A stretch of DNA of 64,000 bases from Agrobacterium vitis (GTDB taxonomy: Bacteria > Pseudomonadota > Alphaproteobacteria > Rhizobiales > Rhizobiaceae). The notes beneath the pieces are model-generated. The model worked only from the letters and a program-made list of their open reading frames with translations. It was not told the origin of the DNA and did not search any database. A program made the translations under genes and the position numbers. How positions within the stretch are numbered: position 1 is the stretch's first letter; the number at the start of each line of letters is the position of its first letter. The DNA lies in assembly GCF_014926405.1 (NCBI RefSeq), contig NZ_JACXXJ020000003.1:186001-250000 (forward strand), written 5' to 3'. Shown piece by piece: positions 1 to 64,000 of this stretch.

Positions 1-1
1 C

Positions 2-55
2 ACTGCGCGCGGCATCGGTTACTACCTCGAAAAAACCCTGACCGAGACGGCATGA
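2..55 (+). CDS. Response regulator, C-terminal end only (partial)
   Basis: The window opens inside a gene whose last residues read ARGIGYYLEKTLTETA. This is the end of the winged-helix DNA-binding domain of OmpR/PhoB-type response regulators (usual form RGxGYxLE). Its TGA overlaps the ATG of the next gene in an ATGA, so the pair is translationally coupled to the sensor kinase that follows. The receiver domain lies outside the window. The downstream kinase suggests a TctD-like regulator of organic-acid uptake, but that assignment is inference. Confidence 0.75.
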   Translation, partial: TARGIGYYLEKTLTETA

Positions 56-1455
56 CCGGGGTCGCCTACTCGCTCCGTCGCCGTTTGCTGGGCTGGTTGC
101 TGCTATCAACCGCACTCATCGGTGCAGTCGCCCTGATCGATACCTATTACGAGGCCGTCAAAACTGCCGATACAGTCTCCGACCGGGTTCTGGCCGGGTC
201 CGCATTGGCGATTGCCGAACGGGTCATCGTCTCGGAAAATGGAGAGTTGGCGGTCGATATCCCCTATGTCGCGCTGGAAATGCTGACATCAGGAGCGCAG
301 GACCGGGTATTCTACCGCGTCGACGGCCCTGGTGGCCGCTTCATCACCGGTTACCAGAACTTACCGACAGTTTCCGATTTCAAGGGGCAATCGGCTGTGT
401 ATATGGACGCAGCTTTCCGCAACGAGCCGATCCGCATCGCGGCCCTGCAACGGTCTGCCTCGACCGGTATCGATTCGCTGCCCTTCGTGGTGACCGTGGC
501 TGAGACGACGATTGCGCGCAATCAGCTCACCCAAGCCATTCTGTTGCGCTCGGCCTTGCGGTTGTTGCTTATGATTGCCGGTGCTGGCGCGATTGTCTGG
601 GTCGCCGTCACCTATTCACTACGCCCGCTTTACCGGCTGGGAGAAGCCATTGCCGAGCGCAGTCCGAACGATCTGCATCCCATTGAGCAATCCGTTCCAA
701 GCGAAGTCGAAAACCTCGTTGAAACCGTCAATTCCTTCATGGTGCGGCTGCAATCGGCGCTGGATGCGCTTCGCCATTTCACCGGCAATGCCAGCCATCA
801 ATTGCGCACCCCGCTGGCGATCATCCGGACACAGTTGGCGCTGTCTGCCCGCGCCACAAGTCTTGGTGATGCGCAATCGGCAGCGCGCAAAGGCGATGAG
901 GCGCTCGCCCACGCTGAACACATTCTGGCGCAACTGCTGTTGATGGCCCGTGTCGACGCCGCCAGTTCCAACGAGCCACAAATATCGCCCCGGATCGATC
1001 TTGTCCAACTGTCTCAATCGATCACCGCTGATCATGTGCCACGCGCCGCCGATGCCGGTATCGATCTCGGGTTCGAGGGGCAGGATGGCCCTGCTTTCGT
1101 GCTGGCTGAACCCTTACTGATCGGAGAATTGCTCAGCAATCTGATCGCCAATGCCCTTGCCTATGCAGGGAATGGCGCGGAAGTCACTGTGCGCATCCGC
1201 CACGACATGCGAAACGTTTCCCTGATCGTCGAAGACAATGGTCCGGGTATTGCTCCCGAACGGCGCAGCATCGTGCGCCAACGGTTCGCCCGGGGGGAAC
1301 ACAACCCCTCCCCGGGTTTGGGCCTTGGCCTGCCGATCGTTGAGGAAATCGCCAATCTCTTCAATGCCAAACTCACGCTTCAAGACACATCCGAGGGGCG
1401 TGGCCTGACGGTATCGGTCACATTTCCCAATGCCGCAAAAGTAGCGCAGGCATAA
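52..1455 (+). CDS. Two-component sensor histidine kinase, TctE/QseC type
   Basis: Inner-membrane sensor kinase of 467 residues. A transmembrane helix at about 12-31, a periplasmic sensor region of about 135 residues and a second helix at about 168-190 precede a HAMP-like linker. The phospho-acceptor H249 lies in the H-box (NASHQLRTPLA). The N-box (LIANALAYAG), G1 (VEDNGPGIAP) and G2 (GLGLGLPIVEEIA) ATP-binding motifs all follow, so the kinase looks intact. It overlaps the upstream response regulator by 4 bp (ATGA). Length and layout match TctE-like kinases, which sense tricarboxylates or other organic acids. The ligand cannot be read from sequence; no tricarboxylate transporter lies in this window. 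Confidence 0.9.
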   Translation: MTGVAYSLRRRLLGWLLLSTALIGAVALIDTYYEAVKTADTVSDRVLAGSALAIAERVIVSENGELAVDIPYVALEMLTSGAQDRVFYRVDGPGGRFITGYQNLPTVSDFKGQSAVYMDAAFRNEPIRIAALQRSASTGIDSLPFVVTVAETTIARNQLTQAILLRSALRLLLMIAGAGAIVWVAVTYSLRPLYRLGEAIAERSPNDLHPIEQSVPSEVENLVETVNSFMVRLQSALDALRHFTGNASHQLRTPLAIIRTQLALSARATSLGDAQSAARKGDEALAHAEHILAQLLLMARVDAASSNEPQISPRIDLVQLSQSITADHVPRAADAGIDLGFEGQDGPAFVLAEPLLIGELLSNLIANALAYAGNGAEVTVRIRHDMRNVSLIVEDNGPGIAPERRSIVRQRFARGEHNPSPGLGLGLPIVEEIANLFNAKLTLQDTSEGRGLTVSVTFPNAAKVAQA

Positions 1456-1479
1456 GCCTTCCAAGGTCTTGCAGGAGCA

Positions 1480-2604
1480 TCAAAGCACCCTGTCCGCCCT
1501 CGACTGCTTGCGGGTCTCTGCCAGTTTACTCGCTGTCCAGATGCAATCTGCAATCAGTCTTGGAGCCAGTTTAACTGGGACAGAGTGAATGACGCTGGCT
1601 GGAGCCATGGCGATCTCACCGACTTTCAGCAGGTCTTCCGCTGTGACCGTCTCCAGCCCGAGATCGCCAAGCATTGTCGGCAATTTCAGGTCCTGGCAGA
1701 AGTCGATGGCCTCGTTGATCTCATCCAACGGACGGTTTTCCAGCACCAGCAGGCCGATAATGCCGAAAGCAACCTTTTCGCCATGGAAGAAATGATGGGT
1801 CGGTTCCAGCACGGTCAGTGCATCATGGATGCCGTGCGCGCCGGAGACACCGCAATTTTCAAAGCCAAGACCGCTCAAAAGCGTATTGGCCTCGATGATA
1901 TTTTCAACCGCCGGTGTCAGCTTGCCATCGATGGCGGCAGCGTAAGCGGCCCGGCCGTCGCGCATCAGCACCTCATGGCAACGCCGGGCAATGGCTGCCC
2001 CCGCCGCCGTGGTTCCATAGCCATCGCCGATATAATTGTTTGACTGGCTTTCAAAATTGGACCGCGCCTCATACCAGGTCGATAGCGCATCGCCCATGCC
2101 GGAAACCAGAAACCGAACGGGCGCCTTGATAATCAAGGCACTATCGACCAGAACCACATCCGGATTACGGCCACAACGCACCACCCGGTCATAGACGCCA
2201 TCCTCGCTGTAAATTACGCCCAGCGCACTGGTCGGGGAATCGGTCGAAGCGATTGTTGGAACTGTTACCGTGCGTGCACCAATATGAAGCGCAGAAATCT
2301 TGGCCGTATCGAGCGCCTTGCCGCCGCCGATGCCAATCACAACGCCAGCACCAGCAGTTTTGCCAAGGCTGACGGCGCGCTCGACCTCTTTATCCGTCGA
2401 TTCGCCTGAGAATTTCAGGAAATGGCTCTTCACTCCATGAGCCGCCAGGTTTTTCTCCACGTCGGGCCGCAAAGTATCCCAGAAAAACGCATCAATGACG
2501 ATCAGTGCCGAGTTTGACAGCGGCGCGATATAAAGCCCGATCTCATCGATGACGCCCGGTCCCTGAACATATCGCAGCGGTCCGCCATAGCCTCTTGAAG
2601 TCAT
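1480..2604 (-). CDS. Iron-containing alcohol dehydrogenase, glycerol dehydrogenase (GldA)-like
   Basis: NAD-dependent polyol dehydrogenase of the Fe-ADH superfamily, 374 residues. The GGGK nucleotide motif (93-96) and the three metal ligands expected for GldA are visible: D172 (GMGDALSTW), H257 (GAHGIH) and H274 (FFHGEKVAFG). Glycerol dehydrogenases oxidise glycerol or short vicinal diols such as 1,2-propanediol. An AAGGAT ribosome site precedes the ATG. It is the last gene of the leftward arm of the sugar-acid cluster, 30 bp after the short-chain dehydrogenase. Reduction or oxidation of a C3 product (lactaldehyde, hydroxyacetone) would fit, but the substrate is unproven. It converges on the sensor kinase with a 24 bp gap. 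Confidence 0.88.
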   Translation of the reverse strand: MTSRGYGGPLRYVQGPGVIDEIGLYIAPLSNSALIVIDAFFWDTLRPDVEKNLAAHGVKSHFLKFSGESTDKEVERAVSLGKTAGAGVVIGIGGGKALDTAKISALHIGARTVTVPTIASTDSPTSALGVIYSEDGVYDRVVRCGRNPDVVLVDSALIIKAPVRFLVSGMGDALSTWYEARSNFESQSNNYIGDGYGTTAAGAAIARRCHEVLMRDGRAAYAAAIDGKLTPAVENIIEANTLLSGLGFENCGVSGAHGIHDALTVLEPTHHFFHGEKVAFGIIGLLVLENRPLDEINEAIDFCQDLKLPTMLGDLGLETVTAEDLLKVGEIAMAPASVIHSVPVKLAPRLIADCIWTASKLAETRKQSRADRVL

Positions 2605-2634
2605 GGTTTTATCCTTTTTCTAAAAATGCAATGA

Positions 2635-3432
2635 TCAACGCAGCGTCAAGCCGCCATCGATCGTGATGATTTCGCCTGTGGTGAAGGAACCGGCATCGCT
2701 GGCCAGATAGACGACCGAACCGGCCAGTTCCTCGACGGAACCGATTCTGTTTTGCACGGCACCTTTTGCCCAATGATCCCTGACCACATCGGGATGCTGC
2801 CGCAGCACGTCATCGGTCAGTTCCGTGCGGACATAGCCCGGCGCAATCGCGTTGACGCGGATATTGTGTTCAGCCCATTCCGTTGCCAGCGCCTTGGTCA
2901 ACATATGGACGCCCGCCTTGGAGACGTTATAGGCGGCATGGCGGAAAGGCCAATTGACGATCCGCCCTGACATCGAACCAATATTGATGATTGAGCCACT
3001 TTTCTGCGCGATCATTTGCCGTCCAACATGTTTGGAGACAAGGAAAACGCCATCCAGATTGACCGCCATGGTCTGGCGCCACTGGTCGAGGCTGCAATCT
3101 TCCGCTGCTGCGGGCAGAACAATACCAGCGTTGTTGATGAGAATGTCGATACGCCCGAAGCGATCAACCACCGACTGGGTCATGCGCTCGACATCTGCCT
3201 CCTGTGCGACATCGGCCTGCAAGGCAAAACTTTCGCGCCCTTCCGCGCTCAGTCTGGCGGCCAGTTCTTCGGCGCGGTCCAGCGTCGAGCGCACAACGAT
3301 GGCGACATCTGCGCCATGGGCCGCAAGCGCCTCGGCCAGCGCCTTGCCAATGCCCCGCGACCCACCGGTCACAATGGCCTTGCGTCCGGTCAGGTCGAAC
3401 ATTTGACGGTAATCTGATGCTGTGTTTGACAT
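2635..3432 (-). CDS. Short-chain dehydrogenase/reductase (SDR), sugar-acid type
   Basis: Classical SDR of 265 residues. The cofactor motif TGGSRGIG (22-29), NNAG (100-103), and the catalytic S153, Y168 and K172 (YNVSK) are all present. The C-terminal IDGGLTLR ending is typical of the gluconate 5-dehydrogenase / 2-keto-3-deoxy-L-fuconate dehydrogenase group. A GGAGGAG site precedes the ATG. It sits between the GMC oxidoreductase and the GldA-like gene, in the same operon as the dehydratase. In non-phosphorylative L-fucose or L-rhamnose routes an SDR oxidises the 2-keto-3-deoxy acid after dehydration, and that is the most likely role here. This substrate is inferred from context only. Confidence 0.88.
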   Translation of the reverse strand: MSNTASDYRQMFDLTGRKAIVTGGSRGIGKALAEALAAHGADVAIVVRSTLDRAEELAARLSAEGRESFALQADVAQEADVERMTQSVVDRFGRIDILINNAGIVLPAAAEDCSLDQWRQTMAVNLDGVFLVSKHVGRQMIAQKSGSIINIGSMSGRIVNWPFRHAAYNVSKAGVHMLTKALATEWAEHNIRVNAIAPGYVRTELTDDVLRQHPDVVRDHWAKGAVQNRIGSVEELAGSVVYLASDAGSFTTGEIITIDGGLTLR

Positions 3433-3466
3433 GTAGGCTCCTCCCTATCTGTCTTGTTTTTGCCGA

Positions 3467-5032
3467 TCAGGCCACGGTTGGTGAAGCCTGTGGCGTAACG
3501 GTGGTTTCGCCCCATTGGGCCAGAATATGTTCGGCGGTCCGCTGCGCCTGCGCGACAATGGTCAGCGACGGATTGACGGCGGTGGAGGATGGCAGGAAGG
3601 ACGCATCGACGACATAGAGATTATCGACATCCCAAACCTTGCAATGCGTGTCCAGAACCGAGGTTTCCGGTGCCTTTCCAAAGCGCGCGGTGCCGCATTG
3701 ATGCATGGACACCTTGATATCCATCTTGTTGGTGATGATCAGCGGATAGCCCAACGCGCGCATATGACGTGACCAGACCTTCACCAATTCATTGTGCGAT
3801 TTGAGATTGTTGGCCGTATAGCTCAGGCGAATGCGGCCATCCGGATCGACGGTGACGCGGTTTTCAGGATCGGGCAGATCCTCCGACATCAGCCACCAAT
3901 CGACACTGCGGTCGGCGAAGATCGACATCAACCATTCAGGTGCCCAGGCCGCCCCAGCGGTCAGCATGCCGCCCTGCAATTTGCCAAGCCCCTGGATATT
4001 GCCGAGTGGGTAGGGTTTTTCGGTATTGGCGAGATAATAATCGTTGATCGCCATGGATTTCTGGAAGATGACCCGGTTCTTCTTGAAGGGCGAAATCGCC
4101 ATCAACGCCGTATTGTTATGCGCCATGTAATTGCGGCCGAGCTGGTCGGACATGCTATTGCCGATGCCGCGCTTATGGACCTGATTGGCTGATCGCAAGA
4201 GAAGGGCAGCCGAATTGATCGCACCTGCACTGGAGACGAACAGGTCGGCTTCGATCCGCTTTTTCTCACCCGCATGGGTCAGTTCAACGCCCGTCACCAT
4301 CTTGCCAGTCGGATCGGTCAGCAAGCGATGCACGAAAGCTTCTGTGACAAGCTCGATTTTACCTTTGCCACGGGCGAGCGCTGGATTGACGAGACGGACT
4401 TCCGCATCCCCCTTGGCGCCCAGCTTGCAGGCAAAACCATCACAGGTCCGACATCGGATACAGCTGCCGCCTTGGTGGTAATCGATAGCAATCGGCAGCG
4501 GAAAGGGATGAAGCCCCCTTTCCTTCAGTTTCTTTTCAAAGAAGGCAATTTCCGGTTCATGGCCAATGGCCGGATGCGGCATGGGGCCGGAGCGTGGCGG
4601 CTCGGTCGGGTCGATGCCCGCCGTTCCATGCGTCCCCATCAGCCGTTCTGCCACAGCATAATAGGGCTCAAACTCATCGTAGGAAACCGGCCAAGCCGGG
4701 GCAATGCCACCTTCATGCGGCAAATCCTCGAAATCCTCCCGGCGAAAGCGAAGTGTGGCGGCACCGAAGAATTTGCTGTTGCCGCCGACATAATAAAACG
4801 TGCTGGGCCTGAAGGACTGACCATCCTTGTCGCGCCATTCTTCCGTCGTTGCATATTTTTTCTGGTGGAAAACCGCATCGACGCTCCAGTTGTCGTCTTC
4901 GCGTGGCAGCCGTGGGCCACGTTCGACCATCAGGATATTGCGGCCCGACTCTGCTAACCGGTTTGCCAGCGCGCCGCCGCCGACACCTGATCCAATAATG
5001 ATCACGTCGTAAAATCGCTTCAACTCACTCAT
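3467..5032 (-). CDS. GMC-family FAD oxidoreductase
   Basis: Flavoprotein of 521 residues. The N-terminal Rossmann motif IIIGSGVGGGALANRL (11-26) binds FAD. The C-terminal GMC domain carries the HQCGTARFG catalytic-His region and the typical VVDASFLPSSTAVNPSLTI end. A cysteine cluster C191-x2-C194-x2-C197-x4-C202 lies in the substrate domain and may bind metal or form disulfides. No signal peptide is seen, so it probably acts in the cytoplasm. Members oxidise alcohols, sugars or aldonates (choline, sorbose, gluconate dehydrogenase-like). In this operon it may oxidise a sugar or polyol intermediate. The canonical L-fucose route does not need such an enzyme, so its step is unknown. Confidence 0.87.
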   Translation of the reverse strand: MSELKRFYDVIIIGSGVGGGALANRLAESGRNILMVERGPRLPREDDNWSVDAVFHQKKYATTEEWRDKDGQSFRPSTFYYVGGNSKFFGAATLRFRREDFEDLPHEGGIAPAWPVSYDEFEPYYAVAERLMGTHGTAGIDPTEPPRSGPMPHPAIGHEPEIAFFEKKLKERGLHPFPLPIAIDYHQGGSCIRCRTCDGFACKLGAKGDAEVRLVNPALARGKGKIELVTEAFVHRLLTDPTGKMVTGVELTHAGEKKRIEADLFVSSAGAINSAALLLRSANQVHKRGIGNSMSDQLGRNYMAHNNTALMAISPFKKNRVIFQKSMAINDYYLANTEKPYPLGNIQGLGKLQGGMLTAGAAWAPEWLMSIFADRSVDWWLMSEDLPDPENRVTVDPDGRIRLSYTANNLKSHNELVKVWSRHMRALGYPLIITNKMDIKVSMHQCGTARFGKAPETSVLDTHCKVWDVDNLYVVDASFLPSSTAVNPSLTIVAQAQRTAEHILAQWGETTVTPQASPTVA

Positions 5033-5142
5033 GTCTCTCTCCCGTGCCTGCCCTTGGCTGCACCTGCGTCTGAATGAATGCCTTTCTCCTCCGAAAGGCG
5101 CTTTTCTACCAAGGCTTGAAGATGCTCCAATGCTCGTTGGTG

Positions 5143-6675
5143 TTACATGATCGCGCCGACCTGCCAGGGGACGAATTCGTTGTCGCCGTAATTGTAGATC
5201 TCGCTCACGGTCCGTTCTCCCGAGGCTGTAGCGATCACAGCCTCGAAAATCCGTTGCCCGACCGCCTCCACCGTCTCATCACCGGTGACGATGGTGCCGC
5301 AATTGAGGTCCATGTCTTCCTGCATCCGCTCATACATCGGTGTGTTGGTGGCAAGCTTCAGCGACGGCGCCGGTTTGAAGCCAGACACCGAACCGCGCCC
5401 GGTGGTGAAACAGATGACATTGCAGCCGCCCGCCACCTGGCCGGTCACGGCAATCGGGTCATAGCCAGGGGTATCCATGAAGACGAAGCCGGGTTCCACG
5501 ATGCGCTCGGCATATTCATAGACGGCGTTGAGCCTGGTCGTGCCGCCTTTGGCCACCGCACCCAGCGACTTCTCCAGAATTGTGGTAAGCCCACCGGCTT
5601 TATTGCCATGGGATGGATTGTTGTTCAGCTCGGCCCTGCCCCGCGCCGCGTAATCACGCCACCATTCGATGCGCTCCAGCAGCTTTTGTGCCACATCAGG
5701 GCTTTTGGCCCGCCGGGTCAACAGATGTTCAGCGCCGTAGATTTCAGGTGTCTCGGCCAGACAGGCGGTTCCACCATGGCGCACCAGCAGATCGGCGGCA
5801 TAACCAAGCGCCGGATTGGCGGAAATGCCGGAATACCCATCCGATCCGCCGCATTCGAGTGCCAATTTCAGCTTCGACACCGGTTGCGGCGCGCGCTCCA
5901 AGGCATTGACGGCGGGCAGCATTGAATCGATGGCCGCAATTGCGGCTTCAATGGATTTGCGGGTGCCGCCGGTCGCCTGGATGGTCAGCGTGTGAAATCT
6001 ATCGCTCTCGGTGAGGCCATGAGCGGCAAGCAAAGCCGGAATCTGGTTGGTTTCGCAGCCAAGGCCGATCATCACCACGCCGCCGACATTGGCATGGGTG
6101 GCATATCCGGCCAGCGTGCGGGTGAGATAGAGATACCCCTCCGTCGCGGTATTGATGGCACAGCCACCTGCATGGGTGAGTGCAATCACACCATCGACAT
6201 TGGCGAAATCGTCAAGCCTGCCCGGTTGTGCATAATGCTGCGCCACGGCCTTGGCCACGGTGGCGGAACAGTTCACGGAAGAGACGATGGCGATGTAATT
6301 GCGCGTACCAGCCTCGCCATTCTCTCGCAGATACCCCATAAACGTTGCGGGCTGTGGCACAAAAACCGGCTCCTGCGCATCCACGCAAAATTCATGGGCC
6401 AGTTCCACATCCCCCATCGCCATATTGTGGGTATGAACATGATCGCCAACGGCAATGGGCTGTGTGGCAAAGCCAATGATCTGGCCATATTTGATGATGG
6501 CCTGCCCCGGCTGAAGGGCCGTGATGGCAACCTTGTGTCCCTGGGTGATCCGGGTCGAGAGCTGCGCGCCGCCAAGTTCGGGCAGCGCCACCGGCTCCAG
6601 CGTCAGCCGGGCAACGGCAACATTGTCGCGCATATTGAGCCTAAGCAGCGGCGAAGAAACCGAAGTCACTGTCAT
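5143..6675 (-). CDS. UxaA/GarD-family sugar-acid dehydratase
   Basis: Altronate/galactarate dehydratase-type enzyme of 510 residues. It has an N-terminal SAF domain (about 10-90, containing HTHN) fused to the UxaA C-terminal domain, which holds conserved glycine- and cysteine-rich stretches such as SSVNCSATVAK and LGCETNQIP. The family removes water from hexonates or hexarates, usually with Fe2+, to give 2-keto-3-deoxy acids. It is the first enzyme gene after the GntR regulator and overlaps it by 4 bp (ATGA). Next to the mutarotase, dehydrogenase and lactonase of the opposite arm, its substrate is probably the aldonate they produce (L-fuconate or a stereo-related acid). The known L-fuconate dehydratase is an enolase-superfamily enzyme, so this would be a different fold. 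Confidence 0.87.
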   Translation of the reverse strand: MTVTSVSSPLLRLNMRDNVAVARLTLEPVALPELGGAQLSTRITQGHKVAITALQPGQAIIKYGQIIGFATQPIAVGDHVHTHNMAMGDVELAHEFCVDAQEPVFVPQPATFMGYLRENGEAGTRNYIAIVSSVNCSATVAKAVAQHYAQPGRLDDFANVDGVIALTHAGGCAINTATEGYLYLTRTLAGYATHANVGGVVMIGLGCETNQIPALLAAHGLTESDRFHTLTIQATGGTRKSIEAAIAAIDSMLPAVNALERAPQPVSKLKLALECGGSDGYSGISANPALGYAADLLVRHGGTACLAETPEIYGAEHLLTRRAKSPDVAQKLLERIEWWRDYAARGRAELNNNPSHGNKAGGLTTILEKSLGAVAKGGTTRLNAVYEYAERIVEPGFVFMDTPGYDPIAVTGQVAGGCNVICFTTGRGSVSGFKPAPSLKLATNTPMYERMQEDMDLNCGTIVTGDETVEAVGQRIFEAVIATASGERTVSEIYNYGDNEFVPWQVGAIM

Positions 6676-7361
6676 GAGCCTTCCTTTCCATCAAAGAGCG
6701 CACCCTGGTCCTCATGCATTTTGGCCATGACCGCGAAGGATGAATCGAGGTGAATGCGCATGGCCAACTCGGCCTGATCGGCATTGCGGCTGGCCAGCGC
6801 CCGCACGATCGTGTCGTGCTGCTCGGTCACCACAGCCAGATGGCCCGGCACAGGTGCGCTGAGCTGGCGCATCCGGTCGAGATGAACCTTGGCGAGCGTT
6901 ATGAACTTCCAGATACGCGGATAGCCGCTGATCGTGGCAATGGCACTGTGAAAGGCATCGTCACAATCCAGGTATTTGTCCAACTGGTCGCTATCGAGGA
7001 TGGCCTGCATCTGCGTAATGATCGACTTCAGCTGCGCAACGTCGCGATCTGTTACATTGGCCACAGCCTTTCTGACACTTTCGATTTCCAACGCACGGCG
7101 AATGACAAAACCCTCTTCCGCGACGGTGAAGGAAATACGGCTGACATAGGTGCCGGAATGGGGAAACACATCCACCAGACCCTCATCCGCCAGCCGCTGC
7201 AACGCCTCTCTAACCGGGGTACGCGACACCCCGAACTCGGCGCAGAGGTCCTTTTCGGAGATAATCGCGCCCGGTTGCATCTCTAGATGGACGATGGCTT
7301 GCCGCAACAACCAATATATCTGTTCAGCCTTGGGAATTGTCTTCATTTTTTCCGTACGCAT
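6672..7361 (-). CDS. GntR-family regulator, FCD (FadR) subfamily
   Basis: Transcription factor of 229 residues. The winged helix-turn-helix (about 12-75) contains ISEKDLCAEFGVSRTPVREA, the hallmark GntR motif. The C-terminal all-helical FCD ligand domain has the metal-binding Asp/His pattern (CDDAFHSAI, EQHDTIVRAL). It heads the leftward operon and faces the Fe-ADH/transporter operon across a divergent spacer, so it probably represses both arms until a sugar acid binds. The start is uncertain between the first ATG and the sixth-residue ATG, because neither has a strong ribosome site. Confidence 0.9.
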   Translation of the reverse strand: MRTEKMKTIPKAEQIYWLLRQAIVHLEMQPGAIISEKDLCAEFGVSRTPVREALQRLADEGLVDVFPHSGTYVSRISFTVAEEGFVIRRALEIESVRKAVANVTDRDVAQLKSIITQMQAILDSDQLDKYLDCDDAFHSAIATISGYPRIWKFITLAKVHLDRMRQLSAPVPGHLAVVTEQHDTIVRALASRNADQAELAMRIHLDSSFAVMAKMHEDQGALFDGKEGS

Positions 7362-7650
7362 ATCAATCTCGTTATTATCAGGGCTTTTAGCACGAGAAGA
7401 GAAGTTTTCGAAAGCCTGTTGACAGGCGAATAATCATCTGACTTAGATAACTCATATATTGGTTGAGGGCGCAAGTGAAATTTTCAGCCCGCAGCCAGGA
7501 GGACTAAACCGAGCTGGCGAGGAGGCCGGCAGGCGCTTTCAAAATTTGGGAATGACGATTCTGGCCGACACTGTTTGCGCGTTGCGTGATGCAATGGCGA
7601 CGGGAGATCTGTGTCTCACCTCGGCTGACAAACAATGGATACAAGCGATC
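7362..7650. promoter_or_regulatory. Divergent control region of the sugar-acid cluster
   Basis: This spacer of about 290 bp separates the GntR gene from the Fe-ADH gene. On the + strand a good -35 hexamer TTGACA lies at 7419-7424. A short palindrome ATCTGACTTAGAT covers the downstream side of that promoter at about 7436-7448 and could be the GntR operator. The exact -10 is unclear (TTAGAT or neighbours). Translation in frame with Fe-ADH could start upstream of 7651, which would shorten the spacer. Confidence 0.4.
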
Positions 7651-8763
7651 ATGGCGACAATCAATTATTTGACGCGGATTGAATTCAACGAGGGCGCAAT
7701 TTCCACATTGCCTGCGTTGCTGGCTGAACTTGGCGTGAAAAAGCCGCTGATTGCAACCGACAAGGGACTGGTTTCGACTGGCCTTGTTGCGAAAGTCCTC
7801 GACCTGTTTGATGAAACACCGGCGGTGTTTGGCGGCACTCCGGCCAATCCGACGGAAGAGGCTGTTACCCAAGCTTATGACCTCTATAAAAGCGCCGGAT
7901 GCGACGGCATTGTCGGGCTCGGCGGCGGGTCATCGCTGGACCTGGCAAAAGCCGTCCGGCTTTTGACTGGCCACGCCGCACCACTGGCGCAATATACGGC
8001 GGTAGAAGGCGGTGCCTCAAAAATCCATGGGCGCATATGTCCGATGATAGCTGTACCGACCACCTCAGGCACCGGCTCGGAAGTCGGGCGCGCTGCCGTC
8101 ATCATCACCAAGGAAGGCCGCAAACTTGGCATATTGAGCGGCCACATGCTGCCCTCTATTGCGCTCTGCGATCCTGAACTGACCTATGGCCTGCCGCCCT
8201 TCCTGACGGCGGCAACCGGCATGGATGCCCTCTCCCATTGCCTGGAAACCTATATGGGGCCATCCGTCAATCCTCCTGCCGATGCGATTGCGCTCGACGG
8301 ATTGAAGCGGGGCTTTCCGGCCATTCGCAAGGTGGTTGCCAATGGAGGTGACCGGCAGGCGCGCTGGGACATGATGATGACTGCGCTCGAAGGGGCCATG
8401 GCCTTTCAGAAAGGTCTCGGTGCTGTCCATGCCCTGACCCATCCGCTGGGCGCCATCCGCGAGCTTAATCTGCACCATGGCACGCTGAATGCGGTGCTGA
8501 TGCCCGCCGTGTTGCGCTTCAACCGTTCGGTCATCGGCGCGAAATGGGAGGTGATGGCAGACATCGTGGGTGGCGCGCCGGATGAGGTCACCGCAGCGCT
8601 GAACCAGGATATCGGCATGCCCTCCGGCCTGAAAGCCATGGGTGTGACGGACGCGATGATGGAAAAAATCGCCGGAGAAGCCCTGAAAGACCATTGCCAT
8701 GCCACCAATCCCCGGCTCGCCAGCCGTGAGGATTACCTGGCGTTGCTCCAGGAATCGGCCTGA
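7651..8763 (+). CDS. Iron-containing alcohol dehydrogenase (group III, FucO-like)
   Basis: Fe-ADH of about 370 residues. GLGGGSSLDLAKA binds NAD(P), and TTSGTGSEVGRAAV and ATGMDALSHCLE carry family metal-site residues; the conserved histidine regions VHALTHPLGA and LHHGTLNA follow. Lactaldehyde reductase (FucO), 4-hydroxybutyrate dehydrogenase and maleylacetate-type enzymes belong here. The frame stays open up to a TTG at 7459, with further ATGs at 7552 and 7594. ATG 7651 is preferred because family members start just before the YLTRIEF strand, although its ribosome site is weak. It is the first gene of the rightward operon, and reducing or oxidising lactaldehyde from a 6-deoxy sugar is a plausible role. 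Confidence 0.87.
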   Translation: MATINYLTRIEFNEGAISTLPALLAELGVKKPLIATDKGLVSTGLVAKVLDLFDETPAVFGGTPANPTEEAVTQAYDLYKSAGCDGIVGLGGGSSLDLAKAVRLLTGHAAPLAQYTAVEGGASKIHGRICPMIAVPTTSGTGSEVGRAAVIITKEGRKLGILSGHMLPSIALCDPELTYGLPPFLTAATGMDALSHCLETYMGPSVNPPADAIALDGLKRGFPAIRKVVANGGDRQARWDMMMTALEGAMAFQKGLGAVHALTHPLGAIRELNLHHGTLNAVLMPAVLRFNRSVIGAKWEVMADIVGGAPDEVTAALNQDIGMPSGLKAMGVTDAMMEKIAGEALKDHCHATNPRLASREDYLALLQESA

Positions 8764-8805
8764 AAACCGAGGAAAACGACAACAATCGAGTGGGAGGAGA
8801 ACACA

Positions 8806-9843
8806 ATGTCTGACTTTGAGGAAACCAGGGATCGCGGCCGGTTTATGGGCGATCTGAAACTGAGCCGTCGTGGCGTGTTGAGCGCCGGTGCGGCACTCAC
8901 CGTGGCCGCCGCCCTGAGCAGGCCACGGCTAGCCGGTGCAGAAGACCTGAAATTCTGCGCCTCGCTGGGCTGGACCGTCTGGGAATCCGGTCGCCATATC
9001 GTCAATGGCTATAAGGATGCCGTCTCGCGTCTGGGCGGAACCTTGACTATCGCCGATGCCAATTACGACATCAAGAAACAAGCCGATCAAATCGCCTCCT
9101 TCGTGGCGTCCAAGCCAGCGGCCATCTTCATAACACCAGCCGATGCCGCCGCGATCTCGCCTGCCGTACAGGCTGCGGTTGCCTCCGGCATTCCGATTTT
9201 CTGTGGTGACAGCTATGTGCCCAACACCACGGTAACATCCACGGCCATGTCGAATAATTTCGGCCTCGGGGCCGCTGGCGCGGAATATATTGCCAAACGG
9301 CTGAACGGCAAAGGACAGGTCGCGCTCGTCAGCCTGCCTTCCAACGAATCCTGGGACCAGCGCACCTTGGGCGCAAAATCGGTCTTCGTCCGCTTTCCGG
9401 ATATCAAGGTCGTTTCAGAAATCGCCTTTGCCTTGGGCGGTACGACAACGCCCCGTCAGGTGGTGGACAATATCCTGACGGCCAATCCTGAATTAAATGC
9501 CATCTGGTGTGCCTGGGATGGCGCAGCCTCCGAAGGCACACTCGCCATTCGCGCCGCAGGCCGCAAGGTGTTCATCACCGGTATCGATGGTGGCCGCCAA
9601 TCCTTTGAATATATCAAGGCCGGTTCGCCCTTTGCCATGACCATGGCCCAGAGCTTCTACGAAATGGCCTATATGAATGCCTTTTATGCCCATGAGGTCG
9701 TCGCAGGCCGCAAGGCACCACGCTTCGTCATCACCCCGTCCTATGCGGTGACCGAGGACAGTCTGAAGCCCCTCAAGGACATTCCCGACAATTACGACCA
9801 ACCGGGCGAAGCCATCAAGCTTGGCTGGGCGCGCGCGCTTTAA
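8806..9843 (+). CDS. Sugar ABC transporter, periplasmic substrate-binding protein
   Basis: Ribose/galactose-type binding protein (periplasmic binding protein type 1 fold, Peripla_BP_4), 345 residues. The leader has a twin-arginine-like motif, SRRGVLSAGA, before a hydrophobic stretch and a likely cleavage near RLAGAED, so export may use Tat. The body shows the alternating Rossmann half-domains of the family (IFITPADAAAI, VALVSLPSNES, ITGIDGG). A strong GGAGGAG site precedes the ATG. It is followed by a perfect hairpin and then by the ATPase and two permeases of the same importer. The ligand is presumably the sugar handled by the adjacent mutarotase and dehydrogenase. Confidence 0.92.
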   Translation: MSDFEETRDRGRFMGDLKLSRRGVLSAGAALTVAAALSRPRLAGAEDLKFCASLGWTVWESGRHIVNGYKDAVSRLGGTLTIADANYDIKKQADQIASFVASKPAAIFITPADAAAISPAVQAAVASGIPIFCGDSYVPNTTVTSTAMSNNFGLGAAGAEYIAKRLNGKGQVALVSLPSNESWDQRTLGAKSVFVRFPDIKVVSEIAFALGGTTTPRQVVDNILTANPELNAIWCAWDGAASEGTLAIRAAGRKVFITGIDGGRQSFEYIKAGSPFAMTMAQSFYEMAYMNAFYAHEVVAGRKAPRFVITPSYAVTEDSLKPLKDIPDNYDQPGEAIKLGWARAL

Positions 9844-9852
9844 TCTGTCACT

Positions 9853-9876
9853 CCGGCAGGCCACCAGGCCTGCCGG
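9853..9876 (+). terminator. Perfect hairpin after the sugar-binding-protein gene
   Basis: CCGGCAGGCC (9853-9862), a 4-nt loop ACCA, then the exact complement GGCCTGCCGG (9867-9876), starting 10 bp after the stop codon. No T-run follows, so it is more likely a 3'-end stabiliser or partial attenuator than a full terminator. Such hairpins between binding-protein and membrane-component genes are known to raise the level of binding protein relative to the transporter. Confidence 0.7.
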
Positions 9877-9920
9877 CTCCATAAAGAAAGCCGGCCAGAA
9901 ATACAGCCGGAAAGGCGTGG

Positions 9921-11438
9921 GTGCAGGATATGACAGCAATTCTCGACATGAAGGGAATCGAAAAGCGGTTCGGCGTCGTCAAGGCGCTGGACAACGTCGA
10001 TTTCTCGCTGGACGCGGGCGAAATCCACGCGCTGCTGGGCATCAATGGCGCGGGCAAATCGACCTTGATCAAGATCCTTTCCGGCGTCTATTCCAAGGAT
10101 GCTGGTACAATCGTCATCGCCGGGGAAACGGTGGAACTTGGCAGCCCGGCAACAGCAATTGCCTGCGGCATCGCGTCTGTGCAGCAACATCCGGAACTGG
10201 TCGATGATTTTACCGGGGTGGAAAACATTTTTCTTGGCCAGGAATCGAACAAGGCGGGTCTTGGCCGCCGTATAGATCGCAAAGCTCTGAAGACCGAAGC
10301 GGCCTTGCTGCTGAAACGCTTTCCCATCGACGTCGATCTTGACCGGCGTGTCGGAGAAATGCCCGCCGTTGACAGGGAAATTGTCGCCATTCTGCATGCG
10401 CTCCGGCGCGAGGATATCCGCATCCTCATTCTCGACGAGCCAACCTCGACACTGACCGAGCGCGAAAAGACCTCCCTGTTCCAATTGATGCGCCATCTGA
10501 AGGCGGCAGGCATCGCCATTATCTACATCACCCACCGGTTGGAAGAGGTTTTCGAGATCGGCGACCGCTTCACGGTGTTCCGGGCAGGCAAACGTGTCGC
10601 CACCTTCACCTGCCGTGAGGCGCGCGACAGCAATATATCCATCCCCGAACTGATGCTGGATGAAAAGCCGGGCAATATCTTTCCTCCCAAGGCCGTGAGC
10701 GCCGCAGGGGAAGCACTTCTGGAAGTCGAAGGTCTTGAACGGCCTGGCCTGTTTTCCGGCGTAAGCTTCACCCTGCGGCGCGGCGAGATCCTCGGTATTT
10801 TCGGCCTGGTCGGCTCCGGTGCCGATGAATTGTCAAAGGCGCTGTTCGGCGTCATCCGGCCAGACGCAGGCACGATCCGCATCAAGGGCAAGCCGGTGAC
10901 GTTGAAAGACCCGCATGACGCCTTACGCAAGGGTATTTTCCTGGTTCCCGGTGATCGCCGCACGGAAGGCCTGACACTGTCACGCAACGTGATTTTCAAC
11001 ATGACGCTGGCCCATTTGAAAAAAGCCTCGTTTTTAGGCGGGCTCCTGAAATTCTCCTCCAGCCGCAAGGTTTCCGAACAATTGGCCCGGCGCGTCGCTC
11101 TTCATCCGCTGACGCTGGACCGCCCGGCCAGTGCCTTTTCCGGCGGAAACCAGCAGAAGATCGTGATCGCCAAGGGCCTCTACCGCGATGCTGACATCTA
11201 TATTTTCGTCGAGCCGACGGTGGGCGTCGATATCGGCGCAAGAGCAACGCTCTATGCGCTGATGCGGGAATTGTCGCAGCATGCGGGCGTGCTGGTGATT
11301 TCATCTGACTGCGACGAAGTGCATGGCGTCGCCGACCGGATGATCGCCCTTTACAAGGGCCGCCCCGTCGCCGTCGCCGACCAACGCCCCAGCCGCGATC
11401 AGCTTCTGTCTGCCGGAATCATGGGAGCACGTACATGA
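9921..11438 (+). CDS. Sugar ABC transporter, tandem ATP-binding protein (RbsA/MglA type)
   Basis: Cytoplasmic ATPase of 505 residues with two ABC domains. Domain 1 has Walker A GINGAGKST (40-48) and Walker B LILDEPT (168-174); its signature region is degenerate (EMPAVDREIVAIL). Domain 2 has the degenerate Walker A usual for this family (FGLVGSGADEL), an intact signature FSGGNQQK (406-413), and an unusual Walker B, IYIFVEPT, with V430 where Asp is expected. Start is GTG 9921 or ATG 9930. It overlaps the first permease by ATGA. It powers import of the sugar bound by the upstream binding protein. Confidence 0.9.
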   Translation: MQDMTAILDMKGIEKRFGVVKALDNVDFSLDAGEIHALLGINGAGKSTLIKILSGVYSKDAGTIVIAGETVELGSPATAIACGIASVQQHPELVDDFTGVENIFLGQESNKAGLGRRIDRKALKTEAALLLKRFPIDVDLDRRVGEMPAVDREIVAILHALRREDIRILILDEPTSTLTEREKTSLFQLMRHLKAAGIAIIYITHRLEEVFEIGDRFTVFRAGKRVATFTCREARDSNISIPELMLDEKPGNIFPPKAVSAAGEALLEVEGLERPGLFSGVSFTLRRGEILGIFGLVGSGADELSKALFGVIRPDAGTIRIKGKPVTLKDPHDALRKGIFLVPGDRRTEGLTLSRNVIFNMTLAHLKKASFLGGLLKFSSSRKVSEQLARRVALHPLTLDRPASAFSGGNQQKIVIAKGLYRDADIYIFVEPTVGVDIGARATLYALMRELSQHAGVLVISSDCDEVHGVADRMIALYKGRPVAVADQRPSRDQLLSAGIMGART

Positions 11439-12427
11439 TTGCCTCGTTCAAATCCTCACCACTTGCCTTGCGGCTTTCCGCCTTCCTGATCCTGCTCTGC
11501 GTCATCGCTGCGGTCTTCCAGTCTTTTGCTCCCACCTATCTCAGTGAAAACAATCTGCATGCCCTGCTGCGCCATATGTCGGTCAATGGCCTGACGGCGA
11601 TAGGTCTGACCTTCGTCATCGTCGTTCGCCATTTCGACCTCTCCTTTCCAGGTGTTGCCTCGTTGGGCGCGATGACACTCGGCTGGCTGCTTGCCAATGA
11701 CTACAGCCTGTCTGCGAGCGTGCTGGGCGGCATCGGCGTCGGGCTGATGGCCGGGTTGATCAACGGCACGGTCATTTCCTATCTGCGCCTGCCCGATATT
11801 GTCACCACCATCGCCACCGGCGGCGTGGCAGTCGGATTGTCCTATTTCTACAGCAACGGCACATCGATTTCGGAAAACTTCTTCATGTCGGGCATTCTCG
11901 ACCTGAACGATTCGAAATTCCTGGCGCTCGACATGCCCGTGGTCATCCTGCTGGCAACGGCGATCGTGGCTTTCGTTATCCTGCACTGCACCCGCTTTGG
12001 CAGGGCGTTTTATGCCACTGGCGAAAACCGGCGTTCAGCGGTGTTTTCCGGTATCAGGGTGAAGACCTATATCCTTGGGGCTTTCGGTATTTGCGGCGCG
12101 CTGAGCTGTCTTGCCATCACGCTGCTGGTTGCCTCATCGGGGGCGGCCAATGTCACAGCGGGCAACCAACTGATGATGCCAGCCTTTGCCGCCGTTTACC
12201 TGGGGGCTGCCCTGTTTGGTTCCCCCTCCATTTCGGCGACGCTTGCCGGAGCGCTCTTGATGTCGGCCATGCTGAACGGCTTCACCCTGCTTGCCATTCC
12301 CTACTACTATAGCGACGCCATTGTCAGCACCGTGCTGATCCTTGCCATTGGTATTTTCGATCCGAAGCTCACCACACTGCTTGGCGACATTTTTGGCCGC
12401 AAGACAGCGAGCAAAGACGGGAGATAG
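11435..12427 (+). CDS. Sugar ABC transporter permease (RbsC type), first
   Basis: Inner-membrane permease of 330 residues (BPD_transp_2 family). About 8-10 hydrophobic helices and the family motif GLINGTVISYLRLPDIVTT, including the conserved ING segment that contacts the ATPase, are visible. It overlaps the ATPase gene by 4 bp and is followed 3 bp later by a second homologous permease. This importer therefore probably has a heterodimeric pore, unlike the homodimer of ribose systems. Confidence 0.92.
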   Translation: MIASFKSSPLALRLSAFLILLCVIAAVFQSFAPTYLSENNLHALLRHMSVNGLTAIGLTFVIVVRHFDLSFPGVASLGAMTLGWLLANDYSLSASVLGGIGVGLMAGLINGTVISYLRLPDIVTTIATGGVAVGLSYFYSNGTSISENFFMSGILDLNDSKFLALDMPVVILLATAIVAFVILHCTRFGRAFYATGENRRSAVFSGIRVKTYILGAFGICGALSCLAITLLVASSGAANVTAGNQLMMPAFAAVYLGAALFGSPSISATLAGALLMSAMLNGFTLLAIPYYYSDAIVSTVLILAIGIFDPKLTTLLGDIFGRKTASKDGR

Positions 12428-12430
12428 TGG

Positions 12431-13438
12431 ATGAAAAACGCAACGGATATCACCATGACGACTGTGCAAAGCGCGGCAACTCCTGGCCGTTTAGACATTC
12501 AGGGATTTTTCCTGCGCTACGGACTGTTCCTTCTCTTAGTATTGCTCATCCTGCTATTTGCTTGGCTGCGGCCAAGCTTCGTCAGTGGTGGTAACATCAA
12601 TGACATGCTGCGCTCGGCCAGCATCGCAGCACTGATGTTTTTGGGGCTGACCTGGATCATTGCGGCAGGTGAAATCGATGTCAGCTTCATGTCCGTTGCA
12701 GCGCTTGCCAATATGGTCGTGGCAGCGCTGGTTGCGGCAGGCCAAGGCTGGGCGGTGGCCTGTCTTGCGGGCCTGTTGGTTGGTCTTGTCTTTGGTCTCG
12801 TAAACGGATTGCTTGTAGCGATCTTCAAGCTTCCGGCCCTTGTCATCACCATTGCCACGGGCGGGCTGGCCGGATCGATTGCCGCCGCCATCGGGCTTGG
12901 CACATCGATTTCCCTCTCATCCACCGGCTTTGTCGGCTCTCTCCTGCATGTCAATTTCGGCATCATACCGCTGCTGACGGTGATCGTCGCGCTTCTCTAT
13001 GCCGGTGCCTGGTTTATCCAGGAAAGGCTGACCTTCGGCCATTATCTCTATGCCATGGAACAGAACCGCGCCGCCGTGATCGAAGCGGGCGTGCCAGTCA
13101 ACCGGTTATTGCTGATGCTCTATGTGCTGTCTGGCCTTGTGTCGGCGCTGGCGGGTATCCTGCTGACAGCCGATCTCTCGTCCGGCCAGCCCTATATCGG
13201 CAGTTCCTATTTCATTGACGGCCTGACCTCGGTTCTGCTGGGAGGCATGGCGCTGAAATACGGCAAACCCAATGTCATCGGCACCGTCACCGCCGTTCTC
13301 CTACTGGCCACGCTTTTAAGCGGTGCCGCCCTACTCGGCTGGACGGATGCGCAACGCCAGATCGTGCGCGGCCTGCTCCTGCTATGCGGTGTCGCCACGG
13401 TTGTCTGGGCAAGGCGCAAGACACGCGCCCACATTTAA
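12431..13438 (+). CDS. Sugar ABC transporter permease (RbsC type), second
   Basis: Second BPD_transp_2 permease, 335 residues, with a longer N-terminal tail before the first helix and the same coupling motif (GLVNGLLVAIFKLPALVIT). Helices span most of the chain up to the basic C-terminus (VWARRKTRAHI). It follows the first permease after 3 bp and precedes the aldo/keto reductase by 16 bp, so transporter and catabolic genes share one transcript. It is a clear paralog of its neighbour and probably arose by tandem duplication. Confidence 0.92.
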   Translation: MKNATDITMTTVQSAATPGRLDIQGFFLRYGLFLLLVLLILLFAWLRPSFVSGGNINDMLRSASIAALMFLGLTWIIAAGEIDVSFMSVAALANMVVAALVAAGQGWAVACLAGLLVGLVFGLVNGLLVAIFKLPALVITIATGGLAGSIAAAIGLGTSISLSSTGFVGSLLHVNFGIIPLLTVIVALLYAGAWFIQERLTFGHYLYAMEQNRAAVIEAGVPVNRLLLMLYVLSGLVSALAGILLTADLSSGQPYIGSSYFIDGLTSVLLGGMALKYGKPNVIGTVTAVLLLATLLSGAALLGWTDAQRQIVRGLLLLCGVATVVWARRKTRAHI

Positions 13439-13454
13439 AGCCAAGGAAAATAGT

Positions 13455-14486
13455 ATGAAAGCGACTGAGAAACGCCCCATCGGCAAGACCGGCCTGACTG
13501 TCACTGCGCTTGGCGTCGGCACGGCCCCTCTTGGCGGACTATATGCAGCGGTCTCCAAGGACGATGCCACCGCCATGCTGGATCATGCCTGGGAAGCTGG
13601 TATCCGCTATTTCGATACCGCCCCCATGTATGGCAATGGCCGTTCCGAACATCTTGTTGGAGCGTTGTTGCGAGAGAAAAATCCCGAGCAACGAGACTGG
13701 ACGATCAGCACAAAGGTCGGACGCTTGATGACAACGGAGCGCGCAGGCCGAAAGCTTCCCCCCGCCCCGCCGAAAAACCCGCTTGATCCCGGCTGGTGGA
13801 ACGGCTTGGATTTCCGCGAGGTGTTCGATTACAGCTATGACGGCATCATGCGCAGCTTCGATGACAGCCAGCAGCGCCTAGGCTTTCCAAATCCCGACAT
13901 TCTCTATGTGCATGACATCGGCAGAGTTACTCATGCCGATTTGCATGAGCATCACTGGTCGACCTTGACCAAGGGCGGCGGCTTCCGGGCATTGACGGAA
14001 TTGCGCGATGCAGGTGACATCAAAGGCTTCGGCCTTGGCGTCAACGAATGGCAAATCATCCGAGATGCGCTGGAAGAAGCTGACCTCGATTGCTCCATGC
14101 TGGCGGGCCGCTATACGTTGCTCGACCAAGACGCGGAACAACAGTTCCTGCCAATCGCCCAAAAGCGCGGCATGGCGCTGGTGGTCGCAGGCGTCTTCAA
14201 TTCCGGCATTCTTGCCTCCACGACCGGTCGCCGCAAGTTTAACTACGCCGATGCTCCGCAGGAGATTATCGATAAAGCGGAAAGGCTGAGGGCAATCTGC
14301 GACAGTTTCGCCGTGCCGCTGCCTGCCGCCGCCATCCAGTTTCCGTTGCGCCATCCGGCTGCGACCTGCGTGGTGATCGGCGCAAAAACCGCAGAGCAGA
14401 TCTCCACCAATATTGGCTGGTTCGAACAGGACATTCCCGAGGATCTTTGGGCGCAACTGCGCGCCGAAGGCCTTATAAACTCCTAG
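13455..14486 (+). CDS. Aldo/keto reductase, L-fucose / D-threo-aldose 1-dehydrogenase type
   Basis: NAD(P)-dependent aldose dehydrogenase of 343 residues. The catalytic tetrad is D54, Y59 (FDTAPMYGNGRSE), K87 (ISTKVGR) and H153 (LYVHDIG). The family (D-threo-aldose 1-dehydrogenase, L-galactose dehydrogenase, pyridoxal 4-dehydrogenase) oxidises C1 of L-fucose, L-galactose or D-arabinose to the lactone. The frame is open upstream, but ATG 13455 is chosen because AAGGAAAA precedes it and the family N-terminus (RPIGKTGLTV) begins there. With FucU and the lactonase downstream it gives the first two oxidative steps: free sugar to lactone to aldonate. Confidence 0.9.
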   Translation: MKATEKRPIGKTGLTVTALGVGTAPLGGLYAAVSKDDATAMLDHAWEAGIRYFDTAPMYGNGRSEHLVGALLREKNPEQRDWTISTKVGRLMTTERAGRKLPPAPPKNPLDPGWWNGLDFREVFDYSYDGIMRSFDDSQQRLGFPNPDILYVHDIGRVTHADLHEHHWSTLTKGGGFRALTELRDAGDIKGFGLGVNEWQIIRDALEEADLDCSMLAGRYTLLDQDAEQQFLPIAQKRGMALVVAGVFNSGILASTTGRRKFNYADAPQEIIDKAERLRAICDSFAVPLPAAAIQFPLRHPAATCVVIGAKTAEQISTNIGWFEQDIPEDLWAQLRAEGLINS

Positions 14487-14505
14487 CATATCCTGGAGGA
14501 CGACC

Positions 14506-14931
14506 ATGCTGAAAACCATCAACCCGCTTTTGACCGGCGATCTGCTCGCTATCCTCGCCGATATGGGCCATGGCGATGAAATCGTTATCGCCGACGCCAA
14601 CTTCCCCGCCATCACCGCCGCCAACCGTCTGGTGCAAATGCCGGGCATCGATGCCTGTGCTGTGGTGGAGGCCATTCTCACGCTGATGCCGCTCGATGAC
14701 TTTGTCGACTATCCAGCTGGCGTCATGGACGCGCCGGGCGAGCGGCCCTCCATCTATGCCGAGTTCGAGACACTGATTGAACGCGCCGAAAATCGGAAAA
14801 TCGAACTGGATCTCATCGACCGCTTCGCTTTCTACGACCGGTCCAAAGCCGCCTTTGCGGTGGTCTCAACCGGCGAGCGTCGGCTGTACGGAAATATCAT
14901 CCTGAAAAAGGGCGTGGTTCGTCCCGCATAA
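14506..14931 (+). CDS. fucU: RbsD/FucU-family sugar mutarotase
   Basis: Protein of 141 residues with the FucU/RbsD N-terminus NPLLTGDLLAILADMGHGD, including the catalytic H22 and following Asp. FucU interconverts the alpha and beta anomers of L-fucose, and RbsD those of ribose. The FucU-like start together with the neighbouring dehydrogenase and lactonase points to a fucose-like sugar. A clear ribosome site (TGGAGGACG) precedes the ATG. It supplies the right anomer to the aldo/keto reductase encoded just upstream. Confidence 0.88.
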   Translation: MLKTINPLLTGDLLAILADMGHGDEIVIADANFPAITAANRLVQMPGIDACAVVEAILTLMPLDDFVDYPAGVMDAPGERPSIYAEFETLIERAENRKIELDLIDRFAFYDRSKAAFAVVSTGERRLYGNIILKKGVVRPA

Positions 14932-14951
14932 GCCAGAGTGGAAAGTTTCAG

Positions 14952-15776
14952 ATGCTCGACAGTCATCAACATTTCTGGAAAGTTGAGCGTGGCGATTACG
15001 GCTGGCTGACGCCCGATCTCGGATCGATTTACCGCAATTTCCTGCCAAAGGATCTGGAACCCGAAATGCGCCGGGCCGGAATAACCCGGACCATTCTGGT
15101 CCAGGCGGCGGAAACCCAGGCAGAGACCGATTTTCTGCTGACGATTGCCGCGAAGACTGACTTCGTCGCAGGTGTTGTCGGCTGGCTCGATCTGGAAGCC
15201 GATGATTTTGCCACACGCCTGAAACACTATCGCGCAAATCCACACTTCATCGGCATCCGTCCCATGCTGCAAAGCTTGGCCGACGACGCCTATATCCTGC
15301 GCGCGAAGGTGATCGATAGCCTCAAAGCCATCGCTGACAGCGGTCTGCCTTTCGATATCCTGACCTTCCCACGCCATTTACGGCATGTGATCGCGGCATT
15401 GAAACAGGTGCCGGATCTGAAGGCTGTGGTCGATCATATTTCCAAGCCGGACATTGCCAAAGGCACACTTGATCCCTGGCGCGAGTATATGACGGAAATT
15501 GCCAGTTTCGACCAAGTTTACTGTAAGGTTTCCGGCATGGTCACAGAAGCCAGTGCCGATTGGACGCTTGACGATTTTCGTCCCTATGTGGACCATGTTA
15601 TCAAATGTTTCGGTCCCAACCGGCTGATGTTTGGCAGCGATTGGCCGGTTTGCACGCTGGCCGCCAGCTATGGCGAAGTTGCCAATCTGGCCCGCACCTT
15701 GTTGTCCGCCCATTTCGGCCCTGATGATCTCACGCTGATTTTCGAGACCAATGCGCGCCGTTTTTACGGTGTCTGA
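14952..15776 (+). CDS. Amidohydrolase-2 family sugar lactonase (L-fuconolactonase-like)
   Basis: TIM-barrel hydrolase of 274 residues, COG3618 type. It begins with the metal motif LDSHQHFWK (H5, H7) and carries the later family motifs VVDHISKPD and MFGSDWPVC with the catalytic Asp. Enzymes of this group open L-fucono-, L-rhamnono- or L-galactono-1,4-lactone. It is the last gene of the rightward operon, 20 bp after fucU. It would convert the lactone made by the aldo/keto reductase into the aldonate for the UxaA-type dehydratase. Confidence 0.88.
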   Translation: MLDSHQHFWKVERGDYGWLTPDLGSIYRNFLPKDLEPEMRRAGITRTILVQAAETQAETDFLLTIAAKTDFVAGVVGWLDLEADDFATRLKHYRANPHFIGIRPMLQSLADDAYILRAKVIDSLKAIADSGLPFDILTFPRHLRHVIAALKQVPDLKAVVDHISKPDIAKGTLDPWREYMTEIASFDQVYCKVSGMVTEASADWTLDDFRPYVDHVIKCFGPNRLMFGSDWPVCTLAASYGEVANLARTLLSAHFGPDDLTLIFETNARRFYGV

Positions 15777-15821
15777 ATGGGATGTCTCAGCGAAGGGGCA
15801 AAACGTCCCTTAACGTCAAAC

Positions 15822-15865
15822 GCCCACCTTGGTCTTATAAACAGACCGAGGTGAGCATTTGATTT
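15822..15865. terminator. Stem-loop between convergent operons
   Basis: CACCTTGGTCT (15825-15835) pairs with AGACCGAGGTG (15843-15853) across a 7-nt loop, with one G-U wobble and two further pairs outside a single mismatch. It is followed by TTTGATTTT on the + strand. It lies between the lactonase gene and the convergent succinate-semialdehyde dehydrogenase and could end transcription from both sides. Confidence 0.65.
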
Positions 15866-15877
15866 TACGTATTAAAA

Positions 15878-17269
15878 TCAGAACGGTGCATCAATATCAA
15901 CGACATCGATCAACTTGTGGTTGACGAATTCCTTGATGCCGAGGCCCAGCAATTCGCGGCCATAGCCCGAACGTTTGACGCCACCGAACGGCAGGTCCGC
16001 CTTGACCATGGTCGGATGGTTGATGAACACCATGCCCGTGGTGATCCGGTGGGCAAGAGCAACCCCGCGCGCGGTGTCACGGGTAAAGATCGAGCCACCC
16101 AAACCATAGGGCGTATCATTGGCGATGCGGATCGCGTCATCGTCATCCTTGGCGCGAAACAGCATGGAGACCGGGCCGAAAAACTCCCAGTAACGGGCCG
16201 GATTGTCATCGGCCAGATCGGTCAGGATGGTTGGCTGCACGAAAGCGCCCTGGTTTGGCACCGGCGGCCCGACTTCCGTGGCCGTTGCCCCATAGGACAC
16301 GGCTTCGGCAATCTTTTGACGGATCTCGTCGGCAGCACCTTGCGAGGACAGCGGCGCAAGCGTCGTTTGCGGATCGAACGGATCACCGGCTTTCAGCCCG
16401 GCCACGCCGGTTTTGTATTGTTCCAGAAAGGCATCGTAGACCGCATCAACGATAATCATCCGCTTGGACGAGACGCAGACCTGACCGCCATTCCAGTGGC
16501 GACCGAAGACTGCCCATTTCACGGTCTTTTCCATATCGGCATCGGCCAGAACCAAGAAGGCATCAGCACCTCCCAGTTCCATGGTGGATTTTTTCAGCGC
16601 CTGCCCTGCCTGCGCGGCAATGGTGGCGCCCGCGCCTTCCGAACCGGTCAAAGCCACGCCATGGACGCGCGGATCATTGAGGATCATTTCCACCTGGGTC
16701 CGCGTCGCATAAAGATTGGTGAAGGCACCCTTCGGCAGACCGGCCTCCAGCATCAACCGCTCAAAAGCGGCTGCGCATTGCGGCACATTCGACGCGTGTT
16801 TCAACAGCATGGTATTTCCGGCCGACAGCTGCGGCGCGATAATCCGGGCGATCTGGTAATAGGGGAAATTCCAGGGCTCGATGGCCAACAGCACACCGAG
16901 CGGCTCATGCACCAGGATCGCCTCACCTTCAGCCTTGTCGGCGACGGGAAGCTGTTCCGGCTTCAACAGGCGCTCGGCATTGACAGCGTAGTAATCGAGG
17001 ATGTCGGCAGAAAGCCCCACCTCGGCGCGTGCTTCAGACATCAGCTTGCCCATTTCCAGGGTCAGCAGCTTGGCATAATCATCCGTCTGTCCGCGCAGGA
17101 TTTCGGCGGCAGCATGCATGACCTTGGCGCGCTCGGCAAAGGATGTCTGTCGCCATTGCTGAAATGCGGCATCCGCCGCCGTGATGGCCGCCTGAACGGC
17201 CGCATCGGTTGCTTCGGGAAAAGTGATAAGAGTTTCGCCAGTATAGGGATTGGTTGTTGCGTAAGCCAT
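15878..17269 (-). CDS. tgnE: NAD(P)-dependent succinate-semialdehyde dehydrogenase
   Basis: Aldehyde dehydrogenase of about 463 residues. General base E231 (MELGGADAF), nucleophile C265 (GGQVCVSSKR) and the family EPWNFPYYQ motif match short GabD/SSADH enzymes. ATG 17269 is preferred over the upstream ATG at 17305 because AAGGACGG precedes it and homologs start MAYATTNPY. It oxidises succinate semialdehyde to succinate. It lies 160 bp downstream of the PotA-like gene on the same strand. In the trigonelline pathway the final organic product is succinate semialdehyde, so this is the expected last enzyme (TgnE). A general GABA-pathway role (gabD) is the alternative. Confidence 0.87.
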   Translation of the reverse strand: MAYATTNPYTGETLITFPEATDAAVQAAITAADAAFQQWRQTSFAERAKVMHAAAEILRGQTDDYAKLLTLEMGKLMSEARAEVGLSADILDYYAVNAERLLKPEQLPVADKAEGEAILVHEPLGVLLAIEPWNFPYYQIARIIAPQLSAGNTMLLKHASNVPQCAAAFERLMLEAGLPKGAFTNLYATRTQVEMILNDPRVHGVALTGSEGAGATIAAQAGQALKKSTMELGGADAFLVLADADMEKTVKWAVFGRHWNGGQVCVSSKRMIIVDAVYDAFLEQYKTGVAGLKAGDPFDPQTTLAPLSSQGAADEIRQKIAEAVSYGATATEVGPPVPNQGAFVQPTILTDLADDNPARYWEFFGPVSMLFRAKDDDDAIRIANDTPYGLGGSIFTRDTARGVALAHRITTGMVFINHPTMVKADLPFGGVKRSGYGRELLGLGIKEFVNHKLIDVVDIDAPF

Positions 17270-17430
17270 GGAACCGTCCTTTGCAGTCATTGCTGCGGCG
17301 CGCATTAAACCGACATCGGTCGCGTCGATGAGGCAATGATAGCGCTAAAGGTGGTTCTGACTGTTGATCCTAATCAAGATCGTAAAAGTTGTAGATTATA
17401 GCATTTCCAGGATATGGTTCTCCCAAAACG

Positions 17431-18507
17431 CTAGTCTGCGAAAACATGCGCTGATGCCGGATCGAACCCCAGCGCCACCGGCGCACCGATCGTCAATCCA
17501 TCCAGTGCGGCATGGCCGAAGGGCAGACGCACGGACAGGCCATGCCCGCCTTCGCTCAATAGCGCGATATGAATCGTGTTGCCGAGAAACGTAATGTCCT
17601 CAATCTTGGCAGCAAGCATTCCCGGCTCTTGAGCAGAAACCAGCGTCAACCGCTCCGGGCGCAGCATCAGCATGGCATTGCTTCCATTCTGCGCTTTCCC
17701 ATGCAACGGAATATTTCCTATGGTCAAATCACTGCCGAGCCGAATTTCAGCCTTACCGTCCCTGGCACCCGTCACCACGCAGGGCAGAAAATCGCTGTCC
17801 CCGATAAACTCCGCCACAAACCGCGTCGCCGGATTGGCATAAAGCTCGGCACCGGTGCCGATCTGGTCGATCACCCCTTTGGAAAACACCGCAATCCGGT
17901 CGGAAAGCCGCAGCGCCTCTTCCTGGTCATGGGTGACGTAGAGGATGGTGACATCCGTCTGGTGATGGATGCGGCGGATTTCGTGCTGAATTTCCTCGCG
18001 CAGTTTCTTGTCCAGCGCCGAAAGCGGCTCGTCCATCAACAGCACAGGCGGATCGTAAGCCAGCGCCCGTGCCAGTGCGACACGCTGCTGCTGACCGCCC
18101 GACATTTGCGCCGGTTTGCGATCCTCATAGCCTTCCAGCCGCACCAATTGCAGCATCTTGCGGACGCGCTCGGTGATGTCAGCCTTCGACCAGCCGCGCA
18201 TTTTCAGCGGAAAGGCGATGTTCTGACCAACAGACAAATGCGGAAACAACGTATAGCGCTGGAAGACCATGCCGATATTGCGTTGGTGCGATGGGGTCTG
18301 CAAGACACTCTTTCCCGACAGCAGCATATCGCCCGCACTCGGCTGCTCGAAACCGGCCAGAATATAAAGTGTCGTGCTCTTGCCGGACCCGGATGGGCCG
18401 AGAAAGGTCATGAACTCGCCCTTTGCCACCTCAAGATTGACATCCTGCACCGCGACCACCGGGCCATATTGCTTGCGGATACCGCGAATTTCCAGAAAAG
18501 GCGTCAT
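17431..18507 (-). CDS. Polyamine-type ABC transporter ATP-binding protein (PotA-like)
   Basis: ATPase of 358 residues with Walker A GPSGSGKST, signature MSGGQQQRVALARAL, Walker B LLMDEPLSALD and a C-terminal TOBE-like regulatory domain (from about residue 270). The spermidine/putrescine/opine importer family fits best. It overlaps the PotC-like permease by 4 bp (ATGA). It is co-oriented with the flavin-monooxygenase genes upstream, which suggests that it imports their substrate, possibly a cationic or zwitterionic compound such as trigonelline. Confidence 0.9.
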   Translation of the reverse strand: MTPFLEIRGIRKQYGPVVAVQDVNLEVAKGEFMTFLGPSGSGKSTTLYILAGFEQPSAGDMLLSGKSVLQTPSHQRNIGMVFQRYTLFPHLSVGQNIAFPLKMRGWSKADITERVRKMLQLVRLEGYEDRKPAQMSGGQQQRVALARALAYDPPVLLMDEPLSALDKKLREEIQHEIRRIHHQTDVTILYVTHDQEEALRLSDRIAVFSKGVIDQIGTGAELYANPATRFVAEFIGDSDFLPCVVTGARDGKAEIRLGSDLTIGNIPLHGKAQNGSNAMLMLRPERLTLVSAQEPGMLAAKIEDITFLGNTIHIALLSEGGHGLSVRLPFGHAALDGLTIGAPVALGFDPASAHVFAD

Positions 18508-19304
18508 GCTTTCAGTCCTTTGCGCACCAGGGCGGTGATCAGCATCAACGCGATGGTGACGACGATCAGAAGGGTGGAGGCCGCGGCAATCACCGGTGTC
18601 AGATCCTGACGCAGCGTTGCCCAGATCTTCACCGGCAGCGTTTGTAGGGTCGGGCTTGCCATGAAAATTGCCAGAACGACCTCATCCCAGGAAGTTAGGA
18701 AAGAAAACACCGCCGCCGAAAACAAGCCATGACCAATGCAGGGCAGCGTGATCAACAGCCGCGCCTTCAGCGGCGAGGCCCCGCACAGCACCGCCGCATC
18801 CTCGATGGATTTATCAAAACCTTCCAGCGCATTGGTCAGCGCCAGAATAGAGAACGGAAGCGCGACAACCAAATGGGCGATGACGAAACCGAGTGTCGTG
18901 CCGTTCAGACCGATGCGCAGGAAAAACGCATAGAGCGCCACGGCCAGCACCACAACGGGCAGGATCATCGGTGTCATGAACAGAGCCCGCAGCGCGTCCC
19001 GCCCCAGAAACCGTCCGCGCACCAGGCCGAACGACGCACAAAGCCCAATGAGCACCGACAGGATGGTGACGATGACAGCGATGCGAAAGCTGGTCCAGGC
19101 GGCATCCAGCCAGCGCGGATCGGCAAACAGCTGGCCATACCATTTGATGGTCCAGGTCGGTGGCGGAAAAATCAGCCATTGCGAGGAGCCGAAGGACAAG
19201 GCGGCGATGAACAGGATTGGCAGCAAGAGAAACGCCGCTGTCAGCAGCGTGATGACCAGCAAAATCCATTTCCAGGCACCAAGGCTGTTGAAATTCAAAA
19301 GCAT
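18504..19304 (-). CDS. Polyamine-type ABC transporter permease (PotC-like)
   Basis: Inner-membrane permease with about six helices and the BPD_transp_1 coupling loop (DAAVLCGASPLKARLLITLP). ATG 19304 (266 residues) is chosen rather than a start 27 nt upstream. It sits 1 nt after the stop of the preceding permease with GGAGGG seven bases before it, and the first helix starts shortly afterwards. It forms the pore together with the PotB-like partner. Confidence 0.9.
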   Translation of the reverse strand: MLLNFNSLGAWKWILLVITLLTAAFLLLPILFIAALSFGSSQWLIFPPPTWTIKWYGQLFADPRWLDAAWTSFRIAVIVTILSVLIGLCASFGLVRGRFLGRDALRALFMTPMILPVVVLAVALYAFFLRIGLNGTTLGFVIAHLVVALPFSILALTNALEGFDKSIEDAAVLCGASPLKARLLITLPCIGHGLFSAAVFSFLTSWDEVVLAIFMASPTLQTLPVKIWATLRQDLTPVIAAASTLLIVVTIALMLITALVRKGLKA

Positions 19305-19305
19305 G

Positions 19306-20172
19306 TCAGCGCCCTCCCTCACCGGCTGCACCGAACAGCTTCAATTGCAGGGCGTAGAGGCTCAGCGTCACCACCAGCAGCACCAGCGCCGCCGCACCGC
19401 CCATGCCCCAATTGACCAGGGATTGCACGAATTGGGCGATCAACTCGGCCAGCATCATATTGGATGTGCCGCCAAGCAGCGACGGCGTAACGAAATAACC
19501 AAGTGACATGACGAACACCATCAACCCGCCCGACACCATGCCCGGCATGGCGAGCGGCAGCAGTACCGTCACCAGCGCCTGCCAGCGCGTCGCGCCGCAA
19601 AGTGCTGCCGCCTGCAACAGCGCCGGATCGATCTTGCGGATCACCCCATAGAGCGGAATGATGATGAAGGGCAGCATGATATAGCTCATGCCAATAGTCA
19701 CGCCGACGAGGTTGTTGACCATCACCAGCGGTGTATCGATTACGCCGAGACTGATCAGCGTCTTGTTGATGACCCCGGTGCGCTGTAACAGCACCATCCA
19801 GGCATAGGTGCGGGCCAGAAGGTTGGTCCACATCGACAGCAACACGATGGCAAAGATCACGGAGGCCAATCGTTGCGGCATGATCGCCAGCGCCCAGGCG
19901 ACGGGAAAGCCGATCAGCAGCGAAATTACTGTGACCAAGGCCGAGACGAAGAACGTGTTGAAGAAGATTTTCAGATAAGTCGCACTTCCCAGCAATGCGG
20001 CATAATTGCCAAGGCCGAGAACCGGCTCCGTCACCGAGCGCGTCAGCAGAGCCAGCACCGGCAGGACGAAGAAAATCAGGATCAACACCAGCGCCGGCAG
20101 GGTCGCGGCTTTATTGCCGAAACCAAACCGGTTCCTACTGGGCTGCTCAATGGTCGAGGTCGGGGACGACAT
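19306..20172 (-). CDS. Polyamine-type ABC transporter permease (PotB-like)
   Basis: Permease of about 288 residues with six predicted helices and the EAA-type coupling loop (LLQAAALCGATRWQALVTVLLP). The frame is open to an ATG at 20217, but ATG 20172 (MSSPTS) has AAGGAAAC before it and is preferred. It is separated from the upstream binding-protein gene by a 223 bp spacer that folds into three hairpins. It is translationally close to the PotC-like gene, with a 1 nt gap. Confidence 0.89.
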   Translation of the reverse strand: MSSPTSTIEQPSRNRFGFGNKAATLPALVLILIFFVLPVLALLTRSVTEPVLGLGNYAALLGSATYLKIFFNTFFVSALVTVISLLIGFPVAWALAIMPQRLASVIFAIVLLSMWTNLLARTYAWMVLLQRTGVINKTLISLGVIDTPLVMVNNLVGVTIGMSYIMLPFIIIPLYGVIRKIDPALLQAAALCGATRWQALVTVLLPLAMPGMVSGGLMVFVMSLGYFVTPSLLGGTSNMMLAELIAQFVQSLVNWGMGGAAALVLLVVTLSLYALQLKLFGAAGEGGR

Positions 20173-20243
20173 ACCGTTTCCTTGCGAAACCAGTCCGGCA
20201 TTTTGCATTGTAAACATGCATCATGCCGTAACGCTGAGGACGC

Positions 20244-20271
20244 TCCGGCACCGGATGTTTACGGTGCCGGA
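20244..20271 (-). repeat. Perfect hairpin, third in the binding-protein/permease spacer
   Basis: TCCGGCACCG (20244-20253) and its exact complement CGGTGCCGGA (20262-20271) flank an 8-nt loop. No U-run follows in either direction, so it is more likely an mRNA-end or stability element than a terminator. It lies just before the PotB-like start. Confidence 0.6.
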
Positions 20272-20287
20272 AATGCCTTACTTTAGA

Positions 20288-20332
20288 GTTTGTCAGGGAA
20301 AAGTAGAATCCGGTTTTCCCGAAAAGACAAAC
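20288..20332 (-). repeat. Two-tier inverted repeat, second in the spacer
   Basis: Outer arms GTTTGTC (20288-20294) and GACAAAC (20326-20332) enclose inner arms GGGAAAA (20296-20302) and TTTTCCC (20314-20320). All arms are perfect complements. It is one of three hairpins between the binding-protein gene and the permease genes. Confidence 0.55.
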
Positions 20333-20334
20333 GA

Positions 20335-20388
20335 AAACAAGAGAATCTAGAGTCTGCCTGGTTCAATCTGAACCTGACAGACTCTAGA
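20335..20388 (-). terminator. Long hairpin with U-rich tail after the PotD-like gene
   Basis: TCTAGAGTCTG (20346-20356) pairs perfectly with CAGACTCTAGA (20378-20388). Inside, GGTTCA (20360-20365) pairs with TGAACC (20369-20374) around a 3-nt loop. In the direction of transcription (minus strand) the stem is followed by TTCTCTTGTTTT, so it looks like an intrinsic terminator or attenuator directly after the binding-protein stop codon. Confidence 0.7.
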
Positions 20389-20395
20389 GTATGGC

Positions 20396-21406
20396 TTATT
20401 TCGACTGCCAAGCGTACCAACGCTCACCAATCTCGTCACGGTGCTTGGCCCAATAGGCCATGTCGGCATTGACCTGTGACGCGGTCTGCTGGTCCGGCAA
20501 GGTCTTGGCGATAGCGGGGTCCATCAGCGCTGGTGACTTGGTATTCACAGGCGCATAGCCTGTCCCTGCCGCCATCTCGGCCTGACCAGCAGGCGAGGTT
20601 GCGAAAGCGATGAACTTCATCGCTGCTTCCTTGTTCTTGGTGCCCTTCGGCACGACCAACGCATCGGCTGCCGTGATATTCTGCGCCCAGGAGGTTTCAA
20701 CCGTAACCCCGGTCGCGGCCAACGCCGTCAACCGGCCATTCCAGAACGAGCCGAACGGGGCTTCGGCAGAGGCCAGCAATTGCTGCGACTGCGCACCTCC
20801 CGACCACCAGATGATGTCGGATTTGATCGTGTCGAGCTTCTTGAAGGCGCGGTCGAGATCGAGTGGATAGAGCTTGTCCGGGGTCACGCCATCCGCCAAC
20901 AGCGCGGCTTCAATCACGCCCGGTGCAGACCATTTGTAGAAGGTTCGCTTGCCGGGAAATTTCTTGGTGTCGAACAGGTCCGTCCAGCTTTTCGGGCAAG
21001 CGGCGACAGCGTCCTTGTTGCAGCCGACCACGAAGGAATAATAGAAGCTGCCGACCGAATAATCCGTCACAAAACGCGGATCGAGTGTGGTCTTGTCGAT
21101 GGTCTTGAAATCAAGCTTTTCCAGCAGGCCCTTGTCGCCAGCCTGAATGGCATAGTCGCCTTCGACATCGACGACGTCCCAGCTCACGCCCTTGGCCTCG
21201 ACCATGGCTTTGATCTTGCCGTAATCGGTCGGGCCGTCCTGAAGAACGTTGATGCCTTCTTTAGCGGTGAATTTATCCGCCCAGGCGGATTTTTGCACGT
21301 CCTGCGTGGTGCCGCCCCAACTGGTGAATACCAGGTCGGCAGCGAGTGCCTGGCTGGAGACGCCTAAGAGCAAAGCCAGCGATGCGATAATGGTTGTGTT
21401 TTTCAT
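20396..21406 (-). CDS. Polyamine-type ABC transporter substrate-binding protein (PotD-like)
   Basis: Periplasmic solute-binding protein family 1, 336 residues, with a clear Sec signal peptide ending ALA (about residue 22). Family features include VFTSWGGTTQD after cleavage and the ligand-region segment WSAPGVIEAAL. Relatives bind spermidine, putrescine or other small cations. It lies 80 bp downstream of the aldehyde dehydrogenase and upstream of three hairpins. This suggests high expression relative to the permeases and possible capture of the ring compound handled by the upstream enzymes. Confidence 0.9.
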   Translation of the reverse strand: MKNTTIIASLALLLGVSSQALAADLVFTSWGGTTQDVQKSAWADKFTAKEGINVLQDGPTDYGKIKAMVEAKGVSWDVVDVEGDYAIQAGDKGLLEKLDFKTIDKTTLDPRFVTDYSVGSFYYSFVVGCNKDAVAACPKSWTDLFDTKKFPGKRTFYKWSAPGVIEAALLADGVTPDKLYPLDLDRAFKKLDTIKSDIIWWSGGAQSQQLLASAEAPFGSFWNGRLTALAATGVTVETSWAQNITAADALVVPKGTKNKEAAMKFIAFATSPAGQAEMAAGTGYAPVNTKSPALMDPAIAKTLPDQQTASQVNADMAYWAKHRDEIGERWYAWQSK

Positions 21407-21486
21407 GTTCCCTTGTCCTTGTTTGATTGTGCCTTACCCGGATGCCGGTTGCTTCTTTTGGGCCATCCATCCGGGGCATGTTCTTT

Positions 21487-22950
21487 TCACCGCATCACGA
21501 ACGGATCGGGAAACGGGTCATCTGAGGTTTTCAACCAGACCGTCTTGGTGCGGGTATAATCCAGCACCGCAGCCATGCCGCCTTCCCGTCCATGGCCGGA
21601 CAGACCAAAGCCGCCAAACGGTGCAATCGGCGAAACGGCACGGTAGGTATTGACCCAGACGACGCCAGCGCGAAGCCCGCGTATCATCCGATGCGCGCGT
21701 GCCAGGTTTTGAGTAAACACGCCGGATGCCAGGCCATAGGCTGTGTCATTGGCCAGATGCAGCGCTTCCGCCTCACTCTCAAAAGACACCACGGACAGAA
21801 CCGGTCCAAAAAACTCCTGCGCCAGAGACGAAGAGTTGACGCCATCGCAATCGAGAATGGTCGGCGGATAGAAATTGCCCGGACCATCCGGGCGCTGCCC
21901 TCCCGTCACCAGCCGCGCACCTGCGGCGACCGAGGCCATGACCAACGCATCGACATGATCCTGCTGGCGACGGGTGGCCAGCGGTCCCACCTCTGTTGCC
22001 ATATCCAGTGGACTGCCGATGCGGATTGCTTCGGCCTTGGCCTTCAACCGGGCCAGGAATTCATCCTTCACTGAGCGGTCGACAATCAGCCGTGATCCGG
22101 CAACGCAGGACTGGCCGGTCGCGGCAAATATGCCGGAGACCTGCGCATTGGCAGCACTTTCCAGATCCGCGTCGGCAAAGACGATGAACGGCGACTTGCC
22201 GCCAAGTTCCAACGAGGTGGAGGCCAGATTTTCCGCCGAATTGCGCACCACATGCCGCGCTGCTTCTGGCCCACCGGTAAAGGCAACATGAGCGACCCTG
22301 GGATGGCGGGTCAGCGCTGCACCGCAGGACGGCCCAAATCCGGTGATGATATTGATGACACCAGGCGGGAACCCCGCCTCATGCACCAGCCGGGCAAATT
22401 CCAGCATTGGGGCCGGACCGTCTTCCGAGGCTTTCACCACCATCGTGCAGCCAGCAGCCAGCGCCGGGCCGATTTTGACCGCCGAGAGAAACAGCTGGCT
22501 GTTCCACGGAATGACCATAGCAACCACACCGACCGGCTCACGCCGCAGCCAGACATCCATATCCGGCTTATCAATTGGCAGCGTCGAGCCTTCAATCTTG
22601 TCGGCGAGCCCCGCATAATAGCGATAGTAATCCGCAACATAGGCAATTTGCGAGCTTGTTTCGCGGATGATCTTGCCGGTATCGCGGGTTTCCAACTCCG
22701 CAAGTTTTGGTGCATTGGCGGCAATCAGGTCGGCCAGTCGGTAGATCAGCTTGCCACGCTGGGTGGCTGTCATTTTTGCCCATGGCCCGTCATAGAGTGC
22801 GGTATGGGCCGCCTCGACAGCGCGGTCCACATCGGCTTCGCGCGCTTCCGGCATATCCGCCCAGACCTCGCCAGTGGCCGGATCGAGGCTTTCAAACCGC
22901 GCCTCGCCGTCACTGAAGGTACCATTGATGTAAAGCTGGAAACGTTGCAT
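21487..22950 (-). CDS. tgnC: Aldehyde dehydrogenase, candidate TgnC
   Basis: ALDH-superfamily enzyme of 487 residues with E248 (LELGGKSPFIVF), nucleophile C282 (GQSCVAGSRL) and the NAD-binding VIPWNSQL and FTGGPEAA segments. ATG 22950 is preferred over an earlier in-frame ATG because GGAG precedes it and it starts 4 nt after the LLM gene stop. Betaine-aldehyde or 4-aminobutyraldehyde dehydrogenase would be default calls. Tight coupling to a two-component flavin monooxygenase and an alpha/beta hydrolase instead fits TgnC, which oxidises the ring-opened hydroxybutyrolactone product of trigonelline to N-methylformamidomethylene succinate. The assignment is by context; the ALDH activity itself is clear. 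Confidence 0.82.
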   Translation of the reverse strand: MQRFQLYINGTFSDGEARFESLDPATGEVWADMPEAREADVDRAVEAAHTALYDGPWAKMTATQRGKLIYRLADLIAANAPKLAELETRDTGKIIRETSSQIAYVADYYRYYAGLADKIEGSTLPIDKPDMDVWLRREPVGVVAMVIPWNSQLFLSAVKIGPALAAGCTMVVKASEDGPAPMLEFARLVHEAGFPPGVINIITGFGPSCGAALTRHPRVAHVAFTGGPEAARHVVRNSAENLASTSLELGGKSPFIVFADADLESAANAQVSGIFAATGQSCVAGSRLIVDRSVKDEFLARLKAKAEAIRIGSPLDMATEVGPLATRRQQDHVDALVMASVAAGARLVTGGQRPDGPGNFYPPTILDCDGVNSSSLAQEFFGPVLSVVSFESEAEALHLANDTAYGLASGVFTQNLARAHRMIRGLRAGVVWVNTYRAVSPIAPFGGFGLSGHGREGGMAAVLDYTRTKTVWLKTSDDPFPDPFVMR

Positions 22951-22954
22951 CGCT

Positions 22955-23992
22955 TTACTCCGCAAACGCCGGCATGACATCAGCAATGAAGCGCTCCAGC
23001 GAGGCTTTCTTGCGCTCGAAGCTCATGCCTGTGTCGATCCAGAAGGAAAATTCGTCATAGCCCAGCGCCTCATAGCGTTTCAGCCGGGCGATGACCTCAT
23101 CCGCCGTGCCAACAGCCATATTGGCCCGCATCACCTCGGGTGCCAGCATGGCATTGGCGTCGATATCCTCCTGGCTCAACCGCTCGATCAGGCCCTGGTG
23201 GATTGGACGCTCGTTTTTGAACCATGCGAAAAAGTAATTGTAATAGGTGCTCAATTCCTTTGCGGCCTGGGCAATATCGGCCTCATTGGAGCCGACATAG
23301 CTATGCAGCAGTAACATGATTTTCGGACGCGGCAGGTCAGGCGACTTCTCGCAGGCGGCATTGAACCGCTGCATCAGAGTTTCGATTTCGCCGTCACCAT
23401 TCCACAGCGGCGTCACCTGCACGTTGCAGCCATTGGCCACGGCAAAATCATGGGAATTGGGATCACGCGCCGCCACCCAGAGCGGGATCGGTTCCTGCAA
23501 AGGTTTCGGTGCCGAGGTGGTCGCCGGGAAGGACCAGAATTCGCCCTCATGGGCATAGTCGCCAGCCCAGACGCCTTTGACGGCTGGAATAAGTTCGCGC
23601 ATCCGCTGCCCGGCGGTCCAGGCATCAAGGCCCGGCATCAAACGCTCATATTCAAAGGAATAGGCACCCCGGGCGATGCCGATATCCAACCGGCCATTGG
23701 TGATCAGGTCGGTCATCGCCGCCTCGCCTGCCAGCTTGATCGGATGCCAGAAGGGCGCAATCACCGTTCCGGTTCCAAGGCGGACGTTTTTCACCCGGTT
23801 GGCCAGATCGGCAATGGTCACGAACGGGTTGGGCGCAATGGTGAAATCCATGCCATGGTGTTCGCCGGTCCAGATCGCATGCATGCCACCCTTATCAGCG
23901 ATCTCACAGAGTTGCAGAAATTCCTCATAGAGGCTCTTGTGGCTCTGGCTGGCATCGAGCCGTTCCATATGGACGAAGAGAGAGAACTTCAT
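22955..23992 (-). CDS. tgnB: LLM-class flavin monooxygenase, candidate TgnB oxygenase
   Basis: Bacterial-luciferase-like TIM-barrel oxygenase of 345 residues with EHHGMDFTIAPNPF, the RLGTGTVIAPFWHP flavin region, and NGRLDIGIARG. Such enzymes use FMNH2 supplied by a partner reductase, which is encoded 3 nt upstream. In the trigonelline pathway TgnB and TgnA oxidatively open the N-methylpyridinium ring. The gene order (hydrolase, reductase, oxygenase, aldehyde dehydrogenase) and the SSADH nearby make this the best functional hypothesis. Other N-heterocycle or amide oxygenases of the LLM family remain possible. Confidence 0.82.
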   Translation of the reverse strand: MKFSLFVHMERLDASQSHKSLYEEFLQLCEIADKGGMHAIWTGEHHGMDFTIAPNPFVTIADLANRVKNVRLGTGTVIAPFWHPIKLAGEAAMTDLITNGRLDIGIARGAYSFEYERLMPGLDAWTAGQRMRELIPAVKGVWAGDYAHEGEFWSFPATTSAPKPLQEPIPLWVAARDPNSHDFAVANGCNVQVTPLWNGDGEIETLMQRFNAACEKSPDLPRPKIMLLLHSYVGSNEADIAQAAKELSTYYNYFFAWFKNERPIHQGLIERLSQEDIDANAMLAPEVMRANMAVGTADEVIARLKRYEALGYDEFSFWIDTGMSFERKKASLERFIADVMPAFAE

Positions 23993-23995
23993 GGA

Positions 23996-24916
23996 TCAAG
24001 CCTTCCTGGCAATGGAGTGAACCCGGCCTGCCGCCTCGTTGCCAACATAGACGCCAAAATTGCCAATGGAGCTTTCCGCCGAGAACCGGTTGAGAATATC
24101 CGCCGTGGCCGAGCCGCCCGGACCAGCAAGCTGGTCAACCGGAACGAAATTGCCGTATTTTGGCGCGCCGGGACCCGCAAAAGCCCGGTAAACGATATGC
24201 TGGCATCCCTCGCTCTTGTCTTCGTAGACGGAATACAGAAACCCGATGGTAATGCTGAGCCCTGTCACGTGTTCGAGATGGGCTTTCAAATCCTGCAAAG
24301 GCTCACCGCTAATCGCATGGCAACCCGGCAGGTTGCGGCCACCCTCACCCACCACAAGAACCTCGCCGTCACGCTCAATGACGGCACTCAGATGCAGCGG
24401 GCCATCGCTAGCGGCGCTGACAGCTTTTTCGGCAAGAGCAGGCGTAAAGTAACCGCCGCGCACATAGCCAAGCCCGTTCAACTCGCTCTTATCAAATGCC
24501 TGTACCCGTCCCAGCAGCACGACATGATCACCTGCCTCGATCACCTGTTCCAGGCTGCAATCAAACCAGGCAGACGTGCCGGAAAACACCGGAAAACCAT
24601 GTGGACCAGCCCGCCAGTCCACAGTTGCAAATCGGTCTTCGACCGGCCTTGCAAAGGTATTGGACACATCCTTCTGTGCATCCGACAATATATTGACGGC
24701 AAAGCCTTTGGCCTTGGTCATCACCTCAAAATTGCGCGAGGTTTTGGCGAGACAGACCAGCAGCAGAGGCGGATCGAGGGAGACCGAGGTGAAGGAATTG
24801 GCGGTAAAGCCGATGGGAGAACCATGAGGGTCAAGCGTGGTGACAACGGTGACGCCGGTGGCGAAAGCACCGAAGGCATCGCGCAGGCTGCGGGGGTCGA
24901 TTATCGCTTCGCTCAT
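23996..24916 (-). CDS. tgnA: Flavin reductase with pseudo-Nudix C-terminal domain, candidate TgnA
   Basis: 306 residues. Positions about 8-160 form the flavin-reductase (split-barrel, RutF/DIM6/NTAB) domain, with ATGVTVVTT and GFTANSFTSVSLDPP. Positions about 174-255 resemble a Nudix fold: the box region 196-220 (LPGCHAISGE then HLEHVTGL) aligns with the classical GxxxxxExxxxxxxREUxEExGU motif, but its catalytic Arg and Glu residues are gone. Hydrolase activity is therefore unlikely; ligand sensing or complex formation is possible. It ends 3 nt before the LLM oxygenase, so it most likely supplies FMNH2 to it from NAD(P)H. Confidence 0.85.
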   Translation of the reverse strand: MSEAIIDPRSLRDAFGAFATGVTVVTTLDPHGSPIGFTANSFTSVSLDPPLLLVCLAKTSRNFEVMTKAKGFAVNILSDAQKDVSNTFARPVEDRFATVDWRAGPHGFPVFSGTSAWFDCSLEQVIEAGDHVVLLGRVQAFDKSELNGLGYVRGGYFTPALAEKAVSAASDGPLHLSAVIERDGEVLVVGEGGRNLPGCHAISGEPLQDLKAHLEHVTGLSITIGFLYSVYEDKSEGCQHIVYRAFAGPGAPKYGNFVPVDQLAGPGGSATADILNRFSAESSIGNFGVYVGNEAAGRVHSIARKA

Positions 24917-24947
24917 CCGCGCACCTCACTATTGGTTTTCTCGGCAC

Positions 24948-25784
24948 TCATGGATGTGCCTCCGGTAAAGCCAGCCACGCGGCCATGATGTCATGCACCT
25001 CTTGCGGTGCCGTAAGGTTGGCCATGTGGCGATGGCCGGGAACGATCCTCGCAACACCCTGCTGCGCCTGCCCCGCCATGGTCTGCGCCATTTCAGCCGT
25101 CGAGTTCGGATCACCGGCACCCGTCAGGAACAGCGCCGGACAGGAAACCTGCGGCCAGCAGTCGGCGTAGGTTTCATCCCCATTGGCAAAGGCACGATAA
25201 GCGGTGGCATAGGCATCGATATTCATCTGCCGCAGGCATTGCTCGGTCAGGGCGCGGGCGGCAAGGCTTACCGCATCAAGGTCAAACCAGCGCTTCAACG
25301 GCCCTTCAACATCAATACCATCAACGGCAATCGATTCTGCCCGGGCAAGAACCGCCGCCTTGGCCGACACATCACGCCGGTAGACGCCGTTGACCAACGC
25401 CACGCGCCGGATTTTTTGCGGAAAGCTGGCGACGGCACCGCCTGCAATCAACGCGCCCATCGAATGACCGGCCAGATTGACCGGCCCAAGGTTGATTTCC
25501 TCCAGGAACCGGTCAAGCCAGGCCACGAAATCCGGCAGCTCACTGCCTTTCGGCAAGGCAAGACTCTGGCCATGGCCTGGCATATCGACGGCGATCACCC
25601 GATGGCTAGCGGACAGGCTTTCTATCTGCGGCCACCATGCTTCCAACCGCATGCCGACCCCATGAACCAGCACCAGCGGCTCGCCGCTGCCTTGCTCCAC
25701 ATACGCGATTCCATCAGGGGTAATCTGGCGCTCAACCGCCGGAAATGGCGATGGTGCCGTGCCTCCCATTGCTACCATCTCCAT
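24948..25784 (-). CDS. tgnD: Alpha/beta hydrolase, candidate TgnD
   Basis: Hydrolase of 278 residues with the triad S108 (AGHSMGAL nucleophile elbow), D225 (TGAGDPNS) and H253 (GHRHMANL), plus the oxyanion motif HGVG. Related enzymes split amidomethylene-succinates in vitamin B6 and trigonelline catabolism. TgnD cleaves N-methylformamidomethylene succinate to formate, CO2, methylamine and succinate semialdehyde, the last being the substrate of the SSADH encoded at the far end of this cluster. It lies between the DUF1185 gene and the flavin reductase (31 bp). Without the context it would only be a generic hydrolase. Confidence 0.82.
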   Translation of the reverse strand: MEMVAMGGTAPSPFPAVERQITPDGIAYVEQGSGEPLVLVHGVGMRLEAWWPQIESLSASHRVIAVDMPGHGQSLALPKGSELPDFVAWLDRFLEEINLGPVNLAGHSMGALIAGGAVASFPQKIRRVALVNGVYRRDVSAKAAVLARAESIAVDGIDVEGPLKRWFDLDAVSLAARALTEQCLRQMNIDAYATAYRAFANGDETYADCWPQVSCPALFLTGAGDPNSTAEMAQTMAGQAQQGVARIVPGHRHMANLTAPQEVHDIMAAWLALPEAHP

Positions 25785-25799
25785 CTCGCCGCCCCCCGT

Positions 25800-26402
25800 T
25801 TATACGCCGGCCGGGTTGGCGACATCCTGGCCCAGGTCTTTCAGGTCCTGATAGCGGTCACCAATCCGGTGATGGGGCCTTCCGCCGACAGACGCCCCAA
25901 GCCCGACGACAATTTCGTCAGCGGCTGGTGCATCGGCAATCGCCGCCTGGATCGTCAGGTAATGGGAGCGGCGGCCTTCGTCATTCTTGTCCATCAATGG
26001 GATCATGATTGGGGCATTGGCCGGACCGCGCGTATTGCAGAAGGCGAGATAGGATTTTGCCCCCACCGCCGTGCGGTAATGGTTGCCGAAACGCAACGTA
26101 TGGATCAGCGCCGAAGCATGCTCGATCTCGCCATCAAGACCGACAACGGCAACTTTGCCATAGGCCTCGACCGCTTCGCCAGAGCCGACGGCTTCCAGAA
26201 TCATGCCTGTCAGAAGCTCACCGAGAACCGGGGCGCATTGATGAATTTCCGGTTTCAGATCCTCGACAAAGCCGCGTCCAGCCCAGGGATTTTTAACGAC
26301 AGCAAAAGCCGCGTAGAGCTTCAATGGTGTCGGCGCTGCCTTGCCGCCTTCCACCAAGGTGGTTTCCACATGGAGTAGGGTTTTGCGGATGTGCAGGGCC
26401 AT
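25800..26402 (-). CDS. DUF1185 (amino acid synthesis) family protein
   Basis: 200 residues matching the amino-acid-synthesis family (DUF1185), with MALHIRKTLLHVETTLVEGG, the AVVKNPWAGRG stretch and the KSYLAFCNTRGP segment. No catalytic role is established for the family; members are often found beside amide- or heterocycle-degradation genes. It is the first gene of the monooxygenase operon and its promoter carries a probable GntR operator. Its position suggests a step or accessory role in the pathway, not amino acid biosynthesis. The function is unknown. Confidence 0.85.
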   Translation of the reverse strand: MALHIRKTLLHVETTLVEGGKAAPTPLKLYAAFAVVKNPWAGRGFVEDLKPEIHQCAPVLGELLTGMILEAVGSGEAVEAYGKVAVVGLDGEIEHASALIHTLRFGNHYRTAVGAKSYLAFCNTRGPANAPIMIPLMDKNDEGRRSHYLTIQAAIADAPAADEIVVGLGASVGGRPHHRIGDRYQDLKDLGQDVANPAGV

Positions 26403-26422
26403 GGCTTACCTCAAATATCAAT

Positions 26423-26468
26423 CTTGGTATTATGGTATGCCAAGCTATTTCAGAGTCAAGTGACTTGT
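26423..26468 (-). promoter_or_regulatory. Promoter/operator of the monooxygenase operon
   Basis: TTATGGTATGCCA (about 26430-26442) lies inside a larger near-palindrome with arms CTTGGTA and TGCCAAG (26423-26444). The same TTATGGT-N3-CCA core appears upstream of the gntR gene. On the minus strand a -35-like TTGACT (complement of 26454-26459) sits just upstream of it, and a perfect 11-bp palindrome CAAGTGACTTG (26458-26468) overlaps that element. The position over a promoter supports repression by the adjacent FCD-type GntR protein. Confidence 0.55.
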
Positions 26469-26503
26469 CGAGCAGGAATTATTTTTTCTTTTAAGGAATA
26501 TAC

Positions 26504-27196
26504 CTATTCGACCTCAACGGCGGATCGGGCCTGCTGCGCAAGCACCGCGACGGCAATAGAGGAGGCGCGCTGAACATGATCAATTGCCGCCTGCTCGGCA
26601 GCACGTCCATCGCCATTGCGGATCGCCTCGACAATCCGTTGCATCTGGGCTGGTCCCTCCGTCGCCCGGCCATCGGTCTTGATGGTCATAGAGCGCAAAT
26701 GGTTGATCCGCACGGTCATTTGCCGCACCACGCCCCAGGCGACCTGCCTATCAATCCGGGTAAACAAGGTCTCGTAAAATCGCGTCGTTTCCCTCAAGAC
26801 ATCAGCCATGTCCTGGCGAGCATAGCCACCCTTGATCGCGTCGAGCGCCTCTGACAAGCCAGCCACAATAGCCGGATCCCCCCTCTCCGCACAAAGCCGC
26901 GCCGCCATGCCTTCCAAAGCCGCACGGATTTCATAGATCTGCCGGGCTTCATCGACATCCAGCAGCGCCACCATCGGCCCCTTGCTTTGGGGATTGCTGA
27001 CCAGCCCCTCGGACTCCAGATGCCGCAGCACTTCGCGCACCACCGTTCGGCTGACCCCAAGCTGCGCGCAGAGATCACGCTCGACCAGCCGGTCGCCCGG
27101 CTTGAAATAACCGCTGATGATCGCATCGCGGACTTTCTCAAGCGCCAACTCTCTGAGCGTCTTGGTGGGGCGTTCCACCTTTATGGTCTCTGTCAT
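26504..27196 (-). CDS. GntR-family regulator, FCD subfamily, of the monooxygenase operon
   Basis: 230 residues from ATG 27196 (a TTG at 27217 is also in frame). The winged helix contains LVERDLCAQLGVSRTVVREV, and the FCD domain follows from about residue 85 (IYEIRAALEGMAARL). It is transcribed in the same direction as the DUF1185-led operon but is separated from it by 101 bp containing an operator-like palindrome. A matching palindrome lies upstream of its own gene. It probably represses both units and is released by the pathway substrate or an intermediate. Confidence 0.9.
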   Translation of the reverse strand: MTETIKVERPTKTLRELALEKVRDAIISGYFKPGDRLVERDLCAQLGVSRTVVREVLRHLESEGLVSNPQSKGPMVALLDVDEARQIYEIRAALEGMAARLCAERGDPAIVAGLSEALDAIKGGYARQDMADVLRETTRFYETLFTRIDRQVAWGVVRQMTVRINHLRSMTIKTDGRATEGPAQMQRIVEAIRNGDGRAAEQAAIDHVQRASSIAVAVLAQQARSAVEVE

Positions 27197-27254
27197 TCCC
27201 TCAAGCCTTCCCGGCAACCAGACCGCTCATAAAGAGCAGGCAATTCACCCGTAT

Positions 27255-27268
27255 TATGGTCTACCAGA
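27255..27268 (-). promoter_or_regulatory. Operator-like palindrome upstream of gntR
   Basis: TGGTCTACCA at 27257-27266 is a perfect FadR-type half-site palindrome (TGGT-N2-ACCA), flanked by TTA on the left. It shares TTATGGT-N3-CCA with the site in front of the DUF1185 gene and lies about 60 bp upstream of the gntR start, consistent with autoregulation. Confidence 0.55.
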
Positions 27269-27297
27269 AGCCAAAATGACAAGCAGGAATGACACCA

Positions 27298-27765
27298 TCA
27301 CGATTTCGGTTTGGCATGGCGGGTTTTCAGTACATTGCGAATGGAAAAGCTGGAGTGGATGCGCGCTACGCCCGGCAGTTTGGCCAGGATTTCCTTGTGG
27401 ATGCGTTCAAAGTCATGGGCGCTTTCGACTTCCAGTTTCAAGAGGTAATCCGATCCGCCGGTCATCAGGAAACATTCCTGGATTTCCGGATATTTCCGGA
27501 TCGCCGCCTCAAAGCGGTTGAGATGGTCCTCGGTCTGACGGTCCAGTGTGATGTTGATGATGACGGCAATACCATCGTCCTTATCAGACTTGCCGAGAAT
27601 GGCGGTATAGCCGCTGATATAACCCTGCTTTTCAAGCAGCGCGACACGCCGCAGGCAGGCTGAGGCGGAAAGCCCGACAGCCGCCGCCAGACTGGCATTG
27701 CTGATGCGCGCATTCAGCTGCAATTGGCGCATAATGGCCCGGTCGATGGCGTCAATACCACTCAC
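27298..27765 (-). CDS. Lrp/AsnC-family transcriptional regulator
   Basis: 155 residues. The helix-turn-helix (LAAAVGLSASACLRRVALLE) and the RAM effector-binding domain (FLMTGGSDYLLKLEV) are clear. The open frame runs far upstream, but a GTG at 27765 with GAGGA seven bases before it gives the family's usual length and the standard start (GIDAIDRAIMRQLQ). It is divergent from the alanine racemase and D-amino-acid dehydrogenase genes. In rhizobia and pseudomonads such a regulator activates dad genes in response to alanine, and that role is likely here. Confidence 0.9.
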   Translation of the reverse strand: MSGIDAIDRAIMRQLQLNARISNASLAAAVGLSASACLRRVALLEKQGYISGYTAILGKSDKDDGIAVIINITLDRQTEDHLNRFEAAIRKYPEIQECFLMTGGSDYLLKLEVESAHDFERIHKEILAKLPGVARIHSSFSIRNVLKTRHAKPKS

Positions 27766-27889
27766 GCAACAATCCTCGTTTTCTTCGTATAAAATTGCGC
27801 AGAAATTCACAAAGCACAAGAGTTGCCGATAAACCGCCCGGAAATTTCGCGAATCTTTCAATATCATCGAGAAAAAACGGGGTGCAGTT
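27766..27889. promoter_or_regulatory. Divergent Lrp/dadX control region
   Basis: The 124 bp between the divergent regulator and racemase starts are AT-richer than the flanking genes. This is the expected site of Lrp-type binding, but no exact repeat could be singled out by eye. Confidence 0.35.
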
Positions 27890-29014
27890 ATGGACATGTC
27901 TATCAGCCAGGATCTGAATGCCGATGCGTTTTCCGCCCGCCTCGTGATCGACCTCGACGCGCTTGCCGACAATTACCGCCAATTGGCCGCTGAGGCCACC
28001 CCGGCGGAAACCTCCGCAGTCGTCAAGGCCGATGCCTATGGCCTTGGAGCCGCCCGCGTCGGCCCCGCGCTCTACCGGGCTGGATGCCGGAAGTTCTTCG
28101 TGGCGCATGTGCAGGAAGCCGCCGGGCTAAGGCAGCATTTGCCTGGGGATGCCGAGCTATTCATTCTCAATGGCTTGCAGCCGGGCGCAGAACCCTTTGC
28201 CGCAGCAAATGGCTTCATACCGGTGCTGAATTCGTTGGAACAGCTTGCCAATTGGTCGAAAATGGCAAGCGAGTTCGGACGAACCCTGCCCGCGATCCTG
28301 CAATTTGATACCGGCATGTCGCGGCTAGGATTTTCACCGGAAGAAGCCAATGTTCTCGCTGGCGACCCCGCCCTGTTGTCCGGCACTTCCATCCGCTACA
28401 TCATGAGCCATCTCGCCTCAGCCGATGACAGCGCCAGCCCCCAGAACGCCGCGCAATTTGCTGTCATGCGCGAGCGACTGGCGCAATTTCCAGGCATTGC
28501 CTTGTGCTTTTCCAATTCGGGCGGCATCTTTATCGACAAGCAGTTTCACGGCGCGCTGGTGCGCCCCGGCGTTGCCCTTTACGGTGCGGTCCCCAGCGAT
28601 CTGGCGGGAGGCCGTATGAAGCCGGTGGTGCGGGTCGATGCGAAAGTCATCCAGACACGAACGGTGCCAGCCGGAGCCTGCGTCGGCTACGGCGCGACCT
28701 ATGTGGCCACCAAGGAAACCAGGCTGGCCACAATCGCTATTGGCTATGCCGATGGTCTGCCGCGTTGCTTGAGCGACCGGGGTGCCGCTTACTATGGTGA
28801 CATCCGTTTGCCGATTGTCGGGCGGGTGTCGATGGACAGCATGACACTCGATATATCGGCCTTGCCACCCGGCACGTTGAGGCTGGGAAGTCTGGTGGAG
28901 ATGATTGGTCCGCACCAGAGTCTTGAGGATGTGGCGCAAGCGGCGGGCACCATCGCCTATGAAATTCTGACCAGCCTTGGTCATCGCTATCACCGCGACT
29001 ATATTTCAGCATAA
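27890..29014 (+). CDS. dadX: Alanine racemase (catabolic, DadX type)
   Basis: PLP enzyme of 374 residues. The PLP lysine is K46 ([11 protein letters not shown]) and the second catalytic base is Y267 (VGYGATY), followed by the IGYADGLPR signature; [11 protein letters not shown] is also conserved. It interconverts L- and D-alanine. The next gene, 17 bp downstream, is a D-amino-acid dehydrogenase, so the pair converts L-alanine to D-alanine to pyruvate for catabolism. Hence the DadX name, not biosynthetic Alr. A start two codons later (MSISQ) is possible. Confidence 0.9.
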
Positions 29015-29031
29015 GAATATTGGGGAACGAC

Positions 29032-30297
29032 ATGAAAGTTACCATTCTGGGCGCGGGCGTCATCGGGGTCACCAGTGCTTACTATCTCGCCAAAGCTGGC
29101 CACGAGGTCACGGTCATCGACCGGCAGACGGGTCCGGCCCTGGAAACCAGCTTTGCCAATGCAGGCGAAGTGTCCTTCGGCTACTGCTCGCCCTGGGCAG
29201 CGCCCGGCATTCCGCAAAAAGCGTTGAAATGGCTGTTCATGGAACATGCCCCGCTGATCCTGCGGCCAAAAATCGATGCTGCCATGTTGGGTTGGATGCT
29301 GAGAATGCTCTCCAACTGCACCTCCGGGCGTTATGCGATCAACAAGAGCCGGATGCTGCGGCTGGCCGATTACAGCCGCATTGCGCTGGCGCAACTGCGC
29401 ACAGAAACCAATATCGACTACGACCAGCGCATGCAGGGGACTTTGCAGCTGTTTCGCACTCAGGCGCAGCTGGATGCCTCGGCGAAGGATGTGAAAGCAC
29501 TGGCGGCAGACGGTATTCCCTATGAAGTGCTGGACCGCGAAGCCTGCATCCGGGTCGAGCCTGCCTTGGCGGCAGCCCGCCACAAAATCGTCGGCGGCTT
29601 GCTGACGCCTAAGGACGAGACCGGCGACTGTTTCAAATTCACCAACCAGCTCGCTGAAAAGGCCGCCTCGCTTGGCGTGGTGTTCGACTATGGCCGCAGC
29701 ATAGAGCGGCTGGTGGTATCGGGTGGCAAGGTGACCGGCGTTGTTACCGACAGGGGAACCGAAACCGCCAACGCCTATGTCGTTGCACTCGGCAGCTATT
29801 CGCCGCTGCTGCTGAAGCCGCTCGGCATCACGCTGCCGGTCTATCCGGTCAAGGGCTATTCGCTGACCATTCCGATTGTCGATCCGTCGAAATCCCCCGA
29901 ATCCACCGTGATGGACGAAACCTACAAGATCGCCATCACCCGGTTGGGCGACCGGATCAGGGTGGGCGGCATGGCGGAAATTTCCGGCTATACCAATGAT
30001 CTGGGTGCCGCGCGTCGCCGCACACTCGAACATTCCGTCACCGACCTGTTTCCCGGCGGCGATATGGCGCGGGCCGATTTCTGGTCCGGCCTTCGCCCGA
30101 TGACGCCGGATGGCACGCCAGTAATCGGCGCAACCGGCATCAGCAATCTCTATATCAACAGCGGCCATGGAACATTGGGCTGGACAATGAGCTGCGGTTC
30201 AGGCCGTTTGCTCGGCGACATCGTCAGTGGTCGCCAGACCGAAATCGACAATGCCGATCTGGCGCTCAGCCGCTATGCTGCCGGTCGCGCCGGATAA
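29032..30297 (+). CDS. dadA: D-amino-acid dehydrogenase small subunit (DadA)
   Basis: FAD enzyme of 421 residues of the DAO family with [15 protein letters not shown] at the N-terminus and the DadA features [16 protein letters not shown] and [14 protein letters not shown]. It oxidises D-alanine and other D-amino acids to 2-oxo acids, passing electrons to the quinone pool at the inner face of the membrane. ATG 29032 with GGGGAACG is preferred to a TTG four codons earlier. It forms an operon with dadX. Confidence 0.92.
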
Positions 30298-30310
30298 ACA
30301 AGGTGCTGGC

Positions 30311-31576
30311 CTATTTCAAGGGCCGGACATGTTCCGGCCTGAAGCCAAGGCCGATCAGCCGCCCGGCAATATGGGCAAGCAGCGGCCAGCGGGCAATGGT
30401 CTTCAGGAATGCGGGCGGGCCGGAGGGCTTGGCCGGTGCTTCGTTCGCAACCGTCTCATCCTCGGGCTTCGGCTTGCGGCGCATCATCAATTGCAGTTTC
30501 TGCGTCGCCTTGGTTGGGAACAGGCGTCGTTTCTCGATGGCGGCAAGATGGGCGTCCAAAGACTCGCCTGATAGTAGTGGTTTTGCCAGTCGGTTGGCCG
30601 CCGCCACGGCATCCTGAATGGCCAGATTGACGCCGACACCACCAATCGGCGACATGGCATGGGCCGCATCGCCAATGCAGATCAGTCCGGGCTTCCACCA
30701 GCGTTTCAGCCGGTCGATACGGATGCTGAGAAGATAGAGATCGTCAAAGGAGGTGATTTCCTCCATTCGCTTCGGCGGCAGGGGTGAAACCTCGGCAGCG
30801 GCCTGACGGAAAGCTTCGATCCCCCTGGCTTTGACCGTATCGAAACTGCCTTTGCGGACGATATAGCCGCATTGCCAATAGTCACCGCGATCAATCATCA
30901 CGAAACCCTGCCTTGGGCCGCCATGGCCCATTGTATAGGGCGGATCTTGCGGTTGATGCGACAGCTTGAACCACAGCACATCGCTTGGGCTGCCGAAGCT
31001 TTCCACCTCTAGGCCCGCCTTGGCGCGGGTGACGGAATGACGGCCATCGGCACCGACGACCAGCCGGGATCGCAGTTTCACCAGCCCTTGCGGGGTGGAA
31101 GCCGTCAAGCCCGTCACCCCATTGGGATCTTCCAGCAATGTCTCCACCCTGGCATTCATCAACAGCCGAAAATTGGCGTATTTACCCGCTTCACGGGCGA
31201 GAAAGTCGAGAAAGTCCCATTGCAGCATGAAGGCGATGAACCGGCATCGGGTCGGCAGTCGGGAGAAATCAGCCATCGTCACGTCGCGCCCGCCGATTTC
31301 TGCATGTAGGGTGGGTGCCTGCACATGCGGCAATTTTAACAGATCTTCCAGCAGGCCGAGCTCATGCATCACTTCCAGTGTGGAGGGGTGAAGTGTGTCG
31401 CCGCGAAAATCGCGCAGGAAATCGCCGTGCTTTTCCACCACCGTGACATTAACCCCGGCGCGGGCCAGCAGCAGACCGAGCATCATCCCGGCAGGCCCGG
31501 CACCGACAATGGCGCAATCGCAGTCAATCGTTTCCTCGATGGGGAGAACAGAGGCGAGGTCTTCCTGTTCATTCAT
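30311..31576 (-). CDS. FAD-dependent monooxygenase (UbiH/PHBH-like)
   Basis: Class A flavoprotein hydroxylase of 421 residues with the FAD motif AIVGAGPAGMMLGLLLARAG, the DG region VGADGRHSVTRA and the second FAD motif GDAAHAMSPIGGVGVN. The family hydroxylates aromatic rings or quinone precursors using NAD(P)H and O2. The substrate is unknown; the neighbours (dadA convergent, recQ upstream on the same strand) are unrelated. A 7-bp perfect hairpin (30321-30339) falls in its last codons and could act as a transcript-end structure for the convergent dadA. Confidence 0.87.
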   Translation of the reverse strand: MNEQEDLASVLPIEETIDCDCAIVGAGPAGMMLGLLLARAGVNVTVVEKHGDFLRDFRGDTLHPSTLEVMHELGLLEDLLKLPHVQAPTLHAEIGGRDVTMADFSRLPTRCRFIAFMLQWDFLDFLAREAGKYANFRLLMNARVETLLEDPNGVTGLTASTPQGLVKLRSRLVVGADGRHSVTRAKAGLEVESFGSPSDVLWFKLSHQPQDPPYTMGHGGPRQGFVMIDRGDYWQCGYIVRKGSFDTVKARGIEAFRQAAAEVSPLPPKRMEEITSFDDLYLLSIRIDRLKRWWKPGLICIGDAAHAMSPIGGVGVNLAIQDAVAAANRLAKPLLSGESLDAHLAAIEKRRLFPTKATQKLQLMMRRKPKPEDETVANEAPAKPSGPPAFLKTIARWPLLAHIAGRLIGLGFRPEHVRPLK

Positions 31577-31591
31577 GATCCATGCCCCTCA

Positions 31592-33448
31592 TCATCGCTC
31601 ATGTGCCTGGATAACCTCCAGGAAAGCATCGCCATACCGTTCAAGCTTTGATTGGCCGACGCCAGAAATACCCAGCAGCGCCTCTCGGCTATCCGGCCTT
31701 TCCGTTGCAAAGGCAATCAGCGTCGTATCTGGAAAGACAACATAAGGCGGCACGGAAAGATCCTTGGCAATCGCCATTCGCGCCGCCCTGAGCGCCTCGA
31801 ACAATTCCATATCGGCCCCCTCCAGCGCCGACTTCGCCCGTGCGGCTGCGGGAGAGGCGGTGCGTGCCGCCTTGCCCTTGGTCGGACGATCCTTGCGGAA
31901 TCGCACTTCACGCTCCCGCTTGAAGACGGCGCGCGCGTCCGGCTCCAGTTTCAACGCGCCGAAAGCGTCATGATCGACCCGGACCAGACCGGCGGCCAGC
32001 AACTGCCGGAACACCGATTGCCAGGTTTTTAACGGCAGATCCTTGCCCGCACCGAAAACCGGCATATCAACATGGCCAAACTTTACTGTCTTGTCGTTCT
32101 CATTCCCCAATAGCACATCGATGAGATGGCCGGTGCCGAAACGCTCCCCGGTCCGGTAGATCGCCGCCAGCGCCTTGATCGCCGCGTCGGTCCCATCCCA
32201 GGTTTCCACCGGCTTCAGGCAGGTGTCGCAATTGCCGCAGGCACCGGGATGCACTTCGCCAAAATGCGCCAAGATTGACTGACGACGGCAGCCGGGGGTC
32301 TCGCAGATCGCCAGCAGCGCATTCAACTTGGCCCGCTCGACCCGCTTGACCTCCTCAGCCGAGGTGCCGCCATCGATCATCCGCCCGCGCTGGATGACAT
32401 CCGCCATACCATAGGCCATCCACACATCCGACGGCAGCCCATCACGTCCGGCTCGCCCGGTTTCCTGGTAATAGGCCTCGACGGAACCAGGCAGATCAAG
32501 ATGCGCAACATAGCGCACATTCGGCTTGTCGATGCCCATGCCGAAGGCGACGGTCGCGACCAGGCAAAGGTTTTCCTCCTTCAGGAACGCATCCTGATTG
32601 GCATCACGCAACACCCGGTCCATGCCAGCATGATAGGCGAGCGACCGCACCCCTTGCGTGTTGAGCCATTCCGCCGTTTCCTCGACCTTGGCACGCGACA
32701 GGCAATAGACAATGCCGCTCTCGCCTTCATGGCGGGCAAGAAACCGCAGCAGCTGCTGGCGCGGCTGGTCGCGCTCGACGATTTCATAGGCGATATTCGG
32801 ACGGTCGAAGGAGGTGGTAAACACCTTGGCCGATTGCAGGCCGAGCTTGTCGATAATATCATCGCGCGTATGGGGATCGGCAGTTGCCGTCAGCGCCATG
32901 CGCGGCACGCCGGGATAGGCCTCGGCAAGCCTGCCCAGTTCACGATATTCCGGGCGGAAATCATGGCCCCATTGAGAGACACAATGGGCTTCATCGATGG
33001 CAAACAATGCAATTTTCGCAGAGCCGATCACATCCTTGAAGGCAGGCGTGACGATCCGCTCCGGCGTGACATACAGCAGATCGAGCGTGCCATCTGCAAT
33101 GGCGCGCCGCACCTCGACAAACTCCTCCCGCGACAGCGAGGAATTCAACGCCGCCGCCCGCACCCCCACCTGCTTCAGCGCCTCCACCTGGTCGCGCATC
33201 AACGCAATCAGCGGCGACACCACAACGCCGACCCCATCGCGGCACAGAGCCGGGATCTGGAAGCACAGCGATTTGCCAGCACCGGTCGGAAACAGCACGA
33301 CCGCGTCGCCGCCAGCCACCACCTGCTGAACCACCTCGGCCTGCTTGCCGCGAAAGGCCGGATAGCCATAGACCCGCTTCAGAATGGACAGCGGATGTCT
33401 TTCGCCATGCTCGAATGTCGGTTCGTGGCGGGGCTGGCTTGACGGCAT
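31592..33448 (-). CDS. recQ: ATP-dependent DNA helicase RecQ
   Basis: 3'-5' helicase of 618 residues. Walker A FPTGAGKS (53-60), the DEAH box (152-155, [14 protein letters not shown]), the four-cysteine zinc site of the RQC region (CETPGCRRQ then CGNCDTC) and the C-terminal HRDC domain (about 546-616) are all present, so it is full-length. It acts in RecF-pathway recombination and replication-fork repair. It ends 15 bp before the FAD monooxygenase start, so the two may be cotranscribed. Confidence 0.95.
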
Positions 33449-33817
33449 GGCATTGCTTTCGAGACATTAAGGATGCCCAACAGGGCTGTTTAATTGGCTG
33501 CCGGATGGCAGCGAAAGCTAAGAGATAGAGTTATATCAGGCCCCGTGCAACCTGGATGACCTTAGGCAGCGTGGGATGAAAACAGCTAAGGTCAACAAAC
33601 CCGAAACACAACCAAAACGAGATTCACCTTCACAACGCAAGCAAAACCTCTGAACACGGCAGCCAGACCGGCTTTGCGCGGTGCAGCAGACATCAGTCTT
33701 CGACACATGAGTCATGCAAACTCGCCTGAGGTATCGGGCGTCTGTCTTTGATACAATTTTCCATGAGCATGCATTTGGAAATGCTATCAGAAATGTTAAA
33801 CGGGGCGACTAAAAATC
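33449..33817. other. Non-coding spacer between recQ and the FUSC gene
   Basis: No convincing gene is seen in these 369 bp. Two inverted repeats stand out: a short hairpin GCTGCC-GGAT-GGCAGC (33497-33512) close to the recQ start, and a perfect 9-bp pair TGACCTTAG (33557-33565) / CTAAGGTCA (33586-33594). The region must hold the divergent promoters of recQ and the FUSC gene. Confidence 0.5.
33557..33594. repeat. Perfect 9-bp inverted repeat
   Basis: TGACCTTAG and CTAAGGTCA are exact complements separated by 20 nt. The half-site spacing (29 bp start to start, close to three helical turns) would suit a dimeric or tetrameric DNA-binding protein; an RNA hairpin is the alternative. No regulator gene is adjacent. 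Confidence 0.45.
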
Positions 33818-35644
33818 GTGAAAACTGTCCTTGGCTTGGCGATGACATCAGATACTGAAACAGCACGCCGCCCTTCAGGACATTGGGTTCGCCGCATTGC
33901 GCGCTGGCTGGAACTGCGTGCAATCGGGTTGACGCCTGAACATCTCGACATCATCGATGGCCTGCGCTCGGCCTTTATCGTCGGCGTTCCCGTCCTCATC
34001 GTCGCGGCAGGGCAAAGCCAATTTGGCTGGTCGATTTTTGCGGCTTTCTGGACCTGCCTTGCCGATACCGGCGGCGAAAAACGGTTCCAGCGGCGGATGC
34101 TGGCGACCTTCGCGCTGCTTGGCAGCCTTACGGCTTTCCTCGCGTCCTGGCTTGCGGGTTTCGGGTCCATAGCAGGGCTTGCCGCCGGCTCAATTCTCGT
34201 CGGTTTGACCGCATTGCTGCCGCTACGCTGGCCTGTCGTGCCGCTTGTCGCCACACTCCTTGGCGTGGTTGGCGTTGTGGCGGCGGGTTATCCTCACACG
34301 GCACCACAGGCCGCCCTGCTCGCCTGTTCGTTTCTGGCTGGCAGCGCGTGGGCTGCCCTGGTGCTGACTGTCCTGTGGCCAACAGATGCCTGGCGCCCAG
34401 CACGGCGCGCCATTTCCGCCGTTTACGCCCGGCTGGCCGATATGGCACTTGAGCTCGACACCATATCTCAGCCCGCAGCCATGCAAGCCTGGACCTTCAA
34501 AAGCAGCCAACATCGGCGCGCCGTACGCAATGCGATGGAGCGCGCGCGGTCTCACCTTGCCCGCGCAGCTCGTCCCTCGGAGCAGAGCGACAAGACCGCC
34601 CTCCATATCGCGCTTTTGGCGGCAGATGATATTTTTCACGCGCTGCTGGCGCTTGACCATCTGCGTTCATCCGAGCGGCAGACAGATATTGGCCAGCTTT
34701 GCGCCGAGGTTATCCGGCCGAGCCTCATTGCGGCTGCCCAAAATCTCACCCTGCATACGGAGCCAGTGACCGAGCTGCAAAATCGGCTTTCAGTGCTGGA
34801 ACAGAGCGTTTCGGACCGCCATGACGCTGTCGCGGGCGCGGTGCGGAACATTGCAACAGCGCTCCAATGGAAAGCCGCACCAGACGTTCCCGAAACGGCG
34901 GGACCGGAACAGGCCGCTTTGGACAAGATGGCACAGGCCCGGCAGCGGCAGCATTTTCTGCGTGGCGCGGTTCGCAGCGCCGTAGGCGTGACCGTTGTCA
35001 CCGTCGTCGCCCATCTGCTGGACTTGAACTATCCCTATTGGGCAGCCATGGCCGTCGTCGTGGTTTTGCAGCCGGACCGGCGGATGAGCTGGAGCCGGGC
35101 GCTGGAGCGTATCATCGGTTCCGTTGTGGGCAGCGCCTTGGCTCTGGCGTTACTAACCGGCATACCGGCATCAGGACTGCTTACCGCCATCATCATTCCC
35201 CTGGCCGCAGCAACCATTGCCCTGCGCTCCGTCAGCTATACGCTGTTCGTCACCGTGCTGACGATGCTGTTCGTTCTGACCATGGACATGTTGCATCCAG
35301 GCGCTGGCATTGCATCGGCGCGAATGCTCGACAATATCATCGGCAGTCTCGCGGCAATCATTGTCACCTTCCTCGTCTGGCCCGACAAGGCGCCGTCCCT
35401 TTCAGAGCTGGCAGCCCGGGCGCTGGACGCCAATCGCGCTTACCGTGATGCCGCCGAACGCGGCGACGCGGCGCAGATCGCTCTCACGCGTCGCGCTGCC
35501 GGAATTGCCAGCACGGAGGCCGAAATTGCCTTCCATGCGCCGGACCGATACCTTGGGAAAACGCCCCCTGCCACCGATGTCGAGACACTGGCAAAGGCGC
35601 GGCAACTCGCTGGGGAAGCGGCGGTTCTGTGGCATAGCCGGTAG
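33818..35644 (+). CDS. FUSC-family membrane protein (AaeB-like efflux)
   Basis: 608 residues with two hydrophobic blocks of about five to six helices each (about 48-140 and 390-520) separated by a soluble alpha-helical region, the typical fusaric-acid-resistance/AaeB layout. The second block begins FLRGAVRSAVGVTVVTVVAH and includes DLNYPYWAAMAVVVVLQPD, a strong family signature. Such proteins are thought to export aromatic acids. No membrane-fusion (AaeA-like) partner is adjacent. The start is GTG 33818 or ATG 33842; neither has a good ribosome site. Confidence 0.85.
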   Translation: MKTVLGLAMTSDTETARRPSGHWVRRIARWLELRAIGLTPEHLDIIDGLRSAFIVGVPVLIVAAGQSQFGWSIFAAFWTCLADTGGEKRFQRRMLATFALLGSLTAFLASWLAGFGSIAGLAAGSILVGLTALLPLRWPVVPLVATLLGVVGVVAAGYPHTAPQAALLACSFLAGSAWAALVLTVLWPTDAWRPARRAISAVYARLADMALELDTISQPAAMQAWTFKSSQHRRAVRNAMERARSHLARAARPSEQSDKTALHIALLAADDIFHALLALDHLRSSERQTDIGQLCAEVIRPSLIAAAQNLTLHTEPVTELQNRLSVLEQSVSDRHDAVAGAVRNIATALQWKAAPDVPETAGPEQAALDKMAQARQRQHFLRGAVRSAVGVTVVTVVAHLLDLNYPYWAAMAVVVVLQPDRRMSWSRALERIIGSVVGSALALALLTGIPASGLLTAIIIPLAAATIALRSVSYTLFVTVLTMLFVLTMDMLHPGAGIASARMLDNIIGSLAAIIVTFLVWPDKAPSLSELAARALDANRAYRDAAERGDAAQIALTRRAAGIASTEAEIAFHAPDRYLGKTPPATDVETLAKARQLAGEAAVLWHSR

Positions 35645-35802
35645 CGGCACAGGGGCCGGAGTCATTCAGACCCTGTTCCTGGAAACGCTCTCCTTTGCAC
35701 AGCATCTTTATGAAATCCTTATCTCCCGCCATCGCATTCCCTATCGAGATTTAATGTCATTCGGGTGGATTGTGCATGTCTGACCATAGACAGGAGCACA
35801 AT

Positions 35803-35886
35803 GTGACTGACTTGATATTCATCGCCATCGGACTGGGGAGCTTCGTGGCTCTCGCGGTCTATGCCCGCGCCTTAAACAGTTTGTGA
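35803..35886 (+). CDS. 27-residue membrane peptide upstream of kdpF
   Basis: A GTG-started frame (VTDLIFIAIGLGSFVALAVY then ARALNSL) preceded by CAGGAG seven bases upstream, ending 7 nt before the kdpF ATG. It has one hydrophobic helix followed by a short basic or polar tail. Similar 26-30-residue peptides sit directly before kdpF in many kdp operons and are usually unannotated. It is probably a small subunit or stabiliser of the KdpFABC complex, or a leader peptide. The function is unproven. Confidence 0.6.
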   Translation: MTDLIFIAIGLGSFVALAVYARALNSL

Positions 35887-35893
35887 GGCGACC

Positions 35894-35980
35894 ATGTTCG
35901 AACCCCTGCTCGGTCTTGCCGCTGCCCTGTTCATCTGCATCTACCTGCTGATCACGCTGATCAGGCCCGAACGTTTCTGA
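35894..35980 (+). CDS. kdpF: Potassium-transporting ATPase subunit KdpF
   Basis: 28 residues: a single transmembrane helix ending in LIRPERF, the conserved KdpF terminus. KdpF stabilises the KdpFABC K+ pump in the inner membrane. GAGGCG precedes the ATG. It lies between the 27-residue peptide and kdpA. Confidence 0.9.
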   Translation: MFEPLLGLAAALFICIYLLITLIRPERF

Positions 35981-36059
35981 AGCGACACCCGCTTCAACCA
36001 TTATCGTCTCGTTTGTCTTTTCGGACATCGGACAACCCTCTTTCCTGCCAAGCACCAGA

Positions 36060-36108
36060 CGTCCCGCACCGCGTCGCTTCATTCTCGTAGCGACGATGAT
36101 GTGGGACG
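36060..36108 (+). promoter_or_regulatory. Nested stem-loop in the kdpF-kdpA spacer
   Basis: Outer arms CGTCCC (36060-36065) and GGGACG (36103-36108) enclose inner arms CGTCGC (36072-36077) and GCGACG (36090-36095). The structure ends about 10 nt before the kdpA ribosome-binding site (CCGGAG), so it could affect kdpA translation or mark an mRNA processing site. No known riboswitch class was recognised. Confidence 0.45.
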
Positions 36109-36132
36109 CAATCCCTCTTTCCGGAGAACATC

Positions 36133-37842
36133 ATGTCTTCCAACGGTTGGCTGCAAATCGGCTTGCTGCTCGCTCTCGTCTTCCTCACCATCAAACCGCT
36201 TGGGCTTTACATCGCCTGCGTGTTCGAGGGGCAGCGGACGTTTCTCTCTCCCATTTTAGGCCCACTTGAGCGGCTGCTCCTGCGCATATCCGGCGTTGAT
36301 GCGCGCCGCGAGCAAGGCTGGCTAGCCTATACGCTTGCCATGCTCGCCTTCAATGCCGCAGGCTTTCTGGCGCTTTATGGCATTTTGCGGCTTCAGGCCT
36401 ATCTGCCCTACAATCCGCAGGGCTTTGCCGGAATGACGCCGGACCTCGCCTTCAATACCGCGATCAGCTTCGTCACCAATACCAATTGGCAGGCCTATTC
36501 CGGCGAACAGTCCGCCAGCCATTTCTCGCAGATGGCAGGCCTTGCGGTCCAGAACTTCCTGTCGGCGGCCACCGGTATTGCCATCGCGCTGGCCGTCACC
36601 CGGGCCTTTGCCCGCTCGGCTGCCAACACACTCGGGAATTTCTGGGTCGATATGACCCGCTCGACGCTGTATCTGCTGCTGCCAATGTCGATTGTGCTGG
36701 CCCTGGTTTTCGTCTGGATGGGCATTCCTCAAACCCTCGATGCATCTGTGACGGCCACGACACTGGACGGGGCCCAGCAGACCATCGCACTTGGCCCGAT
36801 TGCCAGCCAGGAAGCCATCAAGCAGCTCGGCACCAATGGCGGCGGCTTCTTCAATGCCAATGCGGCCCATCCGTTTGAGAATCCTTCAGCCATCAGCGAT
36901 TATTTCAACATCCTCGCAATGATGTCGATCACCATGGCGCTGATCTATGCCTTCGGTAAAATGGTCGGCGACCTGCGGCAAGGCTGGGCGCTGATTGCCA
37001 GTGTTGCCGTGCTGCTGATTGCCGGTATCGCCGCCGTCTACATCGCTGAAACCGCAGGCAACCCGATCCATCTGGCGCTTGGGCTCGATCCTTCGTTCGG
37101 CAATATGGAAGGCAAGGAAGTCCGCTTTGGTCAGGCGATGAGTGCGGCCTATACCGCGATCACCACAGGCATTTCCAATGGTGGCGTCAACACCATGCAT
37201 GGCTCCCTCACCCCGCTTGGCGGTCTGGTGCCACTGTTCCTGATCCAACTGGGTGAAATCCTGCCGGGTGGCGTCGGCTCCGGCCTTTACGGGCTGATCG
37301 TCTTCTGTGTGCTGACTGTCTTCGTCGCTGGCCTGATGGTCGGGCGCACACCGGAATTCCTGGGCAAGAAGATCGAGGCCCGGGAAATGAAATATGCCAT
37401 GCTGGCCGTACTGGTCCTGCCCTTTGCCATTCTGGGGTTCTCGGCGATTGCTGCCGTACTCCCCAATGCGCTGGCTTCGCTTGGCAATGCCGGACCGCAT
37501 GGTCTGTCGGAAATACTCTATGCCTATACGTCTGCGGCTGGCAATAACGGCTCGGCATTTGCAGGGCTTTCGGCCAATACCGCCTGGTATAATTCCACGC
37601 TCGGTATTTCCATGGCGCTTGGCCGCTTCGCCTATGCGGTTCCCGTCCTCGCCATTGCCGGTTCTCTCGCTGCAAAGACAAAAGGCACGGCATCGGCAGG
37701 TACCTTCCCCACCCATACGCCGCTCTTCGTCGGCCTGCTCGTCGCCATCATCATCATCCTGGGCGGACTGCAATACTTCCCGGCCTTGGCGCTCGGCCCC
37801 ATCGCAGAACATGTCGGCATGCTCGCCGGAACCCTTTATTGA
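36133..37842 (+). CDS. kdpA: Potassium-transporting ATPase subunit KdpA
   Basis: K+-binding channel-like subunit, 569 residues and about ten helices. Selectivity-filter-type loops are visible ([38 protein letters not shown] and [17 protein letters not shown]). It takes up K+ with micromolar affinity and works with KdpB. CCGGAG precedes the ATG. It is followed by kdpB and is full-length. Confidence 0.97.
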
Positions 37843-37860
37843 TTGAAAGAGGCTGTCATC

Positions 37861-39924
37861 ATGACACAGTCACAATCCACCACAGAGACCCGGCCTGCCC
37901 AACGGCTGTTTGAACCGTCGATCCTCAAGGGCGCGTTCAAGGACGCCTTCGTGAAGCTCGATCCGCGGCAATTGATCCGCAATCCGGTGATGTTCGTCAC
38001 CGAAATCGTCGCCATGGTCGTTACGATCCTTGCGGTCCGCGACCTGATTACTGGCAATTCAGCGGTATTTTCCGGCCAGATTGCCGCCTGGCTCTGGTTT
38101 ACCGTGTTGTTTGCCACCTTCGCGGAAGCCGTTGCCGAAGGCCGGGGCAAGGCGCAGGCCGACAGCCTGCGCCGCACCAAGAGCGAGCTTTCCGCCCGCA
38201 AAGTGTCAGGCAATGCCGCCAACAGCCGGGAAACAACCACGGTTGCCGCCACCACGCTGAAGATTGGCGATGTGGTACTGGTCGCCGCTGGCGAACTCAT
38301 CCCCGGCGATGGCGAAGTGATTGAAGGCGTTGCCTCAGTCAACGAAAGCGCCATTACCGGCGAATCCGCACCGGTCATCCGCGAGGCTGGCGGCGACCGC
38401 TCTGCTGTGACAGGCGGAACCCAGGTTCTGTCGGACGAAATCCGCATCAAGATCACCACAGCTCCCGGCTCGTCTTTCGTGGATCGGATGATCGCGCTGA
38501 TCGAAGGCGCCGAACGTCAGAAGACACCGAATGAAATCGCTCTGTCGATCCTGCTTTCCGGGTTGACGCTGATCTTCGTGATCGCCGTCGTCACACTCTG
38601 GGGTCTTGCCAGCTATTCCGGCGTGGTGCTGACGGTTACGGTCATGGCCGCCCTTCTGGTGACGCTGATCCCGACCACGATCGGCGGCCTGCTATCGGCC
38701 ATCGGCATTGCCGGTATGGACCGGCTAGTGCGTTTCAACGTCATCGCCACCTCGGGCCGCGCCGTGGAAGCGGCGGGTGACGTGGATACACTGCTGCTCG
38801 ACAAGACCGGCACCATCACCTTCGGCAATCGCATGGCCAGCGATTTCATCGCCGTGCCTGGTGTCAGCGCTACCGAAATTGCCGAGGCTGCCCTTCTTGC
38901 TAGCCTTTCCGATGAAACACCTGAAGGTCGCTCCATCGTCGCCTTGGCCACCGGCGAATACGGCCAGTCCGCTCCCGATGCGGCACCGGATGCGGTCATC
39001 CCGTTCACCGCCGAAACCCGGCTTTCCGGCGTCGATATCAAGGGCAAACGTCTGCGCAAGGGTGCGGTGGATTCGGTCCTGGCCTTTACCGGTCTCGACG
39101 CGGCATCGGCACCCCGCGCCTTTACCGACGCCGTCACCCGGATCGCCCAATCGGGCGGCACGCCGCTGGCCGTTGCCGATGGCAGCCGGTTGCTGGGGGT
39201 CATTCATCTGAAGGACGTGGTCAAGCCTGGCATCAAGGAACGCTTCGCCGCCCTGCGCGCCATGGGTATCCGCACGGTGATGGTCACGGGTGACAACCCG
39301 ATTACCGCCGCAGCGATTGCCTCTGAAGCCGGTGTGGATGATTTTCTGGCCCAAGCAACCCCGGAAGACAAGCTTGCCTATATCCGCAAGGCCCAGCAGG
39401 GCAGCCGGTTGATCGCCATGTGCGGCGATGGCACCAATGACGCCCCGGCACTGGCCCAGGCCGATGTCGGTGTCGCCATGCAGACCGGTACGCAAGCCGC
39501 CCGTGAAGCCGCCAATATGGTCGATCTGGATTCCAGCCCGACCAAGCTGATCGAGATTGTCGAAATCGGCAAACAGCTGTTGATGACGCGCGGCTCGCTG
39601 ACGACGTTTTCGATTGCCAATGACGTCGCCAAATATTTCGCCATCATCCCGGCTCTGTTCGTCACCGCCTATCCGGGGCTTGCCGCGCTCAACATCATGC
39701 AGCTGGCCTCGCCGCAATCGGCCATCCTCTCGGCGGTGATCTTCAACGCGCTGATTATCGTCGCGCTGATCCCGCTTGCCCTCAAGGGGGTCGCCTACCG
39801 CCCGGTTGGGGCCGCAGCGCTGCTGCGCCGCAATCTCCTGGTCTATGGTGTGGGGGGCCTAATCCTTCCCTTCATCGGCATCAAGATTGTCGATCTCGCC
39901 ATTACAACGCTGCATTGGGTGTAA
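37861..39924 (+). CDS. kdpB: Potassium-transporting ATPase ATP-binding subunit KdpB
   Basis: P-type ATPase subunit of 687 residues. The phosphorylated aspartate is D314 ([13 protein letters not shown]). TGES-type actuator residues ([10 protein letters not shown]) and the hinge ([18 protein letters not shown]) are intact. Start ATG 37861 is chosen over an earlier in-frame ATG at 37843, because GAAAGAGG precedes it and the kdpA stop lies directly before 37843. It drives K+ transport through KdpA. Confidence 0.97.
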
Positions 39925-39926
39925 TC

Positions 39927-40502
39927 ATGCTGTCCCATCTTCGTCCCGCCATCACCATGACCGTGCTGTTTACCGGTCTTTGCGGCCTCGCCTATCCGCT
40001 CGCCATCACCGGCATTGCGCAAGCGGTGCTTCCCGCCCAGGCCAATGGCAGCATTGTCACGAAAGGCGATGCCGTGGTCGGCTCGGCCCTGATCGGCCAA
40101 GCTTTCACGTCGCCACGCTATTTCGCCTCCCGCCCATCGGCCACCAGCAATTCGCCCTATAATCCGCTGGCCTCAGGCGGCACCAATCTTGGCGCCACCT
40201 CGCAAAAGCTGAAGGACCAGATTGCCGCCGCTGTCACCGCCTGGCAGGCAAACGGTCGCAGTGGGCTGGTGCCTGCCGATGCCGTCACCTCTTCAGCTTC
40301 GGGCCTCGATCCGGATATAACGCCTGAAAACGCCCGCCAGCAGGTGGCGCTGGTTGCCAAAGCCCGCAACATGCCGGAAAAGGAGGTGGCGGCGCTGGTG
40401 GAAGCCCTGGTGCAACCACGGCTTCTTGGCGTGATCGGTGAGCCAAGGGTCAATGTATTGCGGCTGAACATGGCGCTCGATGCGGCGGGTGCCACTCAAT
40501 AA
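39927..40502 (+). CDS. kdpC: Potassium-transporting ATPase subunit KdpC
   Basis: 191 residues: one N-terminal helix (ITMTVLFTGLCGLAYPLAIT) and a periplasmic domain with the family motifs GQAFTSPRYFASRPSAT and SASGLDPDITPENA. KdpC stabilises the complex and raises ATP affinity. ATG 39927 follows the kdpB stop by 2 nt; the longer frame from 39915 overlaps kdpB and is not preferred. Confidence 0.96.
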   Translation: MLSHLRPAITMTVLFTGLCGLAYPLAITGIAQAVLPAQANGSIVTKGDAVVGSALIGQAFTSPRYFASRPSATSNSPYNPLASGGTNLGATSQKLKDQIAAAVTAWQANGRSGLVPADAVTSSASGLDPDITPENARQQVALVAKARNMPEKEVAALVEALVQPRLLGVIGEPRVNVLRLNMALDAAGATQ

Positions 40503-40511
40503 GGTCTACTC

Positions 40512-43220
40512 ATGTCCGACGCCCAGCGCGACACCAACCGCCGTCCCGATCCTGACGCCCTGCTGGGGCTTGCCAACCGGGACGGACGGGGAAAACTGAC
40601 GATTTTTCTGGGAGCAGCGCCCGGCGTCGGAAAAACCTATGCCATGCTGTCGCGTGCCCGTGGTCAAAAGACCGCGGGCATCGATATCGTTATCGGTCTG
40701 GTCGAGACCCATGGCCGCAGCGAAACGGAACTGCTGACGGACGGGCTCGAAATCCTGCCGCGCAAGCAGATTGCCTACAAGGATCGCGTGCTGGAGGAAT
40801 TCGACATCGACGCAGCGCTTGCCCGTCGTCCTGCGATCATCATTGTCGATGAGCTTGCCCATAGCAATGTCCCGGAAAGCCGCCATCCCAAACGTCACCA
40901 GGATATCGAGGAGCTTCTGGCCGCCGGCATCGATGTCTGGACGGCGCTGAACATCCAGCATCTCGAAAGCCTCTCGGAAATCGTCACGCAAATCACCGGC
41001 GTCCAAGTGCGGGAAACCGTCCCGGACCGGGTGCTGAAGCAAGCCGATGTGGTCGTGCTGATTGACCTGCCACCGGAAGAATTGATCATCCGGCTGCGAG
41101 AGGGCAAGATCTATCTGCCCGATAATGCCCGCCGCGCCACCGACAGCTTCTTTCGGCTTGGCAATCTGACCGCGTTGCGCGAACTGGCCTTGCGCCGCAC
41201 CGCCGACCGGGTCGATGACCAGATGGTCGATTACCTCAAGCAGAATGCCATTGAAGGACCATGGCGCACGGGGGAGCGGCTTCTCGTCTGTATCGGCCCG
41301 GATGCGCTCTCGGAAAAAGTAGTGCGCACCGCCAGCAACCTCGCCTCCGGCATGAATGCCCGCTGGCTGGTCGTTTCACTGGAACAGGCCGATCAGGCCG
41401 ATGAAAATCCCGGCGATCAGACCCGGATCGAAGAGCTATTTCGGCTGGCGGAACGGTTTGGTGCAGAAACCCGGCGTGTGCAGGGCCGCGATTTCGTCCA
41501 TGAGATCCTGCGTCTCGCCAAGAAGGAACACGTCACCCAGATCGTCATTGGCGCACCGAAGCGATCCCGTTGGCAAAGACTTTTCCGCCGCTCCCTGCCG
41601 GATGCCTTGCTGGACGTCAGATCCGGCATGGGCATTCACCTGGTCACTGGTGAAGCCGCACCAGAGAAAACAAAGCGCGCCGGGCTGACGAAAACCTTTT
41701 CACTGAAGAGCCTGCCCGTTCGCCCAAGAGATATCATCACCGCTCTCATCACGACCACGGTGGCGGTCATCGGCGCACGCGGCATCATCCATTTCGTGGC
41801 CCTGCCCAATGTGTCCATGCTGTTTCTGCTCGCGGTGCTGGTGTCGGCTCTGCGCGAGGGCTATGTCGCCGCCGTTCTGACCTCCGTTCTGTCGGCGCTG
41901 GCCTATAATTTCTTTTTCATCTCTCCGGTTTTCACCCTGACCATCGCCGCGCCGCATGAAGTCTTTGCCTTCGTCATGTTCATTGCGGCGGCGCTGATCG
42001 CCGGTGGCATTGCCGCACGGATACGCGCCCAGGGGCAGATCGCGGCCCGCCGCGCCACACAGACGCAGATCCTCTATGACGTCTCTTCAAAACTTGCAGG
42101 CACGGTGGATGCCGACGGCGTGGTCTGGACCGCCGTCAGCCAGTTGAACGGCATTATCAAGCGGCCCGTTGCCTTGCTCTCACCGCAAAACGGCACGCTC
42201 GCCCTACGCTCCTGCTGGCCGCCGGATACCGAGCTTGGCGTGGCGGAAATGGCCGCGGCCCGCTTTGCTCTCGAAAAAGGCGAGACAGCAGGTGCTGGCA
42301 CCGGTACCCTGCCGAATTCGAAACTGCAATTTCGGCCCTTGCGCAGTCCTGCCGGTACACTGGCGGTCTGTGGCCATGAAATGACTGGGGAGCCACTCGA
42401 TCCGATGGAGGAGCGGGCGCTGTCCGCCATTCTGGACCAGGTGACAATCGCTCTCGACCGCGCCAATCTGACGATCCGCAGTGTAGAGGACCAGGCGCGC
42501 TTGGAGCGGGAACGTTTCCAGTCAACGCTCCTGTCTTCCATCTCCCACGATCTGCGCACGCCGCTTGCCACGATTACCGGCGCCGTCACCAGCCTGAAGG
42601 AGTTTGGCGAGCGCATGCCCGTCGAAAGCCGCCGCGACCTGCTGCAATCCATCGAGGAAGAGGGTGAAAGGCTGTCGCGTTTTGTCGGCAATCTCCTGGA
42701 CATGACCCGGATTGAGGCCGGGGCATTGGAAGCCAAGCACGATTGGGTGGATTTGAACGATGTGATTTCGGACAGCATCGCCCGTGCTCGCCGTGTCGCA
42801 CCAGCCACAGAGATCAGCGCCAGCATTGCCAAGGACCTGCCCTTGCTGCGGGCGGATAGCCTGCTTCTGGGTCAGGTGTTGTTCAACCTGATCGACAATG
42901 CCTGTAAACATGGCGGCGGCGAGCCGGTCACCGTCTATGCCCGCGCCGATGATACAACGCTATCGCTTTCGGTAACGGACATGGGCAAAGGCATTTCGGA
43001 AAAAGACATCGACCGGATCTTTGAAAAGTTCTACCGTCGCGGCAAAGGAGCGGATGGCCGCAAGCCGGGGACCGGGCTTGGCCTTGCCATTGCCAAGGGC
43101 TTTGTCGAGGCGATGGGCGGCACGATCACCGTCGAAAGCCCGGCAGTGAAACGGATAGGCACGCGGTTCACCCTGCGTTTTCCGTTGGAGAATATGGAAA
43201 AGGACCGGACTGAGGCATGA
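40512..43220 (+). CDS. kdpD: Osmosensitive K+ channel sensor kinase KdpD
   Basis: Membrane sensor kinase of 902 residues. The N-terminal KdpD domain has the Walker A motif APGVGKTYAM (36-45). A universal-stress-type domain follows (about 250-375), then four helices (DUF4118, about 400-500), a GAF-like segment and a histidine kinase with H679 (SSISHDLRTPLA), N-box and G-boxes. It phosphorylates KdpE when K+ is limiting or ionic strength changes. It overlaps kdpE by 4 bp and is cotranscribed with kdpC (9 bp gap). Confidence 0.96.
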   Translation: MSDAQRDTNRRPDPDALLGLANRDGRGKLTIFLGAAPGVGKTYAMLSRARGQKTAGIDIVIGLVETHGRSETELLTDGLEILPRKQIAYKDRVLEEFDIDAALARRPAIIIVDELAHSNVPESRHPKRHQDIEELLAAGIDVWTALNIQHLESLSEIVTQITGVQVRETVPDRVLKQADVVVLIDLPPEELIIRLREGKIYLPDNARRATDSFFRLGNLTALRELALRRTADRVDDQMVDYLKQNAIEGPWRTGERLLVCIGPDALSEKVVRTASNLASGMNARWLVVSLEQADQADENPGDQTRIEELFRLAERFGAETRRVQGRDFVHEILRLAKKEHVTQIVIGAPKRSRWQRLFRRSLPDALLDVRSGMGIHLVTGEAAPEKTKRAGLTKTFSLKSLPVRPRDIITALITTTVAVIGARGIIHFVALPNVSMLFLLAVLVSALREGYVAAVLTSVLSALAYNFFFISPVFTLTIAAPHEVFAFVMFIAAALIAGGIAARIRAQGQIAARRATQTQILYDVSSKLAGTVDADGVVWTAVSQLNGIIKRPVALLSPQNGTLALRSCWPPDTELGVAEMAAARFALEKGETAGAGTGTLPNSKLQFRPLRSPAGTLAVCGHEMTGEPLDPMEERALSAILDQVTIALDRANLTIRSVEDQARLERERFQSTLLSSISHDLRTPLATITGAVTSLKEFGERMPVESRRDLLQSIEEEGERLSRFVGNLLDMTRIEAGALEAKHDWVDLNDVISDSIARARRVAPATEISASIAKDLPLLRADSLLLGQVLFNLIDNACKHGGGEPVTVYARADDTTLSLSVTDMGKGISEKDIDRIFEKFYRRGKGADGRKPGTGLGLAIAKGFVEAMGGTITVESPAVKRIGTRFTLRFPLENMEKDRTEA

Positions 43221-43903
43221 AAGGGCAACGCATTCTCGTCGTCGATGATGAGCCACAGATCCTCCGGTTCCTGCGCCCTGCCCTTGCGGCGGCAGGCTAC
43301 GAGGTGATTGAAGCTGATACTGGCAAGCAGGCATTGGCGCTGGTGGCAACCGCCGTGCCGGACCTGCTGATCCTCGATCTCGGCCTGCCTGATATGGATG
43401 GCAAAGAGGTGATCGCCCAATTGCGACACTGGAACCCGATCCCGATCATCGTGCTGTCTGCCCGCGACCGTGAGATCGAAAAAATCGCAGCCCTTGATCT
43501 CGGTGCCGACGACTATCTCGAAAAACCGTTCGGAATCGGCGAATTGACGGCCCGCATTCGCGTCGCCCTTCGCCATAAACCGCAAGCGGAGCCGGCCCCA
43601 TCCATCATCCGCAGTGGTGAACTCGTCATCGACATCGAGCACCGCCTCGTCACAAGAGCGGATCAGCCGGTCAAGTTGACGCCGAAGGAATATGATCTGC
43701 TGCGCCTGCTCGCCACCCATGCGGGTCGCGTCTTGACCCATGGCGCCTTGCTGAAAGAGGTATGGGGCCCGGCCCATGCCCACGACCTTCAATATCTGCG
43801 CGTCTTTATTCGCCAGATCCGCGCCAAGATCGAAAAAGACGAAAGCCAACCGGCAATCATCCTCACCGAAGCCGGGGTTGGTTATCGCTTTGTGCTGGCG
43901 TAA
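43217..43903 (+). CDS. kdpE: Response regulator KdpE
   Basis: OmpR-type regulator of 228 residues: receiver domain with acidic pair D10-D11 and phosphorylation site D54 (LLILDLGLPDMDG), then a winged-helix domain (about 130-226) ending in LTEAGVGYRFVLA. It activates the kdp operon. ATGA overlap with kdpD. It converges on the MFS gene with 21 bp and no obvious terminator. Confidence 0.96.
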   Translation: MKGQRILVVDDEPQILRFLRPALAAAGYEVIEADTGKQALALVATAVPDLLILDLGLPDMDGKEVIAQLRHWNPIPIIVLSARDREIEKIAALDLGADDYLEKPFGIGELTARIRVALRHKPQAEPAPSIIRSGELVIDIEHRLVTRADQPVKLTPKEYDLLRLLATHAGRVLTHGALLKEVWGPAHAHDLQYLRVFIRQIRAKIEKDESQPAIILTEAGVGYRFVLA

Positions 43904-43924
43904 CCGCTTTGAGTTTCCGAGAGA

Positions 43925-45175
43925 CTATGTTGGCATTGTGCGCTGACGCTGCGCCAAATGTGCAATTGCCAGGAAGGCGAGGACCGCAACGCCGCCAATG
44001 GCGGTGTTGATTGCAAGAGCCAGGTCCGTACCCATGTTTTCCATCATCCATGCGAAAGCGAAAGGGGCCGTCGAAGACACGACCAACCGAACGGCGGTGA
44101 CGTGCCCCTGGCGCCTGCCATAGCCGGCGCTGCCGAACAATGCCAGCGGCAGGGTTCCCTGGACGATGCTGCCAAGGCCGGAGCCCAAGCCGAACAGGAC
44201 CGCAAAAATCAATGCGCCTGAAAAGGATGGCGCCGTCAACAAAAGCACCGCAACTGCCCCCGGCATCAGCAGTGCCGAAACCAACGCCAATGTCAGTTGA
44301 GACAGATCGCGGCCAAACATCATATTGGTAAAGCGACTGAGGACTTGCGACGGACCAAACAGGGTTCCGACCAAGATAGCGGCGGAGCCAAGGCCGAGCG
44401 CCGTCAACAGCGGCACCATGTGCACGAGCAAAGCCGCATTCACGAAGCTTTCAAGCGCAAAACCTGTCACCATCAGGAGAAAGGCGATAGGTCGCAACCT
44501 GTCGGGCAGCCCTCCTTCCATGATATGATGTGACGTGGCGCTGGGAGCGACAACTGGTGCATGACGCCCACCCACCCGGCGTGCCAGCCACAGATGAAGC
44601 GGCAAGCAGATAGCAAGATGCAGAAGCGCGTAAACCAGATAGACTTGCCGCCAGCTGAGATTGGCATGAAGGGCCGAGGTCAGTGGCCAGAAAATCGTTG
44701 AAGCAAAACCGGCGATCAAAGTCAGATAAGCGATATTGCGTTGCGCACTCTGAGGCCGAAACTGGACAAGAAAGGCAAAAGCCGCCGTATATTGTACCAG
44801 GGTCGATGCCATCTCAATGACGATCAGCGCCATTACAAATGTAATCTTGCCCGGCGCAAACGCGCAGGCGGCCAGGGACAGCGCAGCGATCATCGATCCC
44901 ACCGTCAGGACCCGACCTGCACCATGGTCATCAATGATGCGTCCTACCCAAGGTGCTACCAGTCCGCCTGCCAGCAGAGCAGCGGAAAGAGTTGCAAAAA
45001 TCCATTCGTTCGACCAGCCAAGATCCGCAGCCATGGCAGGGGCGAGAATACTGAAACTATAATAGAGCGTGCCGTAACCGATGATTTGCGTCAGCCCCAA
45101 GGCGAAGATCACAAATATCTCGCTCCGGTTGTTCGACAGCGATAAGCGGCCACGACTGCTCCTATTCAGGCTCAT
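43925..45175 (-). CDS. MFS transporter of the arsenic operon
   Basis: 416 residues with about 12 helices; [20 protein letters not shown] starts helix 1 and the loop 2-3 motif is [14 protein letters not shown]. It overlaps arsH by 4 bp and is the last gene of the arsenic operon. MFS proteins in such operons export organoarsenicals or arsenic conjugates. ArsJ is the named example, but it travels with a GAPDH-type gene that is absent here. The substrate is therefore open. Confidence 0.85.
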
Positions 45176-45879
45176 AATGGTGTGTTGCCCGTGAGTGTCT
45201 CGAGCTTTTCAGCGGCTTCCTTCCGCTCGCTATAGCGGTCGGTCAGATAGCCGGATGCATCCCGTGTCAGGAGCGTAAACTTCACCAGTTCCTCGCAGAC
45301 ATCGACGACGCGGTCGTAATAGGAGGAGGGTTTCATGCGTCCCTCGGCGTCGAATTCCTGGAATGCCTTGGCAACGGAGGATTGGTTGGGAATGGTGATC
45401 ATCCGCATCCAGCGGCCAAGAATGCGCATCTGGTTGACCGCATTAAACGACTGCGATCCGCCCGAAACCTGCATGACGGCCAGCGTCTTGCCCTGGGTCG
45501 GACGGACCGCACCGATGGAAAGCGGAATCCAGTCGACCTGGCTTTTCAGAATACCGGTCATCGCGCCATGGCGTTCCGGGCTGACCCAGACCTGGCCTTC
45601 CGACCATGCCGATAGCTCGCGCAATTCCTGGACCTTCGGATGATTGACCGGCTCCGCGTCGGGCAGTGGCAAACCCGCAGGATCGAATATCCTCACCTCG
45701 CACCCGAAATGCTCCAGCAGCCGACCCGCTTCCTGCGCCAATAACCGGCTATAAGACACCGCCCGCAAAGAACCATAGAGGATCAGGATGCGAGGCTTGT
45801 GCGTGGAGACAGGCGGCCTCAAGGCCGCCATGTCTGGATGGTTCAAATGCTGTTCGACAGCTGCTGGCAAATCAGACAA
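45172..45879 (-). CDS. arsH: Arsenical resistance flavoprotein ArsH
   Basis: NADPH-dependent FMN reductase fold, about 235 residues, with the flavodoxin-like motif [20 protein letters not shown] and [20 protein letters not shown], typical of ArsH. ArsH oxidises trivalent organoarsenicals and reduces quinones or chromate. The frame is open upstream, but no ATG fits. TTG 45879, with GAGGG before it and an 8-nt overlap with arsC, gives the expected length. ATG 45834 would be the short alternative. Confidence 0.9.
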
Positions 45880-46294
45880 GGCGTTTACCCTCGCTGTCCA
45901 GCACCTTTTCACCGTCTTCCTTGGTGAACGCGCCCTGATGGGTATTGGGCAGGATATCAAGGACCCGTTCGGAAGGCCGGGCCAGGCGCGTCCCAAGCGG
46001 GGTGATCACGAACGGACGATTGATCAGGATCGGGTGTTCCAGCATGGCGTCCAGCAATTGCTCGTCGGTGAGATCAGGATTATCCAGCCCGAGCTGGGCA
46101 TAGGGCGTACCCTTTTCCCGGATCGCTTCACGCACCGAAAGACCGGCATCGGCAATCATCCTGGCCAGTTCGCCTCGCGTTGGTGGGTTGCTCAGATATT
46201 CGATAACCAGCGGTTCGATGCCTGCATTGCGGATCATTGCCAGCGTGTTTCGGGACGTGCCGCAGTCGGGGTTGTGATAGATAGTGGCGTTCAT
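45872..46294 (-). CDS. arsC: Arsenate reductase, glutaredoxin-coupled ArsC
   Basis: 140 residues with the catalytic C11 in [17 protein letters not shown] and the arsenate-binding Arg loop ([17 protein letters not shown]). It reduces As(V) to As(III) using glutathione and glutaredoxin. ATGA-type overlap (4 bp) with the ACR3 gene upstream; arsH overlaps its 3' end. The same operon also encodes a thioredoxin-type arsenate reductase, so two unrelated reductases are present. Confidence 0.95.
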
Positions 46295-47385
46295 GACCGG
46301 ACCTTCTCCTGGGTATTTGTTTCATGACTATTGGCTTGGGAAAGACCGGCCGCCTGCACCGCCGTGCCGCGCTCGTACCAGCCCTTGCTGCGATTGACGA
46401 TCCAGACGACCGACAGCATGACCGGCACTTCAATGAGAACGCCGACGACCGTGGCAAGGGCGGCACCGGAATTGAAGCCGAACAGGCTGATGGCAGCGGC
46501 AACCGCCAGTTCAAAGAAATTCGACGCGCCGATCAGGGCTGAAGGACCGGCAATGCAATGTTGCTCGCCCGTCACACGGTTGAGCAGGTAGGCCAGGCCC
46601 GAATTGAAATAGACCTGAATGAGGATCGGCACCGCCAACAGAGCGATAATGGTCGGCTGGGCAATGATCTGCTCGCCCTGGAACCCGAACAGCAATACCA
46701 GCGTGACCAGCAATGCCACAAGCGACATCGGTTGCAGCACCTTCAGCAAACGGTTGAGCGAGGCAGAAGAGCCGGACGAGGTCAGACTGCGCCGGAGGAT
46801 TTGCGCCGCGATCACCGGAAGGATGATGTAGAGCACCACCGAAAACACCAGTGTATCCCAAGGCACGGTGATGGCCGACAGGCCAAGCAGCAGGCCGACG
46901 ATGGGCGCAAAGGCCACGACCATGATCGCATCGTTCAATGCGACCTGCGAAAGAGTGAAATGCGGCTCGCCCTTCGTCAGGTTCGACCAGACGAACACCA
47001 TCGCCGTGCAGGGCGCGGCGGCCAGGATGATCAATCCGGCAATATAGGAGTCGATCTGTACAGCCGGTAGCAGGGGCCGGAACAGGGTGCCGATGAACAG
47101 CCAGCCAAGCAGCGCCATGGAGAAGGGCTTGACCGCCCAATTGATGAACAGCGTGACGCCGATGCCGCGCCAATGGCGGCCAACCTGCCCAAGCGCTGCG
47201 AAATCGATCTTGATCAACATCGGGATGATCATCAGCCAGATCAGCACTGCGACCGGGATATTGACCTTGGCGATTTCGGCGGCCCCGATAACCTGAAACA
47301 CGCCGGGCATGGCATGTCCGAGGACGATACCAATGATAATACACAGGAAAACCCAAACCGTCAGATAACGTTCGAATGTGGACAT
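46291..47385 (-). CDS. arsB: Arsenite efflux transporter, ACR3 family
   Basis: Ten-helix permease of 364 residues. Family hallmarks are LAAAPCTAMVFVWS (with the essential conserved Cys) and VALNDAIMVVAFAPIVG. It exports As(OH)3 across the inner membrane using the proton gradient. ATG 47385, with GGAG eight bases upstream, is preferred to a start 33 nt earlier that would overlap the preceding gene. It belongs to the ACR3 type, not the ArsB (12-helix) type, although arsB is a common label. Confidence 0.94.
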   Translation of the reverse strand: MSTFERYLTVWVFLCIIIGIVLGHAMPGVFQVIGAAEIAKVNIPVAVLIWLMIIPMLIKIDFAALGQVGRHWRGIGVTLFINWAVKPFSMALLGWLFIGTLFRPLLPAVQIDSYIAGLIILAAAPCTAMVFVWSNLTKGEPHFTLSQVALNDAIMVVAFAPIVGLLLGLSAITVPWDTLVFSVVLYIILPVIAAQILRRSLTSSGSSASLNRLLKVLQPMSLVALLVTLVLLFGFQGEQIIAQPTIIALLAVPILIQVYFNSGLAYLLNRVTGEQHCIAGPSALIGASNFFELAVAAAISLFGFNSGAALATVVGVLIEVPVMLSVVWIVNRSKGWYERGTAVQAAGLSQANSHETNTQEKVRS

Positions 47386-47398
47386 GATGTTTCTCCGG

Positions 47399-47935
47399 CT
47401 ATGTCTTGGTAGCAACAACCGGGCCAGGCGTAGCGCCCTCGACGGTACCGATCTGGCGCAACTGGGTTTGCAGCGCCAATTTTTCGATTGAGGCGATTGG
47501 CAGGTTGATAAATAACGTGATCCGGTTTTTCAAATAGCGCGCCGCCAGCGAAAAGGCGCGACCGATTTCCACGTCGGAGCCGGTGGCAGCGGCTGGATCT
47601 TCGACACCCCAATGAGCGGTCATTGGATGCCCCGGCCAGACCGGACAGGATTCGCCAGCGGCTGCATCGCAAACGGTGAAGATGAAGTCCATTTGCGGCG
47701 CATCCGCCTCAGCAAACACGCCCCAGCTTTTCGAGCTAAACCCCGTGGCGGGATAGCCAAGCGCCTCCAGTGTCTTCAACGCCCATGGGTGAACCTCCCC
47801 TTTTGGATAACTACCGGCAGAAAAAGCGCGAAAGCGCCCGCCACCTTCGGCATTGAGTATGGATTCAGCAAGGATCGAGCGGGCAGAGTTGCCAGTGCAA
47901 AGAAAAAGCACATTATAAACTTGGTCGGTCGGCAT
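47399..47935 (-). CDS. arsC: Arsenate reductase, LMW-phosphatase (thioredoxin) type
   Basis: 178 residues. The P-loop C13-x5-R19 (LFLCTGNSARS) and the Asp-Pro acid (EDPAA) mark the low-molecular-weight phosphatase fold. A cysteine pair in TVCDAAAGESCPVWPG corresponds to the redox shuttle of thioredoxin-coupled ArsC, though spaced one residue wider than in the staphylococcal enzyme. It sits directly after arsR (9 bp). It may reduce arsenate or supply a backup to the glutaredoxin-type enzyme two genes downstream. Confidence 0.9.
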   Translation of the reverse strand: MPTDQVYNVLFLCTGNSARSILAESILNAEGGGRFRAFSAGSYPKGEVHPWALKTLEALGYPATGFSSKSWGVFAEADAPQMDFIFTVCDAAAGESCPVWPGHPMTAHWGVEDPAAATGSDVEIGRAFSLAARYLKNRITLFINLPIASIEKLALQTQLRQIGTVEGATPGPVVATKT

Positions 47936-47944
47936 GGCAGGTCC

Positions 47945-48286
47945 TTAATCGTTGACAGTACAGCAGGCGGCAAGTTCAATCGAGGGCGCACAAATTTCAG
48001 GATGTCCTGAGCAGCAATCCTCCATCAGAAACAGGACAAGTCCGCCAAGGGCGGCATAATTGGCGGTATAAATAATCGACCGTGATTGCCGTTGCGCGGC
48101 AATCAATCCGGAATGCTCAAGCTCCTTGAGATGGAAGGAGATATTGGAGGGCGACACGTCGATCTTTTCCGCAAGCGCACCGGCAGCCATGCCATCTGGC
48201 CCAGCCACAACAAGCATACGGACGATCAGCAGTCGGGTTTCCTGGGAAAGAGCGGCGAAGGCGGAGAGAGCCTGTTTTTGATCCAT
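47945..48286 (-). CDS. arsR: Arsenic-responsive repressor ArsR
   Basis: 113 residues, ArsR/SmtB winged helix (VSPSNISFHLKELEHSG). As(III)-binding cysteines are clustered at the C-terminus (C91, C92, C99, C108, C109) instead of in the helix-3 CxC motif of E. coli ArsR, a different sensor-site arrangement. AAGGA precedes the ATG. It represses the operon it heads, through the operator immediately upstream. Confidence 0.94.
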   Translation of the reverse strand: MDQKQALSAFAALSQETRLLIVRMLVVAGPDGMAAGALAEKIDVSPSNISFHLKELEHSGLIAAQRQSRSIIYTANYAALGGLVLFLMEDCCSGHPEICAPSIELAACCTVND

Positions 48287-48298
48287 ATTTCAATATTC

Positions 48299-48343
48299 CT
48301 TGAATAGTTGAATTTATTTATTCAAGATTCCCAATAAATGCAA
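48299..48343 (-). promoter_or_regulatory. ars promoter and ArsR operator
   Basis: On the minus strand a -35 TTGCAT (complement of 48338-48343) and a -10 TAAATA (complement of 48315-48320) are separated by exactly 17 bp. A perfect inverted repeat CTTGAATA (48299-48306) / TATTCAAG (48319-48326) with a 12-bp spacer overlaps the -10 element, an ideal position for ArsR repression. The arsR start lies 13 bp beyond. Confidence 0.7.
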
Positions 48344-48576
48344 GGGAGAAAAACCAAGAGCTGCACGGCTGCATTGTAAGGCTCTGAAGCGGCAAGACCC
48401 GTCTCATCCAAAGGTCTTTTTGAGCAAATTATTCCAACTGGCCTCCACCGGACAGCGCATATGACCTTTGATTTATTATCCACTATTTCTATCGTTTATA
48501 AATATTGCGCAATGCAGCCAGCGAGATCGCATGCAATGTTGCAGGTCACTTTTGAAACCCAATGGAGGAGACGGAT
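48344..48576. promoter_or_regulatory. Upstream region of sfnG
   Basis: These 233 bp contain no gene and presumably hold the sulfur-starvation promoter of sfnG. No convincing -24/-12 sigma-54 pair (GG-N10-GC) was found, although SfnR-type activators use sigma-54 in pseudomonads. A self-complementary TTGCGCAA and several TGCA repeats lie about 60 bp before the gene. Confidence 0.3.
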
Positions 48577-49686
48577 ATGCCCCACCAGAAAAGAGAGCCG
48601 CTGAAATTCGCCTATTGGGTTCCCAATGTCTCCGGCGGATTGGTCATCAGTTCCATCGAACAACGGACCCATTGGGGGATAGAGTATAACCGCAAACTGG
48701 CACAGATTGCCGAGCAGAGCGGCTTCGATTACGCCCTCAGCCAGATCCGCTTCACCGCCGGTTATGGCGCCGACAACCAGCACGAATCCGTGTCTTTCAG
48801 CCACGCCCTACTGGCGGCGACGGAAAAGCTGCGGGTCATCGCCGCCGTGCTCCCCGGCCCCTGGCACCCGGCCCTGCTTGCCAAACAGATCGCCACAATC
48901 AGCCACCTCACCAACGGGCGCGTCGATGTGAACATCGTCTCCGGCTGGTTCCGGGGTGAATTTACGTCGATTGGCGAACCGTGGCTGGACCATGACGAAC
49001 GTTACCGCCGCTCAGAAGAATTCATCCGGGCCATTCGCGGCATCTGGACCGAGGACAGCTATAATCTGCGAGGCGATTTCTATCGCTTCAACGATTACTC
49101 CATGAAACCGAAGCCAGAAGGTGGGGTTCCACAGGTCTTCCAGGGTGGCTCCTCTCGCGCTGCACGCGACATGGCGGCCCGCGTGTCGGATTGGTATTTC
49201 ACCAATGGCAACACGCCGGAAGGTCTGCAAGCCCAGGTCGATGACATCCGCGCCAAGGAAAAGCTGTTCGGCAAGACCTGGCGCACCAGGATTGGCATGA
49301 ATGCCTTCGGCATTGTCCGCGACACCGAGCAGGAAGCTCAGGACACCCTGAAGGAAATCATCGACAAGGCCATTCCAGATGCCGTCAATGGCTTCAAGCA
49401 TGAAGTTCAGAATGCCGGCAATGCCTCGCCGGAGCGCGAAGGCAATTGGGCAAAATCCACCTTCCAGGATCTGGTCCAATATAACGATGGCTTCAAATCC
49501 AACCTGATCGGCACGCCGCAACAGGTCGCCGAGCGGATCATCGAGCATAAACGCGCCGGTGCGGACCTGATCCTAATGGGCTTCCTGCATTTCCAGGAAG
49601 AGGTGGAGTTTTTTGGCAAAAAGGTCATTCCGTTGGTGCGCGAACTGGAAGCGCGGGAAGACGGCGCACTGCAAGCTGCCGAATAA
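48577..49686 (+). CDS. sfnG: Dimethylsulfone monooxygenase SfnG
   Basis: LLM-class FMNH2-dependent monooxygenase of 369 residues, close in layout to SsuD/SfnG (FAYWVPNVSGGLVISSIEQR, then NGRVDVNIVSGWFRGEF and QGGSSRAARDMAARVSDWYF). It converts dimethylsulfone to methanesulfinate and formaldehyde when sulfate is scarce. ATG 48577 is chosen over one five codons earlier, because GGAGGAG precedes it. No FMN reductase is adjacent, so FMNH2 must come from elsewhere. Confidence 0.9.
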   Translation: MPHQKREPLKFAYWVPNVSGGLVISSIEQRTHWGIEYNRKLAQIAEQSGFDYALSQIRFTAGYGADNQHESVSFSHALLAATEKLRVIAAVLPGPWHPALLAKQIATISHLTNGRVDVNIVSGWFRGEFTSIGEPWLDHDERYRRSEEFIRAIRGIWTEDSYNLRGDFYRFNDYSMKPKPEGGVPQVFQGGSSRAARDMAARVSDWYFTNGNTPEGLQAQVDDIRAKEKLFGKTWRTRIGMNAFGIVRDTEQEAQDTLKEIIDKAIPDAVNGFKHEVQNAGNASPEREGNWAKSTFQDLVQYNDGFKSNLIGTPQQVAERIIEHKRAGADLILMGFLHFQEEVEFFGKKVIPLVRELEAREDGALQAAE

Positions 49687-49729
49687 CCGATTGTAATACG
49701 CAGTTGCCCGCTAACCCAGGGAGATTTAC

Positions 49730-50968
49730 ATGAATATCATTGCCAAGCCGGAAACATCAGGAATACCCGCCATCCCGCGTCCCATTGAGCCCGCGCATGT
49801 GATCACAAGCGATGCGGAAGCCATCGAGATCGCCCATCGCCTCGCAGCAGATTTCGCCAAGGATGCAGCTCTCCGGGATCGCGACAGAATTTGGCCGGTT
49901 GCGGAACTCGACGCTTTTTCCCAAAGCGGCCTCTGGTCGATCAATGTCCCAAAGGAATTCGGTGGCCCCGAGCTTTCTTATGCCACGCTGGCGAAGGTCA
50001 TCGAAATCATTTCGCAGGCCGATTCCTCCATCGGACAGGTGGCGCAGAACCATCTGGGCGTCGTGGCGGCAATTCGCACCGTGTCCGACAAAGCCCAACA
50101 GCAATTGATCTTCGGGGAAGTGCTGAAAGGCTTGCGGCTGGGCAATGCCTTTTCGGAATTCGGTTCGAAACGGGCCGCCGATTTCGAAACGAAATTTACC
50201 GATCACGGCGATCATGTCATCGTTAACGGCAAGAAATTCTATTCTTCCGGCGCGTTACTCGCCCACAAAGTGCCAATCGTCGCCCTGGATGAGGAAGGCC
50301 GCGCCTGGTATGCCATCGCCGACCGCGATGCCCCCGGCCTGACGGTCATTGATGACTGGTCCAGTTTCGGCCAGCGCACCACACTATCAGGCACGGTCAT
50401 TCTGGAGAATGTCAAGGTGGACAAGGCCTGGCTGGTTCCGGGCTACAAGGGCTATGAAGTGCCGACTGCCGACGGCGCAATTTTCCAGATCATTCAGGTT
50501 GCCGTCGATACCGGCATCGCCCAGGCGGCGATTGTCGAAACCATCGATTTCGTCCGCACCAAATCCCGGCCCTGGGTGGATTCCGGCCTGGAGCGCGCCA
50601 GCGACGACCCCTACACGATCCAGGCTGTTGGCAGCCTGTCGCTACGCCTGCATGCCGCCCAGGCATTGCTTGAAAAAGCCGGTAGAGCCATTGATGTGGC
50701 TGTTTCCGACCCCAATGCCGACACCGTCGCCCAAGCGCAAATCATCACCGCCGAAGCGAAAATTCTATCGACCGAGATTGCCATTGAGGCGACCAATAAA
50801 TTGTTCGAACTCGCAGGCACGAGATCGACCCTGGCCGAGCACAATCTGGACCGTCATTGGCGCAATGCCCGAACCCATACGCTGCATGACCCGGTGCGCT
50901 GGAAATATTCCATTCTCGGCAAATATTACCTGAATGGCGAGAACCCACCGCTCCATGCCTGGAGTTGA
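49730..50968 (+). CDS. sfnB: SfnB-family sulfur acquisition oxidoreductase
   Basis: 412 residues of acyl-CoA-dehydrogenase fold (N-terminal helices, beta middle domain with GNAFSEFGSKRAADFETKF, C-terminal helices with TRSTLAEHNLDRHWRNART). The latter ending is typical of the DszC/SfnB group, which uses reduced flavin and O2. It is probably an FMNH2-dependent monooxygenase for an organosulfur compound. It follows sfnG by 43 bp with its own GGGAG site. The exact substrate is not established for the family. Confidence 0.88.
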   Translation: MNIIAKPETSGIPAIPRPIEPAHVITSDAEAIEIAHRLAADFAKDAALRDRDRIWPVAELDAFSQSGLWSINVPKEFGGPELSYATLAKVIEIISQADSSIGQVAQNHLGVVAAIRTVSDKAQQQLIFGEVLKGLRLGNAFSEFGSKRAADFETKFTDHGDHVIVNGKKFYSSGALLAHKVPIVALDEEGRAWYAIADRDAPGLTVIDDWSSFGQRTTLSGTVILENVKVDKAWLVPGYKGYEVPTADGAIFQIIQVAVDTGIAQAAIVETIDFVRTKSRPWVDSGLERASDDPYTIQAVGSLSLRLHAAQALLEKAGRAIDVAVSDPNADTVAQAQIITAEAKILSTEIAIEATNKLFELAGTRSTLAEHNLDRHWRNARTHTLHDPVRWKYSILGKYYLNGENPPLHAWS

Positions 50969-51055
50969 AAAAAGCATCGGCCGTTTCCGGTTTTCTGCAC
51001 AATGCAGTAGTTTGGCAGTCGTTTGCTGTTGATGAAATCTCGTGGAGAAACTTCC

Positions 51056-52510
51056 ATGCCTGCCGCCAACCTGTCTCAGGCCAAAAAACCGCCAACAATC
51101 GCCATCATTGGAGGCGGCTTTACAGGTGCGGCCGTCGCCTGGAATCTAGCCCGCAAGACACAGCCCGGCCATGTGCGCATCGTCATATACGAACCGCGGG
51201 CAAGACTTGGCGGCGGCCTTGCCTATGACACGGCTGACCCGGCTCATCGCATCAATGTCCCCGCAGACCGGATGAGCCTCGATCCGGACGAACCTCTCGA
51301 CTTCCTCGATTGGGTCGGCAAGCACCGTCTGGGTGAGGAAGACAGGCAAGCGGCTTTGGACGATGGCAGGATATTTCCGCGCCGCCGCGATTTCGGTGCT
51401 TATATCGCCTCGAAGCTGGTACCTTATCTGGCCAATGGCCGGATAGAGCATGTCAAATCCGATGTCGTTTCGCTGGACCCGTCCACCCGAGGCTGGCGCT
51501 TGACACAAGCGGATGGAACAACACTGGAGGCAGATGATGTGGTGATTGCCACCAGTCATCCCTCCCCCAGCCCACCAAAGGCGCTTGCCGCCATTCTGGA
51601 AGGACACCCACGCTTCATTCCCGATGCGACCGTACCGGATGCGCTCAACGCCATTCGCCCGGAAGACAATGTATTGATTGTCGGTAATGGCCTGACGGGT
51701 GCCGATATCGCTGCGTCCTTGCTGGCGCGAAACCATCAAGGGCCGATCACCAGCATTTCAAGGCGCGGCCTGCGTTCCAGAGGCCATGCCGGAACGATGC
51801 AGGAGCCATACGGAGACTTCATCGACCCGCCCAGCCGGTCGATCCGGCAGCTGACCCGCCGCATCCGTGAACAGATCAACCATGCCGCAGCGGAAGGCAT
51901 CAGTTGGCACGCTGTGCTGGACGCGGTCCGCGCCCAGGCGCAGGAGATCTGGGGCGCACTACCGCTCAATGAGAGGCGGCGCCTGGTGCGCCACCTGCGC
52001 CCCTTTTGGGATGTGCATCGGTTCCGCATCGCCCCGCAAGTGGAAGGGGCCATCAACCAGGCGATCGCCCGGGGCCAGATGGAGGTACTGGCAGCGTCGG
52101 TACAAATCGCCTCCTATGATGGCTCGAAAATTCGTGTCTCCCTGCGTCTGGCGCGTAGCACGGAAACGGTGTCGCGCGTTGTCGATGCCGTGGTCATTGC
52201 TACCGGTCCGGCGCATGGTGCCATCATCGACAACCAGCCCTACCTCCGCAACCTTGCGGCTCAGGGCTTGATCGGCTTTGACCCCACCGGTCTTGGGCTG
52301 CATTGCGACCGGCAATCGCGGCTTCTCGACCAGCATGGAGCAGTAACGCCGGGACTACTGGTCGCCGGACCGCTTGCCCGTGGTACCTTTGGGGAATTAA
52401 TGGGTCTTCCCCAGGTCACGCTCCATGCCCGCGACATCGCCGATCATCTGTATGCGCGGCTTGAGGAAGCGCGTCACGATGCGACAGCAACCGCCGAAGA
52501 CGCAGCATAA
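51056..52510 (+). CDS. FAD/NAD(P)-binding protein (NAD_binding_9 type) in the sfn cluster
   Basis: 484 residues starting with a dinucleotide motif (IAIIGGGFTGAAVAWNLARK) and containing LGGGLAYDTADPAHRINVPA, a signature of the NAD_binding_9 flavoproteins related to amine or lysine N-hydroxylases, plus a second nucleotide site (LIVGNGLTGADIAASLLARN). ATG 51056 with GGAG is preferred over an earlier in-frame start. It follows sfnB by 87 bp in the same direction. It may oxidise a sulfur compound or supply reduced flavin, but neither role is demonstrated. Confidence 0.82.
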   Translation: MPAANLSQAKKPPTIAIIGGGFTGAAVAWNLARKTQPGHVRIVIYEPRARLGGGLAYDTADPAHRINVPADRMSLDPDEPLDFLDWVGKHRLGEEDRQAALDDGRIFPRRRDFGAYIASKLVPYLANGRIEHVKSDVVSLDPSTRGWRLTQADGTTLEADDVVIATSHPSPSPPKALAAILEGHPRFIPDATVPDALNAIRPEDNVLIVGNGLTGADIAASLLARNHQGPITSISRRGLRSRGHAGTMQEPYGDFIDPPSRSIRQLTRRIREQINHAAAEGISWHAVLDAVRAQAQEIWGALPLNERRRLVRHLRPFWDVHRFRIAPQVEGAINQAIARGQMEVLAASVQIASYDGSKIRVSLRLARSTETVSRVVDAVVIATGPAHGAIIDNQPYLRNLAAQGLIGFDPTGLGLHCDRQSRLLDQHGAVTPGLLVAGPLARGTFGELMGLPQVTLHARDIADHLYARLEEARHDATATAEDAA

Positions 52511-52514
52511 GCTG

Positions 52515-52549
52515 GAAAACCCGGCTGCCTTCCGTGGACGGCAGCCGGG
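52515..52549. terminator. Terminator between the sfn cluster and secDF
   Basis: CCCGGCTGCC (52520-52529) and GGCAGCCGGG (52540-52549) form a perfect 10-bp stem with a 10-nt loop. On the minus strand it is followed by GTTTTCC after secDF. It lies between two convergent genes, 9 bp past each stop, and can serve both directions. Confidence 0.75.
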
Positions 52550-52558
52550 ATCTGTCGA

Positions 52559-55078
52559 TCAAGCCTCGACGGAACCGGCTGGCTTTTCCGGAACTGCTGC
52601 CCGCTTGCGACGCCAATCGCCTAAGAACAGCAGGATCGGTGCGGCAATAAACACCGACGATGAGGCCGCAATGGCAATGCCGAAAATCATCGGCACGGCA
52701 AAGCTCTCAACCGCGCTACCGCCCCAGATGGCCATGGGCAACAGCGAAAGAAAGGCAGTGGCCGATGTATACAGGCTGCGGGCCAGCGTTTCGTTGATCG
52801 ACAGATCGATCAGTTCACGCAGCGGCATCGTCTTGTAAAGCCGCATATTCTCCCGCATCCGGTCATAGACCACGACCTTATCGTTGACGGAGTAACCGAC
52901 CAGGGTCAGCAGCGCCGCGATGGCCGTCAGGTTGAAATCAAGCCCGGTGAGCGCGAAGAAGCCAATCGTCTTGGTGACGTCGAGAATGAGTGTCGCGATG
53001 GCACCAACAGCGAAAGGCCATTCGAAACGCACCCAAATATAGGCCAGCATCGCCAAGCTGGCGAGCACGACCGAAAGGAAACCGGCCATCGCCAGTTCCC
53101 CCGACACCTTTGGTCCGACAACTTCAGTGCGCTCCACCGAGGCCGTTGCATCGATAACCTTTACCTCGGCTCTCAGCTTCTCCACCGCCGCGGTCTGCGC
53201 CTCTTCCCCGCCCGGCTGCCGTTCGACGCGCACCAGGAGGTGACGGACATCGCCGAATTCCTGAAGGGTGACATCGCCCAGCCCAAGTCCGTCCAGACCC
53301 GAGCGGAAGGCGGCGAGATCGGCGCGGTCCTGGGTCACAACTTCAAGCTGGATGCCGCCGCGAAAATCAACGCCGTAATTCAAGCCCGGCGTGAAGAACA
53401 GGATGACAGAGGCAATTGAAAGAAAGGCAGAAATGCCGATACCAATGAAACGCGCCTTCATGAACCGAATGCGTGTTCCGTCAGGGATGAGCTGAAGCGG
53501 AAGCAGAGGCTTGATATCGAGACGCTTCAGCTTGTAGCGCCTGATGATGGCGAGCATGACGACACGCACCACTGAAACCGCTGTAAACATCGATATGGCA
53601 ATGCCCAGACCCATGGTGATAGCAAAACCACGCACCGGGCCAGAGCCGAACCAGAACAGCAGCAGCGTGGCGATCAGCGCCGTCACATTACTATCGATAA
53701 TGGTGGAATAAGCCCGGCGGAAACCCGCATCCAGCGCCGCCATGGCACCTCGTCCCTTGCGGGTTTCTTCCCGAATTCGCTCGTTGATCAGCACGTTGGC
53801 ATCAACCGCAAGGCCAATGCCAAGCACGATACCCGCGATACCCGGTAGGGTCAGCGTCGCGCCAATCAGCGACAGGCAGGCGAAAGTCAGGATGACATTG
53901 AGACCGAGGGCCAGATTGGCGACAATCCCCCAACCGCCGTAGAGCACGATCATAAAGCCGACGACCAGGGCAAAACCGATCAACCCGGTATAGACGCCCA
54001 TCTTGATGGCGTCCGCGCCAAGGTCAGCACCAACCGTCCGCTCTTCAATGACCGTGAGCTTGACAGGCAACGCCCCGGCGCGCAGCAATGCAGCAAGGTC
54101 CGTTGCGCTTTCCACCGTGAAATTCCCGGAAATCTGGCCGGAACCACCAGTAATCGGCTCACGGATGACAGGGGCAGACAGAACCTTGTCGTCCAGAACA
54201 ATGGCAAAAGGCTTGCCAACATTGGCGCGGGTGATGTCCGCAAAGCGCGCCGCACCCGCCGTATCGAAGCGGAAACTGACCAGCGGCTCATTGGTATTCG
54301 GGTCAAAGCCAACGCGGGCGTCGGTCAGGCGGTCGCCTGCCAGCTCCACCCGGTCATCAACCGGATAGGCGCGGCCCTCATCGTCCTTCAGCATGGTGAC
54401 GCCGCGCGGAACGGCTGCACCATCCGTGGCACTGTCCGACAGCATGTGAAAGCTCATCTTGGCGGTAGAGCCAAGAAGTTCACGAATGCGCGCTGGGTCC
54501 TGCGTACCGGGAAGCTGCACAAGAATACGATCGCCGCCGATACGCTGGATCGTTGGCTCGGCAACGCCAACTTGGTCGATACGCTGGCGAATGATTTCCA
54601 GGCTCTGCTCCACCCCGGCATTGGCGCGGTCGGTAATTCCGGCCTCGGCAAGCGTTATGGATATAGTTCCACCCTCGCCCGTAAACGCCAGATCGGGCGC
54701 GCCCGTCAGGCCGACCGGATGGGCAAGCTTACCCAAGGCGGTCAAGGCTGCGGCTCTTTGCTCCGCCGACTGAAGGGTCACGACCAGCGAGGAGCCGCTC
54801 TTGCGCACTGTCGCCGCATCAACGCCATCGTCACGCAGCGCCCGGCGCGAATCTTGGATCAGGCTTTGCAGTCTTTCCTGCACCAGATCGGCGCTATCAA
54901 CCTCAAGCACCAGATGAGAGCCGCCGCGAAGGTCAAGCCCGAGGGCAACCTTGTCCTTCGGGAACCAGGAGGGAAAGCCATTCAGAGCGGTTGGCGAGAG
55001 AATATTCGGCAATGCCGTTAGAATGCCAAAGGCGATGATGACCACATAGGTGGCCACAAGCCAGGGAGAGGTTTTCAT
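52559..55078 (-). CDS. secDF: Fused protein translocase subunit SecDF
   Basis: 839 residues combining SecD (1 to about 520) and SecF (about 530-839), with 12 expected helices. SecD features: GLDLRGGSHLVLEVD near the N-terminus, the periplasmic P1 domain, and GIGLAVDANVLINERI in helix 4. SecF features: LNYGVDFRGGIQLEV and YSVNDKVVVYDRMREN. It uses the proton gradient to help SecYEG complete export. No yajC precedes it here. The fusion is common in Rhizobiales. Confidence 0.95.
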   Translation of the reverse strand: MKTSPWLVATYVVIIAFGILTALPNILSPTALNGFPSWFPKDKVALGLDLRGGSHLVLEVDSADLVQERLQSLIQDSRRALRDDGVDAATVRKSGSSLVVTLQSAEQRAAALTALGKLAHPVGLTGAPDLAFTGEGGTISITLAEAGITDRANAGVEQSLEIIRQRIDQVGVAEPTIQRIGGDRILVQLPGTQDPARIRELLGSTAKMSFHMLSDSATDGAAVPRGVTMLKDDEGRAYPVDDRVELAGDRLTDARVGFDPNTNEPLVSFRFDTAGAARFADITRANVGKPFAIVLDDKVLSAPVIREPITGGSGQISGNFTVESATDLAALLRAGALPVKLTVIEERTVGADLGADAIKMGVYTGLIGFALVVGFMIVLYGGWGIVANLALGLNVILTFACLSLIGATLTLPGIAGIVLGIGLAVDANVLINERIREETRKGRGAMAALDAGFRRAYSTIIDSNVTALIATLLLFWFGSGPVRGFAITMGLGIAISMFTAVSVVRVVMLAIIRRYKLKRLDIKPLLPLQLIPDGTRIRFMKARFIGIGISAFLSIASVILFFTPGLNYGVDFRGGIQLEVVTQDRADLAAFRSGLDGLGLGDVTLQEFGDVRHLLVRVERQPGGEEAQTAAVEKLRAEVKVIDATASVERTEVVGPKVSGELAMAGFLSVVLASLAMLAYIWVRFEWPFAVGAIATLILDVTKTIGFFALTGLDFNLTAIAALLTLVGYSVNDKVVVYDRMRENMRLYKTMPLRELIDLSINETLARSLYTSATAFLSLLPMAIWGGSAVESFAVPMIFGIAIAASSSVFIAAPILLFLGDWRRKRAAVPEKPAGSVEA

Positions 55079-55249
55079 AGAACAATATCCATGCCTGCGC
55101 CGCTGCTACCGATGCGTCTTCACATGCCAAACCCCGCGAAAAGGCTATAGGCTTAAATGATACGCTTGATGTCTGCGGCATAACCCTGGTCACAGGTATT
55201 GAACGGCAGACGGTCGGTGCGCGGTCGTGCGTTGATCGAAAAAACGGGA

Positions 55250-55663
55250 TCAAGCCGACAAGGATGGGGGCGCCCTGGCCAGGTTAGCCCGAGAAATCCG
55301 CCCGGAAACCCAAGGCGAAGAACGCTCGACACGCTGGACGGAAGACCGCCCGACAAGCAGGAAATGCTCAGCCCCCAAGCTCAGTACAGCCACAGGCGGC
55401 GGCACTGGGACTCGTGGATCGGGCCGGGATGCAAGTGCAACAGCCCGGCTGCCATTTTCCCGTGCCGCCAGATGCTGCGTCTGCTGGGGCGCATGCAAAA
55501 GCGCTGACCCGTGTGCGCCAAGCGGCGCGGGTAACGGTGCCCCAAACAAGAAGCTGAGATAGGCAACCGCAAGCGCGATAATCGCAATCAGAACGCCGGG
55601 CTTCAGACCTTTTGAAAAAGTCTGCTCTTCGTTTGCCGACATCATATGTTGGTTAATCGCCAT
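55250..55663 (-). CDS. Hypothetical small protein with one transmembrane helix (doubtful)
   Basis: An open frame of 137 residues with one hydrophobic segment (VLIAIIALAVAYLSFLFGAP, about 24-43), then a proline-rich tail ending RAPPSLSA. The tail faintly recalls DUF2946 membrane proteins. No ribosome site is seen before the ATG, and an open frame also exists on the other strand. It lies 171 bp upstream of secDF on the same strand. It may be a real small membrane protein or a chance frame. Confidence 0.35.
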   Translation of the reverse strand: MAINQHMMSANEEQTFSKGLKPGVLIAIIALAVAYLSFLFGAPLPAPLGAHGSALLHAPQQTQHLAARENGSRAVALASRPDPRVPVPPPVAVLSLGAEHFLLVGRSSVQRVERSSPWVSGRISRANLARAPPSLSA

Positions 55664-55941
55664 GGCCGTGATTAGCAGAGCAACACGATGCTGTCGACCC
55701 TTGCGCGGTTTGGGGATCGAACGCTACTGCCATCCGGCTGGGTCAAACGACAGTTCACCGCGATGCGTGCTCGACTTCGTAATGAAGCATCATGCCGATG
55801 ACATGGCTGCGGACAACAGACGAATATCTGTTCTTCGTATTTCTCACAGCAGCCCCACTGTCTAACACAACGACGCGAAGATGCTGATGCATCCTCGCCT
55901 TGAAAGCATTCGGTGCAAACGAGATGCGAGAGCTCAAAATG
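55664..55941. other. Spacer between the T6SS locus and the secDF region
   Basis: No gene is seen. A small perfect stem AACAGA-CGAATA-TCTGTT (55815-55832) is the only structure noticed; it may end transcription of the T6SS-side gene, but it lacks a U-run in that direction. Confidence 0.35.
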
Positions 55942-56448
55942 TCAGAGGCGCTCGCCCACCAGGTAGGCATAGCGGAACTTGATCGAATTATTGGGACGTT
56001 GCGCATCGATCTTCGGACCATACATCAGGTCCGCCGTCAGTATCCGCCCCGCGTCAGAAGCCTTTGACACGGTACCAAGCAGATAAATATCGCGGCTGAG
56101 ATAGGTTCGGGTCTCATTGGCGTCAGATTCCATGTAGTTCACTTGAACGACAAAGGCGCCATCGCCGGTTTCCAACAGTTTTGCGAGGATTTTGGTTTCG
56201 TTGTTTTCCAGCCACTTCTTTGCCCAATGGGTCAAGGCATAGCTGTTCAGGGCCTCCGATCCCATGCGCAGCGCAGATGCAGCAGCGCCTCCAACGGCGT
56301 TGCGAGAGGCAACCTCGCGCGGGCCTGGTGCATAGGTAATATAATCCAGTGACGGACCTCGCCCCATACGGCTCATGGGCTGGGATACATCATTGCTGTT
56401 AAACGGCTTCATCTTCAAACTTGAGGAAGACACATCGAAATCAGGCAT
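55942..56448 (-). CDS. Unrecognised 168-residue protein linked to hcp
   Basis: 168 residues with a strong AAGGAG ribosome site. No signal peptide or membrane helix is seen. The N-terminal 50 residues are rich in Ser, Gly and Pro (SSSSLKMKPFN, RMGRGPSLDYITYAPGPRE), then a helical part (about 50-95) and a beta-rich C-terminal half (GAFVVQVNYMES, RTYLSRDIYLLG). The protein has no cysteine, which argues against an NlpC/P60 or papain-like amidase effector such as those found after hcp in Agrobacterium. Its place downstream of hcp behind a terminator-like hairpin suggests a T6SS effector, adaptor or Hcp cargo, but no family was recognised. Confidence 0.75.
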   Translation of the reverse strand: MPDFDVSSSSLKMKPFNSNDVSQPMSRMGRGPSLDYITYAPGPREVASRNAVGGAAASALRMGSEALNSYALTHWAKKWLENNETKILAKLLETGDGAFVVQVNYMESDANETRTYLSRDIYLLGTVSKASDAGRILTADLMYGPKIDAQRPNNSIKFRYAYLVGERL

Positions 56449-56583
56449 AGCCTTCTCCTTGAATCACGATAGACGTGCTTGATACCGAAGGCCGAAGTTG
56501 CTCACGCACCCTCACCTTGAAGACGCTATCAAGGAACATTCGCTCAAACGGGCGCATCCGAAATATCGGCATCACAACAAATA

Positions 56584-56607
56584 CGGCACCGCCCGAAGGC
56601 GGTGCCG
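56584..56607 (-). terminator. Terminator-like hairpin after hcp
   Basis: CGGCACCGCC and GGCGGTGCCG form a perfect 10-bp stem with the stable tetraloop CGAA. In the minus direction it is followed by TATTTGTTGTG. It lies 18 bp after the hcp stop and would end most hcp transcripts, leaving the 168-residue gene at lower level. Confidence 0.75.
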
Positions 56608-56625
56608 CTGCAGGAGAAAGGCGGA

Positions 56626-57102
56626 TTACGCAGCCTTTGTGGTCGACAGATCGTAAGATGCGATCATCGGCGACTTCGGGTTGTTCTGGTCGTCATAAGG
56701 CGTGTACTTCACTTCGATCTTGGTGAAGTTCAGCTTGATGGTTTCGACCGGACGGTCACCACTGGAATCGACGGAATAATTGGCGATCAGCGTGTTGGTG
56801 AGCGTGTATTCGATATAGGTATTGCCGGGATTGCCGGTGGTGACCATGTGGATCACCGCTTGCTTGCCGGTGCGGCCAGCGCAGGCTTCCTGGAACAATT
56901 TCGTGGAAGAGGAATCGCTGACCTTGGTCAGGATCACTTCGGAAATTGCGGGTTCAGAGGCTTCACGGTTGGCGGTAGAACCAGCCGTGGTGTTCATGGC
57001 ACGGCTGACGTTCCAGTGGATAGCCTCAATGTCCATCCAGTTGCGGTGCTCTTCGTGGGTCGCATCGCCCTGGATACCATCGACCTTCAGATAAATCGGC
57101 AT
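56626..57102 (-). CDS. hcp: T6SS tube protein Hcp (TssD)
   Basis: 158 residues of the Hcp1 family, with the start MPIYLKVDGIQGDATHEEHR and HVDIEAIHW-like strand WMDIEAIHWNVSR, and the conserved FTKIEVKYTPYD near the end. Hcp hexamers stack to form the inner tube of the T6SS and are secreted. AGGAG precedes the ATG. It lies between clpV and the unrecognised 168-residue gene, flanked by hairpins on both sides. Confidence 0.95.
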   Translation of the reverse strand: MPIYLKVDGIQGDATHEEHRNWMDIEAIHWNVSRAMNTTAGSTANREASEPAISEVILTKVSDSSSTKLFQEACAGRTGKQAVIHMVTTGNPGNTYIEYTLTNTLIANYSVDSSGDRPVETIKLNFTKIEVKYTPYDDQNNPKSPMIASYDLSTTKAA

Positions 57103-57129
57103 ATAAATTCTCCTATATAAATTGAAATC

Positions 57130-57148
57130 ACCTCGTTCACGGCGAGGT
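57130..57148 (-). repeat. Hairpin in the clpV-hcp spacer
   Basis: ACCTCG (57130-57135) and CGAGGT (57143-57148) flank a 7-nt loop. In the direction of transcription it is followed by GATTTCAATTTATATAGGAG, so it is both a weak terminator-like element for clpV and part of the hcp leader. Confidence 0.5.
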
Positions 57149-57164
57149 ATGGTTCACCTTTCAC

Positions 57165-59864
57165 TCACTGCCGCATGCGTCTGGATACCCCTTCCGACGC
57201 GGCATCCTTATCCACCGATGCACCCGAGGCATCGGCGAATTCCTCTTTTTTCCCAGCGGCCCCGGCGCGAACGCCGAACCCTTTTTCATCATGGGTTACC
57301 TCAGCTTCGGTAACCTTTCCGCCAGATGCGACCAGCTCAAGGAAGAAGCTGGAAAGCGGCGGCAACAGATCCCGGCCAATCATGATTTCGATGGCGCGGG
57401 CTCCGATCTCACTTGCAACGGCGCGTCCAATCAGCGCATTGCGGGCCTCTTCGGACAGAACAAGATCTGTTCCATAGGCCGAAGAAATCCGCTCCCGAAT
57501 GCGGTTGATCTGGATATCGACGATCCGCGACAGGGCATCCTTGCCCAGCGGCATGAACGGCAACAGCAGCGTGCGCCCGAGGAAGGCCGGCTTGAACTGC
57601 TTTTGCAGTTCCGGCATCAACAATGCTTCCAACGCCTCACCTTCGGGCATGGTGTCTGGATCAAGGGCCAAGGAGGCCAGCAATTCCGAGCCGGTATTGG
57701 CCGTCATGAAAATCGTGGTATTGCGGAAGTCAACATCGCGGCCTTCGCCATCGCGCAACATACCCTTGTCGAAGACCTGGTAGAAAATATCCTGAACGCC
57801 GGGATGCGCCTTGTCGATTTCGTCGAGCAACAGCACGCCATAGGGCCGACGCCGCACGGCTTCGGTCAGCACGCCGCCTTCGCCATAGCCGACATAGCCT
57901 GGAGGAGCACCCAGCAGCATGGATACTTTGTGCTCTTCCTTGAACTCCGACATGTTGATCGTCGTCAGATGTTGGCTACCACCATACATCAGATCAGCCA
58001 GGGTCAGCGCGGTTTCGGTTTTACCGGTTCCCGACATGCCGACCAGCATGAACACGGCAGGCGGACGGCGTGGATCAGAAAGCCCGGCGCGCGCCGCGCG
58101 CATGGCGTCGCCAATCCGCTCCAGCGCGGCATCCTGGCCGATTACCTTTTCCTTCAACCTCATATCGAGGCTTTTTGCGCTTTCAATCTGGTCGGCCAGC
58201 AATTTGCCAAGAGGAATGCCGGTCCACCGCGCCAGGACGGCAGCAACAACATTGCGGTCTACCTCATGCGGCACAAGCTTTTCCTCGCCAGCGGACGTCG
58301 GCGCCAGCGACGCTGCGCGACGGGCAAGTCCGCGTGTCCGCAAGGGGGTGATATTGACATCCGGGGCATTTTCAGGCGCCCTAGTATCATTGTCCGCAGG
58401 AACTGCTTCATCACTCGCTGCCAGCGCTGCAATTTCAGCGTCATAGCGCGCTTGAAGGCTATCGATTTCCTTCGTCAGGCGCTCCATTTCAGCGGCAACG
58501 GCCTGCCTGCGCTCCAACACATCCGTACTTTCCGGCTCACGGGAAAGCCAGTCGGTCTCGACGGTGAGATGCGAAAGTTCGCTTTTAAGAAGCAGCAATT
58601 GTTCCGGCGCTGTCTGGCGCGCCAGCGAAACCGTGGCAGCAGCGGTATCGATCAGGCTGACCGCCTTATCAGGCAATTGGCGGGCTGGAAGAAAGCGGGC
58701 AGAAAGTTGCACGGCAGCGACGATAGCCTCGTCACGGATCTTTACCCCATGATGGGCCATGAAGGTCTCAGCTATTCCGCGTAACATGCGGATCGCGGTT
58801 TCCTCGTCCGGCTCACGCACATGCACAGGCTGGAAGCGTCTGGTCAGTGCGGCATCTTTTTCGAAATACTTCTTATATTCGCTCCAGGTCGTGGCAGCGA
58901 TGGTCCGCACTTCGCCCCGCGCTAGCGCGGGCTTGAGAATATTGGCGGCATCGCCCTGCCCGCTTGCCCCACCGGCACCGATCAGGCCATGCGCTTCATC
59001 GATAAACAGGATGATAGGTTCCGGCGAACGTTTCACCGCTTCGATAACGCCGGTCAACCGCCGTTCGAACTCGCCCTTCACGCCAGCGCCCGCCTGCAAC
59101 AACGTCAGATCGAGCATCAGCAACCGTACGGATTGCAATTTTTCCGGCACGCGTCCGGCAGCAATCTCCAGCGCCAGTGCTTCGGCCACCGCTGTCTTGC
59201 CAACGCCCGCTTCACCGACCAGGATCGGGTTATTCTGTCGCCTGCGCAACAAGATGTCGATCATCTGGCGAAGCTCGCCATCACGGCCGACGACCGGATC
59301 AAGCCGTCCCGCCCGCGCGTCCTCGGTAAGATCATGAGTGTAAAGCCGCAGGAACTCGTCTTCCCGGGCGGAGGCCGGAGACAGCGACGATTTTGGCGTC
59401 TCGGCTACAACATCCGCCTGCAAAAGAGTTTCTAGCGCCGTTCGATCCAGCATTCGCAGCGTCGGGAAGCGACCACGGGTCAAGGCTCGAAGCGATGGCT
59501 CATCGTCCATGGCCGCAAATATATCGGCAAGCGTAATGGCGCGTCGTCCAGACTGGAGCGAAGCGCAAATCCATGCTTCCCGACCTAGGGTCAGGATATT
59601 CTGGGACAAAGCGAGCTGACCAGACCCGGATACGACAGTGTCATCGAGTGCATCGCCCACTTCGCGGCGAAGCGCTGCAATGGGCAAGCCCAATTGTTCC
59701 AACACCGGTTGAAATGACGCCGCGTCCATGACGGCGGCAAGCAGATGAGCAATATCAACTTGTCCGTGTCCGCGCCCGGCTGCTGTGGATGCAGCCGTCT
59801 CAAGCGCGACACGCAAATTAGGCTCAAGCGATTCGATCAATCGATTGAGGTCAATATGCGACAT
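57165..59864 (-). CDS. clpV: T6SS sheath-disassembly ATPase ClpV (TssH)
   Basis: AAA+ unfoldase of about 899 residues. An N-terminal helical domain (about 1-160) that binds the contracted sheath, AAA1 with Walker A GEAGVGKTAVAEAL, a coiled-coil middle domain (about 420-500) and AAA2 with Walker A VGMSGTGKTETAL, followed by LLLDEIDKAHPGVQ, are seen. ATG 59864 with GGGGAGG upstream is preferred to an earlier ATG at 59993, because homologs begin just before DLNRLIESL. It recycles TssB-TssC sheaths and is divergent from tssA. Confidence 0.95.
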   Translation of the reverse strand: MSHIDLNRLIESLEPNLRVALETAASTAAGRGHGQVDIAHLLAAVMDAASFQPVLEQLGLPIAALRREVGDALDDTVVSGSGQLALSQNILTLGREAWICASLQSGRRAITLADIFAAMDDEPSLRALTRGRFPTLRMLDRTALETLLQADVVAETPKSSLSPASAREDEFLRLYTHDLTEDARAGRLDPVVGRDGELRQMIDILLRRRQNNPILVGEAGVGKTAVAEALALEIAAGRVPEKLQSVRLLMLDLTLLQAGAGVKGEFERRLTGVIEAVKRSPEPIILFIDEAHGLIGAGGASGQGDAANILKPALARGEVRTIAATTWSEYKKYFEKDAALTRRFQPVHVREPDEETAIRMLRGIAETFMAHHGVKIRDEAIVAAVQLSARFLPARQLPDKAVSLIDTAAATVSLARQTAPEQLLLLKSELSHLTVETDWLSREPESTDVLERRQAVAAEMERLTKEIDSLQARYDAEIAALAASDEAVPADNDTRAPENAPDVNITPLRTRGLARRAASLAPTSAGEEKLVPHEVDRNVVAAVLARWTGIPLGKLLADQIESAKSLDMRLKEKVIGQDAALERIGDAMRAARAGLSDPRRPPAVFMLVGMSGTGKTETALTLADLMYGGSQHLTTINMSEFKEEHKVSMLLGAPPGYVGYGEGGVLTEAVRRRPYGVLLLDEIDKAHPGVQDIFYQVFDKGMLRDGEGRDVDFRNTTIFMTANTGSELLASLALDPDTMPEGEALEALLMPELQKQFKPAFLGRTLLLPFMPLGKDALSRIVDIQINRIRERISSAYGTDLVLSEEARNALIGRAVASEIGARAIEIMIGRDLLPPLSSFFLELVASGGKVTEAEVTHDEKGFGVRAGAAGKKEEFADASGASVDKDAASEGVSRRMRQ

Positions 59865-60083
59865 GCAAAAAGCCTCCCCAGCAACGACCTTACCTTCGTT
59901 GGAATGAACAACTAAGGCGATTACCCCAGCCTGTCCAGAGCGCCAGATAAATTTTTTAAGATATGCAAAGCCAGGCATCACCCTCGACATCAAACAAATG
60001 ACCTCAGGTTGACAAAAATATAACTGCGCTCCACATTAACAAGTAACATATATTAGTTAATTCAAAATGGGGCTAGTCTATCG
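59865..60083. promoter_or_regulatory. Divergent T6SS promoter region
   Basis: This 219 bp spacer between clpV and tssA is markedly AT-rich on its tssA side. It contains a TTGACA box on the + strand (60009-60014) and an inverted repeat ATTAAC (60035-60040) / GTTAAT (60056-60061), a possible operator. It must drive both arms of the T6SS locus. Confidence 0.45.
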
Positions 60084-61160
60084 TTGATCGACAATGAATT
60101 GGCTACAGCATTAGTAGAAAATGGACCGTGCGGAATAAATATTCGCGTGGATGCCAATTATCGTGAGGTATACTATAGAATTAAGGACGCGAGGAACCAA
60201 GCAAGGACGGAAGAAAGATCTACGACACCTGGAGAGGTTATCAAAGTTTCCCAAAGTTGGAACCTAGTGAGCAATCTTGGATTGCAGATTACTTCTTCCG
60301 TCAGCAAAGATCTCGAAGTATTGGCTTGGCTTGCAGAATCCCGTTTGCGACTTGAAGGGTTTCCTGGCCTGAGTGAAGTCTATGAAGCGACGGCGTCGCT
60401 TATAGAACGATATAGCGACGAGCTTCATTCGATCGACGATGAAGATATCGAGGAAAAGCTGGCGCCCTTCGCTGGATTGAACGGTTTTGGCGCCGAGGGA
60501 ACATTGATTCAGCCCTTACGCCTGTCTTCGCTTTTGCCGCTGGGGAAATTCGGGGAATTTACGCTTTGGGATTATCAACTGGCCCAGCGCAGTGATGAAA
60601 CGGGTTTGCGCGATAGCCTGCATCAGGCCGCAGCCGAGGCAGGAATAGCTGCTCTCTCCGCTCATCTGGCCGAGGTCAACACATGCCTCGCCGCCTTCAA
60701 TAGCTTCAATGCGCTCGTCACCCAGCGCTACGGACAGTTTGCTCCACCGGCATCCAATATCCGCAATGTGCTCGAGGAAATCATTGCAGCGATTCGCAGT
60801 CTTGGCGGACGCGACGACGCGACCTTGCCTGCCAATCAGAATGGCACCCCTTCAGGTGAAGATGGACAGGCCGCCCAACAAAATCCTGCGGCTGGCGTCG
60901 TGCAGCCCGCCGCCCGCGCAGCCGAGGGCCCTGAAGGCATTGCTTCTCGTGAAGACGCCTTCGATCTCCTCATGAATGTCGCCCGCTATTTCCGCCGCAC
61001 GGAACCGCATTCGCCGATTTCGCTTTCGATTGAAACCCTGGTGCGGCGCGGACGCATGGATTTTTCCGAATTGCTGACGGAGTTACTACCGGAAGCACAG
61101 ACCAGAAATGCCATTCTCATCGCCGCCGGTATCAAGCCGGCCAAGGAGAGCGGAAACTAA
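60084..61160 (+). CDS. tssA: T6SS baseplate/cap protein TssA (ImpA N-domain family)
   Basis: 358 residues starting at TTG 60084, as no ATG or GTG fits the frame and the family pattern (a PCG motif followed by an acidic or tyrosine-rich YREVYYRIKDAR stretch) begins here. The ImpA_N domain covers about 1-180, including SWNLVSNLGLQI and LEVLAWLAESRLRLEGFPGL; the C-terminal helix ends in the usual TLVRRGRMDFSELLTELLP. The first 250 nt use AT-rich codons unlike the rest. TssA links sheath growth to the baseplate. It is the first gene of the rightward arm. Confidence 0.9.
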   Translation: MIDNELATALVENGPCGINIRVDANYREVYYRIKDARNQARTEERSTTPGEVIKVSQSWNLVSNLGLQITSSVSKDLEVLAWLAESRLRLEGFPGLSEVYEATASLIERYSDELHSIDDEDIEEKLAPFAGLNGFGAEGTLIQPLRLSSLLPLGKFGEFTLWDYQLAQRSDETGLRDSLHQAAAEAGIAALSAHLAEVNTCLAAFNSFNALVTQRYGQFAPPASNIRNVLEEIIAAIRSLGGRDDATLPANQNGTPSGEDGQAAQQNPAAGVVQPAARAAEGPEGIASREDAFDLLMNVARYFRRTEPHSPISLSIETLVRRGRMDFSELLTELLPEAQTRNAILIAAGIKPAKESGN

Positions 61161-61235
61161 CACATATCGGCGGAGGCTTCGGCATTCCGCCTACAGTTTT
61201 TTCGATGCCCAGGGGGCACGCAAGGAGGGTCAGTG

Positions 61236-61751
61236 ATGGCAAGTGTGCATGAAAAGCTCGAGCGGGTTCGCAAGCCCAGGGTCCACATCAAATACGAGGT
61301 GGAAACCGAAGGTGCGATGGTGGTCAAGGAACTGCCCTTCGTGGTGGGTGTACTCGGCGATTTCTCCGGCAACCCGACCCAGCCGCTGAAGCCGTTCAAC
61401 GAGCGGAAATTCGTCCAGATCGACCGGGACAATTTCGACGATGTGATGCGCCGCATGACGCCGGGCCTGAATATCCAGGTGAAGAATACCATCGACAATG
61501 ACGGCACCGACATTGGCGTCAATCTGAAGTTCGAAAGCATGGACGATTTCCTGCCGGGATCGGTGGTGCAGCAGGTGCCAGCGCTGAAAGCGCTTCTGGA
61601 TGCCCGCAATGAATTGCGGGACCTGCTCAGCAAGGCGGACCGTTCCGAAGATCTTGAACGGCTTCTCGAAGACATTCTGCAAAACCGTGGTGATCTTTCA
61701 AAGCTCGTCGCCGAGCTGAAAGACCGGCCAGACAGCAACGGCCAGGGCTGA
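61236..61751 (+). CDS. tssB: T6SS contractile sheath small subunit TssB
   Basis: 171 residues with the family features [33 protein letters not shown] and the C-terminal helices ([16 protein letters not shown]). It forms the sheath with TssC. ATG 61236 with AAGGAGGG is preferred to the overlapping GTG one codon earlier. It is 75 bp after tssA and 72 bp before the first tssC. Confidence 0.95.
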
Positions 61752-61823
61752 CACCAGCCGGTCCAACCGAAAACTCTTTGACTGGCGGCCCTTGTGTGAC
61801 GCCGCTTTGAAAGGATTGAAGAG

Positions 61824-63305
61824 ATGAGCGCTGAAAGCGTTTTGAAGCCAAATGAAACGACCGCCGCCACCGAAGAACAGGGGCTGTTGTCGAAGGTCGT
61901 GGCCGCCACCCGTCAGACGGAGCCGGATCGCGCCCGCAACCTTTTGAGCACCCTGACGGATCAGGCGCTGAAAGGTACGGTCAAATACGACCGCAACCTG
62001 ACGGTCACCTTGAACAATGCCATTGCTGAGCTGGACAAGGTGATCTCCACCCAGCTCGCCGCCATCATGCAATCGCCGGAATTTACCAAGCTGGAAGGCA
62101 GCTGGCGGGGGCTGAACTATCTGGTCAAGAATTCTGAAACCAGCGTCAACCTGAAAATCCGGGTGCTGAACGCCTCCAAGCGCGAACTGTCGAAAGATCT
62201 GGCCAAAGCGGTCGAATTCGACCAGTCGCGACTGTTCAAGTCGATTTACGAAGACGAATTCGGCACGCCTGGCGGTGAACCGATGGGTGCTGTGGTCGGT
62301 GATTACGAATTCGATAACTCCTTCGAGGACGTCCAATTGCTTCAGGGCGTGTCCTCGATTGCCGCCGCAGCCTTCGCGCCGTTTGTCTCGGCAGCAAGCC
62401 CGCGGATGTTCGGCTTTGACGACTTCCGGGAATTGTCGCGGCCCCGCGATCTCGAAAAAATCTTCGAGACCGTGGAATATGCCAAATGGCGCAGCTTCCG
62501 CGAAAGCGACGATTCGCGTTTCGTCACGCTGGCCCTTCCCCGGGTTTTGGCGCGTATGCCCTATAGCCCGAAAACCAGCCAGATCGACGAGTTCGGTTTT
62601 GATGAAACCCTGGGCGAGGCAAGCGGCGAGCTGCATCACGACAGCTATTGCTGGATGAATGCCGCCTACGTCATGGGGACACGCCTCACCGAAGCCTTTG
62701 CGAAGAACGGCTGGTGCACAGCCATCCGTGGCGCGGAAAACGGCGGCAAGGTGGAAAACCTGCCCATGCATGTGTTCTCCAGCGATGATGGCGACCTCGA
62801 CCTGAAATGCCCGACAGAAGTCGGCATTACCGACCGGCGCGACGCCGAACTTGGCAAGCTGGGCTTCCTGCCACTCTGCCACTACAAGAACACCGACTAC
62901 GCCGTGTTCTTCGGCGCGCAAACCGCCCATAAGCCAAAACTCTATGACAAGCCCGAGGCGACGGCCAATGCCGCCGTGTCCGCCCGCCTGCCCTATATGA
63001 TGGCGACCTCACGGTTCGCCCATTATCTGAAGGTCATGGGCCGCGACAAGATCGGCTCCTTCATGGAAGCAGATGATTGCGAGGTCTGGCTCAACCGTTG
63101 GATCTCCAATTACGTCAATGCCAATGACGATGCGGGCGAAGATTCGCGCGCAAAATATCCGCTGCGCGATGCCAAGGTGACAGTACAGGAAATCCCCGGC
63201 AAACCGGGCTCCTACAATGCGGTCGCCTGGCTGCGTCCATGGTTGCAGATGGAAGAGCTGACGACTTCGCTGCGCATGGTTGCCCGTATTCCATCGAAAA
63301 ACTGA
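61824..63305 (+). CDS. tssC: T6SS contractile sheath large subunit TssC (first paralog)
   Basis: 493 residues of the TssC/EvpB family, with SPEFTKLEGSWRGLNYLVKN and VGDYEFDN in the N-terminal half and MATSRFAHYLKVMGRDKIG in the C-terminal half. It has the standard TssC length and is the canonical sheath subunit. It is followed 84 bp later by a shorter-start paralog, the arrangement called TssC41/TssC40 in Agrobacterium tumefaciens. A perfect 11-bp hairpin lies between the two genes. Confidence 0.95.
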   Translation: MSAESVLKPNETTAATEEQGLLSKVVAATRQTEPDRARNLLSTLTDQALKGTVKYDRNLTVTLNNAIAELDKVISTQLAAIMQSPEFTKLEGSWRGLNYLVKNSETSVNLKIRVLNASKRELSKDLAKAVEFDQSRLFKSIYEDEFGTPGGEPMGAVVGDYEFDNSFEDVQLLQGVSSIAAAAFAPFVSAASPRMFGFDDFRELSRPRDLEKIFETVEYAKWRSFRESDDSRFVTLALPRVLARMPYSPKTSQIDEFGFDETLGEASGELHHDSYCWMNAAYVMGTRLTEAFAKNGWCTAIRGAENGGKVENLPMHVFSSDDGDLDLKCPTEVGITDRRDAELGKLGFLPLCHYKNTDYAVFFGAQTAHKPKLYDKPEATANAAVSARLPYMMATSRFAHYLKVMGRDKIGSFMEADDCEVWLNRWISNYVNANDDAGEDSRAKYPLRDAKVTVQEIPGKPGSYNAVAWLRPWLQMEELTTSLRMVARIPSKN

Positions 63306-63316
63306 TCCATCAGCAA

Positions 63317-63345
63317 AGGTCTGCGCGGGAGTTTCGCGCAGACCT
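63317..63345 (+). terminator. Perfect hairpin between the two tssC genes
   Basis: AGGTCTGCGCG (63317-63327) and CGCGCAGACCT (63335-63345) form an 11-bp stem with a 7-nt loop, 11 bp past the first tssC stop. No T-run follows, so it may be a processing or stability element that sets the first sheath subunit above the second. Confidence 0.65.
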
Positions 63346-63389
63346 CTATCGTCAACGTCATCAGGCATGCGCGTCCACCGGGGGGTATT

Positions 63390-64000
63390 GTGAGGACATC
63401 GTCACGGATGCTGGCGGATCGGTTGATCGCGGAAATCGACGCGGTTTTGAACCGGCAGGTGAATGCAATTCTACATCATCCCGACTTCCAGGCGATGGAA
63501 GCGCGGTGGCTTGGCCTTGACTTGCTGGTCCGCGAAGCGGGCCGCAGCGCCGAGGTAAAAATCAAGCTGATCAGCGCCAGCTGGAAAGAATTGGCGCGCA
63601 GCATGGAACGCGCCACCGATTTCGACCAGAGCCACCTGTTCGAACTGGTCTATAACCGCGAATTCGGCATGCCGGGCGGCGAACCATTCGGACTTCTGGT
63701 AGGCGATTACGACCTCTCTCCCGCCGCTATCGACGGCGCCGATACGGTCAGTACGCTGGCGCGCCTTTCAACAGTAGCCGCAGCGGCCTTTTGTCCGTTC
63801 ATAGCCGGTGCATCGCCGCAGGCCATCGGGCTTGAAACCTTCCGCGAACTGAACCGGGTTTCCGATTTTTCCTGGTTGCAACAGGACAAGACGCGGCTGC
63901 GCTGGAACAGCTTGCGCGGCAGTGACGATACCCGGTTCCTGGGCCTGGTAGCACCGCGCGTGCTGATGCGTCCGCCCCACAAGCCATTCTGGCGTAAGCG
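63390..64000 (+). CDS. TssC-like paralog (TssC40-type), truncated by the window end
   Basis: An open frame from GTG 63390 (GGGGGG just upstream; ATG 63408 is an alternative) to the end of the window, about 203 residues. It aligns with TssC: LNRQVNAILHHPDFQAMEARW, then FELVYNREFGMPGGEPFGLLVGDYDL and AFCPFIAGASP, parallel to the same segments of the upstream tssC. It lacks the roughly 65-residue N-terminal extension that holds the TssB-interaction strand region of normal TssC. It is probably a modified sheath-related or baseplate-docking subunit. Its remaining part is outside the window. Confidence 0.85.
   Translation, partial: MRTSSRMLADRLIAEIDAVLNRQVNAILHHPDFQAMEARWLGLDLLVREAGRSAEVKIKLISASWKELARSMERATDFDQSHLFELVYNREFGMPGGEPFGLLVGDYDLSPAAIDGADTVSTLARLSTVAAAAFCPFIAGASPQAIGLETFRELNRVSDFSWLQQDKTRLRWNSLRGSDDTRFLGLVAPRVLMRPPHKPFWRK

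Follow-up and report, generated by a model that had tools for sequence, protein, structure and literature searches.

Which compound does one minus-strand operon of Agrobacterium vitis serve? The operon spans positions 15878–27217 of the window, the 64,000-nucleotide stretch of DNA analysed here, and an earlier note read it as a trigonelline (N-methylnicotinate) cluster made up of a one-strand set of catabolic genes, a PotABCD-type importer and a GntR regulator. All of these genes are present on the minus strand with open frames, and the inventory held for every gene that was listed; it overlooked one more, a PF06684 gene at 25800–26402 within the operon. From the regulator gene downstream, the features are as follows.

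26504..27217, minus strand: GntR-family regulator with an FCD domain (FadR subfamily); Pfam FCD 1.3e-23, GntR 9.6e-17
26432..26443, minus strand: predicted operator TTGGCATACCAT, consensus TGGTATACCA; palindrome match, about 30–40 bp ahead of the PF06684 start codon
25800..26402, minus strand: PF06684 (AA_synth/DUF1185) protein, TgnF orthologue; Pfam E = 1.9e-66, 75.0% identity to A. baylyi
24948..25784, minus strand: alpha/beta hydrolase, TgnD orthologue; 52.5% to A. baylyi
23996..24916, minus strand: flavin reductase, TgnA orthologue (reductase component); Pfam Flavin_Reduct 7.2e-40, 40.4% to A. baylyi, 63.8% to S. meliloti
22955..23992, minus strand: LLM-class flavin-dependent oxygenase, TgnB orthologue; 69.9% to A. 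baylyi
21487..22947, minus strand: aldehyde dehydrogenase, TgnC orthologue; 68.9% to A. baylyi, 81.9% to S. meliloti
20396..21406, minus strand: PotD-like solute-binding protein of an ABC importer; SBP_bac_8 1.3e-41, 82.7% to the S. meliloti cluster protein
19306..20217, minus strand: PotB-like permease; best NCBIfam model PotB, under cut-off, 82.6% in S. meliloti
18504..19331, minus strand: PotC-like permease; best NCBIfam model PotC, under cut-off, 78.1% in S. meliloti
17431..18507, minus strand: PotA-like ATPase; best NCBIfam models PhnT2/PotA, under cut-offs, 75.4% in S. meliloti
15878..17305, minus strand: SSADH-type aldehyde dehydrogenase; best NCBIfam model PRK09406 NADP-dependent SSADH, 477 bits, under the cut-off of 730

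The regulator frame reaches 27217 from a mechanically assigned TTG, and an in-frame ATG at 27196, the end given in the earlier note, is the probable start; for the TgnC-type dehydrogenase, the ATG at 22947 agrees with homologues, the mechanical ORF start being 22986. The gaps from hydrolase to reductase to oxygenase to aldehyde dehydrogenase measure 31, 3 and 7 bp, matching the 3–31 bp spacing given before for the catabolic genes. A promoter scan returned 5 sites, with 4.5 expected, and was uninformative; 24 terminator-like stems were found, with 11.4 expected.

The tgn pathway was reportedly defined in Acinetobacter baylyi by Perchat et al. (2018), and, as judged by sequence comparison, the operon is the counterpart of that organism's tgn cluster. 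Gene for gene, identities to the cluster of A. baylyi DSM 14961 are 70% (TgnB), 69% (TgnC), 52% (TgnD), 40% (TgnA), 75% (TgnF) and 44% for the GntR regulator (43.8%, and 72.9% to that of S. meliloti); the five enzyme genes are ordered identically, bearing out the trigonelline assignment with orthologues at 40–75% identity. A better match of the oxygenase or the hydrolase to another pathway had been named as grounds for doubt; against A. baylyi, each pairs with its tgn gene in the direction tested. The window oxygenase finds the tgn-cluster gene first in the A. baylyi genome (71%, 583 bits; the second match has 27%, 112 bits), and, searched against the window's genome, the A. baylyi cluster hydrolase has the window hydrolase as its top match (52%, 281 bits; second, 25%, 35 bits). 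In a tree of LLM proteins, those with at least 60% identity form a single group that includes the A. baylyi protein (support 100/99), and seven of the 120 listed relatives carry the JGI name 'flavin-dependent trigonelline monooxygenase, oxygenase component'. It is very probable that the operon imports trigonelline and degrades it by the Tgn route.

A related N-methylpyridinium or pyridine carboxylate, such as homarine or N-methylnicotinamide, could be degraded by the same chemistry. LLM relatives of about 40% identity (loci L087, L206 and L207) do occur in comparable gene clusters whose transporters and regulators differ, which suggests that this set of enzymes acts on more than one substrate; the window oxygenase, however, groups with that of A. 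baylyi (70%), apart from these relatives, and the core order and an upstream palindrome are common to both organisms. According to the available part of PMC8269262, TgnA/TgnB open the trigonelline ring and are argued to be unlikely to act on homarine, Ruegeria pomeroyi grows better on trigonelline than on homarine, and trigonelline, a plant compound, also occurs in marine plankton samples. No gene-level paper on homarine as a substrate appeared among the best 20 of 116 and the best 20 of 62 literature matches. Wild-type S. meliloti grows on 10 mM trigonelline and a strain lacking pSymA does not, as reported in the accessible text of PMC4207669, a result that concerns an entire megaplasmid, over 1 Mb in size, and not the operon alone, the annotated pSymA locus being from another strain. 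A substrate other than trigonelline is very improbable.

The trigonelline reading can be set against a wider survey of 128 loci picked by LLM protein similarity, comprising the window, 8 of 326 plasmid records, 80 loci and 39 further stretches. The set is redundant, in that L163 and L184 are seemingly one contig, two records are from S. meliloti, and many loci are from Burkholderiales and Acinetobacter. Twelve loci with LLM identity below 60% were set aside before counting (AA_synth present in 6, hydrolase, flavin reductase and aldehyde dehydrogenase in 7 each, GntR in 2). The remaining 116 loci hold AA_synth in 114, the hydrolase in 115, the flavin reductase in 112 and the aldehyde dehydrogenase in 115; AA_synth is absent from L166, a 6.1-kb contig, and from L197. 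By position, 8 of the 116 have no same-strand flavin reductase within 3 kb, and 3 have no hydrolase within 4 kb. The core genes keep their order across Alpha-, Beta- and Gammaproteobacteria, so chance does not explain the arrangement. Two points count against the main reading: the flavin reductase of the window has just 40% identity to that of A. baylyi, and the SSADH, no orthologue of TgnE, is assigned its substrate by family resemblance.

Outside the core, the two clusters differ. That of A. baylyi includes an NCS1 permease, a porin, TgnE, a CMD-family protein, DUF1330 and a divergent GntR gene, whereas the window has PotABCD, an unrelated SSADH and a GntR gene on the same strand; tblastn found none of the A. 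baylyi accessory genes in the window. The operon on S. meliloti ml46 pSymA, between noeB and nifT-nifB, reads GntR, AA_synth, hydrolase, flavin reductase, LLM, aldehyde dehydrogenase, NIPSNAP, PotDBCA, SSADH. A counterpart of the window operon at 83%, it has the same core, importer (75–83%) and same-strand GntR, and differs in a NIPSNAP gene after the aldehyde dehydrogenase and a TgnE-like SSADH (56% to A. baylyi), neither of which is in the window operon. The earlier framing around legume symbionts does not suit the host: the window genome belongs to the Agrobacterium vitis complex, a grapevine associate and no legume symbiont, and a 98% identical AA_synth protein is named Agrobacterium vitis.

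Every Tgn enzyme class had been said to be present; TgnA–D have orthologues here, and the in-operon SSADH (15878–17305), judged from its 30.4% identity to A. baylyi TgnE, is not a TgnE orthologue. Among its ten nearest solved structures, eight are named SSADH and two, including the best, putative or NAD-dependent aldehyde dehydrogenase. A swap of the two dehydrogenases was ruled out, as 21487–22947 is TgnC (69%) and the other has 30% identity to TgnE. In 72 of 116 loci, too, a search of the 10 kb on either side of the LLM gene turned up no TgnE-like SSADH, and we therefore do not treat an in-cluster TgnE as defining. In loci without one, an SSADH may sit elsewhere, as a TgnE-like protein (56%) does in the window's genome, on the same contig and outside the operon (G000:C3:405660-407102).

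The ABC importer had been presented as a rhizobial replacement for the original transporter; the survey shows that it is not specific to rhizobia, since PotD-type importers accompany 57 of the 116 loci, some of them non-rhizobial, and NCS1 permeases of the A. baylyi type 46. Might the degradation genes alone work on trigonelline, with importer and SSADH serving another pathway that merely lies downstream? Gaps of 80, 178 and 125 bp at ALDH–PotD, PotD–PotB and PotA–SSADH would suit such a division, as would the scarcity of the window's SSADH type (5 of 116 loci) and the finding of no operator-like site ahead of any of the 57 PotD-type genes examined. Against this, PotDBCA comes after the aldehyde dehydrogenase, in the same orientation, in S. 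meliloti (75–83%), Mesorhizobium L089 (57–67%), Paracoccus and others, and the TgnD product requires an SSADH. We consider a split operon unlikely, and favour a single operon for import and degradation.

Upstream of the first gene, within 150 bp and with at most one mismatch, TGGTATACCA is found in 110 of 114 loci, about 0.5 (0.48) being expected; it was first noticed in 30 of these loci and recurred in 80 of the remaining 84, all of them relatives and not independent draws. The four loci without the palindrome showed no GntR gene, and A. baylyi carries it ahead of tgnF with one mismatch. In the window, TTGGYATACCAW at no more than one mismatch has a single match (26432–26443; 0.59 expected). 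The palindrome fits the FadR-subfamily consensus NyGTM-N0-1-KACNy, with TKGT/ACMA boxes and a spacer of 0; its GT–AC distance is 2, whereas 3 nt is typical according to the available part of PMC4494728. A site of the T-N-GT-N3-AC-N-A type was discarded, occurring in only one of 30 loci (L177, far upstream). Exact WTGGYATACCAW sites number four in the window's own genome, against one for a reversed-pattern control; the site at C3:494049 was considered as a further regulon member and lies inside a reading frame, so nothing is claimed from it, and two other sites are on C5. Literature searches on trigonelline, Tgn and the operator returned no report of this operator among the matches listed, many of which were unrelated, with subscription papers mostly outside their reach.

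In 112 of 112 loci the overlooked PF06684 gene immediately precedes that of the hydrolase, and its 3' end overlaps the hydrolase start in 93 of them, with start codons set mechanically for this count (matching the annotation in L085, L086, L088 and L089). Four His residues of its product (95, 101, 147 and 177) are invariant. In a comparison of its model structure, a Rid protein came first among the listed matches after the two entries of PF06684 itself. RutC is a Rid protein, and in Rut uracil catabolism an LLM oxygenase, a flavin reductase and an alpha/beta hydrolase act on an N-heterocycle, a trio also found in the window operon. We tentatively propose that TgnF, like PF06684/DUF1185 members beside other LLM oxygenase/hydrolase pairs, may be a partner enzyme of TgnD and no SSADH helper, possibly clearing the N-methyl enamine that TgnD leaves or decarboxylating formylsuccinate, much as RutC acts on an enamine of the Rut pathway.

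The available text of PMC7913881, in which the DUF1185 protein is named TgnF, reports that it stimulates TgnE-dependent succinate semialdehyde oxidation, and action with the SSADH itself has a close to even chance of being correct. Set against such a role are the adjacency to the hydrolase gene and the presence of TgnF in 114 of 116 loci, whereas just 49 of the 116 have an SSADH, whichever its type, at 10 kb or less from the LLM gene. If TgnF is a TgnD partner, a faster supply of succinate semialdehyde would mimic the stimulation of TgnE.

In the main reading, trigonelline would enter through the ABC transporter, whose substrate is predicted, and the TgnA-type flavin reductase would supply reduced flavin to the TgnB-type oxygenase. 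This would cleave the C5–C6 bond of the pyridinium ring, the Tgn cleavage position, giving a formamido-hydroxybutyrolactone, which the TgnC-type dehydrogenase would convert to (N-methylformamidomethylene)succinate. The TgnD-type hydrolase, probably with TgnF, would yield formate, methylamine, CO2 and succinate semialdehyde, and the in-operon SSADH, going by family resemblance, may oxidise the last to succinate. The GntR/FCD regulator, putatively bound at TGGTATACCA ahead of tgnF, probably frees the operon when trigonelline, its presumed ligand, is present.

The tgn-type cluster is known; what we add is a proposed new role for TgnF, open to testing, and a predicted operator. The tgn operon emerges as five conserved enzyme genes (TgnF, D, A, B, C) whose surroundings, namely transporter, SSADH and accessory proteins, can be exchanged. 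The predicted operator, present at almost every locus of the survey in groups as far apart as Rhizobiaceae, Acinetobacter and Burkholderia, offers a simple search handle for trigonelline regulons and for members that are not linked to the operon. The tie between TgnF and TgnD, in place of one with an SSADH, makes the role of the PF06684 family, for which structures are solved and activity is unclear, directly testable, and, if the proposed role is true, the related clusters of 40% identity would represent further N-heterocycle pathways built on the same logic.

The window (G000:C3:186001-250000, on contig C3 of its 6.4-Mb genome G000) carries a minus-strand gene series, running from 27217 to 15878, that encodes a GntR/FCD regulator, a PF06684 protein (TgnF), an alpha/beta hydrolase, a flavin reductase, an LLM oxygenase and an aldehyde dehydrogenase (ALDH), followed by PotD, PotB, PotC, PotA and, ending at 15878, a succinate-semialdehyde dehydrogenase (SSADH)-type ALDH. 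Every reading frame in this operon is open. The earlier note, which had proposed trigonelline import and degradation here, described the genes correctly but omitted the PF06684 gene, whose closest match among named AA_synth proteins comes from Agrobacterium vitis (P0125, 98%). Two features of the upstream end are:

25800-26402, minus strand, PF06684 gene, the first gene past the GntR regulator
26432-26443, copy of the palindrome, TTGGCATACCAT

The LLM gene is patchy within the genus, occurring in its own genome and 14 of 35 same-genus genomes (E <= 1e-80). Next to the operon, at 27298-30297, protein search identified an Lrp/AsnC regulator divergent from its neighbours; judged by sequence, the frames beside it resemble alanine racemase and D-amino-acid dehydrogenase and would make this a dad-type locus.

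The tgn locus of A. baylyi DSM 14961 has DUF1330 and GntR genes in divergent orientation, then PF06684, hydrolase, flavin reductase, LLM, ALDH, NCS1 permease, porin, SSADH and CMD protein; the names NCS1, DUF1330 and CMD come from matches to annotated genes of loci L086 and L088, and 'porin' is our reading of the sequence. Identities to this cluster are 75.0% for PF06684, 69.9% for LLM, 68.9% for ALDH, 52.5% for hydrolase, 43.8% for GntR and 40.4% for flavin reductase. A best match of the LLM and hydrolase to another characterised pathway, which the earlier note named as a refuting outcome, was looked for against A. baylyi and not found: the window LLM found the cluster LLM at 583 bits (runner-up, 112 bits), and the A. 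baylyi hydrolase found the window hydrolase in the window's genome at 281 bits (runner-up, 35 bits). A set of 128 LLM proteins was thinned to 63 for a tree, in which the 51 with at least 60% identity to the window's form one group (support 100/99) that includes A. baylyi and S. meliloti. Among the matches listed, 7 of 120 relatives carry the JGI label 'flavin-dependent trigonelline monooxygenase, oxygenase component'.

An independent link to trigonelline comes from pSymA of S. meliloti. There the orthologous operon is flanked by noeB and by nifT-nifB, and insertion-sequence genes occur towards noeB (strain ml46, L084); a second record, from strain 2011 (L083), is unannotated. On 10 mM trigonelline, growth is reported for wild-type S. 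meliloti only and not for a pSymA-less strain (PMC4207669); for the same link, Goldmann et al. are cited in PMC12489286 and Boivin et al. appear in the reference list of PMC10228743. Ring opening is ascribed to TgnA/TgnB in PMC8269262, which also describes Ruegeria pomeroyi as growing less effectively on homarine than on trigonelline.

Four of the enzymes aligned with TgnA-E match (40.4-69.9%), but the SSADH, which the earlier note had equated with TgnE, is not its orthologue, at 30.4% identity. It is 32.6% identical to the S. meliloti SSADH, itself TgnE-like (56.4%), and a TgnE-like protein (56%) is encoded outside the operon, elsewhere on the window's contig. The top NCBIfam model for the in-operon protein is an SSADH, with a score under the model's cut-off; eight of its 10 nearest solved structures are named SSADH, the best match being a putative aldehyde dehydrogenase. 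Among the survey loci, this type occupies this place only in the window and four same-genus genomes (L170-L173). The last enzyme of the operon is, by these comparisons, a putative replacement for TgnE.

In 110 of the 114 surveyed loci with a PF06684 gene, the 150 bp ahead of that gene's start contain TGGTATACCA with at most one mismatch (79 exact, 31 one-mismatch), against a chance expectation of 0.48 loci from dinucleotide shuffles. The discovery set comprised 30 of these loci; outside it, the palindrome was present in 80 of 84. Of the 110 loci with a site, 104 showed a GntR gene; the 4 without a site showed none, and none of the 114 has GntR but lacks the site. The palindrome also precedes TgnE-like SSADH genes (6 exact, including A. 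baylyi, and 11 one-mismatch, of 43), compared with 0.9% exact and 1.1% one-mismatch when 260-bp stretches were drawn at random from these loci. None of the 57 PotD-type genes or the 5 SSADH genes of the window's type has it in front. The palindrome agrees with the FadR-subfamily consensus as quoted in PMC4494728, and we infer that the cluster GntR binds it as a predicted operator.

Transport genes vary among the 116 loci with an LLM at at least 60% identity: within 10 kb, PotD-type genes occur in 57 and NCS1 permeases in 46 (PotD only 42, NCS1 only 31, both 15, neither 28). The earlier note had read the cluster as the rhizobial version, with a dedicated ABC importer; since PotD-type importers also occur in Paracoccus, Gemmobacter, Pseudochelatococcus and Burkholderiales, this transporter is no rhizobial invention. 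A small DUF1330 or NIPSNAP protein is present at 90 of the 116 loci, and the window has neither. Hydrolase and flavin reductase form a single reading frame of 558-615 codons in eight loci, which supports their joint action:

L089, 7202-9001, fused hydrolase (TgnD-type)/flavin reductase (TgnA-type), annotated as one gene
L143, L145, L158, L165, L167, L188 and L189, the other fused-frame loci

Loci L198-L201 (LLM 49-51% identity; exact palindrome in 2 of 4) look like a rearranged version of the cluster. None of eight LLM relatives near 37-42% has the exact palindrome, and some lie beside other transporters. In Caballeronia (L116, L118, L120), two divergent tgn-like clusters adjoin: in the first, no flavin reductase could be recognised beside the LLM, and in the second the LLM is at 60-61%. 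L087 (Ensifer canadensis, 1911-14017), L206 and L207 combine an LLM of ~40% identity with flavin reductase, ALDH and hydrolase, and with a PF06684 gene lying some kilobases apart; in L087 there are also an ABC importer of amino-acid type and a protein of the CMD family. No exact TGGTATACCA site was found in these three, which probably represent a second N-heterocycle pathway.

Elsewhere in the window's genome, a second, distant PF06684 gene (G000:C3:1363966-1364487; L209 8955-9488), 32% identical to TgnF, adjoins a divergent GntR-like gene. At G000:C3:501081-502367 (L214; L216 13082-14368), a gene matches TIGR03105 (type III glutamine synthetase) above the curated cut-off, near frames that in our reading resemble an amidotransferase and partners; together these possibly assimilate the methylamine released.

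Overall, this A. vitis-type genome holds an intact-looking tgn operon, a new member of an already known kind. Our analysis newly recognises TgnF in it, finds the SSADH displaced, describes the palindrome and proposes a tie between TgnF and TgnD.
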